Of a DNA stretch of 64,000 bases, positions 1 through 64,000 are shown one piece after another. Source of the stretch: Aureimonas sp. AU20 (GTDB lineage Bacteria; Pseudomonadota; Alphaproteobacteria; Rhizobiales; Rhizobiaceae); assembly GCF_001442755.1 (NCBI RefSeq), contig NZ_CP006367.1, positions 1,488,001-1,552,000 of the forward strand. Direction: 5' to 3'. Position numbers and translations under genes: made by a program. Position 1 is the first letter of the stretch. Each line of letters opens with the position of its first letter. The notes under the pieces are model-generated. The model did no database searches, was not told the DNA's origin, and was given only the letters and a program-made list of their open reading frames with translations.

Positions 1-2
1 TG

Positions 3-455
3 CGCGAGAGGCTGGCGGCGGAGGTGATCGAGAACGGCTTCAACACCAATCCGCGCTCGATCCGGGAGACGGTGCAGGACCTGCCCCATTCCGAAGGGCC
101 GCCCGCCGACATCAGCGCCGCGGTCTGCTCGGCCGCCGGGCGCACCCAGCGCGCCAACGAGCGCGAGAGCGAAGACACGCGCGCCGAGACCTTCGGCTCG
201 CCCTATCTCACCGAGGTCACCCGCCCGCCGGCGAGCGTGCCGGTGGCGCTGGGCGGCGCGGCAGCCGGGCGCGGCTTCGACGCTGGCATTTCGATGATCG
301 CCGCCTACGGCATTCCGATTCCGACGCCGCGCCCGACCGAAAGCGGCGAAGCGACCTCGCCCGAGCGGCGCGCGCTGGACGCCCGCCAAAACGCCATGCG
401 GCCAGGCTCCGATCTTCTCGATACGGCCGATCGCGTCGCGGGGCGCGCGCCGTGA
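3..455 (+). CDS. C-terminal end of a protein cut by the window edge
   Basis: The frame is open from the first bases to a TGA, so the true start lies upstream of the window; the ATG at 24 is internal. The visible 150 residues begin RERLAAEVIENGF and then become polar and proline-rich (IPIPTPRPT near the end), with no domain I recognise. In several Hyphomicrobiales a D-alanyl-D-alanine carboxypeptidase with a long disordered tail precedes a CobW gene, and this tail would fit. That is an inference from remembered gene order, not from a motif. The stop codon overlaps the GTG of the next gene (GTGA), which suggests translational coupling. Confidence 0.6.
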   Translation, partial: RERLAAEVIENGFNTNPRSIRETVQDLPHSEGPPADISAAVCSAAGRTQRANERESEDTRAETFGSPYLTEVTRPPASVPVALGGAAAGRGFDAGISMIAAYGIPIPTPRPTESGEATSPERRALDARQNAMRPGSDLLDTADRVAGRAP

Positions 456-1624
456 GCGCCGCGCAAGAGGCCGCGCCGGAAGCCATGTCCGGTCCGGTTC
501 CCGTCACGGTGCTGACGGGCTTTCTCGGCGCCGGCAAGACGAGCTTTCTCAATCGGCTCCTTCGTGCGCCCGAAGCGCGCGACACGGCGGTGATCGTCAA
601 CGAGTTCGGCGAGGTCGGGATCGACCATCTGCTTGTGGAGACGGCGCGCGACGGCGTGATCGAACTGGCCGACGGCTGCATCTGCTGCACTGTGCGCGGC
701 GATCTCGTGGACACGCTGGCCGAGCTGGTGGACCGTGTACAGACCGGGCGCCTCGCGCCCTTTCGCCGTGTCGTGATCGAGACCACGGGTCTTGCCGATC
801 CGACGCCGATCCTCGCCATGCTCATGGCCCATCCCGTGCTGCTCCAGCATTTCGCGCTGGACGGCGTGGTGACGCTGGTGGACGCGGTGACCGGGGCCGC
901 CTCGCTCGCCGAGCGCGCGGAAGCGCAGCGGCAAGTCGCCTGCGCCGACCGGCTCCTCGTCACCAAGACCGATCTCGAAGCCGGTTGGAACGGGCTTCGC
1001 TCGGTGCTTGCCGCCCTCAACCCGCGCGCGCCGATCCGCGATGCGGCTGGGGCGGGCGCGGCGGATGTCTTCGGCTGCGGCCTGCTCGACCCGCAAACCC
1101 GCCAGGCCGACCTCCGGCGATGGATGGGCGAGGCCGCGCTCGATCATGGGCACGAGGGGCACGACCACCATCACCATCACGAGCACGTCTGCGGCCACGC
1201 CCATGGCGAGCCCTGCGACCACGAGAGCCATGCGCGGCCACATGCGCATGGCGCCGTCGCCTCCTTCTCGCTGGTTCACGACGCGCCGATCGCTTCTTCG
1301 GACTTGGAGGCGTTTCTCGACCTCCTGTTCATGCGGCAGGGCGACCGGCTGCTGCGCATGAAGGCGGTCGTGCGCCTGCGCGAGGACGAAGTGCGGCCGC
1401 TCGTCCTGCATGGCGTTCGAACCTATCTCCATCCGCCGGTGCGCCTGCCGGCCTGGCCAACGGGGGAGGCGCCGCGCTCGCGCCTCGTCCTGATCGGAGA
1501 CGGGCTGGACGAGCGGCTGGTGCGCGATCTCTTCGCCGCCTTCACCGGCGCGGCCCGCATCGACGCGCCGGACCGCGCCGCGCTTCTGGACAACCCGCTG
1601 GCGCTCGGCTCCCACACCTACTGA
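452..1624 (+). CDS. CobW/ZNG1-family metal-chaperone GTPase (COG0523)
   Basis: A 390-residue cytoplasmic G3E GTPase of the CobW/P47K family, which inserts or delivers metal (Zn or Co) to client proteins. The P-loop GFLGAGKTS lies at about residues 23-31, and the metal-binding GCICC (the family CxCC motif) at about 75-79. A linker at about 231-270 is strongly His-rich (GHDHHHHHEHVCGHAHG), followed by the CobW C-terminal domain. The start is GTG overlapping the upstream stop; ATG at 485 is an alternative and would begin just before the P-loop. No cobalamin synthesis genes are nearby, so a zinc-homeostasis role is more likely than cobalamin synthesis. It converges on, and overlaps by 7 bp, the TusA-like gene. 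Confidence 0.9.
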   Translation: MSAAQEAAPEAMSGPVPVTVLTGFLGAGKTSFLNRLLRAPEARDTAVIVNEFGEVGIDHLLVETARDGVIELADGCICCTVRGDLVDTLAELVDRVQTGRLAPFRRVVIETTGLADPTPILAMLMAHPVLLQHFALDGVVTLVDAVTGAASLAERAEAQRQVACADRLLVTKTDLEAGWNGLRSVLAALNPRAPIRDAAGAGAADVFGCGLLDPQTRQADLRRWMGEAALDHGHEGHDHHHHHEHVCGHAHGEPCDHESHARPHAHGAVASFSLVHDAPIASSDLEAFLDLLFMRQGDRLLRMKAVVRLREDEVRPLVLHGVRTYLHPPVRLPAWPTGEAPRSRLVLIGDGLDERLVRDLFAAFTGAARIDAPDRAALLDNPLALGSHTY

Positions 1625-1935
1625 GGCGCGCTCGCCGGGCGTTCGCCCTTCGTGATCTCGAATCGCCAGCCACCGCCCTCAAGGGTTACGGGCGGCTCGG
1701 CCTCGTGGCCCTCCATTCGGCACAGATGCGCGAGATCGAGCGGGGCGAGCGGATCGTCGGCGAGGACGCTGAGCCGGCTGCCCGGTGCACGCCGGCTGAG
1801 CGCCTTCCTGGTGCGCAGGGCGGGCAGGGGGCATTTCAGGCCGCGCAGATCGAGCCGCCCGCAAAGATCGGTCTCGCCGCGTGCTGCGCCTTTGTTCGCC
1901 TCGGCACTCTTCCTATCTAAGCCTTCAGCCGTCAT
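1618..1935 (-). CDS. TusA-like sulfurtransferase (SirA family)
   Basis: A small protein of about 105 residues with the family motif LDLRGLKCPLPAL, in which Cys35 of CPxP is the expected persulfide-carrying residue. TusA proteins relay sulfur for tRNA thiolation, cofactors or redox enzymes in the cytoplasm. The start at 1935 has a GGGAGAG about 11 bases upstream; an ATG at 1965 would overlap the divergent DUF924 start and has no ribosome binding site. It sits tail to tail with the CobW gene and divergent from DUF924 by only 28 bp. The sequence does not show which sulfur acceptor it serves. Confidence 0.82.
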   Translation of the reverse strand: MTAEGLDRKSAEANKGAARGETDLCGRLDLRGLKCPLPALRTRKALSRRAPGSRLSVLADDPLAPLDLAHLCRMEGHEAEPPVTLEGGGWRFEITKGERPASAPQ

Positions 1936-1963
1936 TCCCACCCACTCTCCCGAAGCGAACCCC

Positions 1964-2512
1964 ATGAGCGATTACTCGATCGACCCGCAGACCATCGTCG
2001 ATTTCTGGCGCGATCTCGGCCCCGAGCGCTGGTTCGCGCGCGACGACGAGCTGGACGCGACGATCGCTCAGCGTTTCGGCGATGTCTACGAGCGCGCGGC
2101 GGCCGGCGAACTCGACGCCTGGGCGGAGGAGCCAAACGGCGCGCTGGCGCTCGTTCTGCTGCTCGACCAGTTTCCGCGCAACATGTTTCGCGGCACGCCG
2201 CGCGCCTTCGCGACCGACGAGAAAGCGCTGCGCCTCGCCAAAGCGGCGCTTGCGCGGGGGGACCATTATCATGTGGGCGAGGACATCAACCAGTTCTTCG
2301 CCTTGCCGCTGATGCATTCGGAGGCGCTGGCCGACCAGGAAGAGTGCGTGCGCTGGATGGGGGAGATCGGCGAGGAGAACGTCTCCTACGCCGAGGAGCA
2401 TCGCGACATCGTCTCCCGCTTCGGCCGTTTTCCTCATCGAAACGCGATCCTCGGCCGGGACACAACACCGGGCGAACAAGCCTTTCTCGATGGCGGGGGC
2501 TTCGCCGGGTAG
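1964..2512 (+). CDS. DUF924 family protein
   Basis: A 182-residue helical protein with the typical DUF924 pattern: DFWRDLGPERWF near the N-terminus, a central LLLDQFPRNMFRGTPRAF and downstream FFALPLMHSE. The family is widespread in proteobacteria and its function is not established. The start MSDYSID was chosen because upstream sequence in the same frame is the antisense of the TusA-like gene. A weak hairpin followed by T residues lies about 35 bp after the stop, so it is probably transcribed alone. Confidence 0.85.
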   Translation: MSDYSIDPQTIVDFWRDLGPERWFARDDELDATIAQRFGDVYERAAAGELDAWAEEPNGALALVLLLDQFPRNMFRGTPRAFATDEKALRLAKAALARGDHYHVGEDINQFFALPLMHSEALADQEECVRWMGEIGEENVSYAEEHRDIVSRFGRFPHRNAILGRDTTPGEQAFLDGGGFAG

Positions 2513-2545
2513 GACATCGCGGAGATGTGATGCGATCGGGGGATG

Positions 2546-2578
2546 AAAAACCCTCCGGTTGTTTTTGGGCGGGTTTTT
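2546..2578 (+). terminator. Possible intrinsic terminator after DUF924 gene
   Basis: AAAAACCC and GGGTTTTT can pair around a 17-base loop; the 3' arm supplies the U tract. The stem is short and AU-rich, so this is a weak call. Confidence 0.35.
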
Positions 2579-2648
2579 AAAGATCGCCTTAATAGGGAGC
2601 GCTTACGCTTATCCTTCAGGATTCGAGGGCACGGCGCGGAGGCGTTCC

Positions 2649-3968
2649 ATGAACATCGCCGAGCAGATAGGCGCGAAGGACGAAGCGGACGCTACGGCAC
2701 CTCAGTCGCCCCCGGCGGACGGCGCTCTCGACCGCGTGGCCCGCGCCGAGCATTTGCGGCTGCTGAAGCGGGAGACGACGGACGCGGTCCGGCTCGAAGG
2801 TTCGCGCTGGATCTCGCTCTACGAGCCCCATGCCGCGTTTTCGCTGGTGGACGAGCTTCAGCACCTCTCGCGCCGGGCGATCGAGCCGAACCTCTTTTTC
2901 GAGCCGCGCTTTCTGGTGCCGGCCATGCCGCGGCTGGACGACAAGGCGGTTCGCCTCATCGTGGCGCGCGACGAAGCGGAGGGGCGCAGCCGCCTGCGCT
3001 TCTTCATGCCCTTCTCGGTGGAGGCTATGGCCTCGTTCGGCCGGCGCAAGGTGGTGCGCACCTGGACCCATCCGTTCGGCCGGCTCGGCGTTCCCCCCCT
3101 CGACACCGACGACCCCGATGCGACCGCCGCCAGCCTGTTCGACGCGCTGCGCTCTCCCGCCAAGGGCCTGCCGCCGCTGCTTGTCCTGCCGGACCTGCCG
3201 CTGGAAGGACCGCTGGCGCGGCTCCTGATGCGGACCGCCCTTTCGCGCGGCTTGTCGATGGCCCTGTCCGATCGGAGTTCGCGCGCGGTTCTCGACGCCT
3301 CCACCGGCGATCCCGACACCTATCTTCGCCGGGTGCTCGGCCCCAAGCGCCATCGCGACCACGGGCGGCGGCTGCGCCTCCTGAAGGCGCAGGGCGCGCT
3401 GGGTTTCGAGGCGGCCGGCGACGAGCGCTCGGTGCGCGAGGCCTTCGAGGACTTTCTTTATCTGGAAGCGGCGGGCTGGAAGGGCCAGGCCGGCAGCGCG
3501 CTGCTGCAGGACCGGCACCGCGCTGCCTTCGCCCGCGAGGCGGTGAACGGTCTGGCCGCGCAGGGCGGCGCGCGGGTCTATTCGCTGCGGCTGAACGGCG
3601 AGGCGATCGGCAGTCTCGTGGTTCTCCTGTCGAACGGGCGCGGCGTCGCCTGGAAGACTGCCTATGACGAGCGCTTCGCGAAGGCGCGGCCGGGCGCCCT
3701 CGTCGCCGCGCTCGCCACGGAAGCGATGATCGCCGATCCCGCGATCGGCTTCGTAGATTCATGTGCCGTGCCCGATCACGGCATTCTCAACCCGCTCTGG
3801 CGAGGGCGGATGGAAATGGGCACCCTGGTCGTCGCGCTGGACCCGGCCGCGAACGGAACCGTGCCGACCATCGCCGCCGATCTCGAACGCCATCGCCGAC
3901 GTCTCCGGCAGCGCTGGCAGCGACGGGCGCGGCTGCGCGATCTTCTGGAACGGTTCACCGTCCGCTAG
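2649..3968 (+). CDS. GNAT family N-acetyltransferase (BioF2/CelD-like)
   Basis: A 439-residue protein of the BioF2-like acetyltransferase type often annotated as CelD/BcsL. The N-terminal part carries a pattern typical of these proteins (LQHLSRRAIEPNLFFEPRFL). The C-terminal part (from about residue 250) has the acyl-transfer fold with LRLNGEAIGSLVVLLSNGRG and a lysine-containing WKTAYDE. Such enzymes are thought to modify polysaccharides or other small substrates with acyl-CoA; the substrate here is unknown. The start at MNIAEQIG follows a GCGGAGG ribosome binding site, and the frame is open further upstream without a better start. It is convergent with murQ and has no operon partner. Confidence 0.72.
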   Translation: MNIAEQIGAKDEADATAPQSPPADGALDRVARAEHLRLLKRETTDAVRLEGSRWISLYEPHAAFSLVDELQHLSRRAIEPNLFFEPRFLVPAMPRLDDKAVRLIVARDEAEGRSRLRFFMPFSVEAMASFGRRKVVRTWTHPFGRLGVPPLDTDDPDATAASLFDALRSPAKGLPPLLVLPDLPLEGPLARLLMRTALSRGLSMALSDRSSRAVLDASTGDPDTYLRRVLGPKRHRDHGRRLRLLKAQGALGFEAAGDERSVREAFEDFLYLEAAGWKGQAGSALLQDRHRAAFAREAVNGLAAQGGARVYSLRLNGEAIGSLVVLLSNGRGVAWKTAYDERFAKARPGALVAALATEAMIADPAIGFVDSCAVPDHGILNPLWRGRMEMGTLVVALDPAANGTVPTIAADLERHRRRLRQRWQRRARLRDLLERFTVR

Positions 3969-4030
3969 AAACTATCTGATTTTCGAGCGGCTTTTCCGTG
4001 CGTATAGCCGTCTCGCGATGCCGGCGCGGC

Positions 4031-4921
4031 TCAGCTTTTCCGATGCATGGAAGAGCCCGCCTCGGCCCGAAGGATCGCATGGCGGATATGCCCGTCCGCC
4101 GCTTCCAGAGCCTCGCGGGCGCGCCCCAGGTCGCAGTTCGAAACGTCCGCCACCATGCGCTCGGCCCGCCGGCGCAGCTTCTCGTTGGTCGGTCGCATGT
4201 CCACCATCCGGCCGCGAAACACCTTGCCAAGCCGCACCATGACGGCGGTGGACAGGAGATTGAGCGCGATCTTCTGAGCCGTTCCGGCAGCCAGCCGCGT
4301 TGAGCCGGCCAGCACTTCCGGACCGGTGCGCAGCAGGATGGGACGCTCGGCGGCGGAAAGAAGCGGCGCGGCCGGGTCGTTGGCGAGCGCCACGGTCAGC
4401 GCGCCGCGCTCGCGCGCGGCCTGAAGGCCGCTCAGCGTGAAGGGCGTGCGACCGCTGGCGGCGACGCCGATCACCGCGTCCCTCGCGCAGACCCCGGCCT
4501 CCGCGATCATGGAGCGGGCGGACTGCGTGTCGTCCTCCGCCCCCTCGCGGGCGAGCGACAGGCTGGTGACGCCGCCAGCCAGAAGAAACACCGCGCGTTC
4601 CGGCGGCCAGTTGAAGGTGGGCCCCAGTTCCACCCCATCCTGCATGGCGAGGCGGCCCGACGTGCCGGCGCCGCAATAGACGAGGCGCGCCTCGCGGTCG
4701 TTGCCGAGCCGCGCGGCGATCGCCTCCACGGCCTCCTCGATCTGCGGCAGCGCGTCCCGAACGGCCAGAAGCGCGCGTTCCTGCCCGCCGAGAAGGGAGC
4801 CCAGCAATTCGCCGAGAGGCCGGGTTTCGAGGTCGCGAAACTGCGGGTCGGCGCGCTCGGTCTCCGGCAGGGCGTTGCCGGCGGGATTGGGGGCGAGAGG
4901 ATCGGTGGGGGACGCCGTCAT
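4031..4921 (-). CDS. murQ: N-acetylmuramic acid 6-phosphate etherase
   Basis: A 296-residue SIS-domain protein that cleaves the D-lactyl ether of MurNAc-6-phosphate, giving GlcNAc-6-phosphate and lactate during cell-wall recycling. Recognisable family segments are TERADPQFRDLETRPLGELL at the N-terminus, YCGAGTSGRLAMQD (sugar-phosphate-binding SIS loop), GVAASGRTPF and the MVDMRPTNEKL block near the C-terminus. Length matches the family. No anmK or MurNAc PTS gene is adjacent, so the source of MurNAc-6-P is not visible here. Confidence 0.95.
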   Translation of the reverse strand: MTASPTDPLAPNPAGNALPETERADPQFRDLETRPLGELLGSLLGGQERALLAVRDALPQIEEAVEAIAARLGNDREARLVYCGAGTSGRLAMQDGVELGPTFNWPPERAVFLLAGGVTSLSLAREGAEDDTQSARSMIAEAGVCARDAVIGVAASGRTPFTLSGLQAARERGALTVALANDPAAPLLSAAERPILLRTGPEVLAGSTRLAAGTAQKIALNLLSTAVMVRLGKVFRGRMVDMRPTNEKLRRRAERMVADVSNCDLGRAREALEAADGHIRHAILRAEAGSSMHRKS

Positions 4922-5264
4922 GGCTGGGAGCTTGGCCTTCGTCTGCGAATGCTCTTGAACCGCGCGACACGGGTAAAGGGTTCCGCGCCGGCCCGATCTC
5001 CTCTCGCGCGCCGCCGGGAGAAACAGGGAAGGGCCGTTTTCTCGCGAACCCGATCGTCGCTCGTTCGTTCAGCTTAGCGTCTTTTTGGAAATTCGGCGGC
5101 GGAGGGCCGGCGAGGGATTTTTGGGTGTCGCGAGGCGCCAACCGCAGTCGATGCCGGCGGCATCGGCGAGGATTGGCAACGAAGCGACGGCGAAAAAGAA
5201 CCGTCGGACCGACCCGACCGAGTTTCCAAACAGGCTCTTAGGACACGCAACAGGGAGAACCGAC
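4922..5264. other. Intergenic stretch between divergent murQ and the small-protein gene
   Basis: About 340 bp with no convincing gene on either strand. It should carry both promoters, but no clear -35/-10 pair or dyad stood out. A GGGAG ribosome binding site lies just before the downstream start. Confidence 0.5.
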
Positions 5265-5450
5265 ATGTCGGCAGGACAAACGAGCGGCACCGGCGCGATG
5301 ACCGAACTTCAGGACGAGAAGGTCAACAAGAACCAGATCCTCAGCAATCGCGATAAGGCGCAGCGCGACGAATCCTTCGGGCTCGACAGCCGGGGAACCA
5401 AGATCGACGAATACAAGGACGTGCCGTCCAACAAGCGCACGGACGACTGA
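5265..5450 (+). CDS. Small hydrophilic hypothetical protein, 61 aa
   Basis: It encodes a 61-residue, highly charged and probably disordered protein (EKVNKNQILSNRDKAQRDE, ending SNKRTDD) with no membrane segment and no cysteine. The start MSAGQTSG is supported by GGGAG eight bases upstream, and the gene is closed by a very strong intrinsic terminator 28 bp after the stop, so it is a monocistronic unit. The composition resembles small stress- or stationary-phase-induced proteins of rhizobia, but I do not recognise a family and assign no function. Confidence 0.7.
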   Translation: MSAGQTSGTGAMTELQDEKVNKNQILSNRDKAQRDESFGLDSRGTKIDEYKDVPSNKRTDD

Positions 5451-5477
5451 ACGGGCTCAGGTCTATTGTTCGAAGGA

Positions 5478-5512
5478 AAGACCCGCCGTAGGCCATGCGG
5501 CGGGTCTTTTTT
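5478..5512 (+). terminator. Strong Rho-independent terminator
   Basis: A perfect 11-bp stem, AAGACCCGCCG with CGGCGGGTCTT, 9-base loop, followed by six T. It ends the small-protein transcript. Confidence 0.92.
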
Positions 5513-5652
5513 ATGGGCATCGTCTCCAATGCTGCCGGCTTTGCACGGATAGCGCGCTTGCCTCCGGGCGGGCGGCGGCCGACAATCCCCGCCAGAGCGG
5601 CGCCGATGCCCGACCGTCGGCCCGGCCGCGCCGAATGCCTTGAGGAGAGGCC

Positions 5653-6189
5653 ATGCAGCCCGATCGCGTTCCCGACGTCACCTTCCACACGCGCGTGCGC
5701 AACGACGCGCTGGGAGGGCCGAACCCGTTCGAATGGAAGGACCTGACGACGGCGGAGATTTTCGGCGGCAAGCGCATCGTGCTCTTCGCCGTGCCCGGCG
5801 CCTTCACCCCCGCCTGCTCGGACACGCATCTGCCCGGCTTCGAAACGAATTGCGAGGACTTCCTCGCGCTCGGCGTCGATCAGGTGATCTGCCTTTCGGT
5901 GAACGACGCCTTCGTCCTTTATCAATGGGCGCGCAGCCGCAATATCGAGAAGGTCTTCATGCTGCCGGACGGCAATGGCGACTTCACGCGCCGCATGGGC
6001 CTTCTCGTTCAACGCACGCGCAGCGGCATGGGCCTTAGAAGCTGGCGCTATTCCATGCTGGTGGAAGACGGCGCGATCGTGAAGCTCTTTGCCGAGCCGG
6101 GCGTGCGGGACGAGCCCGAAGGCGTCGGCGTCAACCTGTCGGATGCCGGCACGATGCTCGCCTTTTTGCGCGAACGCGCGGCAGCGTAG
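5653..6189 (+). CDS. Peroxiredoxin, Prx5 (atypical) type
   Basis: A 178-residue thiol peroxidase. The peroxidatic cysteine is in PGAFTPACSDTHLPG (Cys55), the classic Prx5 active-site loop, and other family blocks are VICLSVNDAFVLYQWAR and LPDGNGDFTRRMGLL. It reduces H2O2 or alkyl hydroperoxides with glutathione/glutaredoxin or thioredoxin as reductant; no glutaredoxin domain is fused. GAGGAG lies before the ATG. An aldehyde dehydrogenase follows after 35 bp on the same strand, so the two may be co-transcribed as a detoxification pair. Confidence 0.92.
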   Translation: MQPDRVPDVTFHTRVRNDALGGPNPFEWKDLTTAEIFGGKRIVLFAVPGAFTPACSDTHLPGFETNCEDFLALGVDQVICLSVNDAFVLYQWARSRNIEKVFMLPDGNGDFTRRMGLLVQRTRSGMGLRSWRYSMLVEDGAIVKLFAEPGVRDEPEGVGVNLSDAGTMLAFLRERAAA

Positions 6190-6224
6190 GCCAGCCTTTT
6201 TCTCCAATCCGGGACCGCATTTCC

Positions 6225-7655
6225 ATGAAGAACGCCCTGAAATTCTACATCGACGGCGCCTGGGTCGATCCCGCCCGGCTGGAAACGCTGGCGGTCGTGG
6301 ACCCCTCCACCGAGGAAAGCTGCGGCGAGATCGCGCTCGGCTCGGCGGCGGATGTGGACAAGGCCGTGGCGGCCGCGCGCCGCGCCTTCGAGAGCTTTTC
6401 GCGCACCAGCCGCGAGGAGCGCCTCGCGCTGCTGCGCCGGCTGCTCGAGGTCTACAACCGACGCTTTGACGAGCTGGGAGAGGTAATGAGCCGCGAGATG
6501 GGCGCGCCGCTTCCCTTCGCGCGGGAATGGCAGGCGGGCATCGGCCGCCGGCACCTGCAAAAGGCGATCGAGACGCTGGAGGTCTTTTCCTTCGAGGCAC
6601 GTCACGGCACGACGCTGGTCGCCAAGGAGCCGATCGGCGTCGTCGGCATGATCACGCCCTGGAACTGGCCGATGAACCAGATCATGGCCAAGGTCGCGCC
6701 CGCGCTCGCCGCCGGCTGCACCATGGTGCTGAAGCCTTCCGAGATCGCGCCGCTGAACGCCATTCTCTTTGCCGAGATCGTGGACGAGGCGGGCGTGCCG
6801 CCGGGCGTGTTCAACCTCGTGAACGGTGACGGCCCGGGCGTCGGAGAGGCAATCTCGCGCCATCCCGGTATCGACATGGTGTCCTTCACCGGCTCCACAC
6901 GCGCCGGGATACTGATCGCCAAGTCGGCGGCCGACACGATCAAGCGCGTTCACCAGGAGCTCGGCGGCAAGTCGGCCAACATCCTCCTGCCCGACGTCGA
7001 TCTGGAAACGGCCGTGACCAAGGGCGTCGCCGGCTGCTTCGGCAATTCGGGGCAGAGCTGCAACGCGCCGACGCGCATGTTCGTGCCGGCCGACCGGCAT
7101 GACGAGGCGGCGGAGATCGCCGCGCGCGCCGCTGCCCGTTTCAAGGTCGGCCCGGCGGGCGGCGAGGGCGTCGATCTCGGCCCAGTGGTCAGCCAGATGC
7201 AGTACGACAAGATCCAGCGGCTGATCGAGACCGGCATCGCGGAAGGCGCGAGCCTCGTCGCCGGCGGCTTAGGCCGGCCGGACGGGATGAATCGGGGCTA
7301 TTTCGTCAAGCCCACGGTGTTTGCCCATGTGACGCCCGACATGACCGTGGCGCGCGAGGAGATTTTCGGGCCGGTCCTGTCGATCCTCTCCTACGAGAGC
7401 GAGGAGGACGCCGTGCGCCTCGCCAACGACACGGTCTATGGCCTCGCCTCCTATATCCAGTCGGCCGACCTCGACCGCGCCCGCCGCGTGGCCGCGCGGA
7501 TGCGCTCGGGCAATGTCTATATCAACTATCCCGCCTGGGACCCGGGCGCGCCCTTCGGCGGCTACAAGCAGTCCGGCAACGGGCGCGAATATGCCGAGTT
7601 CGGCCTGGAGGAGTTCTTGGAGATCAAGGGTATCGTCGGCTACGAGGCGGCCTGA
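6225..7655 (+). CDS. NAD(P)-dependent aldehyde dehydrogenase
   Basis: A 476-residue ALDH-superfamily enzyme. Catalytic residues are visible: Glu245 in HQELGGKSANI and Cys279 in NSGQSCNAPTRM, with the cofactor region TPWNWPMNQIMAKVAPALAA and FTGSTRAG before them. The closing motif PFGGYKQSGNGREYAEFGLEE is typical of the broad-specificity aldehyde dehydrogenase group (aldehyde to carboxylate). The substrate cannot be named from sequence. It follows a peroxiredoxin and ends 20 bp from a convergent acyltransferase gene. Confidence 0.93.
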   Translation: MKNALKFYIDGAWVDPARLETLAVVDPSTEESCGEIALGSAADVDKAVAAARRAFESFSRTSREERLALLRRLLEVYNRRFDELGEVMSREMGAPLPFAREWQAGIGRRHLQKAIETLEVFSFEARHGTTLVAKEPIGVVGMITPWNWPMNQIMAKVAPALAAGCTMVLKPSEIAPLNAILFAEIVDEAGVPPGVFNLVNGDGPGVGEAISRHPGIDMVSFTGSTRAGILIAKSAADTIKRVHQELGGKSANILLPDVDLETAVTKGVAGCFGNSGQSCNAPTRMFVPADRHDEAAEIAARAAARFKVGPAGGEGVDLGPVVSQMQYDKIQRLIETGIAEGASLVAGGLGRPDGMNRGYFVKPTVFAHVTPDMTVAREEIFGPVLSILSYESEEDAVRLANDTVYGLASYIQSADLDRARRVAARMRSGNVYINYPAWDPGAPFGGYKQSGNGREYAEFGLEEFLEIKGIVGYEAA

Positions 7656-7674
7656 CGAAGCGCGGCGCGCGCGG

Positions 7675-8577
7675 TCAGTCGCCCGCCTTTCGCCGGCGCG
7701 CCGTCAAGGCGGCGCGCAGCGAGGTGCGCCGGGGTTCTGGCCGTGGCGCCAGGCGAAAGACGGAGCGGCGGAGCGTGTCGGTAAGGGCGCGTCCCTCGAC
7801 CTGATCCCGCGCGCGAATCGGCTCGCCGACGGTCAGCCGGATCGTGCGCCCGTAGAGGCGACGGAAGGCGCCGATGAGCAGGCCGTAGCGCAGGGTCTGC
7901 GACCACTTACTGACCAGATGGAACAGCGGCCCGTTCTGCCCGTGGACATGGACGGGCAGGACCGTCGCGCCGCCCATGCGCACCAGCCGGGCGGTGAACT
8001 GCTTCCAGGGCAGGTCCTCGGCGCGGCCGAAGACCCTGGCGGCGGTCGCGACGCCCCCGGCGGGGAAGACAAGGATGGTGACGCCCTCGCGCAGGAGCCG
8101 CATCGCCTCGCGCCGTGTCTGGAGATTGAGCGCCTGTGCTTCGCGCGTGTCCTCGAACGAGACGGGCAGGCCGCAGACCGCCATTTCCTCGATCCGCATC
8201 AGGTCGTTGCTGACGAGGATGCGGAAGGGCCGGCCGAGTTGCTCGGCCAGCGCCAGGAGCGCCACGCCGTCTCCGATGCCGAACGGATGGTTGGCGACGA
8301 TCACCAGCGGCTCGCCGGGCGCGATGGCCGGCGGCCACGCGCCGGCGATGTCGAGCCGGATGCGCATCACCGAGAGCATGGACTGGAAGCGGGCCATGGG
8401 CCGAAGCCGCGCCCCTTCGCGCCAGAGCGCGTAGAGCCGGGCAAGCTTGCCCCGCCCCGCCGCCCGCTCCATCGACCGGATCACCACGCGCCGCAGGAGG
8501 GGATCGTGCGGGCGGGCATAACTCAACTCGGGAAACAGCATTGGCACGGGCGGGATGGTGGGAAGTGTAGGTTCCAC
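7675..8577 (-). CDS. Lysophospholipid acyltransferase family protein
   Basis: A 300-residue PlsC-like acyltransferase. The acyl-acceptor site appears as VIVANHPFGIGDG (a HX4D-type box with NHPxGxxDG), followed by FPAGG and later GAFRRLYGRTIRLTVGEPI. The NHP-x-G form resembles the ornithine-lipid/haemolysin-type acyltransferases more than classic PlsC, so the acceptor lipid is uncertain. No clear transmembrane helix is seen. Met13 (MLFPEL, position 8541) is an alternative start. The gene is isolated. Confidence 0.8.
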   Translation of the reverse strand: MEPTLPTIPPVPMLFPELSYARPHDPLLRRVVIRSMERAAGRGKLARLYALWREGARLRPMARFQSMLSVMRIRLDIAGAWPPAIAPGEPLVIVANHPFGIGDGVALLALAEQLGRPFRILVSNDLMRIEEMAVCGLPVSFEDTREAQALNLQTRREAMRLLREGVTILVFPAGGVATAARVFGRAEDLPWKQFTARLVRMGGATVLPVHVHGQNGPLFHLVSKWSQTLRYGLLIGAFRRLYGRTIRLTVGEPIRARDQVEGRALTDTLRRSVFRLAPRPEPRRTSLRAALTARRRKAGD

Positions 8578-8989
8578 GGAGTCTAAGGCCGTGCCCTGAC
8601 GGTTGGATGACAGGCTCGGTCCGCGTGCGCCCTAGAGACCCTTGCCCGCTTCGACGAGGCGCGGACCGGCAGACCGGTGGATCAATGCGCGGAGCGCTGG
8701 CGCTGAACATTTTCCAAACGCAAGCGAACGCTCTCGGGTCGCCCTCGCGCATCTGATGTGCGGCATGAGCCGCGATGTCGGGCGCTGTGGCCTTCAAAAG
8801 GGGGCGAGAGATAAGACCATCACCTTTGCAGCGTGTTTGCGACCGCAGAGATCGTAAGCCTCGGCGATCGTCGGCCCCGGCGCCTGAAGGCAGAGCTGGC
8901 AAGCTCCACCGCGCTAAGGCAAGCGCACAGGCTTCGACGCCGAGCGCGAGTCCGGCATGTCATTCGCTCTAGCAAAAGGCCGCCCGCCG
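8578..8989. other. Intergenic stretch without recognised gene
   Basis: About 410 bp between an acyltransferase start and the end of a LysR gene. Short open frames exist on both strands but none has a ribosome binding site plus a recognisable product. No repeat or tRNA is seen. Confidence 0.5.
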
Positions 8990-9916
8990 TCAGTCGAAAG
9001 GCAAGTCCCGGTCCCAGGGCGGGTTCGGGCCGAAGCGCGCGGCGAGAAAGTCGATCAGCGCGCGCACCTTGGCCGGCGGGCGGCGGTCCATGGCGTGGAC
9101 GGCATGGACGCCCGGCATTTCCAGCGGCGGATGGTCGAGCGCGAGCGGCACGAGGCGGCCGGCCCGGATGTCGTCGCCCAGGAGAAAGCTCGGCTCGTAG
9201 ACGATGCCCTGGCCGGCCAGCGCCGCGGCCACCAGCGCGTCGCCATTGTTGGCGCGAAGGGAACCGGACACGGCCACCTCCACCGATCCGTCCCGCCCGA
9301 ACTGCCAGCGATGGGCGCCGAGCGCGGGAGACAGCGTATAGCCCAGGCACTCGTGACGGCCGAGATCGGCGACCCGGCGCGGCGTGCCGCGGGCCGTGAG
9401 GTAGGACGGCGCGGCCGCGACGAGGAGGCGGCAGGGCGCCAGCCGACGGGCGATCAAGGCTGGCGCTTGCAGGCGGCCGATGCGGATCGCGGCGTCCCAG
9501 CCTTCCTCCACCAGATCCACCACGCGGTCGTTGAGGCCGAGATCGACGGTGAGCGCGGGATGAAGGCGCGAGAAATCGGCAAGGATCGGCGCGATCTCCC
9601 GCACGCCGAAAGAAACGGGGGCGGCGAGGCGCAACGTGCCCGTCACCTCCAGCCGCTCGGCCGCAAGGCTCGCCTCCGCCTCGCCAAGCTCGCCGAGCAG
9701 CCGCTCGACCGTGTCGAGATAATGCCGGCCGGGCTCGGTGAGCGTCACCTTGCGCGTCGTGCGATGGAGGAGCTTGAGGCCCAGTCGGTCCTCCATGGCG
9801 GCCATGTGCTTGGTCGCCATGGTTTGCGACATCCCGAGCGCGCGTGCCGCGCCCGACAGGCTGCCGAGCGACGCGACCTTGGCGAAGACCTGAAGTCCCG
9901 TCAGCCGATCCAGCAT
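8990..9916 (-). CDS. LysR family transcriptional regulator
   Basis: A 308-residue protein with an N-terminal winged HTH (MLDRLTGLQVFAKVASLGSL, then AARALGMSQTMATKHMAAME) and a periplasmic-binding-like effector domain. The start MLDRLTG was preferred over an ATG 27 codons upstream because LysR proteins begin directly before the HTH. It is transcribed away from a dioxygenase-like/GST pair, the usual LysR layout, and so probably controls that pair together with itself. The effector is unknown, perhaps an aromatic or quinone. Confidence 0.92.
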   Translation of the reverse strand: MLDRLTGLQVFAKVASLGSLSGAARALGMSQTMATKHMAAMEDRLGLKLLHRTTRKVTLTEPGRHYLDTVERLLGELGEAEASLAAERLEVTGTLRLAAPVSFGVREIAPILADFSRLHPALTVDLGLNDRVVDLVEEGWDAAIRIGRLQAPALIARRLAPCRLLVAAAPSYLTARGTPRRVADLGRHECLGYTLSPALGAHRWQFGRDGSVEVAVSGSLRANNGDALVAAALAGQGIVYEPSFLLGDDIRAGRLVPLALDHPPLEMPGVHAVHAMDRRPPAKVRALIDFLAARFGPNPPWDRDLPFD

Positions 9917-10083
9917 GATCTCACTCCCTCGGTGTGAAGTGTTATCCCAGATGGCCGGATTATCAAACCAACCACGTGAGCGCATATGACGAGGCATGGT
10001 TGGGATGGGCGCGGCCCGATCCCCGTTTCAGGTGGAGGATGGGGGAGATGATGTCCGATCTCGCGCACCCGGAGGATGCTTTC
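9917..10083. promoter_or_regulatory. Divergent promoter region with weak dyad (LysR/VOC)
   Basis: This region separates the LysR gene from its divergent partner. A short dyad ATCC-N9-GGAT (9944-9960) lies inside a repeated TTATC context and could be part of a LysR site. No strong -35/-10 was identified. Confidence 0.35.
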
Positions 10084-10971
10084 ATGCCGCTTGCTCGTTC
10101 CGAGCGCTCCGCGCTTGCCCCCGTCTTGGCCGGAGCGCCGCACCGGATCGGCCGCGTCGCGCTGACCGTGCGCGATCTCGGGGCGATGAGCGCCTTCTAC
10201 AGCCAGGCCGTCGGGCTCGAACTCATGGAGGGCGGCGCGGATGTTGCCCGCCTCGGCGCGGGCGGCACGGTGTTTCTGGAACTGCGGCGCGACCCGGCCG
10301 CCCGCCAGCGCTCAGCTCGCGAGGCGGGCCTGTTCCACACGGCCTTTCTGCTGCCGACGCGGGCCGATCTCGGCGCCTGGCTCGGGCATGCCGGGGCACG
10401 CGGCGTGCGGCTTCAGGGCGCGGCAGATCATCTCGTCAGCGAAGCGATCTATCTCTCCGACCCCGAAGGCAACGGGATCGAAATCTATGCCGACCGGGCG
10501 CCGGAAACCTGGCGCTGGAACGGCGGCGAGCTCGAGATGGCGAGCGATCCGCTGGACGCGGACGGCCTTTTGCGCGCGGGCGAGGTGCGAGGCTGGACCG
10601 GCTTTCCGGAAGGGGGAACGGTCGGCCATGTGCATCTTCAGGTCGGCGCGCTGGAGCCCGCGGACCGGTTCTATGGCGGGCTTCTCGGCTTCGACGTGAC
10701 CTGCCGCTATCCCGGCGCGAGCTTCTTCGGCTCGGGCGGATACCACCACCAGCTCGCCGCCAATGTCTGGAACAGCCGGGGCGCCGGCGCGAGGCTGCAG
10801 CCCTCCACGGGGCTCACTGAGCTGGAGCTTCTCACGCGCCCCGACGCGCTCGATGCCATCCGCGCCCGCCTTCCCACCGAGGCGGCGCGGAGCGACGAGG
10901 GCGGCCGCCTGACGCTGGCCGACCCCTGGGGCACCGCCGTCTCGCTTCTTCCAGCGCCGACCCGCTCATAA
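10084..10971 (+). CDS. VOC family protein, CatE-like ring-cleavage dioxygenase homologue
   Basis: About 295 residues with two vicinal-oxygen-chelate modules: HRIGRVALTVRDLGAMSAFY near the N-terminus and GHVHLQVGALEPADRFYGG in the second half, the arrangement of catechol-2,3-dioxygenase (CatE)-like proteins. Probable metal ligands are the His of the first strand, the His in GHVHLQV and a late Glu in LTELELL. The start at 10084 has GGAGG eight bases upstream; ATG at 10051 is an alternative. Seventeen bases later comes a glutathionyl-hydroquinone reductase-like gene, so the pair may act on catechols or hydroquinones. Confidence 0.82.
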   Translation: MPLARSERSALAPVLAGAPHRIGRVALTVRDLGAMSAFYSQAVGLELMEGGADVARLGAGGTVFLELRRDPAARQRSAREAGLFHTAFLLPTRADLGAWLGHAGARGVRLQGAADHLVSEAIYLSDPEGNGIEIYADRAPETWRWNGGELEMASDPLDADGLLRAGEVRGWTGFPEGGTVGHVHLQVGALEPADRFYGGLLGFDVTCRYPGASFFGSGGYHHQLAANVWNSRGAGARLQPSTGLTELELLTRPDALDAIRARLPTEAARSDEGGRLTLADPWGTAVSLLPAPTRS

Positions 10972-10988
10972 ATCGAAAGGAACGTCTC

Positions 10989-11954
10989 ATGCTCTTGAAC
11001 GGCAAATGGGTGGCCGACTGGCAGCCGGTGCAGGCGAAGGACGAGAAGGGCGGCTTCGTTCGACAGACTTCCAGCTTTCGCAACTTCGTGACGCCGGACG
11101 GCGTGCCGGGGCCGAGCGGCGAGGGCGGCTTTCCCGCCGAGGCCGGGCGCTACCATCTCTATGTCGCGCTGATCTGCCCCTGGGCCTCGCGCACCCTGAT
11201 CGCGCGAAAGCTGAAAGGACTGGAGACGGTGGTCTCGGTTTCCGTGGTCGAGCCGGAGCTGGGCGACCAGGGCTGGCGCTTCGGCGAGGCGACGCCGGAC
11301 AGGGTGAATGGCGCGACCTATCTGCACGAGGTCTACACGAAGGCCGACCCCACGATCAGCGGCCGGGCCACCGTGCCGGTGCTCTGGGACCTTGAGCGGG
11401 CGACCATCGTCAACAACGAGTCGGCCGATATCCTGCGCATGTTCGACAGCGGCTTCGGCCCGCTGGCGGATGCGACGTTCGACCTTTATCCCGCCGATCT
11501 CCGATCCGAGATCGACGCGCTGAATGAGCGAATCTATCCCAGCCTCAACAACGGCGTCTACCGCGCGGGTTTCGCGACGACGCAAGGCGCCTACGAAGAG
11601 GCGTTCACTGATGTCTTCGCGGCGCTGGACGAGATGGAAATGCGCCTGACGACGGGTCCTTTCCTGTTCGGGGAGCGGCTGACCGAGAGCGACATCCGCC
11701 TCTTCGTCACGCTCGTTCGCTTCGACGCGGCCTATCACGGGCTGTTCAAATGCAACCTGCGCCGCATCGCGGACTATCCCGCGCTCAGCGCCTATCTCGA
11801 GCGGATGCTGGCCGTGCCGGGCGTCGCCGAGACGGTCAGCATCGACCATATCAAGCGCGGCTACTATTCGATCAAGAGCCTCAACCCGAACCGCATCGTT
11901 CCCCTTGGGCCGGACCTGCCCTTCGCCCATCTTCTTCGGGAAACCCGCCTCTGA
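10989..11954 (+). CDS. Xi-class glutathione S-transferase / glutathionyl-hydroquinone reductase
   Basis: A 321-residue protein of the YqjG/Xi-GST class. The catalytic cysteine is in ICPWASRTL (Cys63), the CPWA signature of glutathionyl-hydroquinone reductases, followed by the thioredoxin-like fold and the all-helical domain (ESADILRMFDSGF, then RLFVTLVRFDAAYHGLFKCN). These enzymes reduce glutathionyl-hydroquinones back to hydroquinones with glutathione. It is the second gene of the unit headed by the dioxygenase-like gene, consistent with handling of quinone by-products. Confidence 0.93.
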   Translation: MLLNGKWVADWQPVQAKDEKGGFVRQTSSFRNFVTPDGVPGPSGEGGFPAEAGRYHLYVALICPWASRTLIARKLKGLETVVSVSVVEPELGDQGWRFGEATPDRVNGATYLHEVYTKADPTISGRATVPVLWDLERATIVNNESADILRMFDSGFGPLADATFDLYPADLRSEIDALNERIYPSLNNGVYRAGFATTQGAYEEAFTDVFAALDEMEMRLTTGPFLFGERLTESDIRLFVTLVRFDAAYHGLFKCNLRRIADYPALSAYLERMLAVPGVAETVSIDHIKRGYYSIKSLNPNRIVPLGPDLPFAHLLRETRL

Positions 11955-12034
11955 CGGCGGGATCGGCTCGCCTCCCATCGGGCGGAGAATCTTGCTAAGC
12001 CACGGCCTCGCGTTTCGACGGCAAAGGACTGGCC

Positions 12035-13015
12035 ATGGCCCGCATTCAGCTCATCACCACCGGCGGAACGATCGCCTCGCGGCCCGGCGGGGCGAAGGCG
12101 GATGTGGTGGCCGAGATGACCGGTGCCGATCTGAAGGCCAGCCTGCACGACAGCTTGGAGGGGATCGATCTCGCGATCGACGATTTCTGCCGCGTCGGCT
12201 CCTCCGCCCTCGACCTGCCGCTCGCCTTCTCCATCGCCCAACGAATCCGCTTTCATCTCGCCCGGCCGGATTGCGACGGCGTCGTCGTCACGCACGGCAC
12301 CGACACGATGGAGGAAAGCGCCTTTCTGGCCGATCTGCTGATCGAAGGCGACAAGCCCGTGGTCTTCACCGGGGCGCAGAAGAGCGCCGACGCGCCCGAC
12401 ACGGACGGGCCACGCAACATCGCCCAGTCCGTGCGCCTCGCCGCCTCGCCGCTGGCGCGCGGGCTCGGCGCCCTGGTGTGCTTCGAGGACGAGTTCCACG
12501 CCGCGCGCGACGTGACCAAGACCCACACCTCGCGCACCGACACGTTCCGCTCGGGCGAGCATGGCAAGTTGGGCGAGGTGGACGGCGCGGACGTAATCCT
12601 CCACCGCCGCCCCGTGATTCGCCGCACCTATGCGCCGGCTCGCATCGAAACCGAGGTGGAACTGGTCAAGCTCGGGCTCGGCACCGGCGACAAGGTGATC
12701 CGCTATCTCGCGGCGAGCGGCACGAAGGCGATCGTGATCGAGGGCTTCGGGCGCGGCAATTGCAGGCCTGTCGTGACCGAGGCGATCGGCGAGATCGTCG
12801 CCGGCGGCGTGCCTGTCATCATGTGCTCGCGCTGCCCCGAGGGCCGGGTCAAGCCGATCTACGGAAATGGCGCGGGCAAGGACGTGGAGCGAAACGGCGG
12901 ACTCTTCGCTGGCGATCTCACCGGCGTGAAGGCGCGCATTCTCGCCGCCGTGGTGCTGGGCCTGGAGGACGGGCCGGAGCGGCTGCGCGAGGAGATCGCT
13001 TTTTTCGGCGGCTGA
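12035..13015 (+). CDS. L-asparaginase (asparaginase/glutaminase family)
   Basis: A 326-residue enzyme hydrolysing L-asparagine to aspartate and ammonia. Both catalytic motifs are present: TTGGTIAS (residues 6-13, nucleophilic Thr) and VVVTHGTDTMEESAF (about 84-98, Thr-Asp pair), with a conserved SGTKAIVIEGFGRGN later. There is no signal peptide, so it is probably cytoplasmic. It stands alone, convergent with the haem gene hmuS. Confidence 0.93.
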   Translation: MARIQLITTGGTIASRPGGAKADVVAEMTGADLKASLHDSLEGIDLAIDDFCRVGSSALDLPLAFSIAQRIRFHLARPDCDGVVVTHGTDTMEESAFLADLLIEGDKPVVFTGAQKSADAPDTDGPRNIAQSVRLAASPLARGLGALVCFEDEFHAARDVTKTHTSRTDTFRSGEHGKLGEVDGADVILHRRPVIRRTYAPARIETEVELVKLGLGTGDKVIRYLAASGTKAIVIEGFGRGNCRPVVTEAIGEIVAGGVPVIMCSRCPEGRVKPIYGNGAGKDVERNGGLFAGDLTGVKARILAAVVLGLEDGPERLREEIAFFGG

Positions 13016-13026
13016 GGCTGCGAGGG

Positions 13027-13043
13027 CAGGGCGCCTCGCCCTG
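13027..13043. terminator. Small hairpin between convergent genes
   Basis: CAGGGCG-CCT-CGCCCTG gives a 7-bp GC stem with a 3-base loop in the 51-bp gap between the asparaginase and hmuS stops. There is no U tract; it may help separate the converging transcripts. Confidence 0.35.
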
Positions 13044-13066
13044 TCGAAGGGAAAGGCGCGTCGCGG

Positions 13067-14089
13067 TCAGGCGTCGAAGCTTGCTCCGAGCGCGTCCACC
13101 AGGGCGCGCCAGCGCGGGTCTTCCGGCCGGCCTTCCCCGCGCACGCCGAAGAACTGCACGGGCAGCGCGCCTTTGGCGTCGAAGAGTTCCACGGAGGTGA
13201 GCAGGCCGTCGCGCGTCGGCTTGCGCACGGCGAAGGCCTCGGCCACGAGATCCTCGCGCAGATGCAGGTCGAAGCCGGGGTCGAGCACGTTGATCCACGG
13301 TCCCATGGCGCGGATGGTCCGGACCGGGCCGGAATGGATCTGGATGCAGCCCCGGCTGCCGACGAAGCACATGATCGGAAGGCTCTCAGCGCTCGCCGCT
13401 TCCAGAAGGCGCGTCGCAGTCTTGGCGCCGAGCGGGCGCACATGCGCCTCGCCCATCAGGTCGAGCGCGCCGCGCCGGCTGACCCCGTGGCGGCGAAGCA
13501 GCGGGAAGAACTGATGAACGTCCGCCATGGCTTCGAAGTCGTGGCGGAACGCGTCGGCGTCCACGTTCTTCCTCATCGTCTCGGCCGCGTAGGGCGAAAC
13601 GGCGAGCGGTTCGGGCGCGCCCAGGGCGAAACGCGCGCGGATCGCCTCGAAGGCCGCCGCGTCGGAGGCGGCGCGCAGATGGATCTTGATCGCCGCTTCA
13701 CCCGACGCGTCGAAAATCTGGATCGAGCGGCGCGGCCCGGCCTTGTCGGGCAGCTCCAGCGCGAAGCACGAGGCCCAATGCTTGGGAAACAGGCGAAGGT
13801 CGATCGGCGGGTTGATCACGAGCCCTGCGTGTTCTCCGAAATGGATGCCGCCGAACGCGCCGACCTTCTCATGGACGGCGACGTCGTTGCGCGTCAGCAC
13901 CATGATCTCGCCGAGCGCCGGCAGAGCCTCCACCAGCGCCTTGGGCTCCAGCGCCAGACGCACGACCTCCGGCCCCTGATGGGTTGCCAGAAGCTCGGCC
14001 TCCGACAGGCCGAGTTCGGCGGCGAGATCGCGGCTGCGCTTGCCCGTGGCGTAGAAGGGCGTGGCGGACAGGTCGGTCAATGTATCCAT
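13067..14089 (-). CDS. hmuS: Haemin-degrading factor, HemS/HmuS family
   Basis: A 340-residue cytoplasmic haem-handling protein with the duplicated HemS fold. Each half carries the pattern leading to haem binding (LTRNDVAVHEKVGAFGGIHF in the first, MCFVGSRGCIQIHSGPVRTI in the second). Members accept haem from the importer and store it or release iron by ring opening. It is the last gene of the minus-strand unit hmuT-U-V-S, and its start overlaps the end of hmuV by 13 bp, implying coupled translation. Confidence 0.92.
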   Translation of the reverse strand: MDTLTDLSATPFYATGKRSRDLAAELGLSEAELLATHQGPEVVRLALEPKALVEALPALGEIMVLTRNDVAVHEKVGAFGGIHFGEHAGLVINPPIDLRLFPKHWASCFALELPDKAGPRRSIQIFDASGEAAIKIHLRAASDAAAFEAIRARFALGAPEPLAVSPYAAETMRKNVDADAFRHDFEAMADVHQFFPLLRRHGVSRRGALDLMGEAHVRPLGAKTATRLLEAASAESLPIMCFVGSRGCIQIHSGPVRTIRAMGPWINVLDPGFDLHLREDLVAEAFAVRKPTRDGLLTSVELFDAKGALPVQFFGVRGEGRPEDPRWRALVDALGASFDA

Positions 14090-14886
14090 GCGGATGTCCT
14101 CGAAAGCGGCGCCGCCGTCTGCGGCAGAACGAAGGGCTGGGGCGGGAAGGGCGTCGCGCCGACCGCGAGGCGGATGCGGAAGACCTCTTCCACCAGCGCG
14201 TCGGTCAAGACGGCGGCGGGCGGCCCGTCGGCGGCGACGCGCCCGTTCTGCATCGCGATGAGCCGGTCGGCGAAGCCGCTCGCCAGATTGAGATCGTGCA
14301 ACACGGCCACCACCGCACCGCCCGCCGCCGCGAACTCGCGCGCCAGCCCCAGCACGGCGAGCTGGTGGCGGATGTCGAGGCTGGAGACCGGCTCGTCCAG
14401 AAAAAGCAGCCGGGCCGTTCCGGCGTGGACCGGCGCGCCGATCTGGCAGAGGACGCGCGCCAGATGCACGCGCTGCTGCTCGCCGCCCGAAAGCTCGTTG
14501 TAGAAGCGGCCCGCGAAGTCGGCGAGATCGACGCGGGCGAGCGCGGCGCGAATGGCACCCGGCTCCCGCGCGCGGCCGCCCGCCTCCAGGCCGAAGCGCA
14601 CGACTTCGGCCACGGTGAACGGAAAGGCGAGGCTGGCGCTTTGCGGCAGGACGGCGCGGCGGCGCGCCAACTGCTCGGGCGAGAAGCGGCCCAGCGGCTG
14701 GCCGTCGAGATGCACCTCGCCGCCGGCCGGCGGGAGTTCGCCGGTCATGAGCTTGAGAAGGCTCGACTTGCCCGCCCCGTTCGGCCCGACGATGACGGTG
14801 AGCGCGCCCGGCTCGATGCGCAGCGACAGCGGGCGGACGACCTCGCGGCCGCGATAGGAGAGGCTGGCCTGGAGAAGGTCGAGCAT
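14077..14886 (-). CDS. hmuV: Haem ABC transporter ATP-binding protein
   Basis: A 269-residue ATPase with Walker A GPNGAGKSSLL, signature LSGGEQQRVHLARVL and Walker B RLLFLDEPVSSLD, of the FecE/BtuD/HmuV type that drives periplasm-to-cytoplasm haem transport. The start MLDLLQASLSYRG was chosen 13 bp after the hmuU stop; the frame is open upstream only because it runs antisense through hmuU. It overlaps hmuS downstream. Confidence 0.95.
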   Translation of the reverse strand: MLDLLQASLSYRGREVVRPLSLRIEPGALTVIVGPNGAGKSSLLKLMTGELPPAGGEVHLDGQPLGRFSPEQLARRRAVLPQSASLAFPFTVAEVVRFGLEAGGRAREPGAIRAALARVDLADFAGRFYNELSGGEQQRVHLARVLCQIGAPVHAGTARLLFLDEPVSSLDIRHQLAVLGLAREFAAAGGAVVAVLHDLNLASGFADRLIAMQNGRVAADGPPAAVLTDALVEEVFRIRLAVGATPFPPQPFVLPQTAAPLSRTSAWIH

Positions 14887-14899
14887 GGTCGCGGAAGCC

Positions 14900-16048
14900 T
14901 CACAAACCCGCCAGGCCGCGCCGGCGCAGCAGGATCCACAGGAAGACCGGCGCGCCGAGCGCGGCGGTGAGAATGCCGATCGGCAGTTCCGCCGGGGCGA
15001 CCAGCGTGCGCGCCGCCATGTCGGCGACGAGCAGCAGCACCGCGCCGCCGAGCGCGGCATTGGGCAGGAGGTGGCGATGGTCCGGCCCGAACCAGAGGCG
15101 CAGGAGATGCGGCACGACGATGCCGACGAAGCCGATCGTGCCCGATACGGCGACCGCCGCGCCCGTCGCCAGGGCGACGATGACGATGGTCAGGCGCTTC
15201 AGGCGCTGGACGCGGATGCCGAGATGATAGGCCTCGGCCTCGCCCAGGACGATGCCGTTCAGCCCGCGCGCGAGGAAGGGCGCGGCGAGCAGCGCCGCCC
15301 CCATCATCGGCAGGCCCGCCCAAAGCTTGGCCCAGGTGGCGCCCCCCAGCCCTCCGAGGCTCCAGAAAGTGAGATCGCGCAGCTGGTTGTCGTTGCTGAG
15401 ATAAACGAGAAAGCCCGTGCCGGCGGCGGCGAAAGCGCCGAGCGCGATGCCCGCCAGAAGAATCAGCGCCACCGAGGATTGCCCGGCCCGCGTGCCGACG
15501 CGGTAGATCAGGAGCGTCGCCGCTAGACCGCCTCCGAAAGCGGAAACCGGCAGGGCATAAAGGCCGAGAGCGGCGGCGAAGGGCGCGAGCACGCTCCCCG
15601 AAAGGACGATGGTCGCGACCGCCGCGAAGGCCGCGCCGGAGGACACGCCGATCAGGCCTGGATCGGCCAGCGGATTGCGGAACAACCCTTGCATCATCGC
15701 GCCGACCAGCCCGAGCGAGGCGCCGACGAGCGCCCCGAGCAGCACGCGCGGCAGGCGGATCTGCCAGACGATCACCGTGTCGGCGAGCGAGGCGACCTCG
15801 CCCTTGGGGCCGGCGAGAAGAATGGCGGCGACCGCGCGTGGCGACAGCAGCGCCGGCCCCGTGCCGAGCGCGACGATCAGCGTGGCGGCGAGAAGCAGGG
15901 CGAGAAGCAGCGTCGCGAGCCGGGCCTTGGCGCTGCGGTCGCCGGCAAGCGCCGGGGCAGCCGAGGGTTCGGACGCCTCGCGCGGCGCTCCACGCCTCGC
16001 CCCCAGCCGGCGCATGCTCGGCTTGCCGTCCAGCGTATCAGCGGACAA
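14900..16048 (-). CDS. hmuU: Haem ABC transporter permease (FecCD family)
   Basis: A 382-residue inner-membrane protein with about ten hydrophobic helices and FecCD-type segments (RLPRVLLGALVGASLGLVGA, MMQGLFRNPLADPGLIGVSS, GIVVPHLLRLWFGPDHRHLL). A 45-residue polar N-terminal tail precedes the first helix; Met12 could be the actual start. Its start overlaps the hmuT stop by 11 bp. It forms the channel of the haem importer with two HmuV subunits. Confidence 0.94.
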   Translation of the reverse strand: MSADTLDGKPSMRRLGARRGAPREASEPSAAPALAGDRSAKARLATLLLALLLAATLIVALGTGPALLSPRAVAAILLAGPKGEVASLADTVIVWQIRLPRVLLGALVGASLGLVGAMMQGLFRNPLADPGLIGVSSGAAFAAVATIVLSGSVLAPFAAALGLYALPVSAFGGGLAATLLIYRVGTRAGQSSVALILLAGIALGAFAAAGTGFLVYLSNDNQLRDLTFWSLGGLGGATWAKLWAGLPMMGAALLAAPFLARGLNGIVLGEAEAYHLGIRVQRLKRLTIVIVALATGAAVAVSGTIGFVGIVVPHLLRLWFGPDHRHLLPNAALGGAVLLLVADMAARTLVAPAELPIGILTAALGAPVFLWILLRRRGLAGL

Positions 16049-16898
16049 GGGAGGCTCCGAGCCCAGCGTCGGGATAAAGCCTTACTGCTAGATCGCGCAG
16101 CGCGGCGGGCGTGCGCGGGCCGAAGCCGAGAAGATAGGCGGCGTCCATGCGGATGACGGCGCCGGCCTGGCCCGCCGGCGTCGCGGCGAGCGCCGGGATC
16201 GCCAGCGGATCGCCGCCGCCGGGCCCCGCCCGGTCGAGCATCAGGATCACGTCCGGCTTCAGAGCGGCGGCCGATTCGGGCGAGAGCATCTTGTAGCCCT
16301 CCATGTCGCCGAAGACGTTCTCCGCCCCCGCGAGGCGGATCACCGCGTCGGCCCCGGTGCCGTGCCCGGCGGCATTGGCGCGCCCGTCCGCGACCGACAG
16401 GAGGAAGAGGACGCGGCGCTTGGACTTGATCTCCGCAAGGTCCCCCCGCAGCGCTTCGAGTTCGCCAGCCATGCGCTGGGCCAGCGCTTCGCCCTCCTCG
16501 TCGCGGCCGACGGCTGCGGCGACGAGGCGCATCTTCTGGAGAAGATCGGGCACGCTGTATCCGCTCGGCACATGGCGCACCGGAACGCCCGCCGCGTCGA
16601 TCAGCGCCACCGCCTCCTTCGGCCCGGCGCCGTCCTCCATCAGGATGAGGTCAGGCGACAGGGACAGGACACCCTCGGCCGAGAGCCCGCGCATGTAGCC
16701 GACATTGGGTTTCTCGCTGAGCGCGGCCGGTGGGTAGACGCTGGTCGTGTCCACCGCCGCGATGCGCTTGTCCTCGCCCAGCGCATAGAGAACCTCCGTG
16801 ATCGCCCCGCCGATCGACACGACGCGGGTGGGCAGCGGCTCGGCCGAGGCGGGGACGGCAAGAAGGGCCAGGAGAAGGGCGGCGACGGGCGTGCGCAT
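16038..16898 (-). CDS. hmuT: Periplasmic haem-binding protein
   Basis: A 286-residue class III solute-binding protein with a cleavable signal peptide (MRTPVAALLLALLAVPASAEPLP). Family segments are RVVSIGGAITEVLYALGE, a Tyr-containing DTTSVYPPA region and GYMRGLSAEGVLSLSPDLIL. It delivers haem from the outer-membrane receptor to HmuUV. It is the first gene of the haem uptake operon, divergent from the TonB-dependent receptor. Confidence 0.94.
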   Translation of the reverse strand: MRTPVAALLLALLAVPASAEPLPTRVVSIGGAITEVLYALGEDKRIAAVDTTSVYPPAALSEKPNVGYMRGLSAEGVLSLSPDLILMEDGAGPKEAVALIDAAGVPVRHVPSGYSVPDLLQKMRLVAAAVGRDEEGEALAQRMAGELEALRGDLAEIKSKRRVLFLLSVADGRANAAGHGTGADAVIRLAGAENVFGDMEGYKMLSPESAAALKPDVILMLDRAGPGGGDPLAIPALAATPAGQAGAVIRMDAAYLLGFGPRTPAALRDLAVRLYPDAGLGASLVR

Positions 16899-17196
16899 GG
16901 CAAGTCTTTCCCGGGGGGTGGCTTACATCTGGGCCTGAGTAAGAACGGATGTGCCGAGCCGTCAAGTCATATCGCTAAAATAGGGAAGTCTAAAACCGTT
17001 CTAAGAACGATTTCACATTGTAGATATTCAAAATTCGAACGTCTAAAATGTAAATACTGTGAGTCTTATTTGTTTGACTCGGGCGAGATGGCGTCGATAG
17101 ACAGTGATTCAAGCTCGGTCGCCTAGGGAGATTGTAGAAATCTTCCAATCACAAGGCGCGGCTTGAAACAATCAGCTTGGTCGAGGGGACGAGACA
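16899..17196. promoter_or_regulatory. AT-rich divergent haem promoter region, candidate iron-responsive boxes
   Basis: The base composition drops sharply in AT relative to the flanking genes' GC. It contains the perfect dyad CGTTCT-A-AGAACG (16997-17009) and two copies of GTCTAAAA (16988-16995 and 17041-17048). Rhizobial haem genes are normally controlled by Irr, RirA or Fur; TTCTAA/TTAGAA-like elements resemble Irr (ICE) sites, so Irr-type control of both divergent units is the likely reading. No HmuP gene is seen here. Confidence 0.5.
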
Positions 17197-19401
17197 GTGG
17201 GACGATGCGTGGCGGTTCGAGCTTTGTTGGTGGGCGTTGCCGCCTCCGCTCTTTGGGCGGCCGGGCCGGCGCGAGCGCAGACGGCGGCACCCGCTCCGAA
17301 GGAGGAGGTGCAACTCGACACGGTGGTCGTGACGGGGGGCGGGCCAAGCGCCAGCGAGGGGGCGGCGGGGACGCAAACCACCTCCACCACCAGCCGCGCC
17401 ACGATCGACCGCAAGCTGATCGACGACATTCAGGATCTCGGCCGTACCCAGGAAGCCGGAGTCTCCTTCAACCGCAATACGAACAGCATCAACATTCGCG
17501 GGCTGGAGGGCGCGCGCGTCCTCACCACGATCGACGGCGTGCGCGTGCCCTATCTCGCCGACGTCACGCGCGGCGCCAATGGCGGGGCCGATAGTTTCGA
17601 TTTCAACGCGCTCTCAGCGCTGGATCTCACGCGCGGCGCCGATCCACTGCTCGGCACCGGGGCGCTCGGCGGCGTTCTGGCGCTGCGCACGCTCGACCCG
17701 GAGGACCTGCTGCTGGGCGGGCGGCGGATCGGCGCGCTGACCAAGAACGGCTACGATTCGGCCGACCGGAGCTGGTTCACCAGCAACGCCGCCGCCGTGC
17801 GGGCGGGGGACACGCTGGCCCTGGTGCAGGGCGGCACCCGCACCGGGCACGAGACCGACACGATGGGCACGCTCGATCTCTACGGCCCCCAGCGCACCGC
17901 GCCGAACCCCGAAGACTACGACCAGTACAATCTGCTGGGGAAGGTCTATCAATATGTCGAGGGCGGCCATCGCTTCGGCCTCACCGGCGAAGTCTTCAAC
18001 CGCAAGGAAGATTTCGAGGGGCGCACGAGCCAGAGCCGGACGGGCAATTACCGCCCCGGCCAGTATTTCACCGGCGAGGAGGTCGACCGGCGCAAGGCGG
18101 CGCTGACCTACGACTTCGATTCGCCCGATGGCGAGGGCTGGATCGATACGGCCAAGATGGTGCTTTACTATCAACAGATCGAGCGCGACACGAGCGTGAA
18201 CGCTTATCGCACGACCTCGGTGATCGGCCCCTTCTCGCGCAACAACTCGATCGACGAGGAGGCCTTCGGCTTCAACGGCTTTGTCGGCAAGACGTTCGAG
18301 ACGGGCGAGGTGCAGCACCGTGTGACGCTCGGCACCGAGCTTCGCACGGCCGATACGACCCAATATTCCGCGGGGCGGGACAATTGCTCGCTGAACCGGG
18401 CGCGCGATCGCTTCGCCTGCGGCATGCTCCACACCAATCAGGCCGACGCGCCGGATGTGACCAGCCGCATCCTTGGCCTCTATGGCGAGGACGAGGTCGC
18501 GCTTCTCGCCGGCCGGCTGCGCGTGACGCCGGGCCTGCGCTTCGACTGGTTCGACAACGACCCCGAAGCGACCCCGGAATACCGGGCGAGCGCGGCTTTC
18601 ACCGGCACCGTGCCGAACGGCAACAGCGACCACGCCTTCTCGCCCAAGCTCGGGGTGGAATACGATCTCCTGCCGCAGCTCACCGCCTACGCCCAGTACA
18701 CCAAGGGTTTTCGCGCGCCCACGGTGGGCGAGCTCTACTCGCGCTATGGCGCGGTCGGCTCTTACTTGCGCACCGGCAACGCCGATCTCCTGTCGGAAAC
18801 CAGCGACGGGTTCGACGCGGGCCTGCGCTATGGCGACGAGGATCTGGGCGCCCAGATCAACGTCTTCACCACGCGCTACCGCAACTTCATCGACACGGTG
18901 CAGCTTCGAGCGCCGGGCGGAGAATATCCGCTGGGCGGCGTGTCGAGCTACTACAACATCCCCGACGCGCGGATTTCCGGGGTGGAGCTCGGCAGCCATG
19001 TCCGCTTCCTCGACCGTTGGACGGCTCGCGCCTCGCTGGCCTATTCGGAAGGGCGCAACCTGACCGACGACACCTATCTCGACTCCGTCCCGCCGCTGAC
19101 CGCTATCCTCGGCCTCGGCTACGACCACACGGACTGGGGCGGGGAGGTGACCACCAAGCTCGCGGCGCGGCGCGACAAGGTGGACGACGGGTTCGAGGCC
19201 CCGGGCTATGGCGTGGTGGACATGACGGCCTGGTATGAGCCGACGCAAGTGCCGGGGCTGAAGCTCGCGGCCGGCGTGTTCAACCTCTTCGACAAGACCT
19301 ACTACGACGCGGTGAACGTGCCCGAGACCCGGGCGCAGCCGAGCCTCTACTACACCGAGCCCGGTCGCTCCTTCCGCATCAACGCGACCTATCGGTTCTG
19401 A
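17197..19401 (+). CDS. TonB-dependent haem/haemoglobin receptor
   Basis: A 734-residue outer-membrane receptor: signal peptide (ending ARAQTAAP), TonB box region near LDTVVVTGG, plug domain (NIRGLEGARVLTTIDGVRVP) and a 22-strand beta-barrel ending in Phe (INATYRF). The haem-receptor FRAP motif is present in KGFRAPTVGELYSRYG, and the partner NPNL motif appears as NADL. Unlike most haem receptors, no histidine lies between FRAP and NADL. The start is GTG with GAGGGG upstream. It is divergent from hmuTUVS, whose products carry the ligand onward. Confidence 0.9.
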   Translation: MGRCVAVRALLVGVAASALWAAGPARAQTAAPAPKEEVQLDTVVVTGGGPSASEGAAGTQTTSTTSRATIDRKLIDDIQDLGRTQEAGVSFNRNTNSINIRGLEGARVLTTIDGVRVPYLADVTRGANGGADSFDFNALSALDLTRGADPLLGTGALGGVLALRTLDPEDLLLGGRRIGALTKNGYDSADRSWFTSNAAAVRAGDTLALVQGGTRTGHETDTMGTLDLYGPQRTAPNPEDYDQYNLLGKVYQYVEGGHRFGLTGEVFNRKEDFEGRTSQSRTGNYRPGQYFTGEEVDRRKAALTYDFDSPDGEGWIDTAKMVLYYQQIERDTSVNAYRTTSVIGPFSRNNSIDEEAFGFNGFVGKTFETGEVQHRVTLGTELRTADTTQYSAGRDNCSLNRARDRFACGMLHTNQADAPDVTSRILGLYGEDEVALLAGRLRVTPGLRFDWFDNDPEATPEYRASAAFTGTVPNGNSDHAFSPKLGVEYDLLPQLTAYAQYTKGFRAPTVGELYSRYGAVGSYLRTGNADLLSETSDGFDAGLRYGDEDLGAQINVFTTRYRNFIDTVQLRAPGGEYPLGGVSSYYNIPDARISGVELGSHVRFLDRWTARASLAYSEGRNLTDDTYLDSVPPLTAILGLGYDHTDWGGEVTTKLAARRDKVDDGFEAPGYGVVDMTAWYEPTQVPGLKLAAGVFNLFDKTYYDAVNVPETRAQPSLYYTEPGRSFRINATYRF

Positions 19402-19407
19402 AACGGC

Positions 19408-19446
19408 GAAGGCCGCCGATCGGCACGAGCCCGGTCGGCGGCCTTC
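19408..19446. terminator. Bidirectional hairpin between convergent genes
   Basis: A 16-bp stem (GAAGGCCGCCGATCGG with CCGGTCGGCGGCCTTC, one G-T pair) and a 7-base loop sit between the receptor stop and the PfkB stop. No long U tract on either side. Confidence 0.6.
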
Positions 19447-19459
19447 AGCCTTCGGAACG

Positions 19460-20431
19460 TCAGGCGACGAGGGCGGCGGCGTGCTCGGCCGAGGCGCGGG
19501 TGCGCGTCTTGGTGAAGGCGAGCGTGTTCTCGAAAGAGGTGACGCCCGCCTGACTGCCGAGGCCTGTGGCGTTCAGCGCCGAGGTTGCCTGGGCGAAGCG
19601 CACCATGCTTTCGGGATCCATGCCGCGCACGAGCCCCGTCGCGATGCCCGCGTTGAACGCGTCGCCACAGCCGCAAGAACAGATCATCTCGATATCGAAG
19701 GCCGGCATCAGGAAGCGGTCGCCGTTGGAATGGCGATAATAGGCGCCGTTCTCACCGAGCGTCAGGATGCAGCAGGTCACGCCCTTGTCGAGAAAGAAGC
19801 GGGCGACGTCCTCGATCTCCTCGCGGCCAGACAGAACGCGCGCCTCTTCGATCGAGGGCAGGAAATAGTCGGTGTGCGGAAGCAGGCCGACGACATTGCC
19901 CAGATCCTTCTCGGTAGCGGCGAAGACGTCCACCGTCGTCAGCGCGCCGCGCCGCTTCGCCTCCTGGAAGAGCCGAGCGGATGGAGCGCCGTCCATCCGG
20001 TCCATCAGCCCGACGCCGCCGATATGGATCACCTTGGCGTCGAGCACCTGATCCCACATGTCTTCGGTGATCTCGAAGGCGCCGGTGGCGCCCTTCATAT
20101 GCAGCGCCGGGCGCGAGCCGTCGGCGCGTGTCAGCACGATGGAAGAGGAGGTGCCGACGCCGGAGAGGCGCTGCATGGTGGACGTGTCGACGCCGAAGTG
20201 CCCGAGCCGGTTCAGAACCCAGTCGGCCATGAGATCGTCGCCGACGCCGCCGACCGCCAGGCAGTTCAGCCCGTGCTTGGCGGCCGCGATCACCGCCGCG
20301 CCGGCCGCGCCCGACACGGCCATCTCGATTTCCTCGATGAACTGCGTGCCACCGCCAGGCGGGATCGCGCCGACCGGGCGTCCCAGGCAGTCGAACGTGT
20401 AGAAGCCGATCGACGTGTAGTCGTAGCGCAT
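19460..20431 (-). CDS. PfkB-family carbohydrate kinase
   Basis: A 323-residue ribokinase/PfkB-type sugar kinase. The N-terminal GG region (PPGGGTQFIEEIEMAVSGAA), the acceptor segment AVGGVGDDLMADWVLNRL and the C-terminal anion hole/catalytic base motif SCGCGDAFNAGIATGL are visible. The usual GAGD is GCGD here, with the catalytic Asp retained. It phosphorylates a sugar or polyol with ATP; the substrate is unknown. GGGAGGAA precedes the ATG. It is the third gene of the alcohol dehydrogenase-FAD dehydrogenase-kinase unit. Confidence 0.88.
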   Translation of the reverse strand: MRYDYTSIGFYTFDCLGRPVGAIPPGGGTQFIEEIEMAVSGAAGAAVIAAAKHGLNCLAVGGVGDDLMADWVLNRLGHFGVDTSTMQRLSGVGTSSSIVLTRADGSRPALHMKGATGAFEITEDMWDQVLDAKVIHIGGVGLMDRMDGAPSARLFQEAKRRGALTTVDVFAATEKDLGNVVGLLPHTDYFLPSIEEARVLSGREEIEDVARFFLDKGVTCCILTLGENGAYYRHSNGDRFLMPAFDIEMICSCGCGDAFNAGIATGLVRGMDPESMVRFAQATSALNATGLGSQAGVTSFENTLAFTKTRTRASAEHAAALVA

Positions 20432-20493
20432 GTTCAGGTTCCTCCCATGTCGCGGACCCCTTCCCGATCCGCGCGGTTCGACGGGGCGAGCCG

Positions 20494-22095
20494 TCAGTTC
20501 ACCTTGGCGGCCTCGCCGCGGCGGATCGCCTCCACCTCCGCTTTGGCCCTCTCGTTCGCCTCGCCCTTGAGGGCGATGTCGGTGCGCCGGCGCAGGATGT
20601 CGTCGGCGGTGCGCACCCGCTCATGGGCCGCGATCCAGGCGATCTCCGCAACGTGGTAGTCCGGCAGGCTGAGCAGGCGGCGCCCGTCCGAGCGGCCGAT
20701 CGCCTCGGCCACCTGTTTGGCGCGCGTGCCGTAGCGCGACAGAAGCCGCTCACCGGTCTCCGCCGAGGTCCGCGACAGGGCGCCAAGCTCGGCCGCGAGG
20801 CGAGCTCGCGCCGCTTCGCTCTTGGGATAGTCGCGCCCGCCGCCGATGGCGAGATCGGCGGTGGAGGCGCGGCGGCGCGTGTGGAGATGGGCGAGGATGC
20901 GGTCCGTCGCCTCCTCGGCAAAGCCGCGATAGGTCGTCCACTTTCCGCCGATCAGCGACAGGACGGGCACGTTGGTGCCGGGCAGCTTGTCCTCGGCGAT
21001 GGAATGGTCGCGGCTGATGGCGCCGGGGTCGCCGACATCGGCATGGGGCAGGGGGCGCACGCCGCAAAAGGAATAGACCATGTCGGCGCGCGACAGCGGA
21101 ATGGAGGGGAAGACCTCGCGCACGACCGAGAGGAGATAGGTGATCTCCTCGTCGCTCGCCCGCGCCTCGTCGGGATGGCCGACCGGAATGTCGGTGGAGC
21201 CGATCAGCACCTTGCCCTTGAAGGGATAGAGGAGGTTCACCCGGCCGTCGGCCGAGCCGAAATAGACCATGCGCCCGCCCAGCGCCTCGAGCAGCGCGGG
21301 CTTGTCCACCACGACATGCGAGCCCTTGGTGCCGCCCATGTAGCGGCTGTTGAGGCCGAGCGCGGCGTTCACCTCGTCGATCCAGGCGCCGCCGGCATTC
21401 ACCACGACATTGCAGGTGATCCAGTGCGCCTCGCCGGTCAGCCTGTCCCGGATTTCCACCACGCCGCCCGCCGCAGAGCAGACGCCCGCATAGGTCCTGG
21501 CCTCGCTGCGCGGATTGTCGGCCAGCGCGTCGAGCACCAGTTCCAGCCCGAGACGCTCGGCATGGTCGAGCCGCGCCTCGTAATAAAGGCCGACCGAGGA
21601 AATGGCGGGGTCGAGGCCCGGCAGCGCGTGCTGCGCCGCTTGCCGGCCGAGAAAGCGATGCACCGGCATCGCGCGGAAACGGCGGCCGAAATGGTCGTAG
21701 AGCGACAGGCCGAGCTTGGTGATGACGGAGCCGCGATCGTTGAGCTTGGCCTTCAGGCCGAGAAAGCGCTTCACGGACGGGACGATGCCGCCGAAGCGCG
21801 AGCGCACGGGCAGTGCGGTTTCGAGCGGCGTGACATAGTGCGGCGCGTTGCGCAGGAGAATGTTGCGCTCCTCCGCCGACTGGCGCACCAAGCGGAATTC
21901 GCCGGTTTCCAGATATTTCAGCCCGCCATGCATGAGGCGCGAGGAGGCTTCGCTGGCGCCCGAGCAGAAGTCGCCGCGATCCACCAGAAGGCAGTCGACG
22001 CCCTGCAGGCAGAGGTCGCGAAACGTGCCGATGCCGTTGATCCCCGCGCCCAGGATCAGGACGGAAAAGTGGCGGCTGGGCAGCATCGCGTCCAT
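20494..22095 (-). CDS. FAD-dependent glycerol-3-phosphate dehydrogenase family (GlpD/EryB-like)
   Basis: A 533-residue flavoprotein with the dinucleotide fold LILGAGINGIGTFRDL at residues 13-28, then GDFCSGASEASSRLMHGGLK, LYPFKGKVLIGSTDIPVGH and a C-terminal helical domain. It oxidises a polyol phosphate and passes electrons to the quinone pool at the inner membrane. In rhizobial and Brucella erythritol loci the paralogue EryB oxidises erythritol phosphate; because this gene lies with a sugar kinase and a polyol-type alcohol dehydrogenase, such a role is as likely as glycerol metabolism. No glpK or glpF is nearby. It starts one base after the upstream stop. Confidence 0.88.
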   Translation of the reverse strand: MDAMLPSRHFSVLILGAGINGIGTFRDLCLQGVDCLLVDRGDFCSGASEASSRLMHGGLKYLETGEFRLVRQSAEERNILLRNAPHYVTPLETALPVRSRFGGIVPSVKRFLGLKAKLNDRGSVITKLGLSLYDHFGRRFRAMPVHRFLGRQAAQHALPGLDPAISSVGLYYEARLDHAERLGLELVLDALADNPRSEARTYAGVCSAAGGVVEIRDRLTGEAHWITCNVVVNAGGAWIDEVNAALGLNSRYMGGTKGSHVVVDKPALLEALGGRMVYFGSADGRVNLLYPFKGKVLIGSTDIPVGHPDEARASDEEITYLLSVVREVFPSIPLSRADMVYSFCGVRPLPHADVGDPGAISRDHSIAEDKLPGTNVPVLSLIGGKWTTYRGFAEEATDRILAHLHTRRRASTADLAIGGGRDYPKSEAARARLAAELGALSRTSAETGERLLSRYGTRAKQVAEAIGRSDGRRLLSLPDYHVAEIAWIAAHERVRTADDILRRRTDIALKGEANERAKAEVEAIRRGEAAKVN

Positions 22096-22096
22096 C

Positions 22097-23131
22097 TCAG
22101 GAAACGATGGCGACCTTGATCGCGTCGCCGCGCGCCGCCGTGGCGAGCGCCTCGCCGATGGCCGGCAGGGCGAAGCGATGGGTCAGGAAGGGCTTGGTGT
22201 CGAGCTGGCCCGAGGCGATGAGGTTCAGCGACTTCTCGAACTGGAGCCGCGTCAGGCCGAAGGAGCCGGTGACGATCAACTCGTTGTAATGGATGGCGTT
22301 GACGTCGAGCGGCGCCGTCTCGCCCTTGTTGAAGCCGGCAAAGAGCGAGACGCGCCCGCGCAGCCGGGCAAGGCCCAGCGCATCGTTGGCAAGGCTCGGC
22401 ACGCCGATGGCGACGATCACCACGTCGGCGCCGATGCCGCCGCTTTCCTGCTTCACGATCGCCTTCAGGTCTTCGCAGGTCGGGTCCACCACGACGTCGG
22501 CGCCCGCCCGCAGGGCGGCCTCGCGCCGGCCGGGATTGGGCTCGGAGACGATGATGCGCCGGGCGCCTGAAAGGCGGGCGAGCTTGGCGTGGAGCAGGCC
22601 GATCGGGCCCGAGCCCAGGATCGCCACCACGTCGCCGCGCTCGACGCCGACCTTTTCCTGGCCGTTGATGACGCAGGCCAGCGGCTCGGCCAGCGCCGCC
22701 TCCTCGAACGAGACGCCGCTCGGCATGGCGAAGACATTGCCGGTCTCGATGGCGCGGCCGGGAATGCGGATATATTCGGCAAAGGCGCCGTCCACCTCGT
22801 AGCCGATGGCGGTGAGGTTCTCGCAGACATTCTCCAGCCCGCGCTTGCAATAGGCGCAGTGGCCGCAGGCGATGGCGGGATCGACGCAGACCGCATCGCC
22901 CACCCTGAAGCGGCTGGAGCCGCCATTGTCGACGATCTCGCCGGAAAACTCGTGGCCGAGAACCGAGGGGTAGCGCACCCCCATGGTCTTGCGGCCGGAA
23001 ACGATGCGGATGTCGGTGCCGCAGATCGTGGCCGCGCGCACCTTGAGAACGAGGTCGCCGCGCTCGGGAACGGGGTCGGCCACATCCTCGAACAAGACGT
23101 CGTTGGGGGCCCGTAGGAGCGCGGCTTTCAT
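22097..23131 (-). CDS. Zinc-dependent polyol/alcohol dehydrogenase (MDR family)
   Basis: A 344-residue medium-chain dehydrogenase like sorbitol, threonine or butanediol dehydrogenase. Catalytic zinc ligands are in ATICGTDIR and GHEFSGE, the structural zinc cysteines in CGHCAYCKRGLENVC, and the NAD-binding loop is ILGSGPIGLLHAKLA. It interconverts a secondary alcohol of a polyol and a ketone. It heads the three-gene minus-strand operon and faces the sugar ABC importer across a long AT-rich region carrying candidate operators. Confidence 0.9.
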   Translation of the reverse strand: MKAALLRAPNDVLFEDVADPVPERGDLVLKVRAATICGTDIRIVSGRKTMGVRYPSVLGHEFSGEIVDNGGSSRFRVGDAVCVDPAIACGHCAYCKRGLENVCENLTAIGYEVDGAFAEYIRIPGRAIETGNVFAMPSGVSFEEAALAEPLACVINGQEKVGVERGDVVAILGSGPIGLLHAKLARLSGARRIIVSEPNPGRREAALRAGADVVVDPTCEDLKAIVKQESGGIGADVVIVAIGVPSLANDALGLARLRGRVSLFAGFNKGETAPLDVNAIHYNELIVTGSFGLTRLQFEKSLNLIASGQLDTKPFLTHRFALPAIGEALATAARGDAIKVAIVS

Positions 23132-23186
23132 GGCAATCCACCCATGCGAAACGCGCCAGAAGCGCGGATGATCGAAGCGCTAAACC

Positions 23187-23218
23187 GAATTTTTGTGTTT
23201 TGCAAACCAAAAATGTTC
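23187..23218 (+). promoter_or_regulatory. Candidate SorC-type operator, copy A
   Basis: GAATTTTTG-N14-AAAATGTTC. It shares total length (32 bp) and outer half-sites with three other dyads in the window (28225, 39062, 41840), all in front of sugar operons. It lies 56 bp upstream of the alcohol dehydrogenase start. Confidence 0.5.
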
Positions 23219-23389
23219 AGAATGAAATCGTGGTGCCCAATCTCGCATTGTGTGCAATGCGGCATTCTATAGTTCTAGTCGCAGGCCGGAAATTTAGCCA
23301 AACAAGTTACCAATGCGGATTTTTAAATTTTCGACCGTCCTAGAAAGTTGTGAGTCTCGTTGCGATCTCGTCATTCGGTTGTAAGAATC

Positions 23390-23421
23390 GCACAAAATGA
23401 GTTTTCGTTTTACAAATGTGT
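23390..23421 (+). promoter_or_regulatory. Weak candidate operator, copy E
   Basis: GCACAAAAT-N14-CAAATGTGT. The right half matches the other copies well, the left half poorly. It abuts TTGACG, a possible -35 for the ABC importer. Treated as tentative. Confidence 0.3.
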
Positions 23422-23549
23422 TGACGATGGCGGGAATTGGCGGCACATCAAGGCGAGACGCCGATCTTGGGAGAGATCCCGCGTCTGGGCGGGGCGATCC
23501 GCATCCGCTCGCTTGAGGGCCGGCACGGCCCGTTCCGGGAGGACCATCA

Positions 23550-24497
23550 ATGCGCACATCCATTCTGTCCGCGCTCGCCCTGGGCTGCCTCATGGCCGGC
23601 GCGGCCGCGCCCGCCCTGGCCGAAGGGCAGCAGGACCTGATCAAGCCGGTCAGCAAGGAGCTGACCTTCGTCTTCATTCCGAAGGTCATCCATCCCTGGT
23701 ACGACGTGGTTCGGCAGGGCGGTCAGTACGCCGTGGACGAGTTCGCCAAGAGCGGCATCAAGATCAACATGATCTGGGACCAGCCGCCGCAGGCCGACGT
23801 CGCCGACCAGAACCAGCGCATCGAGGCCAATATCGGCCGCCATCCCGACGGGCTCGCCGTCGCCTGCCTCGACCAAGCCACCAATGTCCAATTGCTCGGC
23901 GAGGCCAAGCAGGCGGGCGTCAACACGATCACCTTCAACTCCTTCTGCTCGCCCGACTTCGCCTTCGTCGGTCAGAAGGACAGTTTCGGCGACGGGTTCG
24001 ACCTCGGCAAATATCTCGCCGACCATATCGGCGGCGAAGGCGAGGTCGGTATTCTCTCGGGCTCGCTGACGGCGACCGACCATGTCGAGCGCATCAAGGG
24101 CTTCAAGAAGGCGCTGGAAGCCTATCCCAACGTCAAGATCGTGTTCGAGCAGCCCGACGACGACGTGCTCGAGAACGCCGTTTCGCTGACCGAGAACGCG
24201 CTCCAGGCCCATCCCAATATCAAGGGCTTCTTCGGCTGCAACGCCTCCAACCCGATCGGCATCGCCCGCGCCGTCCAGAACGCCGGCAAGGCGGGCCAAG
24301 TGGCCGTGGTCGGCATGGACGATCTGCCCGAGGCTGTGGACTTCGTGAAGGAAGGCGTCATCACCGCGCTGAAGGCTCAGCGCCAGTGGGACATCGGCTA
24401 TTGGGCGGTGAAGTACATGGTCGCCATGAACGAGAACCACACGATCCCGATGGACCACAACACCGGCTCGCGCTTCATCACCAAGGACGCGATGTAA
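23550..24497 (+). CDS. Sugar ABC transporter substrate-binding protein
   Basis: A 315-residue periplasmic protein of the ribose/galactose-binding type (Peripla_BP_4) with signal peptide MRTSILSALALGCLMAGA, cleaved near ALA-EG. Family features are the FIPKVIHPWYDVVRQGG strand, CLDQATNVQLLGEAKQ and GFFGCNASNPIGIARA. It captures a sugar or polyol for the ATPase and permease that follow. A 12-bp hairpin follows the stop and probably keeps this cistron more abundant than the downstream ones. Confidence 0.92.
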   Translation: MRTSILSALALGCLMAGAAAPALAEGQQDLIKPVSKELTFVFIPKVIHPWYDVVRQGGQYAVDEFAKSGIKINMIWDQPPQADVADQNQRIEANIGRHPDGLAVACLDQATNVQLLGEAKQAGVNTITFNSFCSPDFAFVGQKDSFGDGFDLGKYLADHIGGEGEVGILSGSLTATDHVERIKGFKKALEAYPNVKIVFEQPDDDVLENAVSLTENALQAHPNIKGFFGCNASNPIGIARAVQNAGKAGQVAVVGMDDLPEAVDFVKEGVITALKAQRQWDIGYWAVKYMVAMNENHTIPMDHNTGSRFITKDAM

Positions 24498-24514
24498 CCG
24501 GAGACCCCGAGAGC

Positions 24515-24544
24515 GGGCAGGGCGCCGGCTGCGGCGCCCTGCCC
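24515..24544 (+). promoter_or_regulatory. Intercistronic hairpin after binding-protein gene
   Basis: A perfect 12-bp stem GGGCAGGGCGCC/GGCGCCCTGCCC with a 6-base loop and no U tract, between the binding-protein and ATPase cistrons. Such elements typically stabilise the upstream message or partly terminate. Confidence 0.75.
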
Positions 24545-24574
24545 GGCAGGCAAGGAGGAGGGAAAGGGTTCGCC

Positions 24575-26065
24575 ATGGATGCCATCGCCACCGCCTTCGA
24601 GGCGCGCAACGTGTCCAAGAGCTTCGGGGTCGTCCACGCGCTGCGCGGTGTTTCCGTCTCGATCCACCCCGGCGAGGTCCATGCCATTATCGGCGAGAAC
24701 GGCGCCGGCAAGTCGACCCTCATGAACATCTTCTGCGGCCGGCTGCGCCCGAGCGAGGGCGAGCTGCGCGTCAATGGCGTGGTGCAGCAGTTCCATTCGC
24801 CGGGCGAGGCGCAGCGCGCCGGCATCGCCATCGCGCCGCAGGAGATCAATCTCGTACCGGCGCTCACGGTCTGCGAGAACATCCTGCTCGGCGCCGAGAT
24901 CATGCGCGGCCCCGCCATCGACTGGAAGCGCACCCGCGAGGAAGCGCTGACCCATCTCCACGCCGTGGACGACACGATCGACGGCGTGGCGCGGGTGGAG
25001 ACCCTGTCCAAGGCGCAGCAGCAGCTCGTGCAGATCGCCCGCGCCGTCGCCACCAAGGCGCACATTCTGATCTTCGACGAGCCGACCGCCGCGCTCACCA
25101 ACCGCGAAACGGAAAAGCTCTACGCCTTCATCCGCCGCTTTCGCGACGGCGGCGGCTCGGTCTTCTACATCTCGCACCGGCTGGACGAGATCCTGATGCT
25201 GTCGGACCGCATCAGCGTGTTGCGCGACGGCGCCCATGTCGGCGAGATCGATCCGCGCCGCGCCACCAAGACCGACATGGTCTCGCTCATGGCGGGCCGC
25301 GAGGTCGCGATCTCGCACCACGTGCCGCGCCGGCTGGAAGACCGGCCCGTGGTGCTGAAGGTTTCCGGCCTCTCCCGCCACGGCGAGTTCGAGGAGGTGT
25401 CCTTCGAGCTGCACGAAGGCGAGGTGCTCGGCATGTCCGGTCTCATCGGCGCCGGGCGGACCGAGGTCGCCAAATGTATCTTCGGCCTGACGCGCGCGAA
25501 TGTCGGCACGGTCGAGGTCTTCGGCAGCGCCAAGCCCATTGCCGACCCCGCCGACGCCATCGCGCGCGGGCTGGTCTACCTGCCCGAGGAGCGCAAGCAG
25601 GAGGGCATCTTTCCGCTTCTCTCCATTGCCGAGAACATGACGATCGCGACCCTCGACCGCTTTCGCCGGCCGGCCTGGATGGATTTCGGCGCCATGGCCC
25701 GGACGGTGGACGACTATGTCGGGCGGCTGCGCATCAAGATCGGCTCGCCCACCGACCCGATCACCAGCCTGTCGGGCGGCAACCAGCAGAAGGTCATTCT
25801 CGGCCGCTGGCTCGCCAAGAACTCGCGCATCCTGATCTTGGACGAGCCGACGCGCGGCATCGACGTCGCCGCCAAGAGCGAGATCCAGGGCGTGCTGGAC
25901 GCGCTGACCGCGCAAGGCCTGTCGATCATCTACATCTCCTCCGAGCTCGAAGAGGTGCTGAACGTCTCCGACCGGATCGTCGTCATGCACGAGGGCCGGG
26001 TGAAGGGCGTGCCGCGCACCGAGGACATGACCCAGGAATCGCTTCTCCAGCTCGCCATGAGCTGA
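24575..26065 (+). CDS. Sugar ABC transporter ATP-binding protein (RbsA/MglA type)
   Basis: 496 residues with two fused ATPase domains. The first has Walker A GENGAGKSTLM and signature-like LSKAQQQLVQIARAVA with Walker B ILIFDEPTAALT. The second has signature LSGGNQQKVILGRWLA and Walker B ILILDEPTRGID, but its P-loop is degenerate (GLIGAGRTEVAKCIFG). This is the standard architecture for CUT2 sugar importers. AGGAGGAGGGAAAGG precedes the ATG; the same frame is open far upstream but antisense/overlapping, so that was rejected. Confidence 0.94.
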   Translation: MDAIATAFEARNVSKSFGVVHALRGVSVSIHPGEVHAIIGENGAGKSTLMNIFCGRLRPSEGELRVNGVVQQFHSPGEAQRAGIAIAPQEINLVPALTVCENILLGAEIMRGPAIDWKRTREEALTHLHAVDDTIDGVARVETLSKAQQQLVQIARAVATKAHILIFDEPTAALTNRETEKLYAFIRRFRDGGGSVFYISHRLDEILMLSDRISVLRDGAHVGEIDPRRATKTDMVSLMAGREVAISHHVPRRLEDRPVVLKVSGLSRHGEFEEVSFELHEGEVLGMSGLIGAGRTEVAKCIFGLTRANVGTVEVFGSAKPIADPADAIARGLVYLPEERKQEGIFPLLSIAENMTIATLDRFRRPAWMDFGAMARTVDDYVGRLRIKIGSPTDPITSLSGGNQQKVILGRWLAKNSRILILDEPTRGIDVAAKSEIQGVLDALTAQGLSIIYISSELEEVLNVSDRIVVMHEGRVKGVPRTEDMTQESLLQLAMS

Positions 26066-26137
26066 CGCTCCTGCGCGCCCCGGCCGGGATCGGCCTTGGC
26101 GCCTTCGCACCCGTTCCGCATCGAAAGGCATCGCGCC

Positions 26138-27130
26138 ATGACCAACATCGCCGCCGCCGGACAAACGCGCGCCCGGTCCGCGCCGCCCTCCCTCTGGTCG
26201 CGCTTCAAGGGCTGGGAGGCGAGCGGCATCCTGATCGCGCTCGGCGTCTTCGCGCTCGTCCTCTCGCTCGCCGCGCCGAACTTCCTTTCGGCCTACAATC
26301 TCACGGTCGTGGCCCGTGCCGCCGCCTTCGTCGGCCTCGTGGCGCTTGGCCAGACGCTGGTCCTGCTGCTCGGCGGCATCGATCTTTCGGTCGGCACCGC
26401 CGCCGGCCTGTCGGCCATCGTCGGCTCGCTGCTTTTGACGAAGATCGGTGTCCATCCCTATCTGGTGCTGCCGCTGGCCGCCGGCTTCGGGCTTTGCCTC
26501 GGCCTCGTGAACGGTTTCCTGATCGCCTATCTCCGGCTCAATCCGTTCATCGTGACGCTGGCCACCGGCGAGATCTTCGCCGGCCTCACGCTCGTCATCA
26601 CCGAGGGCTATCCGATCCGCCCGCTGGGCGCGCAGTTCCGCGTCTTCGGCCAGGGCGAACTCCTCGGCCTGCCGATCCCGGTCTGGTTCTTTCTGGTCTC
26701 GGCCGCGATCCTGATCTGGATGCTGCGCAACACGCGCTTTGGCCGCAACATCTTCGCCATCGGCGGCAATCGCGACGCGGCGGCGCTGGTGGGCATTCGC
26801 ATCCACCGCGTCGAGCTTCTGGTCTACGGTCTCGCCGGAATGTTCGCCGCGCTCGCCGGCATGCTCTATGCCAGCCGCATGGACGCCGGGCAGCCCTCGG
26901 TCGGCGAAGGCTGGATGCTGCAGGCGATCACCGCCGCGATCATCGGCGGCACGAGCCTTCGCGGCGGGCAGGGGACGATCGTCGGCACCGCGCTCGGCGC
27001 GCTGCTGCTCGCCATGCTCGCCAACGGCACGGTGCTGCTCAACGTCTCGGGCTTCTGGCAGCGCGTCATCGTCGGCCTCGTGGTTCTCGTCGCCATCCTC
27101 GTCGATCTCGCCCGCCGGCACCGGACCTGA
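26138..27130 (+). CDS. Sugar ABC transporter permease (RbsC type)
   Basis: A 330-residue inner-membrane protein of the CUT2 permease family with 8-10 hydrophobic helices. Landmarks are LLGGIDLSVGTAAGLSAI, LNPFIVTLATGEIFAGL, FAIGGNRDAAALVGI and AIIGGTSLRGGQGTIVGTAL. The start MTNIAAAG is 72 bp after the ATPase gene. With the two preceding genes it makes a complete importer. Confidence 0.93.
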   Translation: MTNIAAAGQTRARSAPPSLWSRFKGWEASGILIALGVFALVLSLAAPNFLSAYNLTVVARAAAFVGLVALGQTLVLLLGGIDLSVGTAAGLSAIVGSLLLTKIGVHPYLVLPLAAGFGLCLGLVNGFLIAYLRLNPFIVTLATGEIFAGLTLVITEGYPIRPLGAQFRVFGQGELLGLPIPVWFFLVSAAILIWMLRNTRFGRNIFAIGGNRDAAALVGIRIHRVELLVYGLAGMFAALAGMLYASRMDAGQPSVGEGWMLQAITAAIIGGTSLRGGQGTIVGTALGALLLAMLANGTVLLNVSGFWQRVIVGLVVLVAILVDLARRHRT

Positions 27131-27262
27131 CCCTTGGCCTGGCGCGCTCCTGTCCCGTCCGGCCCCGGCCCAAATCTCGGCCAAGGCGGGGCGGGACTGT
27201 CCCCCGCGAGGGAAGACGGTCTATCTCCGCTGGAGAGGTTCTCCTCCAGCGAAAGGCAGATC

Positions 27263-28201
27263 GTGTCGTCCACCGAGAGCGAAGACATCAAGGCCCGGGC
27301 CGCCTGGCTCTACTACATGGAAGGCCTGACGCAGGATCAGGTCGCCAAGATCCTCAACCTGACGCGCACCCGCGTCCTGCGCATGCTCGCCTCGGCGCGC
27401 GAGGACGGCACGGTGCAGATCCGCGTCACCGCGCCCATCGCCCGCTGCGTCAAGCTGGAGCGCGAGGTGCGCGCGCGCTTCGACATGGAGCGCGTCGTGG
27501 TCGTGCCCGACCCGCAGGACGAGGCGCGCCTGCCGGCGATGATCGGCGCGGCGCTCGGCCAGATGCTGCCCGATCTCCTGGCCGAGGGCATGACGATCGG
27601 CCTTGGCTGGGGCCGCACGCTCTCCTCCTCGCTGCCCTTCATCGAGCCGCTGGGCTACAGCCGCTCCACCACCATCTCCATGCTGGGCGGGCTGACCCAT
27701 GTCAGCCTCTCCAACCCGTCCGAATTCGCCTGGCGCTTCGCTGACCGGCTCGGCGGCGAATGCTACATGCTGGCCTGCCCGGTCTTCGCGCCCGACGGCG
27801 CGACGCGCGAAGCGCTGCTCGCCCATCGCGGCATCGCGGAAGTTTTCCGGCGCACCGACCGGCTGGATCTCGCGATCCTCAGCGTCGGCGATTTCACGCG
27901 CGATTCCATCTTTGTCCAATACGGGCTCCTGGAGCGCGGCGATCTGGACTCGCTGGAGCGCGCGGGCGCGGTGGGCGACGTGCTCTGCCGCTTCATCGAC
28001 GCCGAGGGGCGGGTTCTCGACCATTCCGTCAACGACCGTGTGCTGGCGGTGGACCCGCGCCGTCTGGCGCAGGCGCGCCGAACGGTTCTCGCCTCCGGTG
28101 GCTGGTCGAAATTCGCCGCCATCCGCGCGGCGATCACGCTGCTCCATCCCGAAATCCTCGTCACCGACGAGCGCACGGCGGAGCGGCTTCTCGACACGTA
28201 G
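27263..28201 (+). CDS. SorC/EryD-like sugar-responsive transcriptional regulator 1
   Basis: About 312 residues: an N-terminal HTH (RAAWLYYMEGLTQDQVAKIL, recognition helix around TRTRVLRMLASARE) and a SorC sugar-phosphate-binding domain (AEGMTIGLGWGRTLSSS, MLGGLTHVSLSNPSEFAWRF). The start is uncertain: GTG at 27263, with AAAGG just upstream, gives a normal family length, while the frame is open to a TTG at 27134. EryD of Brucella, a relative, represses a polyol operon and is released by an intermediate. It follows the importer and precedes the DRL-like operon, and probably binds the 32-bp dyads nearby. Confidence 0.88.
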   Translation: MSSTESEDIKARAAWLYYMEGLTQDQVAKILNLTRTRVLRMLASAREDGTVQIRVTAPIARCVKLEREVRARFDMERVVVVPDPQDEARLPAMIGAALGQMLPDLLAEGMTIGLGWGRTLSSSLPFIEPLGYSRSTTISMLGGLTHVSLSNPSEFAWRFADRLGGECYMLACPVFAPDGATREALLAHRGIAEVFRRTDRLDLAILSVGDFTRDSIFVQYGLLERGDLDSLERAGAVGDVLCRFIDAEGRVLDHSVNDRVLAVDPRRLAQARRTVLASGGWSKFAAIRAAITLLHPEILVTDERTAERLLDT

Positions 28202-28224
28202 AGGTATTTTTGATCCTCCGTGTT

Positions 28225-28256
28225 GAACTCTTGTACTTTCATGGATACAAATGTAT
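28225..28256 (+). promoter_or_regulatory. Candidate SorC-type operator, copy B
   Basis: GAACTCTTG-N14-CAAATGTAT, 24 bp before the DRL-like start codon. It overlaps a second perfect small dyad, GATACA-AA-TGTATC (28244-28257). The sequence is AT-rich compared with flanking genes. Confidence 0.55.
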
Positions 28257-28280
28257 CAGAGATCGCAGGGAGGATCTTCG

Positions 28281-29603
28281 ATGACCATTCTTCAGGTGGG
28301 CCTTGCGGCCGAGCTTCAGGCCTATGCGGACAAGCACGGCCCGGTGACGGTGGGCCTCGCCGGTTCGGGCCAGATGGGCACCGACATGGTGGTGCAGTTG
28401 ACGCTGATGCCAGGCGTCCGGCTCGGGGCGCTGTCGGAGCTGAACATCGCCGGAGCCGAAGAGGCGCTGCGCATGGCCGGCTCGCCCTTCGTGCGCGCGG
28501 CCGGCGTCAACGACATCGACCGCGCCATCGAGGGCGGCAAGGTCGCGCTGACCGAGGACTACAAGGCGCTCTGCGCCTCGGGCCATGTGGATGTGGTGAT
28601 CGACGCGACGGGCAATCCCAATGTCGGCACGCTGATCGCGCTGGAGGCCTTTCGCAACGGCAAGCATGTCGTGATGCTGAATGTCGAGGCCGACATCACG
28701 ATCGGCCGCTTTCTGCGCGAGGAGGCCGCCAAGGCCGGCGTGGTCTATACGGGCGCGGCGGGCGACGAGCCGGCGGCGACGATCGAGATCGTCGGCTTCG
28801 CCCAGTCGCTCGGCTTCGACATCGTCTGCGCCGGCAAGGGCAAGAACAACCCGCTGAAATTCGACGCGACGCCCGACGCCTACGAGGAGGAAGCGCGCCG
28901 CCGCAACATGAACGCCCGCATGCTGGTGGAGTTCGTGGACGGCTCCAAGACCATGATCGAGATGGTCGCCGTCGCCAACGCCACCGGGCTTGTGCCGGAC
29001 GTTCCCGGCATGCACGGCCCGGCCGCGACGCGCGACGAACTCGCCACCGTGCTCTGCACGAAGGAGGATGGCGGCGTTCTGTCCGGGACCGGCAAGGTCG
29101 ACTACTCCATCGGCAAGGGCGTCGCGCCCGGCGTCTTCTGCGTGGTCAAGCCCCGGCACGAGCGCGTCCTGGAGCGCATGAGCGATCTGAAGATGGGCCC
29201 CGGCCCCAACTACACGATCTTCCGCCCCTATCACCTGACTTCGCTGGAAGTGCCGCTTTCGGCGGTGCGCGCGGTGGTGAAGAAGGCGCCCGACATGCAG
29301 CCGGCCGAGCGACCGGTGGCCGAGTGCGTGACGCTCGCCAAGCGCGATCTCAACCCGGGCGACACGCTCGGCAAGATCGGCGAATACGACTATCGCGGCT
29401 TCGCCATGACCTGGGAAGGCGCGCGCGACGAGGGCGCCCTGCCGCTGGGCCTTGCCGAGCGGGCCAAGGTCATCCGCCCGATCAAGGCCGGCGAGAAGCT
29501 GACCTATGCCAATTGCCAGCCGGACGACAGCCTCGTCATCACCCAGATCCGCCAGCGTCTCGACCAGGCCGACAGCCGCTTCGCGTCCAGCGCGGCGGCC
29601 TGA
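28281..29603 (+). CDS. DRL-like NAD(P)-dependent oxidoreductase with SAF domain
   Basis: A 440-residue protein with an N-terminal homoserine-dehydrogenase-like NAD(P) fold ([12 protein letters not shown] at about 24-35, then [20 protein letters not shown] and [12 protein letters not shown]), a middle catalytic part ([34 protein letters not shown]) and a C-terminal SAF domain (about 350-420). As I recall it, this layout matches Brucella abortus DRL, which replaces DXR and interconverts 1-deoxyxylulose 5-phosphate and 2-C-methylerythritol 4-phosphate. Here it heads an operon with an acetoin-dehydrogenase-like complex, which argues for a catabolic job on such a phosphate or a similar branched compound. 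GGGAGG precedes the ATG. Confidence 0.75.
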
Positions 29604-29626
29604 CGGGACGGGAGGAGGAGAAGCCC

Positions 29627-30691
29627 ATGTCCGCCTTGCCCCAATCGGCGCCATCAGCCGAAGACGTCGCAGACAATGCCGCCCGCGCTCCCGGCGCGCG
29701 GGGTGGTGACAACAAGCCCTTCGCCTTCCGGCACTTTCCGCCCGAGGTGCTGAAGGACGCGCTGCGCCAGATGCACCTGATCCGCCGTTTCGAGGAGGGG
29801 GCGGAGGAAAGCTACACGCGCGGCCTCATCCACGGCACGATGCATCTTTCGATCGGGCAGGAAGCCTCGGCCGTCGGCGCCTGCCTGGCGCTGACCGACA
29901 CGGATCAGATCACCTCCACCCATCGCGGCCATGGCCATTGCATCGCCAAGGGCGCCGAGGTCGGGAAAATGTTCGCCGAGTTCTTCGGCAAGGAGACGGG
30001 CTATTGCCGGGGGCGCGGCGGCTCCATGCACATTGCCGACGTGTCCAAGGGCAATCTGGGCGCCAACGGCATCGTGGCGGGCGGCCTGCCCATCGCGGTC
30101 GGCGCGGCGCTTTCCATGAAGATGCAGAAGCGGCCGGACGTGGTCGTCTCCTTCTTCGGCGACGGCGCCAACAACGAGGGCGCCTTCCACGAGGCGCTGA
30201 ACATGGCGTCCATCTGGAAACTGCCGGTCATCTTCGTCTGCGAGAACAACAAATACGGCATGTCGGTCTCGACCGAGCGCTCCACGGCGGTGAAGAATAT
30301 CGCCGAGCGGGCCGTGGCCTACGCCATGCCAGGCGTCACCGTGGATGGCAATTCGCTGTCCGACGTGTCGGAGGCGCTGGTCACCGCGATCGAGCGGGCG
30401 CGGGCGGGCCAGGGGCCGAGCCTCGTCGAGTGCAAGACCTACCGCCATCGCGGCCATTCCAAGAGCGATCGCAACCGCTATCGCACCAAGGAGGAGATCG
30501 ACGACTGGATTTCCAAGGACCCGATCGGCCGGTTCGAAGCCGAGATGTTGGACTACGGCGTGGTGGATGCCGGCGAGATCGAGGCGATCCGCGAAAGTGT
30601 CGAGCGCGAGATCGCGGACGGGATCGAGTTCGCCAAGAACTCCCCCTCGCCCGACGTCAACGAGGCGACGCGCGACGTCTACACGGCCTGA
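29627..30691 (+). CDS. Thiamine-diphosphate dehydrogenase E1 alpha (acetoin/pyruvate dehydrogenase type)
   Basis: A 354-residue E1 alpha subunit. The thiamine diphosphate motif starts [18 protein letters not shown] and ends with VCENN, and [20 protein letters not shown] and the loop [15 protein letters not shown] carry the usual phosphorylation-loop pattern. Together with E1 beta it cleaves a 2-oxo acid or an acyloin and passes the acyl group to lipoamide. The first 30 residues are polar and not conserved. GGGAGGAGGAG precedes the ATG, 23 bp after the DRL-like stop. Because the E2 is of the acetoin type, an acyloin substrate is more likely than pyruvate. Confidence 0.9.
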
Positions 30692-30834
30692 GCGCCGTTT
30701 TCGGCAAGGCGGCGCGGCCCGCCCTGCCACCTGAGCAAGGCACCTGAACGACGAGCCGGGTTGCGGGCGCGTGAACGAGGTTTCACCCCGACCCCCAAGC
30801 TCCCACGGCCGGCGAGCCGACAAGGAATCCAGGG

Positions 30835-31848
30835 ATGAGCGAGACCATCGACGTGGCCGGCAGCCGCGAGCTTTCCTATGCCCAGGCGATCCAGGAAGCG
30901 ATCGCCATCGCCATGGAGGAGGACCCGCGCGTCTTCATCATGGGCGAGGATATCGGCGTCTATGGCGGCGCCTTCCAGGTGACCGGCGATCTCGTCCATC
31001 GCTTTGGCGCCGACCGCGTGATCGACACGCCGATCGCCGAACTCGGCGGCGCGGGCGTCGCGGTGGGCGCGGCGCTGACCGGCATGAAGCCGATCTACGA
31101 GTTCCAGTTCTCCGACTTCGCGACGCTCGCCATGGAGCAGATCGTCAACCAGGCGGCCAAGCTCCGCTTCATGCTGGGCGGCAACGTTTCGGTGCCGCTC
31201 GTCATGCGCTTTCCCGCCGGCTCCGGCACGGGCGCGGCGGCCCAGCACAGCCAGAGCCTGGAGGCCTGGCTCGGCCATGTGCCGGGGCTCAAAGTTCTCC
31301 AGCCGGCGACCCCGCACGACGCCAAGGGCATGCTGCTCGCCGCGATCGACGATCCCGACCCGGTCATGATCTTCGAGCACAAGATCCTCTACAAGATGAA
31401 GGGCGTGGTGCCGGAAGGGCGCTACACCGTGCCGATCGGCAAGGCGCTGGTTCGCCGCGAGGGGGGGGACGTAACGGTCGTCGCCTCCGCCATCATGGTG
31501 CATAAGGCGCTGACGGCCGCCGAGGAACTGGCCAAGGACGGGATCGACGTCGAGGTCGTGGACCTTCGCACGATCCGGCCGATGGACCGTGAGACGATCA
31601 TCGCCAGCGTCATGAAGACGGGCCGTCTCGTCTGCGTCTACGAGGGCGTCAAGACGCTCGGCATCGGCGCCGAGATTTCCGCCATGATCGCGGAAAGCGA
31701 GGCCTTCGACTATCTCGACGCGCCGGTGATCCGGCTGGGCGGCGCGGAATCGCCGATCCCCTACAATCCCGAACTCGAAAAGGCGGTCGTGCCGCAGGTG
31801 CCGGACATCGTTCAGGCGGTGCGCGCGCTGGCCCGCCGGGAGCGCTGA
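30835..31848 (+). CDS. Thiamine-diphosphate dehydrogenase E1 beta
   Basis: A 337-residue E1 beta subunit with the expected [38 protein letters not shown] (Glu of the ThDP site) and [20 protein letters not shown] segments. It completes the alpha2beta2 heterotetramer with the preceding gene. The 140-bp gap from E1 alpha is longer than other gaps in this operon but holds no obvious terminator. It lies 4 bp from the E2 start. Confidence 0.92.
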
Positions 31849-31852
31849 CGCC

Positions 31853-33283
31853 ATGCCGACCGAAGTGATCCTGCCCAAGGTCGACATGGACATGGCGACC
31901 GGCCAGATCTCGCGCTGGTTCTACAAGGAAGGCGACGCCATCAAGAAGGGCGAGCCGCTTTTCGAGATCGAGACCGACAAGGCAGCGATGGAAGTGGACG
32001 CGCCGGCCTCCGGCACGCTGCGCAACGTCACGGGCGCGGAGGGCGTGGACATCGCCGTCGGCTCGCCCGTCGCCTGGATCTATGCCGAGGGCGAGGCAGC
32101 CGAGCCGGCCGCGCCTGTCGCCGATGCCGGCACGCCGAAGACGGTCGGCCCCGATCCCGATGTCGAGACCGACTCCAAGCCCGTCGCTGCAAGCGAAGCC
32201 CGCGCCTTGGTGAATGGCTCGGGCGAGACGGCCAAGACCTGCTGCGCCAAGGACCGGCCGGCGGACGGCGAGCGCCGGGGCGTTCGCGCTACGCCGCTCG
32301 CCCGGCGTCTGGCGCGCCAGTTCGGCCTCGATCTCACTGCCATCGCCGGCCAAGGCCCGCTCGGCCGCATCGGGCGCGAGGATGTGGAAGCGGCCGCCGC
32401 GAAGGCCCAGGCGAAGCCGGTCGAGGGGCTGGCGGAGGGGAGGGCCGAGGCGCCTGCACCCGCCATGGCTCGCGCGCCCGCGCCGCAGATTCAGCCCGCC
32501 GCGCCTTTGCGCGCGACGACCACCGCCCACACGCCGCTCCATGTGGCGCGGTTGCGCGAAGGGGAGGGCACGCCGATCGTGCTCCTCCATGGCTTCGGCT
32601 CGGAAAGCGCCAGCTGGCGGCCGCTGCTCGCCGAGTTCGCGGGCGGCAATCCGGTTCTGGGCCTCGACCTTCCCGCCCATGGCGGCTCGGTGGCGCGGGG
32701 CGCGGCGGGGTTCGACGCGCTTGTGTCGGGCGTGGAGGAAACGCTGGTCGCGCTCGGCCTCGCGTCCTGCCACCTCGTCGGCCATTCGCTGGGCGGCGCG
32801 GTCGCCACCGCCGTCGCGGCCGGGCTTTCGGTCGATACGCGCTCGCTGATGCTGCTGGCGCCCGCCGGCTTCGGACCGGATATCGACACCGCCTTTGCCG
32901 AAGGCTTCGCCCGAGCAGTGGACGAGGCGCCGATCCGCTCCTGGCTGCGGCATCTCGTGTCCGATCCCGCCGCGATCTCGGACGGGTTCGTGCGCGCCAC
33001 GGCGCGCGGCCGGGCGGACGGCGTGCAGGCCGAGGCGCAGACGCGGCTCGTCGGCTCACTCTTCTCCAACGGCGCGCAGCATTTCACGGTGCGCGACCTC
33101 GTCGACTCGCTCGCCATGCCGGTGAAGATCGTGGCGGGCGCCGAGGACCGCGTCGTGCCGGTGCGCCACTTCACCGGGCTCCCCGGCACACTTGCCTTGC
33201 ATGTCTTCCCCCGCACCGGCCATATGCCGCAATTCGAGCAGCGGGCGGCGGTGGCGCGCCTCTTGCAGGAGTTGACACGCTGA
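31853..33283 (+). CDS. Acetoin-dehydrogenase-type E2: lipoyl domain plus alpha/beta hydrolase
   Basis: 476 residues in three parts: an N-terminal lipoyl domain (ETDKAAMEV, lipoyl Lys43), a peripheral subunit-binding segment ([20 protein letters not shown], about 143-182), and from about residue 240 an alpha/beta hydrolase ([10 protein letters not shown], nucleophile elbow VGHSLGGA near residue 311, final His in [11 protein letters not shown]). The normal acyltransferase domain with HxxxDG is absent. This hydrolase-ended E2 is the AcoC type of acetoin dehydrogenase complexes, which transfers an acetyl group to CoA. No E3 gene is present, so the general lipoamide dehydrogenase must serve. Confidence 0.9.
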
Positions 33284-33300
33284 TCTCCAGAAGGATGCCG

Positions 33301-33960
33301 ATGGCCGAGTTCGATTGCATCATCTTCGACTGCGACGGCGTCCTGGTCGACAGCGAAATCCTGGCCCGCCGCGCCATGCAGTCGGTGTTCCGGCAGGCCG
33401 GGATCGAGGTGACGGCGGAGATGGTCGACAGTTTCGTCGGCATGAAATTCGCCGACATCCTGAACGGCATCGAGGCGCGCACGGGGCAGCGCATCGCGGA
33501 CGACGACCATCCCCGCTTCTGGACGGAGACCAAGGCCCTCTTCACCGATCACCTCCGGCCCGTGCCGGGGGTGGTGGCGTTTCTGGAGGGGTCTACCATC
33601 CAGCGCTGCGTCGCCTCGTCCTCGGACCACGAGCGCATCCGCCACAGCCTGGGGGTGACTGGGCTCGCGGAGTTTTTCGAGCCGGGCGCCATCTTCTCGT
33701 CGCATGACGTGACGCGGGGCAAGCCCGAGCCCGACCTCGTTCTCCACGCGGCCCGCACCATGGGCGCCGACCCCGCGCGCTGCCTGGTGATCGAGGATTC
33801 CCGCTTTGGGGTGATGGGCGCCAAGGCAGCCGGCATGGCGGCCTATGGCTTTCTCGGCGGCGCGCATCTCCTCGCCAATTCCGGCGACGCCCTGCGCGAG
33901 GCCGGCGCCGATTTCGTCGCCCGCAGCTACGAAGAGATCGCCGCCTTCATGGCGGGCTGA
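33301..33960 (+). CDS. HAD-superfamily phosphatase (subfamily IA)
   Basis: A 219-residue HAD hydrolase related to beta-phosphoglucomutase and phosphoglycolate phosphatase. Motif I is IFDCDGVLVDSE (two Asp), motif II is CVASSSDHERI, motif III is the Lys in RGKPEPDLVL and motif IV is VIEDSRFGVMGAKAAGM, with a helical cap between I and II. ATG at 33301 is six bases after AGAAGG; 33295 is an alternative. It is the last gene of the DRL/E1/E2 operon and probably acts on one of its phosphorylated intermediates or a by-product. Confidence 0.9.
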   Translation: MAEFDCIIFDCDGVLVDSEILARRAMQSVFRQAGIEVTAEMVDSFVGMKFADILNGIEARTGQRIADDDHPRFWTETKALFTDHLRPVPGVVAFLEGSTIQRCVASSSDHERIRHSLGVTGLAEFFEPGAIFSSHDVTRGKPEPDLVLHAARTMGADPARCLVIEDSRFGVMGAKAAGMAAYGFLGGAHLLANSGDALREAGADFVARSYEEIAAFMAG

Positions 33961-33978
33961 CTCTTACTTTCATTTCCA

Positions 33979-34022
33979 AACGCAAGAGCCCGGCGGGAGC
34001 GAACCCGCCGGGCTCTTGCGTT
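33979..34022. terminator. Bidirectional terminator, 19-bp perfect stem
   Basis: AACGCAAGAGCCCGGCGGG pairs perfectly with its partner across a 6-base loop. It sits between the converging HAD and PTS EI genes. A short T run follows on the minus strand. Confidence 0.85.
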
Positions 34023-34041
34023 CGAGGAGGCGAAGCCCCTT

Positions 34042-35988
34042 TCAAATCTCCGTCACGCATTTCTTGGCGCGTGGGATGGAGGCGGGGCTCATGGACAGTT
34101 CAGTCACGCCGTTTTCCACGAAGAAGGGAATGAGGTCGGGCCGGGCCGCCGCCTCGCCGCAGACGCCGATCCAAATGCCGGCCTCGCGCGCGGCCTGCGC
34201 TGCCTGGCGGATGGCGGCGAGAACGGCAGGGTGCTCGGCGCGGTTGAGCTTGGCGACGCGCGGATTGAGCCGGTCTGCGGCCATGACATATTGGGTGAGA
34301 TCATTCGTGCCGACGGAGAAGAAGTCGACCTCCCGCGCGATCTCGGCCGCCAGGAACACGGCCGCCGGCGTTTCCACCATCACACCGAGCTCGAAGGGCC
34401 CATGCGCGTTGCCGGCCGCATCCAGCTCCGCCCGGCACTCCTCGATCAGCGCCCGGACGGCCCGGACCTCGCCGACATCGGCGATCATCGGCAACAGGAT
34501 TTTGACGTTGCCGACCGGCGAGGCGCGCAGAAGCGCGCGCAGCTGCGGCTTGAACACGTCCGGCCGCTCCAGGCACATGCGCACGCCGCGCCAGCCGAGG
34601 AAGGGGTTGTCCTCGTGCTCGAAATCGATACCGGCCACCGGCTTGTCGCCGCCGATATCGAGCGTGCGGATCACCACGGGATAGGGCGCGAAAGCCTCGG
34701 CCAGCTTGGTGTAGGTCTCGGCCTGCTCGTCCTCGCCGGGCAGCGTGCGCCGCTCCATGAACAGGAACTCGGTGCGGAACAGGCCGACGCCCATGGCGCC
34801 CGCCTGTCGCGCGCCGTCGATCTCGGCCAGCGAGCCGAGATTGGCGGCGATCTCCACCCGCCGTCCGTCGCGGGTGCGGGGCTCCACGGTGCGATAGGCC
34901 TCGAGACTCCGGCGCTCCTCCGCCTCGCGCGCGATGGCCGATTGCAGGCGCGCGGCGCTCTCGGCGTCGGGATCGAGCACGACCTCGCCGCTGGCCCCGT
35001 CGAGGCCGACCGTGCGCGCCGCCTTCAACTGCTCCTCGGACGCGGAAAAGCCGAGCACGGCGGGAATGCCGTGGGCGCGCGCCATGATCGCGACATGGCT
35101 GGTCGCCGCGCCCTTGCGGCAGACGATGCCGGCAATGTCGGCGAGCGTAGCCTTAGCCAGATCCAGCGCGGCGATCTCGTCCGCCAAGATCACCGAGCCC
35201 TTCGGCATGTCGGCCAGCGTCAGGTCCTTGGCGCCGATCAGCGTCAGCGCAATGCCGCGCGTCACGCTGCGAATGTCCTCGGCACGGGCGCGAAGGTAGG
35301 GGTCCGCCAGCGCTTCGAAGCTCGCGGCGATCGCGCGGCCCGCCTCCACCACGGCGCTCGGCGCGTCGCGCCCCTGGCCGATCGCGGTCTCGACGCTCCC
35401 GATGAACTCGGCGTCCTCCGCCACGTCCACCAGCGCGTCGATGATCGCCGCGTCGTCGCGTTTCAGGCCCGGCCGCGCCTTGGCCTCGCGGAAGGACTGG
35501 ACGGTGGCGGCGAGGGCCGCGCTGTATCTGGCGCGCTCGGCCTCGCGCTCCCCGGCCGGCACGTCGCGCGGCTGGATGTCGAGCGCGGCGGGAAAAAAGG
35601 CGAAGGCCGGGCCGATCGCGGTGCCCTCGCTGGCGGCGATGCCGCGAGAGCCGGAGGGGGCGGGTTTCGCGGCGGGAGCGGGCGCCGTCGACGCCTGCCC
35701 GGCGTCGCGAGCGGGCAAGGCGACGTCGCCGGCATCGGGCGTCTGGAGAAAGGTCGAGAGCGCCGAGACGGCGTCGGCGGCGTCCTCGCCGTCGGCGCGC
35801 AGGGTCGCCTCGTCGTTTTCCTTCACGCCGAGCAGCATGAGCTTCACCGCGCTCTTGGCGCTGGCGCCCCGGCCGTTGCAGCGGATTTCGATGTCGCTGG
35901 AAAAGCTCTTGGCGAGCTTGACGAATTGCGTGGCCGGGCGGGCGTGCAGCCCCTCGTGCACGCGCACGACGACGGATCGCTCGATCAT
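34042..35988 (-). CDS. PTS phosphoenolpyruvate-protein phosphotransferase fused to HPr
   Basis: A 648-residue fusion. Residues 1-90 form HPr (VRVHEGLHARPATQFVKLA with His15 as phosphocarrier), an Ala/Pro-rich linker follows at about 90-125, then enzyme I: the phosphohistidine domain with GAATSHVAIMARAHGIPA and the PEP-binding barrel with FRTEFLFMERRTLP, VMVETPAAV and GTNDLTQY, and WIGVCGEAAARPDLI. It takes phosphate from PEP to HPr and on to EIIA. It is the last gene of the glucitol-type PTS operon. The ATG at 35988 has AAGGACG upstream and was preferred over a GTG at 35997. Confidence 0.93.
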   Translation of the reverse strand: MIERSVVVRVHEGLHARPATQFVKLAKSFSSDIEIRCNGRGASAKSAVKLMLLGVKENDEATLRADGEDAADAVSALSTFLQTPDAGDVALPARDAGQASTAPAPAAKPAPSGSRGIAASEGTAIGPAFAFFPAALDIQPRDVPAGEREAERARYSAALAATVQSFREAKARPGLKRDDAAIIDALVDVAEDAEFIGSVETAIGQGRDAPSAVVEAGRAIAASFEALADPYLRARAEDIRSVTRGIALTLIGAKDLTLADMPKGSVILADEIAALDLAKATLADIAGIVCRKGAATSHVAIMARAHGIPAVLGFSASEEQLKAARTVGLDGASGEVVLDPDAESAARLQSAIAREAEERRSLEAYRTVEPRTRDGRRVEIAANLGSLAEIDGARQAGAMGVGLFRTEFLFMERRTLPGEDEQAETYTKLAEAFAPYPVVIRTLDIGGDKPVAGIDFEHEDNPFLGWRGVRMCLERPDVFKPQLRALLRASPVGNVKILLPMIADVGEVRAVRALIEECRAELDAAGNAHGPFELGVMVETPAAVFLAAEIAREVDFFSVGTNDLTQYVMAADRLNPRVAKLNRAEHPAVLAAIRQAAQAAREAGIWIGVCGEAAARPDLIPFFVENGVTELSMSPASIPRAKKCVTEI

Positions 35989-36026
35989 GGGTCTCACGTC
36001 CTTGCAGGCGGAAAGAAGGGCGGCGC

Positions 36027-36407
36027 TCAGCCGGTGATGGCGATCTCGGCGCCGGGCTGGAGAGCGCTGGCGAGCGCCGCGCCGTCCACCGCGCTGGCGG
36101 CGATCTCGCCGGGCCGCTCGGGTGCCTCCGCGCCGTTGAAATTGATGACGACATGGCCGATGTCGCGCACCTTGGCCCAGGCGAGCGGGCCGATGCCGGT
36201 CAGCGTGGCTTCCACCGAGCCGACGCGGATCGCCGCGCCCGGCGAGGGGGCCTCGACGCTCGGCTCCTCCGCGACGCGATGCGTCACAGAGACTTCGGCG
36301 AGTTCGGGCGGGGCGCCGTCCGCGAACAGGATCAGGACGCCGCCTTCCAGAAGGTCGGCCACGTCCGGGCCGATGGCGGTGACGAGCGTGCGAAAGCGTG
36401 TGGTCAT
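36027..36407 (-). CDS. srlB: PTS glucitol/sorbitol-type EIIA
   Basis: A 126-residue cytoplasmic EIIA of the Gut family. The segment VLILFADGAPPELAEVSVTHR includes the His expected to carry phosphate from HPr, and GIGPLAWAKVRDIGHVVINF is the conserved C-terminal strand region. Length agrees with SrlB. It lies between the EIIB and HPr-EI genes in the same orientation. Confidence 0.9.
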   Translation of the reverse strand: MTTRFRTLVTAIGPDVADLLEGGVLILFADGAPPELAEVSVTHRVAEEPSVEAPSPGAAIRVGSVEATLTGIGPLAWAKVRDIGHVVINFNGAEAPERPGEIAASAVDGAALASALQPGAEIAITG

Positions 36408-36529
36408 GAAGGGCTCTCCGAAGGAGGGGAGGCCGGGCGCCGTCTCATTCGCGCCGGCTCCGAAAGGGGGCGGGCCGGGGCGCTTGGGCGCCGGCCCGCA
36501 AGGCTTGGCATCAGAGTCGCGCTAGCGCG

Positions 36530-37576
36530 TCAGAGCAGGAAGCTCGCGCCCCAGGCGATGAGAACCGAGACCGGCCCCATGATCTGGCGGCTGATCAAAA
36601 CGGCGGGCACGCCGATCTCGATCGTCTTGGGCTTGGCCTCGCCGAGGGCCAGGCCCACCGGCACGAAGTCGCAGCCGACCTGCGTGTTGTAGGCAAACAG
36701 CGCCGGCAGGGCCATGGCAGGGGCGATCGTGCCGTTGGCGATCTGCGGTCCGATGATGGCGACGCCGATCACCTGCGCGATCACCGCGCCGGGACCGAGG
36801 ATCGGCGACAGGAAGGGCAGGCCGCAGATCGCGGATAGAACGATGAGGCCGAGGATGTTGTTGGCGAGCGGCCCCATGGGCGCGGCCAGAAGATCGCCGA
36901 CGCCGGTATAGAGGATGATGCCGATCAGCATGGTCACGAAGGCCATGAAGGGCAGGACGTTGCGGATCACCATGTCGATGGTGCGCCGACCGGCATTGAA
37001 GAAGATGCCGACGGCCCGGCCCATGACGCGGCCGACGCTGGTGATGGCGCCGATCAGCCCGCCCTGGTTCGAGGCGGGCATCGCGCTGCCGAGCGCCGCG
37101 GTCGCCTCGGCCGGCGAGGAGAAGGAGCGCGGCGCGGCGGCCGGCTGGCCCATGCCGGCGGGCGAAGCCGCGCCTTGGCCGCTTGGCGCGGCGGCGGCGC
37201 TATCGGCCGGCGCCATGTCGTCGGTGGTCACGCCCGAGACGTAGATGTCCTCGGTGATGAACTGCGCGAGCGGCCCGCTCTGGCCGACCGGCATGATGTT
37301 GATGGTTGGGATGCGCTTGCGGGCATAGACGCCGCAGCGCGCCGTGCCGCCGCAGTCGATAACGACGGCCGCCATCTCGCTTTCCAGCGGCGGGTTGCGG
37401 AACCCGTCCACCACGGTGGCGCCGGTCAGTTCGGCGAGCCGCTGCGCGACGGCGGGGATGCCGCCGCCGGTGACGGCGACGATCTTGTCGCGCTCGGGCG
37501 TCGGCTGGATCACCAGCGGGCCGCCCCAGCCACCCTTGCCCTGCGAAACGCGAATGGCATTGAAACTCTTGGCCAT
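36530..37576 (-). CDS. srlE: PTS glucitol/sorbitol-type EIIB (with C-terminal membrane domain)
   Basis: A 348-residue SrlE-type protein. The N-terminal EIIB domain has VVIDCGGTARCGVYARKR (Cys75 and Cys81, one of them the phosphocysteine), then INIMPVGQSGPLAQFITEDI. An Ala/Pro-rich linker follows (about 120-165). The C-terminal part is a membrane domain with PFMAFVTMLIGIILYTGVGD and GCDFVPVGLALGEAKPKT. It hands phosphate to the incoming polyol and forms part of the channel with EIIC. Confidence 0.93.
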   Translation of the reverse strand: MAKSFNAIRVSQGKGGWGGPLVIQPTPERDKIVAVTGGGIPAVAQRLAELTGATVVDGFRNPPLESEMAAVVIDCGGTARCGVYARKRIPTINIMPVGQSGPLAQFITEDIYVSGVTTDDMAPADSAAAAPSGQGAASPAGMGQPAAAPRSFSSPAEATAALGSAMPASNQGGLIGAITSVGRVMGRAVGIFFNAGRRTIDMVIRNVLPFMAFVTMLIGIILYTGVGDLLAAPMGPLANNILGLIVLSAICGLPFLSPILGPGAVIAQVIGVAIIGPQIANGTIAPAMALPALFAYNTQVGCDFVPVGLALGEAKPKTIEIGVPAVLISRQIMGPVSVLIAWGASFLL

Positions 37577-37601
37577 GATCCGATCCTTTCCTCGCCCGGC
37601 C

Positions 37602-38456
37602 CTAGAGCGTCACGCCTTCGCGCTGCGCTAGAAAGCGCGTGACGCGTTCGGTGACGATGCCCTTGAGAAGGATCACGACGATGCCGACGATGAAGTAGTA
37701 GATGGCGAGATTGATGTGGTAGCCGGGCGGCACAACGCCCCGGTTTTCCAGCTCCAGAAGCGCCACCAGAACGCCGCCCCAGACGAAGTATTCGCCGGCA
37801 TTGGCATGGGGAAACAGGCCGAGGATCGGGTGGCAGAAGGACACGGCCGAGTCGTAGAAGGCCGGCTTGTGCTTCTCTTCCAGGAACGTGCCGAACGTGT
37901 AGGCCATCGGGTTGGTGAGGAAGAACATGGCGAGCACCGGCAGGACGGTGTAGCGCGTCAGCGCGATGCGCCCCGCCTTGCGGGCGAGCCCGTGAACCCG
38001 CTCCTCGCCGATCATGCCGGTCAGCGCGTAGAAGGCGGTCATCAGCACCACCAGCGTCGGGATAATGCCGGTGACGAAGCCGAGAAACACCTCGCCGCCC
38101 TTCTGGAAGACGCCGATGAAGTGGCGCCCGATCGTCGCCAGCCAGCCGAGCTGCTCCTCCTTGTTGCTGGTGGAGAGCTGCTGAACGCGCTTGGCATATT
38201 CTTCCGCCGAGATCGGGCCGCCGGCCGTGGCGGGAACGGTGGCCTGCGCGGTGCCGGCGGCGCCGGGATCGGTGGCCTGCGCGAGCAGCGTCGCGCCGTG
38301 ATGGGCGCTGTCGCCAACGCTGCCGGCAACGGCGTGATGGGCCGCAAGATCATGGACCGGGGCCAGCATGGCGGGGTCGCTCAAGGCATGGGCGTAGGCG
38401 GCGCCGTGAGCGGCGAGATCGGCCACTCCTTGCGCCATCATCATGGTCAGCATCAT
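37602..38456 (-). CDS. srlA: PTS glucitol/sorbitol-type EIIC, N-terminally extended
   Basis: About 284 residues. From residue about 110 onward it matches SrlA (FIGVFQKGGEVFLGFVTGII, FFLTNPMAYTFGTFLEEKHK, CHPILGLFPHANAGEYFVWG). The first 110 residues are an Ala/His/Thr-rich extension (DLAAHGAAYAHALSDP, DLAAHHAVAGS) that E. coli SrlA, at 187 residues, lacks. The start is ATG 38456 or 38453 after GGGAGGGG. It is the polyol-conducting channel. The extension looks disordered and may be a misjudged start only if translation begins much later, where no good ribosome site was found. Confidence 0.88.
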   Translation of the reverse strand: MMLTMMMAQGVADLAAHGAAYAHALSDPAMLAPVHDLAAHHAVAGSVGDSAHHGATLLAQATDPGAAGTAQATVPATAGGPISAEEYAKRVQQLSTSNKEEQLGWLATIGRHFIGVFQKGGEVFLGFVTGIIPTLVVLMTAFYALTGMIGEERVHGLARKAGRIALTRYTVLPVLAMFFLTNPMAYTFGTFLEEKHKPAFYDSAVSFCHPILGLFPHANAGEYFVWGGVLVALLELENRGVVPPGYHINLAIYYFIVGIVVILLKGIVTERVTRFLAQREGVTL

Positions 38457-38570
38457 TGGCCCCTCCCGGCCTTGTTCGCCCAAAAGGGCATGTCATGTCT
38501 CGGCTGGCGGAAACCCGGCGCGCCACTCCCGCGCGTCAGGGCTCCCGGCGATGGATAGTCGAGGAAAAGC

Positions 38571-39014
38571 TCAGACGGCGGCGGGGCGCAGGCGCGCCGT
38601 GGCTTTGGGCGAAGCGGACGCCGCGCCGCCGCCCCGGCGCACCGTCTCGACCTGGGCGAGGGCTGTCAGCAGCGCCTGCGAGAACGGGTCTTTCGGCCGC
38701 AACGCGGCTTGGCTGCGCGCTTCGCCTGGGCTGAGGCCCTCCAGCCTTTCCACCCGGCGCGCCTTGGCGAAGACCGTTCGGCCCTCGATGGTGACGACGC
38801 GGCGCAGCGTCTCGTCCGGGGCGACCACCAGTAGCACGATCGCGCCGCGCTTCAGCCCGCCGCCGCCCTTGCCGACGCCCATCCAGCCGTCCGACCATTC
38901 GCTCGACAATTGCTGGAACGCCGCGCGGTAGCGGCGGATCTGGACGAGCGTTCCCCAGCACTGGAGAAGCCAAGCCAACGCCAGAAGCGCCAGCACGCCT
39001 TGCCAACCCCACAT
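38571..39014 (-). CDS. gutM: Glucitol operon activator GutM-like protein
   Basis: A 147-residue protein with one N-terminal membrane helix (MWGWQGVLALLALAWLLQCW) followed by a cytoplasmic domain with the GutM pattern (WMGVGKGGGGLKRGAIVLLV, RVERLEGLSPGEA). In E. coli GutM activates the sorbitol operon; a membrane-attached role in PTS control is likely. ATG 39014 follows GGGAGG at seven bases, and an ATG at 39047 has none. It is the first gene of the PTS operon, just downstream of a promoter embedded in a 32-bp dyad. Confidence 0.87.
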   Translation of the reverse strand: MWGWQGVLALLALAWLLQCWGTLVQIRRYRAAFQQLSSEWSDGWMGVGKGGGGLKRGAIVLLVVAPDETLRRVVTIEGRTVFAKARRVERLEGLSPGEARSQAALRPKDPFSQALLTALAQVETVRRGGGAASASPKATARLRPAAV

Positions 39015-39056
39015 TCGAAAACCTCCCGACGACGCTCTCCCTTGCATCGTTGACCG

Positions 39057-39093
39057 ATCATGAACATTTGACTTCTATGGTGTCAAGATGTTC
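39057..39093 (-). promoter_or_regulatory. PTS-operon promoter within SorC-type operator, copy C
   Basis: On the minus strand the dyad is GAACATCTT-N14-CAAATGTTC (39062-39093). A perfect -35 TTGACA (39081-39086) lies inside it, and a -10-like CATGAT (39057-39062) follows after 18 bases at its edge. A repressor bound here would block the PTS promoter. The regulator gene ends 21 bp upstream. Confidence 0.7.
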
Positions 39094-39113
39094 GTTCGCT
39101 TGGCGTAGAGTTG

Positions 39114-40079
39114 TTAGGACGTGGGGTCTTCGAGGAGGCTTGCGGCCGTCAACTCGTCGGTGACGAGTACGGTCGGCCGCACGAAAGCGAGGGAGGCGCG
39201 CAGAATGTCGATCTTGTCCGCCCCGCCCGAGGCGATGACGCGCTTTCCCGCCCGGCGGATCGCCGACATGTCGGCCGACATGATGCGGGAATTGATGGGA
39301 TGATCCACCAGTTCGCCGGCTCTGTCCAGAAAGTGGAAGAGAAGATCGCCGACGGCCCCGGCCTTCTGCAGCGACTGCCGGTCGCTTTCGGCGATGTAGC
39401 CGGTGCGATAGGTCGTGGCGCCGCACTCGATGCCGCCGACGCTCAGCACCACCATGTCGAGATGATCGGCCATGCCCAGAACCGAGCTGAGGCCGCAGCG
39501 CTCAATCAGGGCGGTCTTTGTCTCGACGCTGTCGACGATGGCCGGCGCGGTGAGAAGAAAGGCGTCGCCATTGAAGATCTGGGCGAAGCGCCAGGCGAAC
39601 TCGGCTGGGTTGAAGCGATGCGCCTCGGCGATGCCGCCGAGCAGCGACACGACGCGCATCTCCTCCAAGGCGCGCGCCTCGACATAAGGCAGCGATTCCA
39701 GAAGCGTCCGGCCCCAGCCGAGGCCGATCGTCATGCCCTCCGCCACGGTCTGCGAGAGATAGCTGCCGATGGCCGCGCTGATGACGGGGGCGGGGTCCTC
39801 GCCGGCGCCGGGCGCCGGCACGACGATGGCGCTTTCCAGCCCGAAGCGCCGCTCCAGCGCGCGCTCGGTCGCGGTGAGTTCGGCCAGCGGGCCGGCCACG
39901 GAGATGCGCACCTCCGAGCGGTTGCGCGCTTCGGCAAGCAGGCGCACCACGCTGACGCGCCCGATGCCGAGCGCGCTGGCGATGTCGTTCTGCGTCATCT
40001 GCTCGACATAGTACATCCAGGCCGCGCGCACGCGCATCCGGTCGGCGCGCGTGCCGGCGAGGGAGGCTTGATCCGACAT
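39114..40079 (-). CDS. SorC/EryD-like sugar-responsive transcriptional regulator 2
   Basis: A 321-residue paralogue of the regulator at 27263. The HTH (RAAWMYYVEQMTQNDIASAL, recognition helix near IGRVSVVRLLAEAR) and sugar-phosphate domain (AEGMTIGLGWGRTLLESLPY, SLLGGIAEAHRFNPAEFAWR) share long identical stretches with it. AAGGAAG precedes the ATG. It lies directly upstream of the PTS operon in the same direction, with a dyad-containing promoter in between, so it is the best candidate to control the PTS genes in response to a phosphorylated polyol. Confidence 0.92.
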   Translation of the reverse strand: MSDQASLAGTRADRMRVRAAWMYYVEQMTQNDIASALGIGRVSVVRLLAEARNRSEVRISVAGPLAELTATERALERRFGLESAIVVPAPGAGEDPAPVISAAIGSYLSQTVAEGMTIGLGWGRTLLESLPYVEARALEEMRVVSLLGGIAEAHRFNPAEFAWRFAQIFNGDAFLLTAPAIVDSVETKTALIERCGLSSVLGMADHLDMVVLSVGGIECGATTYRTGYIAESDRQSLQKAGAVGDLLFHFLDRAGELVDHPINSRIMSADMSAIRRAGKRVIASGGADKIDILRASLAFVRPTVLVTDELTAASLLEDPTS

Positions 40080-40220
40080 CTCGGCTTCCTTTCCGGCGCT
40101 CAGGCGCTTCGCAGGGGCGAGGGGCTGCGGCTTGGCCGCGCCGGGCGGGCTTCAAGCAGAAAATCCCTCATGATTCGGCGGGGCCTATGATAGCGTTCGG
40201 CTGCAAGTTGGAGAGCGTCC

Positions 40221-40922
40221 ATGTTGCCTTATCCTGATAGTCTGGCCCTGCCGCTGAAGGAGGGAATCCGGGACTTGAGATCCTCGATCCGCCATGAAGC
40301 GCGGGCGGGCGCCGTGTCCAACCAACTGTTCGGAACCCCCGAGCCGACCCGCCGGCTGGCGCGGCTGGCCGACGGCATGCTGACGCGGGCCGAGCGTTTC
40401 GCCGGCAAGGTCCTGTCGCGCGACGCCGTCGATCTCGGCGCGCGGCTGGATCGGCTCGGCGCCGGTCTTGCTGAGGGACATGTGACCGAGCGCACGGGCG
40501 ATGTCTATGCCGTGTGTCAGGCGATCTGCGATCTCGACGGCCCGTCCGGCGCCGTGGTGTCGGAGCTCAAGCTTTCCAGCCGCAATCTCGACCGGCCCCT
40601 GTCGGGCGAGGGGGACCCGGCGCTGGCGGCCGCGCGCATCGCCGCGCGCATGGCCGCGCTCGACATCGTACGCCCGTGCCTCGGCACCGTTCTCGCCTCC
40701 GCCGGCCGCGAGGAGACGAAAGCGCTGAACGCGCGCGTCGCGCTGACCGCCTGGCTCGCCGTGCTCGTCCGGCTCCAGACGCGCGAGGACGCCCGCGTTA
40801 TTCTCGCCAGCGCGCGCTGGGCGACGGAGGCGGAAGAGGCCGAATGGCGGACGCTGCTGAACGAGCGCAAGCTCGAGGACCTCGCCGCGCTTTGGCGCCA
40901 GACCGTGCCCTATCTGCCTTGA
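40221..40922 (+). CDS. Hypothetical protein, 233 aa
   Basis: I do not recognise a family. The protein is soluble and mostly helical by composition (AARIAARMAALDIVRPCLGT, NARVALTAWLAVLVRLQT), with two cysteines and no signal peptide. It is divergent from the SorC regulator by about 140 bp and followed by another unknown gene, with which it probably forms a pair. Codon use and GC resemble the neighbours. A 23-bp tandem duplication covers its stop codon. Confidence 0.65.
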   Translation: MLPYPDSLALPLKEGIRDLRSSIRHEARAGAVSNQLFGTPEPTRRLARLADGMLTRAERFAGKVLSRDAVDLGARLDRLGAGLAEGHVTERTGDVYAVCQAICDLDGPSGAVVSELKLSSRNLDRPLSGEGDPALAAARIAARMAALDIVRPCLGTVLASAGREETKALNARVALTAWLAVLVRLQTREDARVILASARWATEAEEAEWRTLLNERKLEDLAALWRQTVPYLP

Positions 40923-40948
40923 AGGCCGTACCTTATCTGTCTTGAAGG
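40903..40948. repeat. 23-bp tandem duplication over a stop codon
   Basis: Two adjacent copies, beginning CCGTGCCCTATCTG and CCGTACCTTATCTG and both ending CTTGAAGG, differ at three positions. The first copy contains the last codons and TGA of the upstream gene. Confidence 0.8.
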
Positions 40949-41037
40949 AACTGCCGGCTCCCGGCGTCGAGCGAGGAAAGCCGCCGGAGACCCGACGAAA
41001 AGCCCCGAGAAAGAGTGCCGAATTGACCGACAGCGCG

Positions 41038-41688
41038 ATGAAGCTCAGCATCGACTTTCCGCCCGAGGCGGAGGGGCGTTCGCCCATCAAGCGCTCGATC
41101 CGGCGCCTGGCGGCCTTCTCGCATCTGGTGGACCATGGGCTCGCCCAGTTCAACCGGCGCTACGGCACCGATCTCACCGTTTCCTCGCGCCAGCTGACCC
41201 GCGCCTTTCTGGAATGGGTCCGCCGCTTCGACGCGCAGCGCGAACTGGCCGATCGGGATCGGCGCGACTTCAGCCATTTCGCCGCCGGGCTCCTGTTCAG
41301 CAGCTTCATCCGCAACCGGCCGGTGCAGTCGGCTGCCGGGCAGGGGGCGGCCAATGAGCTCGCCGGCACCTCGGCCCTGCGCCCGGAGGAACGGCTGATC
41401 GCCTTCTGGCCGGAAGGCGTCTTCTACTTCGAATTCTGCATCACGGTGCTCGACAAGGTTCTGGCGGAGCAGTCGCTCGAAGGCATCCATCTCGCGCCGC
41501 AGGCGGTGGAGCTGCGCTCCTGGCAGTCCTTCCGCGAGAATGTGCAGGACGATCCCAATCTCGCCATCCCGTTCCTGGACCTCTTCCTCGGCGGCGATCC
41601 CAATTGGGACTACCCCACCGCCGCGCGTTTCCGCTCCGCCCTGCAGGGTCACTTCCTCGGGGCGGATCGGCGGCTCACCTCGAACTGA
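41038..41688 (+). CDS. Hypothetical protein, about 216 aa
   Basis: Unrecognised. It is a soluble, aromatic-rich protein with segments such as FNRRYGTDLTVSSRQLTRAF, FWPEGVFYFEFCITVLDKVL and LDLFLGGDPNWDYPTA. The start is uncertain: ATG 41038 was taken, but TTG codons at 41023 and 40942 are in frame. It is the second of two unknown genes on the plus strand lying between the PTS regulator and the second ABC system, so a link to either is unproven. Confidence 0.65.
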   Translation: MKLSIDFPPEAEGRSPIKRSIRRLAAFSHLVDHGLAQFNRRYGTDLTVSSRQLTRAFLEWVRRFDAQRELADRDRRDFSHFAAGLLFSSFIRNRPVQSAAGQGAANELAGTSALRPEERLIAFWPEGVFYFEFCITVLDKVLAEQSLEGIHLAPQAVELRSWQSFRENVQDDPNLAIPFLDLFLGGDPNWDYPTAARFRSALQGHFLGADRRLTSN

Positions 41689-41839
41689 CATCGACGCTCG
41701 GGCTGCGAGGCGCACCGACGCGCTGGCGTCGATACTATTGTGCGTGCGCGATTAGCCCCTCACGTTTCCGACCTGACGCTTTCACCTCGTTCGATAGCCA
41801 TCCGGCGAGCTTCCTGCGGGAGTTTTGCGGCCTGCGCAT

Positions 41840-41871
41840 GAACAGATGTTTTTTGTATTGACCAAATGTTC
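41840..41871 (+). promoter_or_regulatory. Promoter with SorC-type operator, copy D
   Basis: GAACAGATG-N14-CAAATGTTC, the same 32-bp length and right half as copy C. A -35-like TTGACC (41858-41863) lies inside it, and TATGTT (41882-41887) follows after 18 bases as a possible -10. It is 115 bp upstream of the hydrolase/ABC operon. The remaining intergenic DNA (41689-41986) shows nothing else. Confidence 0.62.
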
Positions 41872-41986
41872 CTTCGTGATTTATGTTGCAAGCGATCGAA
41901 GTCCGCCGCGCTGGGAGGCGCGGGCGACGAGCGCCTGAAGGCTTGAGGCCGCGCTCTCCCGGACTTCGCTTCGTTCGGGAGGAAAC

Positions 41987-42901
41987 ATGGTTGAGATCGT
42001 CGATCACGCGGGGGCCCCCGTGAAGCACGGGCGCGCGCGGGTCAATGGCATCCGGATGCATTACGTGACGGCCGGGCAGGGCGAGCCGCTCCTGCTCCTG
42101 CATGGCACGCCCAAGACGCATTACTACTGGGCCAAGCTCCTGCCCCTCCTGACGGAGCATTTCACCGTCGTCGCGCCCGATCTGCGCGGCTTCGGCTACA
42201 CTGACAAGCCGCCGGCGGAGGAGGGTTACGACTCCCTCACCAACGCCAACGACATGGCCGAGCTGATGACGCAGCTTGGGCACGAGCGGTTCCACCTGCA
42301 TGGCGAGGACCGGGGCGCGGAATTCGCCTATGCGCTGGCCGCCACGCAGCGCGACCGGGTCAAGACGCTTTCCTTCTGCGAGATGCTGCTTTCGGGCGAG
42401 GGGCTGGAGGAATGGTCCAACTTCACGCCGGACAACATCTCCGCCCAGTATCGCCAGCAGGGCGTCTGGGTTTGGCACATTCCCTTCTTCTGGATTCCGC
42501 ATCTGCCGGAAATGCTCATCACCGGCCGCGAGCGCGAGTTCTGGGAGTTCTGGATCAAGGCCGAGACCTGGAACCCGACCGCGATCAGCGACGAGGCGAT
42601 CTCGGAATGGATCGCCCGCCTGTCCGCCCCCGGGGGCCTGCGCGGCTGCCTGGAGACCTACCGCGCCGGCCTCAAGAACGCGCGCATCAATGGCGAGTTG
42701 AAGCAGAAGAAGCTCTCGCTGCCGATCATGACGGTGGGCGCGCCGGAATTCTTCGGCCCGCTGGTGCGCGACCAGATGCTGAAGGTTTCGGAAGGCGTCG
42801 AGCGTTCCGAGGTCTTCGAGGAATGTGGCCATAGCCTTGCCTGGGAGGCCGAGGATCGCCTCGCCCTCATGCTGCGCGAGTTCATGCTGAACCGCGCCTG
42901 A
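41987..42901 (+). CDS. Alpha/beta hydrolase, epoxide hydrolase/haloacetate dehalogenase type
   Basis: A 304-residue alpha/beta hydrolase. The oxyanion region is LLLHGTPKTHYYWAKLL, and the nucleophile elbow is HGEDRGAEFAY with Asp as the nucleophile, the mark of epoxide hydrolases and haloalkane/haloacetate dehalogenases. DLRGFGYTDKP is also typical, and the general-base His is in ECGHSLAWE. There is no signal peptide. A GGGAGGAAAC ribosome site precedes it. It is the first gene before a sugar ABC importer with the same orientation, so it may act on the imported compound, but the reaction is unknown. Confidence 0.85.
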   Translation: MVEIVDHAGAPVKHGRARVNGIRMHYVTAGQGEPLLLLHGTPKTHYYWAKLLPLLTEHFTVVAPDLRGFGYTDKPPAEEGYDSLTNANDMAELMTQLGHERFHLHGEDRGAEFAYALAATQRDRVKTLSFCEMLLSGEGLEEWSNFTPDNISAQYRQQGVWVWHIPFFWIPHLPEMLITGREREFWEFWIKAETWNPTAISDEAISEWIARLSAPGGLRGCLETYRAGLKNARINGELKQKKLSLPIMTVGAPEFFGPLVRDQMLKVSEGVERSEVFEECGHSLAWEAEDRLALMLREFMLNRA

Positions 42902-43032
42902 CACGACCTGAAAGCCTCGCGACGACGAGGTTCGCCCGGCGCGACAGCTTCGCGCCGGAGCGATGAGACCCGCGCATCGTCTGGGAGGACGGGGCCGGGC
43001 AGCGCTGCTCGCTCAACATCCGGGAGGATCCC

Positions 43033-44217
43033 ATGCGTCACTTCAAGCCCGCCGCTCTCGCCGCGGCCCTCACTCTGCTTTCGGTCTCGGTCTCCCCGAG
43101 CGCCGTGTTCGCGGCCGACAACATCGCCGCCGATCTCAACCAGCCGCTCTGGTATCAGGCGCCGAGCGCCAAGACGCTGGAACTCGCCAAGATCGACGAT
43201 CTCTCCTCGACCGTGGTCAGCGACGGCCAGCGCGGCGAGAAGGGCGTCCTGGGCTCCTCGATCGCCATCACCCCGGAGCAGGCCGCCAAGATCAAGGCCG
43301 GCAATTTCACGGTCGCCATTGCCATGGGCTGGCTGGGAGACGACTGGGCCTCCGAGCAGCTGACGGGCCTCAAGGAAAACTTCGAGTCCATGGGCATCAA
43401 GGTCGTGGCCGAGACCAATGCCAATTGGGACGACGCCAAGCAGATCTCCGATCTCGACTCCATCGCCGTCCTGAAGCCCGACCTTCTCGTCTCCATCCCG
43501 CTGAACGGCCAGACCACGGCGGCCGCCTACAAGCGCATCGCCGAGGCCGGCACCAAGGTCGTCTTCATCGATCAGGCGGTGGACGGCATGGAGCCCGGCA
43601 AGGACTATGTCTCGATCATCTCCTCGGACAATCTGGCGCTCGGCATGTATGTGGCCGACGAGCTGGCCAAGGCGATCGGCGGCAAGGGCGATGTCGCCGC
43701 CCTCTATTTCGCCAACGACTTCTACGTTACCAATCTGCGCTACGAGGGCTTCGTCGCTCGGCTCATGGCCAAATATCCCGACGTGAAGCTCGTCGCCACC
43801 GCCGGCCATGACGACCCGGACAAGGGCCAGGAAGTGGCGCAGGCGCTGCTTGCCCGCTATCCCACGCTGAACGGGCTGTACGGCTCCTGGAGTATCCCGG
43901 CCATGGGCGCCGCCACGGCCGCGCAGGTCGCCGGCATGTCGCCCGAGAACTTCAAGATCGTCTGCGAGAACTTCGACCAGATCGTCGCCGCCAACATGGC
44001 CAAGAAGGGCTTCATCGCCGGCATCTCCTCGCAGCGTCCCTACGACCAGGGCACGGCCGAGGCCAAGGTCGGCGCGCTGGCGCTGATCGGCGAAGCGACC
44101 CCGCCCTATGTCGTCGTGCCGCCGCTGGCGGTGGATCGGAGCAATCTCCCGGCGTCCTACAAGACGATCTACCGCAAGGACCTACCGGCCGAGATGTCGG
44201 CCGACCTGTCCAACTGA
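43033..44217 (+). CDS. Sugar ABC transporter substrate-binding protein 2
   Basis: A 394-residue periplasmic binding protein (Peripla_BP_4 type) with a signal peptide ending SAVFA-AD. Segments include VAIAMGWLGDDWASEQLTGL, LLVSIPLNGQTTAAAYKRIA and GLYGSWSIPAMGAATAAQVA. It is about 80 residues longer than the first binding protein, partly through an N-terminal extension before the first beta strand. GGGAGG precedes the ATG. A GC hairpin follows the stop. The ligand is unknown. Confidence 0.9.
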   Translation: MRHFKPAALAAALTLLSVSVSPSAVFAADNIAADLNQPLWYQAPSAKTLELAKIDDLSSTVVSDGQRGEKGVLGSSIAITPEQAAKIKAGNFTVAIAMGWLGDDWASEQLTGLKENFESMGIKVVAETNANWDDAKQISDLDSIAVLKPDLLVSIPLNGQTTAAAYKRIAEAGTKVVFIDQAVDGMEPGKDYVSIISSDNLALGMYVADELAKAIGGKGDVAALYFANDFYVTNLRYEGFVARLMAKYPDVKLVATAGHDDPDKGQEVAQALLARYPTLNGLYGSWSIPAMGAATAAQVAGMSPENFKIVCENFDQIVAANMAKKGFIAGISSQRPYDQGTAEAKVGALALIGEATPPYVVVPPLAVDRSNLPASYKTIYRKDLPAEMSADLSN

Positions 44218-44230
44218 TCCCCGCTTCGCG

Positions 44231-44256
44231 GCGGGGCGGCGGGTTCGCCGCCCCGC
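44231..44256 (+). promoter_or_regulatory. Intercistronic hairpin after second binding-protein gene
   Basis: An 11-bp perfect stem GCGGGGCGGCG/CGCCGCCCCGC with a 4-base GGTT loop and no U tract, in the same position as the hairpin of the first importer. Confidence 0.72.
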
Positions 44257-44309
44257 ATCTTCCCTGAGCGCTTTGGGTCTCCCGCGCTCGCTGGTCGGGA
44301 TGGCATGGG

Positions 44310-45780
<1,471 letters not shown>

Positions 45781-45797
<17 letters not shown>

Positions 45798-46791
45798 CCC
45801 AACCAAGACCGTCGGCGCCGCTGCTGTGCCCGCCCGGCCGGCCTTCCACGCCGGATTTCAGTGGCGCGACTTCGTGGTCTACATCTTCTTTGCCGCCGTG
45901 CTCGTCTTCTTCGCCTTCACCATCGGCGACAAGGGCTTCCTGTCGATGGCGAACCTCTTCAACATCACGCGCACGACCTCGATGATCGCCGTCATCGCTG
46001 TCGCCATGACCTTCGTCATCGCGGCGGGCGAGCTCGATCTCTCTGTCGGCTCCACGGCGGCTTTGGCCGCGCTCGCCTCCGCGCTCGCCATGCAGGCGGG
46101 CTACGGCGTGGCGGGCGGCGTGGTCGCGGCGCTGGCGAGCGGGCTTCTGGTCGGCGCGGTGAACGGCTTCTTCGTCACCGTCGTCAACATCCCGTCCTTC
46201 CTGGTGACGCTCGGCATGATGCAGTTCGTGCGCGGCCTCGACATGCGCCTGACCTACACCAAGCCCGTGCCGATCTCGGACCAGACCTTCACCGGCCTGT
46301 TCGGCTCAGGCAGCCTCGGCCCGCTGCCCTCGCTCTTCGTCTGGTCGCTGGCGGTGGCGGCGATCGGCCATGTCGTCCTGCGCTATACGCCTTTCGGCCG
46401 GCAGGTGCTGGCGACGGGCGGCAACCGCGTCGCCGCGCAATATTCCGGCGTGCCGACCAAGCGCATCAAGCTCTATTGCTTTCTCATCAGCGGCGCGGCG
46501 GGCGCGGTGGCTGGCATGCTCTATTCCGGCATGATGCAGACGGCGCGCTATTCCTTCGGCACCGGCGCCGAGCTTGCCGCCATCGCGGCGGTGATCCTGG
46601 GCGGCACCAGTCTGTTCGGCGGCAAGGCGACGATCATCGGCACCTTCGTTGGCGCGCTTCTGATCGGAACGATCAACAACGGCCTCATCATCATGGGCCT
46701 CGATGTCAGCGAGCAGAACATGGTGGCCGGCGCGCTGATCGTGCTGGCGGTCGCCTTCGGCCGCAAGGGCGCCATGGGCGGCAGGCGCTAG
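45781..46791 (+). CDS. Sugar ABC transporter permease 2
   Basis: A 336-residue CUT2-type permease with a 30-residue polar N-terminus and about ten hydrophobic helices. Landmarks are FVIAAGELDLSVGSTAALAA, VNIPSFLVTLGMMQFVRGLD, VLATGGNRVAAQYSGVPTK and AVILGGTSLFGGKATIIGTF. It is the last gene of the hydrolase/importer operon and is followed by two hairpins, the second a good terminator. Confidence 0.93.
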
Positions 46792-46803
46792 CCAGGCGGG
46801 GGG

Positions 46804-46835
46804 CGCTCCGGTCCGAGCGGGGACGGGCCGGAGCG
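46804..46835 (+). terminator. First of two tandem hairpins after the second importer
   Basis: CGCTCCGGTCCG pairs with CGGGCCGGAGCG (12 bp, one G-T) around an 8-base loop. There is no U tract of its own. Confidence 0.55.
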
Positions 46836-46840
46836 AAGCG

Positions 46841-46879
46841 GGAAAAGGCAGGGCCGGCGTGCCCTGCCTTTTCCGTTTT
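46841..46879 (+). terminator. Rho-independent terminator after the second importer
   Basis: A perfect 14-bp stem GGAAAAGGCAGGGC/GCCCTGCCTTTTCC, 6-base loop, then GTTTTC. The A-rich 5' side can also act on the minus strand for the convergent DUF1989 gene. Confidence 0.85.
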
Positions 46880-47745
46880 CAGCCTTTGGTGCCGTGGCTG
46901 CGGTCGTAGGCGTTTACTGGTGGCGGCGCCCAGCCTTCCGGCAGGCGGGCAGGCTTGTAGACCTCCACCACGAGCGGATGGCAGGCTGCGACATCCGAGG
47001 AATGGACCGTCGAACAGTCGCCGCCGGGGCAGGCGGAGAGACAACCGAGAAGGTCGATCTCGGCGAAGAACTCGAGATAGTCCCCCGGCCGCACCGGGCT
47101 CGCCTTCATGAAATACTGACCTGTATCCCGCGTGAAGCCGGTGCACATGAAGACGTTGAGCACGTCATGCACATGCCGCTCGGCCTCGTGCAGCGGCAGC
47201 CCTGTCTCGGCGGCCAGCGCCCGCGTCAGGTTGGAATGGCAGCAATGGTGATACTGGCCGCCGCCGCTCAGCAGCGCGTGCGTGTAGGGATCGCAGCGCG
47301 TGCCGATCACGTCGTGGACCGAGCCGCCGAACGCGTCGAACCCGTACCAGTCCAGCGTATCATGGGTGATCGTCGCCATCGGGCGAAGCGTCGGAAAGCT
47401 GGAAAAGAGCTGGTCGCCGAGGCCGACATGCGTGCCGAACAGCGCCCGCGTCTTGCCGCTGTAGAAGCGCTCGGTGAGATCGGCCGCGTTGAAGAGGTTG
47501 AGATCGCCGACCTGCGGCCCCTCGACCGAGAGGATGCGGAAGAAATGGCCCGCCGGGGCGCGGAAGCAGGCGGCGTCGCGCGCCGGTACGGTGACCCGCT
47601 CCACCAGCGACCAGTCCTCCCGCACGGCGCGGTAGGCCGCGAGGTCGGGCTTCGGCAGGGTTTCCACGGGATAGCAGATCACGGGAGCGATAGACCGTCG
47701 GTGGGCGGCGTCGCCCGGCGCTTGGGTGAGGGGCTGAGGCTTCAA
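46879..47745 (-). CDS. DUF1989 (urea carboxylase-associated family) protein
   Basis: About 288 residues with the DUF1989 core: VPARDAACFRAPAGHFFRIL, QVGDLNLFNAADLTERFYSG, a Cys/His-rich metal-like centre GGGQYHHCCHSNLTRAL and VLNVFMCTGFTRDTGQYFMK, ending near CPGGDCSTVHSSDVAACHPL. The start is uncertain. The frame has no ATG in the right place; TTG 47745 follows GGAG at eight bases and was taken, while GTG 47682 or 47667 are shorter options. The family usually accompanies urea carboxylase, absent here. It is the last gene behind tctCBA, separated by a 17-bp-stem hairpin. Confidence 0.78.
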   Translation of the reverse strand: MKPQPLTQAPGDAAHRRSIAPVICYPVETLPKPDLAAYRAVREDWSLVERVTVPARDAACFRAPAGHFFRILSVEGPQVGDLNLFNAADLTERFYSGKTRALFGTHVGLGDQLFSSFPTLRPMATITHDTLDWYGFDAFGGSVHDVIGTRCDPYTHALLSGGGQYHHCCHSNLTRALAAETGLPLHEAERHVHDVLNVFMCTGFTRDTGQYFMKASPVRPGDYLEFFAEIDLLGCLSACPGGDCSTVHSSDVAACHPLVVEVYKPARLPEGWAPPPVNAYDRSHGTKG

Positions 47746-47811
47746 GAAGACGTCTCCGGGTTTGGCTGGTGGTTTCGATAGCGCGATGCCACCTGCGGTT
47801 CCAGCCGGACG

Positions 47812-47850
47812 CGAAACGGCCGCGACGGAGATGCCGTCGCGGCCGTTTCG
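47812..47850 (-). promoter_or_regulatory. 17-bp perfect hairpin between tctA and DUF1989 genes
   Basis: CGAAACGGCCGCGACGG pairs with its exact complement around a 5-base loop (AGATG on plus). There is no U tract on either strand, so it is more likely a message-stabilising or attenuating element than a simple terminator. Confidence 0.7.
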
Positions 47851-47870
47851 AGTGGCGCATTCGAGGAGGA

Positions 47871-49391
47871 TCAGCCGCCCGGCGCGCTGGCCTCGGTCCG
47901 TCCCCCACCGACAAGGCCGACGAGCCTGGACAGGAGCGGCCAGAAGAGCAGCAGCATGGCGAGGCCCATCAGCGTCGCCACCAGCGGGTTCGACCAGAAG
48001 ATCGAGATCGAGCCGCCGGAATAGAGCATGGACTGGCGGAAGGCGTCCTCGGCCTTGTCGCCCAGCACCATGGCGAGCACCAGCGGCGCGATGGGATAGT
48101 CCAGCCGCTTGAAGACATAGCCCATGACGCCGAAGGCGACCGCCATCATCACGTCGAACTCGGCATTGGCCACGGTGTAGGCGCCGATCAGGCAGACCAC
48201 GATGATGATCGGGCCGATGATGCCGAAGGGAATGCGCAGGATCGAGGCGAAGAGCGGCACGGTGGCGAGCACCAGCACCACGGCGATGATGTTGGAGAGA
48301 TACATGGAGGCGATGAGACCCCAGACGAAGTCCGGCTGCTCGGTGAAGAGGAGGGGGCCGGGCTGGAGGCCCCAGATCATCAGGCCACCCATCATGACGG
48401 CGGCGGTGGCCGAGCCCGGCACGCCGAGCGCCAGCATGGGCAGGAGCGCCGAGGTGCCGGCCGAATGGTCGGCGACTTCCGGCGCGATGACGCCTTCCGG
48501 CTCGCCCTTGCCGAAATTGGAGCCGTATTTGCCGAAGCGGCGGCCGAGCCCGTAGCTCATGAAGGAGGCGGCCGTCGGCCCGCCCGGCGTGATGCCCATC
48601 CACACGCCGACCGCCGCCGAGCGCAGGAAAGTCACCCAGTAGTGGGGCAGGCGCGCGAGCGCCCGGAAGATCTCGCGGATTTCGATGCGCGAGGAGACGC
48701 CCTTGAACTTCAGCTCCTCCTGAACGGTGAGAAGAAGCTCGCCGATGCCGAACAGGCCGATCACGGCGACCAGGAAGGAAATGCCGCGCAGAAGATCGGT
48801 GAAGCCGAAGGTGAGGCGCAGCTCGCCCGACACCGTGTCCATGCCCACCGTCGCGAAGGCGAGTCCCGCCAGGAGCGACACGGCGGTCTTCATGGGATCG
48901 GCGCCGCCGAGCCCGATGAAGGAGCAGAAGGCCAGGAGATAGATCGCGAAGAATTCCGGTGAGGAGAACCGCAGCGCGAAGGAGGCGATCCAGCCGGCGA
49001 GAACCGTGATGACGAGCACGCCCACCAGCGCGCCGATGCCGGCCGAGAAGAAGGCGGTGGCGAGCGCTTCCGTCGCGCGGCCCTGCTTGGCCATGGGATA
49101 GCCGTCGAAGGTCGTGGCGACGGAGGAGGGCTCGCCCGGAATGTTGAACAGGATCGAGGTGGTCGATCCGCCGAACAGCGCGCCCCAATACATGGAGGAG
49201 AGAAGGATGATCGCCGACACCGGGTCCATGGTGAAGGTCAGCGGCAGGAGCAGCGTCACCCCGTTCGGCGCGCCGAGGCCCGGCAGAACGCCGACCAGAA
49301 TGCCGAGCAGCACGCCCATGACGATAAGCGCGACATGGTAGAAGGACAGGGCGACGGAGAAGCCGTGCAGGAGATTGGCGAAGTCGGCCAT
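47871..49391 (-). CDS. tctA: Tripartite tricarboxylate transporter large membrane subunit TctA
   Basis: A 506-residue inner-membrane protein with about 12 helices and the TctA signatures LPGLGAPNGVTLLLPLTF and GALFGGSTTSILFNIPGEPS (substrate-site repeats), and a second half with GITPGGPTAASFMSYGLGRR and LALGVPGSATAAVMMGGL. It carries a carboxylate across the membrane using an ion gradient, with TctC as binding protein. AGGAG precedes the ATG. It is separated from tctB by a repeat element. Confidence 0.95.
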   Translation of the reverse strand: MADFANLLHGFSVALSFYHVALIVMGVLLGILVGVLPGLGAPNGVTLLLPLTFTMDPVSAIILLSSMYWGALFGGSTTSILFNIPGEPSSVATTFDGYPMAKQGRATEALATAFFSAGIGALVGVLVITVLAGWIASFALRFSSPEFFAIYLLAFCSFIGLGGADPMKTAVSLLAGLAFATVGMDTVSGELRLTFGFTDLLRGISFLVAVIGLFGIGELLLTVQEELKFKGVSSRIEIREIFRALARLPHYWVTFLRSAAVGVWMGITPGGPTAASFMSYGLGRRFGKYGSNFGKGEPEGVIAPEVADHSAGTSALLPMLALGVPGSATAAVMMGGLMIWGLQPGPLLFTEQPDFVWGLIASMYLSNIIAVVLVLATVPLFASILRIPFGIIGPIIIVVCLIGAYTVANAEFDVMMAVAFGVMGYVFKRLDYPIAPLVLAMVLGDKAEDAFRQSMLYSGGSISIFWSNPLVATLMGLAMLLLFWPLLSRLVGLVGGGRTEASAPGG

Positions 49392-49403
49392 CGTGTGTCT
49401 CCT

Positions 49404-49494
49404 AGAGCATTTCCAGGCAAGGCGGACACGCCTTGCCGTCGGATAATGCGGTGAAATCAGAAGCCTTGAGCATTTCGGATGTCATCGGAAAGGC
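49404..49494. repeat. Rhizobiales-type intergenic palindromic repeat in the tct operon
   Basis: About 90 bp bounded by two direct copies of GAGCATTTC (49406-49414, 49468-49476), with a central hairpin GGCAAGGCG-GACA-CGCCTTGCC (49416-49437) and the phrase GTCGGATAATGCGGTGAAAT. This arrangement closely resembles the dispersed AGAGCATTTTC...AGAGCATTTC elements common in intergenic DNA of Rhizobiales, as I remember them. It lies between two co-transcribed genes. Confidence 0.65.
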
Positions 49495-50037
49495 TCAGTG
49501 GATGCCGAGAAGCGGCATCAGCACGCCCTTGGCGAGCGGGACCTGAAACCAGAACTCGAACAGGACGAAGAAGGCCCCCATCGTGCAGACCGCGATGGCG
49601 AGCGCCTTGAGGAGGCTCGACTTGTTGAGCGTGACGATGGAGAAGACGAGAAACAGGCCGCAGGCGAAGTAGACGCCGAGCCAGGGAATAAGCGCGGCCG
49701 AGACCGCCGTCGGCACGAAGACCGAGGCGATGCGCCCGAGCGCGCCGTCTTCAAGAAACCGCTCGTCCAGCCCGTTTGCCGGATGCATCGCCGCCGGGCC
49801 GGCGACCTCCGCTTCCGCCGCCGGGCGCACGCGCCGACGCCCGGTCAGCCCGTAGCGCAGCGCGATTGCCAATCCGAGAAGCAGCACGAGAATGCCGATG
49901 CGGAAGGGAAAATAGCCGGCTGCCGGGCCGAAATCGGTCCAGCCGATGCCGTTCTCCCGTGCGCCATAGGCCGTAACCGCCCCGACCAGGGCAAGCGCCA
50001 GACCCGTGACCACTTCGACATGACGCCGAGTCACCAT
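49495..50037 (-). CDS. tctB: Tripartite tricarboxylate transporter small membrane subunit TctB
   Basis: A 180-residue protein with four hydrophobic helices and the TctB pattern FGPAAGYFPFRIGILVLLLG. The cytoplasmic loop between helices 2 and 3 is polar (RPAAEAEVAGPAAMHPANG). It pairs with TctA. CGGAGGACATC precedes the ATG. It sits 63 bp downstream of tctC. Confidence 0.92.
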   Translation of the reverse strand: MVTRRHVEVVTGLALALVGAVTAYGARENGIGWTDFGPAAGYFPFRIGILVLLLGLAIALRYGLTGRRRVRPAAEAEVAGPAAMHPANGLDERFLEDGALGRIASVFVPTAVSAALIPWLGVYFACGLFLVFSIVTLNKSSLLKALAIAVCTMGAFFVLFEFWFQVPLAKGVLMPLLGIH

Positions 50038-50100
50038 GATGTCCTCCGGGTGGAAGCGTGGAAAAAGGCGGCCCGGCGGGCCGCCTCGGGGAGCCTGGGG

Positions 50101-51096
50101 TTACTTCACCAGCCAGCCGTCGGCCTCGAACTGCTTGCGCGAGGTCTCGGCATTGTCGGCGATGTAGCTCTTGAACTCCTCGCCCGCGAGGAAGCGCGGG
50201 GTCTGCGAGGTCGTCTTCAGATAGGCCTGGAACTCCGGCGTCTCGGAGGCCTTGCGCAGCATGTCGGTGTAGTAGGCGACGGCCTCGGCCGGCACGTCCG
50301 CCGGGGCGAAGACGGTGCGCGGCATCTGGTAGCTCTCGATCGGCAACCCCTGCTCCTTGCAGGTGGGGATGTCGTTCCAGGACTGGGTCTCGGTCACCTT
50401 GTCCTTGTAGGCCATGCGCTGGGGCGCGACGACGCAAAGCGCCTTGGCCTGTCCCGCGCGCCACTGGCCGACATTTTCGGCCGGGTTGTTGGTGTTGGCG
50501 TCGATATGGTTGCCGGCAAGTTGCACGGCCGCTTCCGAACCCGACTTGAAGGGAATGTAGAGGAACTTCGCGCCGGTCGCCGCCTCGATCTGGCGCAGCA
50601 GCGTCTGGTCCACGTCCTTGGACTGCGAGCCACCGAACTTGATCGCGCCGGGCTTTTCCTTGCCGGCGTTCACGAGGTCCATGATCGTGTTGTAGGGGCT
50701 GTCGGCTTGCACCCAGACGATGAACTCGTCCACCGCGAGCGTCGCCACCGGCGTCAGACTGTCGGGCTTGTAGCCGATCTTGGTGACAAGCGGCAGCTGC
50801 CACTCGTTGGAGGTGCCGAAGATCAGCTTGTGCGCGTCGCCGGCCGAGCCGGTGCCGTAGATGAAGGCCTCCGCGCCCGAGCCGCCGCCCTTGTTGGCGA
50901 CCACGACGTTCTCCGGCGCCAGATCGTTCTTGGCGATCGCGGCCTGAAGCTGGCGGGCGAACTGGTCCGTGCCGCCGCCCGCGCCGCCGGCCGCGACGAA
51001 TTCGATCGGCTTCGTCGGCGCCCATTGGGCCGAGGCCGGCGCACTGGCGAAGGCGGCGGCAATGGCGACGAGGCTGGTCAGGGCTAGTGTCTTCAT
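50101..51096 (-). CDS. tctC: Tripartite tricarboxylate transporter substrate-binding protein TctC
   Basis: A 331-residue periplasmic protein (Bug/TctC family) with signal peptide ending APASA-QW. Family features are KPIEFVAAGGAGGGTDQFAR in the first strand/helix, AINVKFGGSQ-like IKFGGSQSKDVDQTLLRQIE and YIPFKSGSEAAVQLAGNHID. It binds an organic acid. The binding loops retain neutral contacts without an obvious clue to the acid, but the operon suggests a hydroxylated sugar acid. GGGAGGAACCGAC precedes the ATG. Confidence 0.93.
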   Translation of the reverse strand: MKTLALTSLVAIAAAFASAPASAQWAPTKPIEFVAAGGAGGGTDQFARQLQAAIAKNDLAPENVVVANKGGGSGAEAFIYGTGSAGDAHKLIFGTSNEWQLPLVTKIGYKPDSLTPVATLAVDEFIVWVQADSPYNTIMDLVNAGKEKPGAIKFGGSQSKDVDQTLLRQIEAATGAKFLYIPFKSGSEAAVQLAGNHIDANTNNPAENVGQWRAGQAKALCVVAPQRMAYKDKVTETQSWNDIPTCKEQGLPIESYQMPRTVFAPADVPAEAVAYYTDMLRKASETPEFQAYLKTTSQTPRFLAGEEFKSYIADNAETSRKQFEADGWLVK

Positions 51097-51204
51097 GTCG
51101 GTTCCTCCCGGTTGGTCTGGTCGGGGCGCGTCCTGCGCCCCCTGATGGGTCCTCGCCGCCCCTGGGCTCTCCTCAGCCCGGGGGCGGCGTGTTCTAGGGA
51201 TGCG

Positions 51205-52941
51205 TCAGGCGGGCAGGGGCTCCGCCGTCTCGGCGGCGGCGAGAACCTCCGAGACCGTTCGCGCGACAAGCGCGAGCGAGACGGCGCCGGCGTCGGGATG
51301 GCCGAGGCTTTTGGCCGCCAGCGGCCGGGCGCGGCCAAGACGCGGCGTCAGATCCCGGGTCTCCTGTGCCGCCACCGTCGCGGCCTCGGCGGCGGCGGCC
51401 CAGGCCGAGCGTAGATCGCGGCCGGCGGCGACTTCGCGCTCCAGCGTCTCGGCAAAGGGCACCAGCGCGTCGACCAGCGTCTTGTCGCCCGGCCGGGCGC
51501 GGCCGAGCGTGGTGACGGCTTCGAGCCCGGCTTTCGCGCCCGCCGCCACGCGGGGCGCGTCCGGCGCTTCGCCGTCGCCCAGCGCGGTGCCGAAGGCGCG
51601 CAGGAACAGGCCCCAGATGGCGCCCGACGTGCCGCCCGCCGTGTCGGCCCAGCGGTCCCCGGCATGGGCGAGAAGCGAGCCCGCGCCGGCGCCGGCGTCA
51701 AGCGCCTTGCGCCCGCCCTCCGCCGCTGAGGCGGAGCCGCGCCGCATGCCCTGGCCATGGTCGCCGTCGCCGGCAATGGCGTCGATGCGACCGAGTTCCT
51801 CCTCGGCCTTGGCCAGGACCTTCGCGATGGCTTCCAGCGCCGACTGGACGCGGGCCGCGCTTCGGTGCGAAGCCTCGGAGGCTGCGGTGAAGCGCAAGGT
51901 TTCTGCCTGGCTCTCGATGGGCTTCTCGGCCCGCTCGCGCGGCGTCCCATGGCCGCGCCGGAAGGCGGCGGTCTCAGCAGGCGCCAGCCAGAGCGGCTCC
52001 AGCTCGGCGTCGAGCCAGGTCAGCGTCAGCGAGCAGCCGGCCATGTCGAGGCTGGTGACGAACTCGCCGACCTCCGGCGCGACGAGCTCGAGGCCGCTCG
52101 CGCGCAGGCGCTCGGCGACATGGGTCCAGAGAACGAAGAGCTCTTCGTATTTGGTGGAGCCGAGCCCGTTCAGGATCGCGGCGACGCGGCCGTTGGCGCC
52201 CTCCGGGCGCTCGGCCAGCAGCGGCTCGACCAGCAGCCCGGCCAGCTCGGCGGCGACCATGCGCGGCTCGTCGCGAATGCTCGGCTCGCCATGGATGCCG
52301 AGGCCGATCGCGACCTGCGACGGATCGACGGAAAAGAGCGGGCCGTCCGCGCCCGGCAGCGTGCAGCCGGAATAGGCGATGCCGAGCGAAACGGTGCGCG
52401 CGTTGGCGAGCCGCGCCAGGCGCTCCACCTCGTCCAGCGACAGGCCGGCCTCGGCCGCCGCGCCCGCAATCTTGAACACCGGCACGTCGCCCGCGACGCC
52501 CCGGCGCTTGGGTTTCTCGTCGGCGCCCGCGCTCGCGACATCGTCGGTGACGGCGAGCACGCGCACGTCGATCCCTTCGCCGCGCAGCCGCTCCGCCGCC
52601 GCGCCGAAGTTCAGGACGTCGCCGGCATAGTTGCCGAAGCCGAGCAGGATGCCACCGCCGCGATGGGCCTGCCGGCAGAGCCGCGCGACGCTTTCCGTCG
52701 AGGGCGAGGCGAAGACGTCGCCCGCCACGGCCGCGTCGGCCAAGCCCGCGCCGACATAGCCGAGAAAGGCGGGATAGTGGCCCGAGCCGCCGCCGATCAC
52801 CAGGGCGACCTTGCCCTCAGGCGTCACGGTGGCCCGCAGCGCGCCGCCGCGCGTGGCGTGGACGAGATGACTGTAAACGTCGCAGAAGCCGGCAAGGGCG
52901 CTGGCGGCGAAGCGCTCCGGCGCGTCGAAGATCGACGTCAT
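51205..52941 (-). CDS. Dihydroxyacetone/tetrulose kinase, DhaK-DhaL fusion (1)
   Basis: A 578-residue single-chain kinase. The DhaK part has GGGSGHYPAFLGYVGAGLAD and the covalent substrate-binding His217 in GLGIHGEPS. The DhaL part, from about residue 375, has the three-Asp metal cluster DAIAGDGDHGQGMRRG and GGTSGAIWGLFLRAF. Members phosphorylate dihydroxyacetone or, in four-carbon polyol pathways, D- or L-erythrulose with ATP. The start overlaps the preceding isomerase-like gene by 4 bp (ATGA). Given the operon, a tetrulose or triulose product of the upstream enzymes is the likely substrate. Confidence 0.9.
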   Translation of the reverse strand: MTSIFDAPERFAASALAGFCDVYSHLVHATRGGALRATVTPEGKVALVIGGGSGHYPAFLGYVGAGLADAAVAGDVFASPSTESVARLCRQAHRGGGILLGFGNYAGDVLNFGAAAERLRGEGIDVRVLAVTDDVASAGADEKPKRRGVAGDVPVFKIAGAAAEAGLSLDEVERLARLANARTVSLGIAYSGCTLPGADGPLFSVDPSQVAIGLGIHGEPSIRDEPRMVAAELAGLLVEPLLAERPEGANGRVAAILNGLGSTKYEELFVLWTHVAERLRASGLELVAPEVGEFVTSLDMAGCSLTLTWLDAELEPLWLAPAETAAFRRGHGTPRERAEKPIESQAETLRFTAASEASHRSAARVQSALEAIAKVLAKAEEELGRIDAIAGDGDHGQGMRRGSASAAEGGRKALDAGAGAGSLLAHAGDRWADTAGGTSGAIWGLFLRAFGTALGDGEAPDAPRVAAGAKAGLEAVTTLGRARPGDKTLVDALVPFAETLEREVAAGRDLRSAWAAAAEAATVAAQETRDLTPRLGRARPLAAKSLGHPDAGAVSLALVARTVSEVLAAAETAEPLPA

Positions 52942-53891
52942 GCTTGAACTCCGGGTCTTGGCAGGATTTTCCTGAGATAGTCGCGATTGGCGGCGCTGAC
53001 GCTGAGGCCGTCGCCGCCGTAATGCTCGACCAGGAAGGGCGACCGGAAGCCGTGGGCCAGCGCCATGCGGATGGCCGCGCGGTAGTTGATCGTCCCGAAT
53101 TCCAGCGGGGCGGGCGCGGTCATGACGAGGCCGCTCGAGGCGTCCTCCATTCGTGTGTAGTTCTTGATGTGCCAATAGCCGCAAAAGGGCGCGAGCTTTT
53201 CCATCATCGCCTGCCAAGGCTCGACCTCGCGATGGAGGCGGACGAGATTGCCGAGATCGGCATTGATCTTCACGTTGGGCAGGTCGATTTCGGTGACGAG
53301 GCGAACCGCGCCGTCGGCCGTGCCCAGCAGCGTGTCCTCGTACATTTCCAGCGCGACTTCGAGGCCGAGGTCGCCCGCGTGCCGGCCGAGATCGCGCACC
53401 CGCTCCACGGCGAGGCGGAAGGTCTCGGGATCATCGGGGTTCTTCACGCCGTCGACGGTCCAGAACCACAGCGCCTTGCGCTGCGCGTCTGTCAGGGGCG
53501 AAAAGAAGCCGAAGGACACGGCCGCCGCGCCGATCCGGGCCGCCGTGTCGAGAACGCGGTGGCCATAGGCGACATGCGCCTCCCCGTGCTTGGGGTCGAT
53601 CAGGTTGCGCCGCGCGGTGGAAATGCCGGGAATGGTCAGCCCATGGGCGCCGACCACGCTCATGAACTCGTCCAGCCGCGAGGGCTCCAGATCGGCGACG
53701 CGCAGCCAGCTGTCGGTCGGGTCGAACTCGCTGAAGCCGGCGTCCGCGACGTCGGCCAGCGTCTCGAACCAGTCCTCGGCGGACTGGTCCTGCGTGGAGC
53801 GCCCGTCCAGCAGCAGGGCTGGATATTGGATCATCGCCGCGGCGATGGGCCAGTTGGTGCGATCGAGTTTCGGTTCGTCTGTATGGGACAT
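52938..53891 (-). CDS. Xylose-isomerase-like TIM-barrel protein (sugar isomerase/epimerase/decarboxylase)
   Basis: A 317-residue AP-endonuclease-2/xylose-isomerase-type barrel. Probable metal ligands occur in order: Glu in VALEMYEDTLLG, Asp in INADLGNLVRLH, His in YWHIKNYTRM and Glu in FLVEHYGGDG. Relatives include EryC-type epimerases, hydroxypyruvate isomerases and 3-oxo-isoapionate decarboxylase (OiaC), which makes L-erythrulose for a DhaK-type kinase. Placed between a dehydrogenase and such a kinase, the last type of reaction is attractive but unproven. GAGGAA precedes the ATG. Confidence 0.85.
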   Translation of the reverse strand: MSHTDEPKLDRTNWPIAAAMIQYPALLLDGRSTQDQSAEDWFETLADVADAGFSEFDPTDSWLRVADLEPSRLDEFMSVVGAHGLTIPGISTARRNLIDPKHGEAHVAYGHRVLDTAARIGAAAVSFGFFSPLTDAQRKALWFWTVDGVKNPDDPETFRLAVERVRDLGRHAGDLGLEVALEMYEDTLLGTADGAVRLVTEIDLPNVKINADLGNLVRLHREVEPWQAMMEKLAPFCGYWHIKNYTRMEDASSGLVMTAPAPLEFGTINYRAAIRMALAHGFRSPFLVEHYGGDGLSVSAANRDYLRKILPRPGVQA

Positions 53892-53930
53892 GCGCTTCCT
53901 CGCCGCGCGTGACCGGATGGGCGGCCCGGC

Positions 53931-54968
53931 CTATTCGGCCGCCACCGCCCGCGCACGCTGCTGGTTGGCCATGCGCACGGCGAGCCGGAAGGCCTCGCGC
54001 GTCGCGCCGATATCGGCGACGCCCTTGCCGGCGATGTCGTAGGCCGTGCCGTGGGCTGGGGTGCAGAGCGGGAAGGGCAGGCCGCCCATCATGGTGACGC
54101 CCTTGTCGAAGCCCATGAGCTTCATCGCGATCTGGCCCTGGTCGTGATACATGGTGAGGACCGCGTGCCAGCCCTCCTTGAGGGCGCGAAGGAACACCGT
54201 GTCGGCCGGGAACGGGCCGTCCACTTCGTAGCCCAGGTCCTTGGCCGCCTGCACGGCCGGCTCGATGATCTCGATCTCCTCGGTGCCGAAGGCGCCGCCG
54301 TCGCCGGCATGCGGGTTCAGGCCGTTGATCGCGATGCGCGGGCGCTCGATACCGGACTGCTTCAGGCAGTCATGCGTCAGCTTCACCTCGGCTAGGATCG
54401 CGTCCACCGAGAGATGCGCCGACACGTCCTTCAAGGGGATGTGCGAGGTGACGCGGGCGTTCCAGACCTTTTCCAGAACGTTGAACTCGCGGACCTTGCC
54501 GCGAAAGCCGGTGACATCCACCACGAAGCGGATTTCGTCGTCATAGCCGGGATAGGCCAGCCGCATCGCCTGCTTGTTGAAGGGGGTGAAGCACACCGCA
54601 TCCGCCTCGCCGCGGTGGGCCATTTCCAGGGCCGAGCGAAAATTGCGCGTGGCGAAAAGGCCCCCTGGCAGCGTCGCCTGACCGCGCTCGACCTCCTCGA
54701 CCGAGAGATGGCCGAGATCCACCAGCACGTGCCGCGCGCCGGGCGCGATCTCCGCCTCGCTAGCCACGACGTCGAGATCCAGCGTCACCCCGGCCTCGAT
54801 GGCGCCGCGCTCCAGGATGCGCCGGTCGCCGAAGGTGACGATGCGCGCGTCGTCCTTCGCCTCCGGCAGCGTCAGGAGCATGGCGGTCAGTTCCGGGCTG
54901 ATGCCGGCGGGATCACCCATCGCAAGCGCGATCACGGGCCGGCTCGAAGGGTTGGTTGCGTTCGCCAT
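53931..54968 (-). CDS. PdxA-family dehydrogenase (sugar-acid type, not vitamin B6)
   Basis: A 345-residue PdxA-fold enzyme: MGDPAGISPELTAML, FTPFNKQAMRLAYPGYDDEI, metal His in RVTSHIPLKDV, GLNPHAGDGGAFGTEE, YHDQGQIAMKLMGFDKGV and TPAHGTAYDIAGKG. It retains the metal and NAD sites. The canonical TAPINK and GIGPE segments are changed, as in PdxA2 paralogues that oxidatively decarboxylate 4-phospho-threonate/erythronate. No DUF1537 kinase, the normal PdxA2 partner, is present. It heads the tct operon and faces a GntR regulator. GGGAGGAGCTATC precedes the ATG. Confidence 0.87.
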   Translation of the reverse strand: MANATNPSSRPVIALAMGDPAGISPELTAMLLTLPEAKDDARIVTFGDRRILERGAIEAGVTLDLDVVASEAEIAPGARHVLVDLGHLSVEEVERGQATLPGGLFATRNFRSALEMAHRGEADAVCFTPFNKQAMRLAYPGYDDEIRFVVDVTGFRGKVREFNVLEKVWNARVTSHIPLKDVSAHLSVDAILAEVKLTHDCLKQSGIERPRIAINGLNPHAGDGGAFGTEEIEIIEPAVQAAKDLGYEVDGPFPADTVFLRALKEGWHAVLTMYHDQGQIAMKLMGFDKGVTMMGGLPFPLCTPAHGTAYDIAGKGVADIGATREAFRLAVRMANQQRARAVAAE

Positions 54969-55032
54969 GATAGCTCCTCCCAGGAAACTCGTCAGCAGGC
55001 ATAACGATCTTGCATTCCGTCATCAAGCCTTT

Positions 55033-55047
55033 TGTATTCTGCATACA
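55033..55047. promoter_or_regulatory. Candidate GntR/FCD operator
   Basis: The dyad TGTAT-TCTGC-ATACA sits in an AT-rich part of the gap between the divergent pdxA-like and GntR genes. TTGTAT/ATACAA half-sites are common for FadR-subfamily regulators. One site could control both directions. Confidence 0.55.
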
Positions 55048-55132
55048 GCATTTTAAATTGACGCCTTCCCGCCCGCGTGATGAATGTCACGCGCGCCGAT
55101 GTCCCATCGGGCGCACAGGGCAGGAGCATTCG

Positions 55133-55834
55133 ATGAGCGAGACGATCGGGACGGCCCGTCCGGCGGACCAAGCTGCGGAGCCTGCGGGAGCCGGGCGCAT
55201 CGCGCGCACCTCGCTGCACGACACGATCGTCAACCGCCTGCGCGATATGATCATCGAAGGCGCGCTGGAACCGGGCACGCGCCTGCACGAAGGTCAGCTC
55301 GGCGAGCAGCTCGGCATCTCGCGCACGCCGCTTCGCGAGGCCATCAAATATCTCGCCAGCGAAGGTCTGGTCGAACTCGTGCCCAGCCGGGGTGCGGTGG
55401 TGCGCCGCTTCGGCCGCAAGGACGTGCAGGACATGATGCTCGTCATCCGCACGCTGGAGGACCTGGCCGGGCGGCTTGCCTGCGCGGCGGCGAGCGACGG
55501 CGCCATCGCGGCGGTGCGGCGCGTCCATGACGAGATGATCGCGCGCTACGAGGCGGGAGACCGGCTGGCCTATTACAAGCTCAACCAGCAGATCCATTCC
55601 ATGATCGTGGATCTCGCCGACAACCAGTCGCTGGCGCAGGTGCATTCCGGCCTGCAGATGCGTTTGAAGCGTGTGCGCTTCATCGGCCACGAGGGGCCTG
55701 AGCGCTGGGCGGCGGCGGTGGCCGAACATGGCGAGATGATCGAGGCCCTGGAGGCGCGAGACGCCGACCGCTTGGCCGAAGTTCTCACACGCCATCTGAC
55801 CAAGGCCTGGGAGCGGGTGCAGGAAATGCTTTGA
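55133..55834 (+). CDS. GntR family regulator, FadR/FCD subfamily
   Basis: A 233-residue protein with a winged HTH (HDTIVNRLRDMIIEGALEPG, then LGISRTPLREAIKYLASEGL) and an all-helical FCD effector domain, whose metal/ligand residues include the Asp/His pattern around LNQQIHSMIVDLADN and the late His in VAEHGEMIEAL. FCD regulators usually sense small carboxylates. CAGGAG precedes the chosen ATG, and an in-frame ATG 41 codons upstream was rejected. It is divergent from the sugar-acid operon, which it probably represses. Confidence 0.92.
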   Translation: MSETIGTARPADQAAEPAGAGRIARTSLHDTIVNRLRDMIIEGALEPGTRLHEGQLGEQLGISRTPLREAIKYLASEGLVELVPSRGAVVRRFGRKDVQDMMLVIRTLEDLAGRLACAAASDGAIAAVRRVHDEMIARYEAGDRLAYYKLNQQIHSMIVDLADNQSLAQVHSGLQMRLKRVRFIGHEGPERWAAAVAEHGEMIEALEARDADRLAEVLTRHLTKAWERVQEML

Positions 55835-56579
55835 ACAGGCGCTGCGGCCGGTTTCGCATGGGTGCGCCGGGGGCCCGCTTGCAGCGCCTAACAAAACCTC
55901 GTTGGGTCGGCTGGTCGGGTCATTCCGCCATGGACTTCGTGGCGAATGCTTGGTCCTGCCGCCAGCATCACTTAAGCTTCGCTCCTTGCACCCGCCGAAA
56001 ACCCTCGCCCATCCGCCGGCCAGAGGTTTCGTTAGGCATTCTTGAAGAGTGTTTGACGACTCGGTCGAGTCGGTCCGTCGGCGCTTCTCCACCGCCCGTC
56101 GTTACCAATCTTCGCCCGAAGGGCGGGTCGTTCTCGTCTATGTGCCTGAGCAGCGCTCGCACTGAACGATCCTCGCCCATGTCCCCGATAGAAATTCGAA
56201 GTGCTTTGGTCGCGCAATCGGTTCTCGAGGCGAATGTCTGCCGCCGACCTTCGCTAGGCGCTTTCCATCTCCGACAAATCCTCTGTTTCTTCCGCGTAGC
56301 GGTTCGTCGGTAGTTCCATGTCGCTGGCGATCTCTATCCCGCCGCATCGCGATCGGCGGTTCCCGACCTCCGCAAAATCGCCAATCGACCCGGCGTCCTT
56401 GGCCTCCCGGCTCTTTTGAAGTTTTCTCGGAAAGCGCAGCCCAGCCTTTTTCCTCCGCCGCCAGCGCTATCCCGTCACTCACGCCGCCGAAATCGCTGGC
56501 CCGTTCTCTCCGAACGCCTTGCCTCCAACCTACAATCCGTCACCTTCTTCAGCAGCGATTGGGGCAGAGGGGAACGCGC
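55835..56579. other. 745-bp gene-free stretch, possibly a decayed gene
   Basis: Open frames exist on both strands (up to about 160 codons) but show no recognisable domain, have poor ribosome sites, and the base composition is lower in GC and less codon-structured than neighbours. It may contain remnants of a degraded gene or a long leader of the kinase gene. An AGAGGGG before 56580 is the only clear signal. Confidence 0.5.
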
Positions 56580-58277
56580 GTGAAGAAGCTGATCAACGAT
56601 CCGAAGGCGATCGTGCCGGAAATGCTGGAAGGGTCGGTGTCTCTCGCGCCGGGTCAGGCCCTGCTGGCCGGCGAGACGGTGGTGTTGCGCCATCCCTTGG
56701 CCGAGCCGAATGCGCGCGGTGTCGCCGTCCTGTCTGGCGGCGGCAGTGGACACGAGCCCGCCCATGCCGGCTATGTCGGCGAGGGCATGCTGACCGGCGC
56801 GATCGCCGGCGACATCTTCACCTCACCCTCCACCGACGCCGTGCTCGCCGGGCTGGAGGCCGCGACGGGCGCGGCTGGCGCGCTGCTCATCGTCAAGAAC
56901 TACACGGGCGACAGGCTGAACTTCGGCCTCGCGGCGGAGATCTTGCGCGGCCGGGGCGGTCGGGTCGAGACGGTCGTTGTGGCCGACGACGTCGCCTTGC
57001 GCGGCACCGTGCCCAAAGAGCGCCGGCGCGGCATCGCTGGCACCGTCCTGATCCACAAGATCGCGGGCGCCGCGGCCGAGCGCGGCGACGATCTCGAAAC
57101 GGTTGCAGCCCTCGCCAATGAAGCCGCCGCCGATCTCGGCTCCATGGGGCTGGCACTGGAATCCTGCACCGTTCCCGCCGCCGGCAAGGCCGGCTTCACG
57201 CTGGGCGAGGACGAGATCGAGCTTGGTCTTGGCATTCACGGCGAGCCGGGTGTGCGCCGTGCACCCCTGCAGCCAGTGCGCGCGCTGGTGGAAACGCTCC
57301 TCGCCGCCATCATCGACGATCTCGGCCTGACCAAGGGCGAGCGCTGCGTGCTGCTGGTCAATGGCCTGGGCGGCACTCCGCCGATGGAACTCGACATCGT
57401 TGCGGGCGAAGCGCTGCGCCAGTTGGCGGCGCGAGGCCTCCAAGTCGAGCGCGCCTGGTGCGGCACGCTTCTGTCGGCGCTCGACATGCGCGGCTGCTCG
57501 CTTTCGCTCCTGCGGGTCGATGACGCGCGTCTGGCGTTGCTCGACGCGCCGACGCGCGCGCCTGCCTGGCCGGGCGGCGGCCACCTCAACCCGACCATCC
57601 ACCTTCCCTCCGCCCCGTCCACGGCGGTGCCCACGGAAGCCTCGGGCCGCGCCGCGCCGCAACCGGGAATGGAGGCGATGCGCCGGGCCATCCTGGCGGC
57701 AGCTGCCGCCATCGAACAGGCCGAAGGCGAACTCACCGATCTCGACGCCCGCGCGGGCGATGGCGATCTCGGCGCCAGCCTGTCGCGCGGCGCGGAAGCC
57801 CTTCGGGCCTTGCCGGACAGCGTCTGGACCAGCCCGGACCGCGCCCTGACAGCCATGGCCGAAGCGCTGCGCCGGGCGATCGCCGGAAGCTCCGGCCCCT
57901 TCTATGCCACGGCATTGATGCGCGCCGCGCGCCATCTACAGACCCATCCCGCCAACCCGCGCGAAGCGGCCCCAGCCTTCGCGGCCGCCGCGCGTGCCAT
58001 CGGCGAGCTCGGCGGCGCTGGCGAGGGCGACCGCACCATGCTGGACGCTCTCCTGCCGGCCGCCCGCGCCCTGAAAGCCGCCACCGAGCGCGGCGAGACG
58101 CCTGCCATCGCATGGGCCGAGGCAGCGAAGGCGGCGGCTTCCGGCGCCGAGGCGACACAGACCATGGCCCCGCGCCTCGGCCGCGCCAGCTATCTCGGCG
58201 CCCGTGCCCTCGGCATACCGGACGGCGGCGCGGTCGCGATCTCGATCTGGCTGAAGGCCATCGCCGGCGCGCTGTAG
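56580..58277 (+). CDS. Dihydroxyacetone/tetrulose kinase, DhaK-DhaL fusion (2)
   Basis: A 565-residue paralogue of the kinase at 51205 with the same layout. DhaK has SGGGSGHEPAHAGYVGEGML and His220 in GLGIHGEPGV; DhaL begins near residue 360 with DLDARAGDGDLGASLSRG. The overall sequence is clearly divergent from the first kinase (for example LINDPKAIVPEMLEGSVSLA versus FDAPERFAASALAGFCDV at the N-terminus), so a different substrate or stereoisomer is plausible. The start is GTG at 56580 after AGAGGGG; the same frame runs seven codons further up. It lies on the same strand as the GntR gene but 745 bp away. Confidence 0.88.
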   Translation: MKKLINDPKAIVPEMLEGSVSLAPGQALLAGETVVLRHPLAEPNARGVAVLSGGGSGHEPAHAGYVGEGMLTGAIAGDIFTSPSTDAVLAGLEAATGAAGALLIVKNYTGDRLNFGLAAEILRGRGGRVETVVVADDVALRGTVPKERRRGIAGTVLIHKIAGAAAERGDDLETVAALANEAAADLGSMGLALESCTVPAAGKAGFTLGEDEIELGLGIHGEPGVRRAPLQPVRALVETLLAAIIDDLGLTKGERCVLLVNGLGGTPPMELDIVAGEALRQLAARGLQVERAWCGTLLSALDMRGCSLSLLRVDDARLALLDAPTRAPAWPGGGHLNPTIHLPSAPSTAVPTEASGRAAPQPGMEAMRRAILAAAAAIEQAEGELTDLDARAGDGDLGASLSRGAEALRALPDSVWTSPDRALTAMAEALRRAIAGSSGPFYATALMRAARHLQTHPANPREAAPAFAAAARAIGELGGAGEGDRTMLDALLPAARALKAATERGETPAIAWAEAAKAAASGAEATQTMAPRLGRASYLGARALGIPDGGAVAISIWLKAIAGAL

Positions 58278-58300
58278 GGGGGGCGCATTCGCAGTCGGAG

Positions 58301-58344
58301 GGTGAGGTAGGGGCGAGTCCTATGGCGCTCGCCCCTACCTCGCC
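58301..58344 (+). terminator. Long hairpin after the second kinase gene
   Basis: A stem of 17 bp (core GAGGTAGGGGCGAG/CTCGCCCCTACCTC) with a 10-base loop, 23 bp after the stop. No U tract follows, so termination efficiency is uncertain. Confidence 0.65.
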
Positions 58345-58732
58345 AATCCGGCTCGATCATTTCCGACTCGCGATCGATAATATCCTGCGTCCCGCCGAGC
58401 AGAGCCCGAAGCGAGTTCTCCGTCTTGCGTCTTACTGCGAGCTGGGATCAGGCGTGACAGTCAGCAACGCGACAGACCGAACCCTCGCGTGCGCCACGCA
58501 GTTTATAATTCGAGAGTCGGTCGGTTTCTCAAACGAGGGGAAGACAAGGTAGTGCCAGCTCGCTCGTCCCTGGAAAGTGTTGCTCGCCGGCTTCGATTCT
58601 AACGCCCGCTTAGCATCCGCTGCTTCAAAGGCGCAGAATGACACTGACCAATGCCGGACTCGCAAAGGTAGCGAGGCAGCAAAAACTTAAGCTTGCAGCG
58701 AAGTTCAATAAGCCTGTTTTCAGGAAGATAAA
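58345..58732. other. Intergenic stretch before tRNA-Phe
   Basis: No gene, repeat or RNA is recognised. Short open frames lack ribosome sites. It holds the downstream processing region of the minus-strand tRNA-Phe. Confidence 0.5.
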
Positions 58733-58808
58733 TGGTGCCCAAGGGCGGAATCGAACCACCGACACTGCGATTTTCAGTCGCATGCTCTACCAACTGAGCT
58801 ACTTGGGC
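58733..58808 (-). tRNA. tRNA-Phe (GAA)
   Basis: A 76-nt cloverleaf on the minus strand: acceptor GCCCAAG/CTTGGGC with encoded CCA, D arm GCTC-AGTTGGTAGA-GC, anticodon stem TGCGA/TCGCA with loop CTGAAAA (anticodon GAA) and T arm GGTGG-TTCGATT-CCGCC. All stems pair well. Confidence 0.96.
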
Positions 58809-58969
58809 AAGCAGTTTCGCTTCGTTCGAAGCATCGCTGCGTTGGTGAGGGCCTTATAGGTGGCGCGAAAAATCCTGTCTAGCCTTTTTGCATGTCGGCG
58901 AGATGAAAAAGATCCGACGATCCGGCTTGCCAACCCGGGAACCATATGGCAAACAGCCGCCATCGAAGC

Positions 58970-59044
58970 GCTGCGGTAGCTCAGTGGTAGAGCACTCCAT
59001 TGGTAATGGAGAGGTCGAGAGTTCAATCCTCTCTCGCAGCACCA
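58970..59044 (+). tRNA. tRNA-Thr (GGT)
   Basis: A 75-nt cloverleaf: acceptor GCTGCGG/TCGCAGC (one G-T), D arm GCTC-AGTGGTAGA-GC, anticodon stem pairing ACTCC with TGGAG side around TTGGTAA (anticodon GGT), T arm GAGAG-TTCAATC-CTCTC, encoded CCA. It is divergent from tRNA-Phe, 161 bp away. Confidence 0.95.
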
Positions 59045-59458
59045 GATATCTCAATCCCTTCAAACGATTATCTATGGGTTTGGTGCTGGCGTTTGCTTGG
59101 TGGTTTACGCTTCGTGCTCGTAGGATGTCGTATGGTCTCCGGGTCGGATTCGTCCCGGTGGCGGTTTTTTGCTGCACTTGCGAAGGCTGATGGCTGAGAC
59201 GATTGTCTGCTTCGCCTGTCTCCGCGGTCTCTGCCGCTAAGACCTCTCTTCCCTCTCGATTCCAGGCTGGCATCGACTGCTTCACCGTCGCATCAGCGTC
59301 GGCGCGCGTTCGCTGTTCTTCGCGGAATTTAGGTCGCGGCCAATAAACACATTTTCGCGGCTAAAAATTCAGCTGGCTCGGAACGTGCTTTCGGTAATCG
59401 TTCGTTGAGCGAATTAAATCAATCCTCCCGCGATAGCTGATGTTCGGGAGGGCAGTGC
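59045..59458. other. Intergenic stretch between tRNA-Thr and the chemoreceptor gene
   Basis: No gene is recognised. AT content rises towards the 3' end (AATAAACACATTTTCGCGG, GAATTAAATC), where the chemoreceptor promoter is expected. The last 35 bases form a hairpin over the ribosome binding site (separate entry). Confidence 0.5.
59424..59452 (+). promoter_or_regulatory. Hairpin sequestering the chemoreceptor Shine-Dalgarno
   Basis: CCTCCCG (59424-59430) is exactly complementary to CGGGAGG (59445-59451), and the latter is the ribosome binding site GGGAGGG, seven bases before the ATG. A 14-base loop separates the arms. Closing the stem would hide the site. Confidence 0.55.
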
Positions 59459-61516
59459 ATGCGCTGGACGATTAAGACCAAGCTGGGCGTATCGTTCTCG
59501 GCTGTCCTTTTGATGATGGCTGGAACCGGCTATGTCGGCATCAATAGCCTCTCGCTCACCAACGCGATGATGACTGGATTTGCCAGTGGCCCCTATGTCC
59601 AGACGGAGCGCGCCGGGGGCATACAGGCTGTTGTCACCGATATTCAACGCGCGACGCTGAGATTGATATTGGCGCCCGACACCGACGCGAAAGCCATGGC
59701 CAAGCAGGATCTCGCCAATGACTGGCAGATGCTGGACGAAGATTTGACGAAGCTTCTGGGCGCGATGTCTCCCGCCGACCAAGCGTCGAATACCGATCTT
59801 CGAGCACTGACCGACAAGGTCCGGGCGGCCGCCAACGAGACCGCCTCGGTCGCCGAATTCGCGGAGCCGACGGCCGGCAACAGGGCGATGAACGAGACCA
59901 AGCCTTTGTCCGACGCATTTCTGGCAAGCTCGGCCGAACTCAAGAAGGCCGTTCTTCAGTCCGACGACAAAGCAGCCCTGGCGGCGCTCAGTCTTCTTTC
60001 GGACATCCAGGTTGAGGTGCTTCGCAGCCGAACCTCGGCGATCGCGGCCGTGGTGCGGACCGACCCGGCCCAGCTTCAGCGCATCAAGAAGGATCTGACG
60101 GCCGTCTACGCGAATGTTGACCAGCTTTTCACAGCGCTGCTGGCAGTGCCGGCGGGTGCCGGGCATCAGGAGCTCGTCGCCAAGACCAAGGCCTCCTGGA
60201 CGGACCTTCGGACTGCGGAGGAGTCGATCGTCGAGTTCGGTCTGAACAACCATTTCGGCCGCGCACTCCAACTCAACAACGAGACGCTGACGCCGCTCGC
60301 CGAAGCGCTTGACGACCGCGCCGACAAGCTGACGGAGCGAAGCGCCGCCGTTGCGACCGCCTATCTCGATGAAGCGCAGGACAACTACCTCGCGACGCGG
60401 AACATCCTCATCGCGTTTCTGGGTGCGGCTCTTGCGATCGGGGCGGGGGCCGCGATCTGGCTTGCGGCCTCGATCGGCCGTGGGCTTCGAAAAGCCGTTC
60501 GTCTCTCCAACGATATCGGCACGGGCGATGTTTCGCAGCAGGTCGAGGTGCGTGGGAGCGACGAGGTCGCCGAACTTCTCGTCTCGATGAATGCGATGAG
60601 CGCCCAGCTTTCCGCCATTGCCACCGATGTCACGGGGTCGGCTGCGCAGGTGGCGAGCGGGTCCACGCAATCGGCCGCGACGGCCGAGGCGCTTTCGTCC
60701 GGCTCGACGGAGCAGGCCGCCGCCTCCGAGCAGGCGTCCGCCGCAGTGGAGCAGATGACGGCGAACGTGCGACAAAACTCCGACAACGCCACGCAGACCG
60801 AGAAGATTGCCGCCCAGGCTTCGCATCATGCCGAGAGAAGCGGAGTGGCCGTCGCGAGCGCCGTCGACGCCATGCGCACCATCGCGGAGAAGATCGCCGT
60901 CGTGCAGGAGATTGCGCGCCAGACCGACCTGCTGGCGCTGAACGCCGCCATCGAGGCGGCCCGCGCCGGTAGCCACGGCAAGGGCTTCGCGGTGGTCGCC
61001 TCTGAGGTTCGAAAGCTCGCCGAACGCTCGCAGTCGGCCGCGCAGGAGATCGGGCAGTTGTCGGCGCAGACGCTGGTCACCTCCGAGGAGGCTGGGCGGA
61101 TGCTCGATGCGCTGGTGCCGGACATCCGGAAGACTGCCGAGCTCGTGTCCGAAATTTCGGCCGCCTGCCGCGAACAGTCGGTCGGTATCGAGCAGATCAA
61201 CCAAGCCATCCAGCAGCTCGATCAGGTGACGCAGAGCAACGCCGGATCGGCCAATGAAATGTCGGCGACGGCCAACCAATTGTCGGCCGAAGCGCGACGT
61301 CTGGAGGAGCGGGCCAGCTTCTTCACGCTGGCGCAGGCTCTCAAGCCTGCGGCCACTGCGGCAGCGAGCGAGACGACCGGCCAAGATCTGCAGGCGAAGG
61401 TTCGGCGGTTGGAGGTGGCCAACAGCGCCCGGCCGACAGGCCGGACGTCGTCGGCCGGTCCTGCGTCCGACGGCTTCGATCTGAATCTGGACGGGTTCGA
61501 GAAGTTGAGCGCCTGA
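59459..61516 (+). CDS. Methyl-accepting chemotaxis protein
   Basis: A 685-residue transmembrane chemoreceptor. Helix TM1 lies at about 8-29, then a roughly 285-residue periplasmic four-helix-bundle-like sensor, TM2 at about 316-338 ([20 protein letters not shown]), HAMP ([20 protein letters not shown]) and the cytoplasmic signalling domain with its tip [20 protein letters not shown] followed by [15 protein letters not shown]. Methylation helices rich in Ala/Glu/Gln flank the tip. No CheR-binding pentapeptide is seen at the C-terminus (LDGFEKLSA). The ligand is unknown and no che genes are adjacent. Confidence 0.95.
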
Positions 61517-61879
61517 TTATTGCCGCAGGCCGGAGGGCGGCGGAGGTGTCTCGAAGACACCATCGCAGCCTCCGCGAGGAGGGATCAAGCCCTTCCGGCC
61601 TAGACAGAGCTGGCTGCCGGAACGGCGCCATAGGAGATGAAGCACCAAGCTTTGGCGAGGTCCTGCTCTATCTCGGCATGGAAATCATCTGTTCCGACAT
61701 CGTCGATGAGCGGATGGGCAAAGGTCGGAAGGGGAAAAGTCGCTCGGTGAGGGACGGCGGCGGTCGCTTCTGTCTCCAAACCGCCCGTAACCCCAAAACC
61801 CCCTTCGAGCGATGGGCTTGAAGGGGGCCGAATGGGAGCGGGCCCCTGGTGCCTCGCGACAGCCCGCGTCCGGGGTGCG
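61517..61879. other. Intergenic stretch after the chemoreceptor gene
   Basis: It contains a small hairpin GGTGTCT-CGA-AGACACC (61545-61561) soon after the stop, and a larger one at 61799-61827. A 91-codon open frame on plus (61546-61821) has no recognisable product and overlaps both hairpins, so it was not called. Confidence 0.5.
61799..61827 (-). terminator. Terminator for the 54-aa small gene
   Basis: A 12-bp stem CCCCCTTCGAGC/GCTTGAAGGGGG (one G-T), 5-base loop. Read on the minus strand it is followed by TTTTGGGG. It lies 53 bp beyond the stop of the minus-strand small gene. Confidence 0.6.
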
Positions 61880-62044
61880 CTACATCGCGTGGGCGAGCTT
61901 CAGGAACGCCTCTTTTTCATCGCCCTCAGTGGGGTCGGTTTCGACCTCGGAAGACGATGGGCTGCGCATCACCAGCGGGGAACCGACTTCGTCTTCGTCC
62001 CGTGACGTGTCCGCGAATGCGTTCTGCGAGGTGAGAGTGTCCAT
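61880..62044 (-). CDS. Small acidic hypothetical protein, 54 aa
   Basis: A 54-codon gene beginning MDTLTSQNAFADTSRDEDE and ending EAFLKLAHAM. It is Ser/Thr/Asp/Glu-rich with an acidic disordered body and a short amphipathic C-terminal helix. Support comes from a near-ideal ribosome site (AGAAGGAG eight bases before ATG), a stop followed by a terminator-like hairpin, and a divergent gap upstream. I recognise no family; function unknown. Confidence 0.68.
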   Translation of the reverse strand: MDTLTSQNAFADTSRDEDEVGSPLVMRSPSSSEVETDPTEGDEKEAFLKLAHAM

Positions 62045-62310
62045 GGTCTATCTCCTTCTCTCTTCGATAGCATTGCCGTCGTGGTTGTTCGGACTAACAG
62101 GCTCCGTTCGTTGCGGTCGCATGGATCCCGCGACCTGACCGGGAGGGTGACACGATCACGGGATGTTTGGCAATGACGCAATGTGTTGATGAAAGTTGCA
62201 CGCAAGGCGGGCGACCGAATGGAGATCAGCGCATCCTGCAATCGATAGTTATGATGGCACCCCAAGATGGTCCGAGTAGCCAGGCGCGCGAAGCCAGTCG
62301 CGAAGCCCGG

Positions 62311-62859
62311 TCAGGCGTCGTTCTTGGGCTCCAGACGCGCAGCGATCTGATAGCCGGTTTCCAGAAGAGTCGCGTCGATCAGCGCTCGCAGCAGGTCGTA
62401 GTCGAGCGATGCGGCGAGATCGCGCGCTTGCGTGAGATGGTCGACGAGCGATCCCTCGCGGGCTTTCCGGCTCCTGTCGGGGACGGGGCGGAGCGGAGGC
62501 GCGATGTCGGAAAGATAGCCCGAGATATAGGTCAGGCGCCCGTCCGCCGTGCGGAAGCACCGAGCGCGCGAGCGCACCCATCGCGTTCCGTGAAGGATGC
62601 TTCGGAGCCGGTAGTCGACCGTCATGGAGTTCTCGCCCGCCATCGCGGCTGCGATACCGCGCGTAAGGCCGGATCGATCGTCGGGATGTATGGCGGCCTG
62701 GAAGCGCTCGAGGGCGATGCCATGCTGGCCAAGCTCGCGGGGCACGTTGATATATTCGCAGACACGCTCGCAGGCGATCACGAGATTCGTGCTGACTTGC
62801 CAGTTCCAAATGCCGATCAGGTCGAGAAGGCCCGCGCCGTCCTTCGAGTCATCGTTCAT
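62311..62859 (-). CDS. PAS-domain protein, 182 aa
   Basis: A single PAS fold (about residues 10-120): GIWNWQVSTNLVIACERVCE, FQAAIHPDDRSGLTRGIAAA, MTVDYRLRSILHGTRWVRSR and TYISGYLSDIA, the PAS_3 pattern. It ends in a helical tail (VDHLTQARDLAASLDYDLLR) without kinase, GGDEF or HTH domain. It is soluble and likely binds a small ligand or a partner protein as an adaptor. It is divergent from an HTH regulator by 176 bp, which suggests shared control. Confidence 0.85.
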   Translation of the reverse strand: MNDDSKDGAGLLDLIGIWNWQVSTNLVIACERVCEYINVPRELGQHGIALERFQAAIHPDDRSGLTRGIAAAMAGENSMTVDYRLRSILHGTRWVRSRARCFRTADGRLTYISGYLSDIAPPLRPVPDRSRKAREGSLVDHLTQARDLAASLDYDLLRALIDATLLETGYQIAARLEPKNDA

Positions 62860-62903
62860 TGAGACAACCCTTGGGCCTGTTCGGCATAAAATTCTTTTCT
62901 CGG

Positions 62904-62929
62904 AACGAGAACGGTCCTACGAAGCTTCC
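62904..62929 (-). promoter_or_regulatory. Possible EcfG-type stress promoter for the PAS gene
   Basis: On the minus strand GGAAG-N17-CGTT approximates the alphaproteobacterial EcfG pattern GGAAC-N16/17-CGTT, with one mismatch in the -35, about 45 bases before the start codon. Weak evidence. Confidence 0.25.
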
Positions 62930-63035
62930 AGCGCAATGTCCACCATTCGGTGAGGTGCCGAACCATTCTCCATTCGTGCTTGGCACGAAGGGGCGGGATG
63001 GGGAGGAATGGGTTCGAGCGAAAGGTTCACGACGG

Positions 63036-63410
63036 ATGCAGGCTCTGGTGAAGGACCCGATCGATCTCCATCTCGGCAAGCGCCTCGAGGCCTTGCGGCT
63101 GGCGCAGGGAAAATCCCTCCAAAGCGTCGCGAACGAACTGGACATCACCTACCAGCAGGTCCGCAAATACGAGAACGGCGAGAACCGGATCAGTGCCAGC
63201 ACGCTCTATCGTCTGGCCAGGGTTCTGAACGTTCAGCCCAGCTTCTTCTTCGAGGGGATGGAGGGCGAACCCGCGCCGAACGGCGAGGCGGATTCGCAGG
63301 AAGTTCTGGAGCCGGCCTACGAAGACCTCCTCAACCGCATCAAGGATGGCGAGGTGAGGGACGCGCTTCGCCATCTCTTTCTGCGCATGGCGAAGCTGAA
63401 CTCGCTTTGA
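63036..63410 (+). CDS. Cro/CI-type helix-turn-helix regulator
   Basis: A 124-residue protein with a Xre-family HTH at about 14-68 (LGKRLEALRLAQGKSLQSVA, DITYQQVRKYENGENRISAS, TLYRLARVLNVQPSFFFEG), then an acidic linker and a C-terminal helix (LLNRIKDGEVRDALRHLFLR). This is the form common in rhizobial transcription factors acting on motility or polysaccharide genes. The start MQALVKDP was preferred, as upstream in-frame residues are not conserved-looking. It is divergent from the PAS gene and convergent with the DUF4126 gene. Confidence 0.88.
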   Translation: MQALVKDPIDLHLGKRLEALRLAQGKSLQSVANELDITYQQVRKYENGENRISASTLYRLARVLNVQPSFFFEGMEGEPAPNGEADSQEVLEPAYEDLLNRIKDGEVRDALRHLFLRMAKLNSL

Positions 63411-63431
63411 GACGCTGAAAGCGCTCGAACT

Positions 63432-63896
63432 CTAGCCGCGACGATCGGCCGAGGTGAGGCCGACGACAGCGGCGCCGCTGGCCAGGACGATCGCATCTTC
63501 GACGAAGCCGCTGGAGGACTGGCCGTAGCGCGCCATGGCCTGCCGACGCAGCGCCAGCCCGAGATAGGACGCGCCGATCGCGGTCGCGACAGCGAGGATG
63601 GCGCCTTCGCCCTGCCGCCCCCTCGGCGCGAGCATGGCCCCGGCGAAAGCCGCCGTCAGACTGCGGGCGATCAGGCCGGCCGGCACGGTGCGATCCGGGG
63701 CGGAGCGCATCTTGTCGCCCGCCATCTCGCCGGCCGCGAGCGCGGCGGTACCCCAGGCAACCAGCGGATGCGCGAGAAGCTCGACGGCCGGCCCGCCTCG
63801 CGGCAGGGTCCCGCGCTGCGCCGCGCCGGACAGGAGCACGAGCGGCGTCATGGCGCGCTGGCCGGCGACGAGGCCGATGAGGAGAGAACGAAGCAT
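63432..63896 (-). CDS. DUF4126 family small membrane protein
   Basis: 154 residues with four to five hydrophobic segments, starting MLRSLLIGLVAGQRAMTPLV, then LLAHPLVAWGTAALAAGEMA, GDKMRSAPDRTVPAGLIAR and YGQSSSGFVEDAIVLASGAA. The RxMTP and GDKM...PDR pieces are characteristic of DUF4126 proteins, whose function is not known. The start at 63896 was preferred to an ATG 14 codons upstream because the family begins with this hydrophobic segment; GGAG lies 11 bases before it. Confidence 0.82.
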   Translation of the reverse strand: MLRSLLIGLVAGQRAMTPLVLLSGAAQRGTLPRGGPAVELLAHPLVAWGTAALAAGEMAGDKMRSAPDRTVPAGLIARSLTAAFAGAMLAPRGRQGEGAILAVATAIGASYLGLALRRQAMARYGQSSSGFVEDAIVLASGAAVVGLTSADRRG

Positions 63897-64000
63897 AGGC
63901 GGACAATCTCCAGGTGGGATCGAGTGGACCGATCCCACAACTCGCAGAGCGGTCGATCGTATCCACGGGATGCGGAGATGGGATCGCGCCGGATCGGCGA

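Follow-up and report, generated by a model that had tools for sequence, protein, structure and literature searches.

The window, a 64,000-nt stretch of the Aureimonas sp. AU20 genome (GCF_001442755.1, NZ_CP006367.1, positions 1,488,001-1,552,000 of the forward strand), contains a plus-strand operon of five genes encoding a DXR-II-like oxidoreductase, E1alpha, E1beta, E2 and a HAD-type protein, as the initial annotation had described. Of the intergenic gaps given there (23, 143, 4 and 17 bp), the first three were recovered, while the last measures 11 bp and reaches 17 bp only if the HAD gene starts at 33301. The operon is part of a larger cluster: the plus-strand gene run begins upstream at 23550, with 79 bp separating the end of a SorC/DeoR-type regulator from the DXR-II start, and the convergent genes at 34042-40079, which had been overlooked, encode a second SorC-type regulator and a complete PTS of glucitol type, HPr-EI and GutM included. 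The features are as follows:

19460..20431, minus strand: PfkB sugar kinase, side module (PF00294, 125.1 bits)
20494..22095, minus strand: GlpD-like FAD dehydrogenase, side module (PF01266 and PF16901)
22097..23131, minus strand: zinc alcohol dehydrogenase, side module (PF08240 and PF00107)
23550..24497, plus strand: ribose-type ABC transporter, probable periplasmic sugar-binding protein (from its translation and relatives 73-76% identical)
24575..26065, plus strand: sugar ABC transporter ATPase (top NCBIfam models AraG, XylG and RbsA, each under its cut-off)
26096..27130, plus strand: ABC permease, ribose/arabinose type (PF02653, 149.1 bits)
27134..28201, plus strand: SorC/DeoR-type regulator with sugar-binding domain (PF04198, 187 bits)
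28281..29603, plus strand: DXR-II (DRL) type oxidoreductase, proposed to convert MEP to DXP (PF21135, 225.8 bits; 3upl, E = 7e-140)
29627..30691, plus strand: TPP-dependent E1 alpha, proposed to cleave DXP (PF00676, 302.6 bits; GHSKSD loop)
30835..31848, plus strand: TPP-dependent E1 beta (PF02779 and PF02780; NF006667, 400.4 bits, cut-off 321)
31853..33283, plus strand: E2, AcoC type (lipoyl, E3-binding and alpha/beta-hydrolase domains)
33295..33960, plus strand: HAD-type phosphatase (PF13419, 90.1 bits)
34042..35997, minus strand: HPr-Enzyme I fusion of a sugar PTS (PF00381, PF05524, PF00391 and PF02896)
36027..36407, minus strand: PTS glucitol-type IIA (PF03829, 82.2 bits)
36530..37576, minus strand: PTS glucitol-type IIB (NF049924, 439.9 bits, cut-off 400)
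37602..38483, minus strand: PTS glucitol-type IIC (NF049923, 186.7 bits, cut-off 150)
38571..39047, minus strand: GutM (PF06923, 67.3 bits)
39114..40079, minus strand: second SorC/DeoR-type regulator (PF04198, 175.2 bits)

The HPr-EI fusion carries the motifs GLHARPA (HPr) and ATSHVA (EI), and the IIB and IIC genes both pass their glucitol-type equivalog models, glucitol being a predicted type only. The sugar-binding protein at 23550..24497 gave no NCBIfam match at 1e-60; the genes 73-76% identical to it adjoin DXR-II/E1/E2 at three other loci (L039, L041 and L197) and are annotated as encoding a substrate-binding protein. The best NCBIfam match of the HAD protein is a 6-phosphogluconate phosphatase model (139.1 bits, under the cut-off of 211), and we propose that it may act as a sugar-phosphate overflow phosphatase. 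In some genomes of the same genus and on rhizobial plasmids, the zinc alcohol dehydrogenase and GlpD-like genes are conserved alongside the cluster, and several genomes of the genus have PfkB near DXR-II and the regulator.

The DXR-II-type oxidoreductase and its NAD-type motif

The likeness to Brucella DRL that had been noted earlier is upheld by the PF21135 (DRL_cat) score, far above its cut-off of 27, and by an alignment to 3upl over 424 residues, while PF02670 (DXR-I) is not among the profile matches of the protein. K191, K193, T229, H250, R320 and Y322 (Brucella numbering), the residues named in PMC3847144, are all kept. In the tree, the window protein falls inside the DXR-II clade, apart from DLO1/DLO2 (SH-aLRT 100, five DLO-like outgroup rows), the DLO label having been assigned in the present analysis from identity below 36% together with loss of residues. 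Elsewhere, one genome without DXR-I (G028) carries linked and unlinked DXR-IIs identical at 425 of 427 residues, and another (G018) has IspF and a linked DXR-II as its sole DXR, which argues for real DXP/MEP activity of the linked enzymes. Residues, tree and the near-identical copies strongly suggest that the window oxidoreductase is a DXR-II.

The initial annotation had pointed out that the gene would simply be the biosynthetic enzyme if the genome held no other DXR. The AU20 genome, in which DXS and IspF are both present, gave no PF02670 match for DXR-I, and contains a second, unlinked DXR-II of NADP type (C1:3672477-3672968). This test therefore gives no ground to see the window gene as simply biosynthetic, and the second copy is the likelier biosynthetic enzyme.

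The Rossmann motif of the window protein, GALSELN, is of NAD type, as it is in 73 of 74 linked DXR-IIs versus 6 of 40 unlinked ones. This contrast is tied to phylogeny, and relatedness accounts for part of it: across eight phylogenetically independent pairs, a mean of 3.7 lay in the expected direction and none in the opposite one (sign test, median p = 0.125). Within the genus, all 21 genomes have an unlinked NADP-type copy and 11 also have a linked SELN copy, accompanied in 11 of 11 by E1, E2, HAD and EI genes. An NAD-type motif appears compatible with biosynthesis, since a DXR-II of this type is seemingly the sole kind of DXR in G018, G028, G038 (88% complete) and G051.

The E1/E2 complex and recurrence of the linkage

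The hydrolase-ended E2 of the initial annotation was found again in the domain analysis (NF011457, AcoC type, 360.1 bits, cut-off 307), with the lipoyl motif ETDKA and the nucleophile motif GHSLG. The E1alpha scores 384.5 bits against the PDH E1alpha equivalog TIGR03182, just under the cut-off of 393.85, which is exceeded by the E1alpha of L195 (439.1 bits) and by a normal PDH E1alpha (L181) elsewhere in the AU20 genome (C1:2472044, 513 bits); two acetoin-type E1alphas reach 320.5 and 323.7 bits. In the tree, one clade (support 97/82) holds 51 of the 52 E1s of DXR-II loci, the window E1 included, together with a C. difficile plasmid E1, separate from three other, two PDH and five acetoin-type E1s, the last forming a clade of their own (support 100/99). 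The reference set is small and has several rows on long branches; four of the five acetoin-type references have acetoin or butanediol names adjoining, and the Klebsiella one (L189) was placed by clade alone. The active-site loop reads GHS[K/R]SD in the 52 clade E1s (GHSKSD in the window), GHFEGD in all five acetoin-type E1s and HSM in both PDH E1s. The separate clade and the basic loop residue suggest that E1/E2 cleaves DXP. We count the chemistry in PMC3424233 as support for such a cleavage: given pyruvate and glyceraldehyde, PDH forms 1-deoxyxylulose, and DXP is formed in vivo by aceE mutants.

DXR-II lies next to a glucitol-type PTS (or a carrier and sugar kinase), often with E1/E2, in five phyla. 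Of the 101 DXR-IIs flanked by 6 kb or more on each side, 56 adjoin E1alphabeta or two or more gut-PTS genes, compared with 0 of 13 DLO-like relatives; the 39 linked DXR-IIs with E1alphabeta comprise 33 with gut genes, three with a PfkB or FGGY kinase instead and three with neither in view. Likeness to a linked protein was the ranking criterion for the 79 scan loci, whose linked fraction is therefore no population estimate. In a sample of 61 family genomes, 39 of 45 DXR-IIs are unlinked, and a window-type E1alpha (75% identity or more, the next best reaching 50%) occurs in exactly the six genomes with a linked DXR-II. Gut IIB is present in five of the 61, every time at the linked locus, and the sixth genome (G029) has an ABC transporter and PfkB there (L140). 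Gut genes without E1alphabeta within 9.5 kb were seen for 23 of 138 DXR-IIs (Listeria, Enterococcus, the Bacillus pumilus group and others), some of these stretches being short and two (L050 and L084) having E1 genes just outside, so that the cleavage genes may lie elsewhere or a different route may be used; such loci in L. salivarius and Domibacillus carry fructose-6-phosphate aldolase and transketolase.

A proposed catabolic route and its alternatives

We consider it probable that the cluster encodes a catabolic pathway running the first two steps of the MEP pathway in reverse. Gene content, families, linkage, clade membership and residues were read from the sequence, and from these we infer all reactions, their directions and the substrate. 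The glucitol-type PTS (HPr-EI, IIA, IIB, IIC) would take up a branched C5 polyol and phosphorylate it. This polyol is most likely 2-C-methyl-D-erythritol, so that MEP would be formed and then oxidised to DXP by the linked DXR-II. The TPP-dependent E1alpha/E1beta would split DXP, an acyloin phosphate, releasing glyceraldehyde 3-phosphate and leaving the acetyl group on lipoate, from which E2 would transfer it to CoA. As no E3 gene was found in the window cluster, the cell's general E3 presumably reoxidises the lipoate; many relatives carry E3 within the locus. The SorC/DeoR-type regulator presumably senses a sugar phosphate, and the unlinked DXR-II would supply MEP for isoprenoids. The ADH/GlpD/PfkB/ABC module and HAD are not required by this scheme; we can only guess that through the module another C5 polyol, related to the first, may enter at DXP.

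Degradation of MEP via DXP, as put forward in the initial annotation, is supported by comparative genomics through gene partners, E1 clade, motif and genomes without IspF and DXR-I; partners, NAD-type motif and these genomes also point to an oxidative DXR-II in a catabolic operon. That 2-C-methylerythritol is the food is plausible and the least supported part, based on what a polyol PTS before an MEP/DXP enzyme must deliver; another polyol could be carried, since the PTS models name the transporter glucitol-specific.

One alternative is a pathway for a different polyol or deoxy-sugar. DXR-II would oxidise its phosphate, perhaps rearranging it as well, and E1/E2 would cleave the resulting acyloin phosphate, MEP/DXP conversion being merely a related biosynthetic activity of the family. 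Besides the glucitol-type PTS scores, the side module travelling with the cluster speaks for it, as does a Rubrobacter plasmid on which E1 and lipoyl genes lie with those for a sugar ABC transporter, GlpD and a zinc dehydrogenase: within the 9.7 kb in view no DXR-II was found, so that substrates for E1 could arise without this enzyme. The kept DXR-II residues, the near-identical G028 copies and the linked sole DXR of G018 count against this option, which we regard as unlikely.

Salvage, in which 2-C-methylerythritol imported by the PTS would be turned into MEP for isoprenoid synthesis and E1 would be an alternative DXP synthase, fits an AU20 genome without DXR-I and the formation of 1-deoxyxylulose by PDH and of DXP by mutant PDH E1 (PMC3424233). 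We judge it very improbable: among 50 DXR-II genomes searched, in 38 of which the DXR-II locus is a linked one, 34 carry DXR-I anyway, and nine lack IspF and DXR-I matches, eight of which have PTS and/or E1 adjoining DXR-II. AU20 already has DXS and the unlinked DXR-II, and the lipoyl-domain E2, often with E3, points to acetyl-CoA rather than DXP synthesis. In seven of the 50, IspF is present and DXR-I absent, so that DXR-II may be biosynthetic there.

Least credible of all is that an acetoin or pyruvate dehydrogenase operon of the usual kind lies beside DXR-II by chance. E2 passes the NCBI acetoin-dehydrogenase model, E1alpha lies nearer the PDH cut-off than the two acetoin-type E1alphas do, and the zinc dehydrogenase at 22097-23131 (top match scyllo-inosose 3-dehydrogenase, under cut-off) has the domains of the superfamily to which 2,3-butanediol dehydrogenase belongs, but the same DXR-II/E1 pairing recurs in five phyla, clade and loop are unlike both reference types, and window-type E1alpha occurs in none of the 61 family genomes without a linked DXR-II.

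Plants make 2-C-methylerythritol and release it on leaves and in soil, where such a pathway would be likely to matter. No description of such an MEP-degrading pathway was found in open-access literature listings; if true, it would be a new catabolic pathway returning MEP-pathway carbon to central metabolism. Glucitol-PTS, acetoin-, pyruvate- and homoserine-dehydrogenase labels occur on such loci and may mislead. We further lean towards DXR-II having begun as an NAD+-linked enzyme of catabolism, serving a widespread pathway that breaks down 2-C-methylerythritol (PTS or kinase to MEP, then DXP, then acetyl-CoA and glyceraldehyde 3-phosphate) in at least five phyla, repeatedly recruited to isoprenoid synthesis with a shift to NADP type and DXR-I loss allowed. 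Such an origin would explain the scattered distribution of DXR-II and its co-occurrence with DXR-I. Redundancy would then never have been the selective reason, which would answer the question, posed in 2013 in PMC3847144, how a second, non-homologous reductoisomerase arose in bacteria already holding DXR-I.

Comparison with known systems

With Brucella DRL (PDB 3upl, 3upy) the window DXR-II shares fold, PF21135 domain, the six residues and clade; the Brucella structure sequence has SARR where the window protein has the NAD-type SELN. The available part of Carretero-Paulet 2013 (PMC3847144) takes DXR-II to be biosynthetic, converting DXP to MEP, whereas the window copy sits in a catabolic-looking cluster. 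The acetoin dehydrogenase complex (AcoABC-L) resembles the locus in its acyloin-cleaving E1alphabeta, hydrolase-domain AcoC-type E2 and acetyl-CoA product (as proposed here), and differs in that the window E1 belongs to a separate clade, with Lys/Arg for Glu in the loop and Thr for Phe at fragment position alpha31, and in the DXR-II, PTS and SorC-type regulators of the locus. Like a glucitol/sorbitol PTS operon (srl/gut), the cluster has IIA, IIB, IIC and GutM; in the four DXR-II PTS loci viewed, no gene is annotated as a sorbitol-6-phosphate dehydrogenase, and DXR-II seems to stand in for the polyol-phosphate dehydrogenase. Erythritol (ery) and apiose/apionate pathways also handle small or branched polyols and sugars with kinases and sugar-binding regulators, erythritol use including a GlpD-like dehydrogenase; to our knowledge they involve neither DXR-II nor an acyloin-cleaving E1/E2.

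Gene content of the cluster and a second DXR-II

The five-gene operon described in the initial annotation, comprising the oxidoreductase (DXR-II), E1α, E1β, E2 and a HAD phosphatase, is indeed present as judged by translation, profile and structure-sequence matches, and the oxidoreductase is 96% identical to database proteins from Aureimonas sp. N4 and A. ureilytica. The cluster is wider than these five genes, as a SorC/DeoR-type regulator preceded by a sugar ABC transporter lies upstream on the forward strand, and a second SorC-type regulator is found in the convergent downstream set together with glucitol-type phosphotransferase (gut PTS) genes.

Features of the cluster region (window coordinates)
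19460-23131, divergent, upstream: zinc dehydrogenase, GlpD-like dehydrogenase, PfkB kinase
23550-27130, forward strand, upstream of the regulator: sugar ABC transporter
28281-29603, forward strand: DXR-II
34042-39047, convergent, directly downstream of the five genes: HPr-EI fusion, glucitol-type IIA, IIB, IIC and GutM, forming a complete sugar PTS

The side module of PfkB kinase, GlpD-like dehydrogenase, zinc dehydrogenase and ABC transporter accompanies the cluster in part of its relatives, namely some same-genus genomes and rhizobial plasmids, and one may speculate that it could channel a sister substrate (another 2-methyltetrol or a 1-deoxypentitol) into DXP. A TonB-dependent haem/haemoglobin-type receptor is encoded at 17197-19401 (TIGR01786, 416.7 bits).

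The check for another dxr suggested by the initial annotation returned no match to the type I enzyme (DXR-I) in the window genome, which encodes DXS and IspF, but revealed a second DXR-II (L003) that is identical to the window protein at 297 of 437 residues and lies in a 20-kb stretch devoid of PTS and E1 genes. A purely biosynthetic role of the window gene was ruled out by this second, unlinked copy. The motif ending the second Rossmann strand reads STSK in L003 and SELN in the window protein. Within the genus, an unlinked-type DXR-II (STSK, STSR or ASR) occurred in 21 of 21 genomes and the window type in 11, with SELN in all 11 and E1α, E1β, E2, HAD and EI adjoining in each; gut genes were visible in nine of these clusters, the fetched stretch stopping inside EI in the other two. 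The unlinked copy thus belongs to the core genome of the genus, whereas the cluster is an accessory trait. Near L003 and most same-genus unlinked loci lies a transketolase homologue, 44-46% identical to one from Ligilactobacillus.

Distribution within and beyond the family

Sixty-one evenly drawn genomes of the family yielded 45 DXR-IIs, 38 of them flanked by 6 kb or more on each side, and a copy was called linked when E1αβ or at least two gut genes lay within 9.5 kb, as far as the stretch extended. Matches below about 93 bits (G041:C20, G042, G050:C8) were left out of the DXR-II set, and a G034 match to the DXR-I profile (21.4 bits, sub-cut-off), located within the gene region of a DXR-II relative (DLO-like), was not scored as DXR-I.

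Reductoisomerase content of the 61 family genomes
Unlinked DXR-II only, no DXR-I: 34
DXR-I, no DXR-II: 20
One linked and one unlinked DXR-II, no DXR-I: 4 (G000, the window genome; G028, G040, G059)
Linked DXR-II only: 1 (G018)
DXR-I and linked DXR-II: 1 (G029, 1890 contigs)
Neither DXR-I nor DXR-II: 1 (a small genome)

DXR-I together with an unlinked DXR-II was found in none of the 61. Window-type E1α (at least 75% identity; next best 50%) was present in six family genomes, exactly those with a linked DXR-II, and gut IIB matches were obtained in only 5 of the 61, each at a linked locus. At the G029 locus (L140), the PTS is replaced by a PfkB kinase and an ABC transporter, an arrangement also seen on plasmids of Sinorhizobium meliloti Rm41 and Agrobacterium CFBP7129.

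To this sample were added plasmid loci, hand-picked as 9 of 60 DXR-II matches listed (88 records in all) and 12 of 60 E1 matches listed (434 records), and loci from a genome scan. Proteins were assigned by identity to whichever of four references was closest, 138 counting as DXR-II (at least 44%) and 17, all from the family sample, as DLO-like (below 36%); two of the 138 were too short for the DXR-II tree, which also used five of the 17. Loci of Bacillota, Chloroflexota, Actinomycetota and Spirochaetota combine DXR-II with gut PTS genes, a SorC-type regulator, E1α, E1β, E2 and often E3. E1αβ accompanied 51, at least two gut genes 62 and either of these 74 of all 138 DXR-IIs (39, 50 and 56 of the 101 copies whose flanks reach 6 kb or more on each side), although these linked fractions are not population estimates, since the 79 named scan loci were the top-ranking ones among at least 566 confirmed stretches, ordered by likeness to an alignment headed by a linked Priestia protein. 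Neither E1αβ nor two or more gut genes were seen beside any of the 17 DLO-like relatives. Chance linkage was ruled out by the recurrence among the collected DXR-IIs and by the confinement of E1α and gut IIB to linked-DXR-II genomes in the family sample. In Priestia and Ectobacillus an MFS carrier and an FGGY kinase are encoded near DXR-II, and in Ligilactobacillus and Domibacillus a transketolase and a fructose-6-phosphate aldolase. Paracoccus versutus DSM 17099 carries the cluster on a plasmid (L033). Peptoniphilus has an unlinked copy (L114) whose motif reads SSRR.

Searches for IspF and DXR-I covered 50 of the 79 scan genomes, chosen mostly for their long stretches; 38 of the 50 loci are linked. 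DXR-I was found in 34 and IspF without DXR-I in seven; both were absent in nine, some of which are metagenome assemblies and perhaps incomplete. These nine comprise Virgibacillus subterraneus, Lentibacillus halodurans, four Enterococcus species, Chloroflexi OHK40 and Rubrobacteraceae and Spirochaetaceae assemblies, and their DXR-II is linked in all except Enterococcus sp. 669A (L110). Judged from gene content, the role of DXR-II in many hosts is probably one other than biosynthesis.

The E1 subunits of DXR-II loci

In a tree of 63 E1αβ pairs, 51 of 52 E1s from DXR-II loci formed one clade (97/82) together with one Clostridioides difficile plasmid E1, while the Hakubella E1 was unplaced. Five acetoin-type dehydrogenase E1s formed their own clade (100/99), and two pyruvate dehydrogenases (PDHs, confirmed by TIGR03182) and three other E1s sat on long branches. 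The active-site loop reads GHS[K/R]SD in all 52 members of the DXR-II group, with lysine in 50 and arginine in L034 and L078, and the Hakubella E1 likewise has lysine; elsewhere it reads GHFEGD (acetoin type, 5 of 5), HSM (PDH, 2 of 2) or HHV, HYV and HSE (the three others). Fragment position α31 is threonine in 52 of 52 and phenylalanine in the five acetoin-type and two PDH rows. The identity of the window E1 as an acetoin or pyruvate dehydrogenase was ruled out, against these references, by the separate clade, the different loop and the TIGR03182 comparison.

By alignment, with an inferred residue offset, the loop lysine, which is Lys279 in the window E1α and lies at position 239 of the fragment used for alignment, would correspond to the position just after human Ser264, whose loop becomes ordered upon ThDP binding according to PMC10216297. 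A basic residue close to the substrate channel would fit a phosphorylated substrate. Purified PDH yields 1-deoxyxylulose and aceE mutants form DXP in vivo, as described in PMC3424233, which provides a precedent for an E1 working on DXP chemistry.

Two plasmid stretches carry E1 genes without a DXR-II. The C. difficile locus (L187), source of the E1 in the DXR-II-linked clade, encodes a SorC-type regulator, E1, E2 and E3, and a 9.7-kb stretch of a Rubrobacter indicoceani plasmid (L193) encodes E1α, E1β, a lipoyl protein, a sugar ABC transporter, GlpD and zinc dehydrogenase, perhaps a related acyloin route supplied by GlpD.

Proposed pathway and relation to known systems

Gene content and linkage are established from the sequences, and from them we infer the following reactions and substrate: the PTS would convert methylerythritol to MEP, DXR-II would oxidize MEP with NAD+ to DXP, and E1/E2/E3 would convert DXP, CoA and NAD+ to acetyl-CoA and glyceraldehyde 3-phosphate, while the HAD phosphatase may ease sugar-phosphate stress. 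An oxidative reaction that requires CoA, by consuming DXP, would draw the DXR reaction toward DXP.

Where the second Rossmann strand ends, an acidic followed by an aliphatic residue, a pair that we take to be NAD-type, occurs in 73 of 74 linked DXR-IIs and in all five copies that have just a kinase close by; the counts are 6 of 40 for unlinked and 8 of 17 for short-flanked copies. Over eight independent pairs, the expected change was seen in 3.7 on average and the opposite in 0, with a median p of 0.125, and relatedness explains much of the contrast. G018, G028, G038 and G051, which seem to rely on an NAD-type DXR-II for biosynthesis, are exceptions to the match between motif and role.

G028, a genome devoid of DXR-I, has a linked DXR-II inside its PTS/E1 cluster and an isolated, unlinked one (L144, L145) that share 425 of 427 residues, which points to recent copying from a catabolic to a biosynthetic place or the reverse. 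G018 has IspF, no DXR-I and the linked copy as its sole DXR-II. These two genomes suggest that linked-type enzymes should be capable of making MEP, and the Brucella residues named as important for DXR-II in PMC3847144 are conserved. The DXR reaction is stated to be reversible in PMC13001223.

PMC3847144 also reports an active DXR-II from Chloroflexus aurantiacus, a mevalonate user, and raises the question of how DXR-II could arise alongside DXR-I; the linked Chloroflexota loci (e.g. L073, L077) would fit a catabolic answer, which does not cover that paper's class E (Finegoldia, Anaerococcus). Among the literature matches listed, largely open-access papers, no methylerythritol catabolic pathway was described. 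While the protein families are already known, the whole pathway appears to be new.
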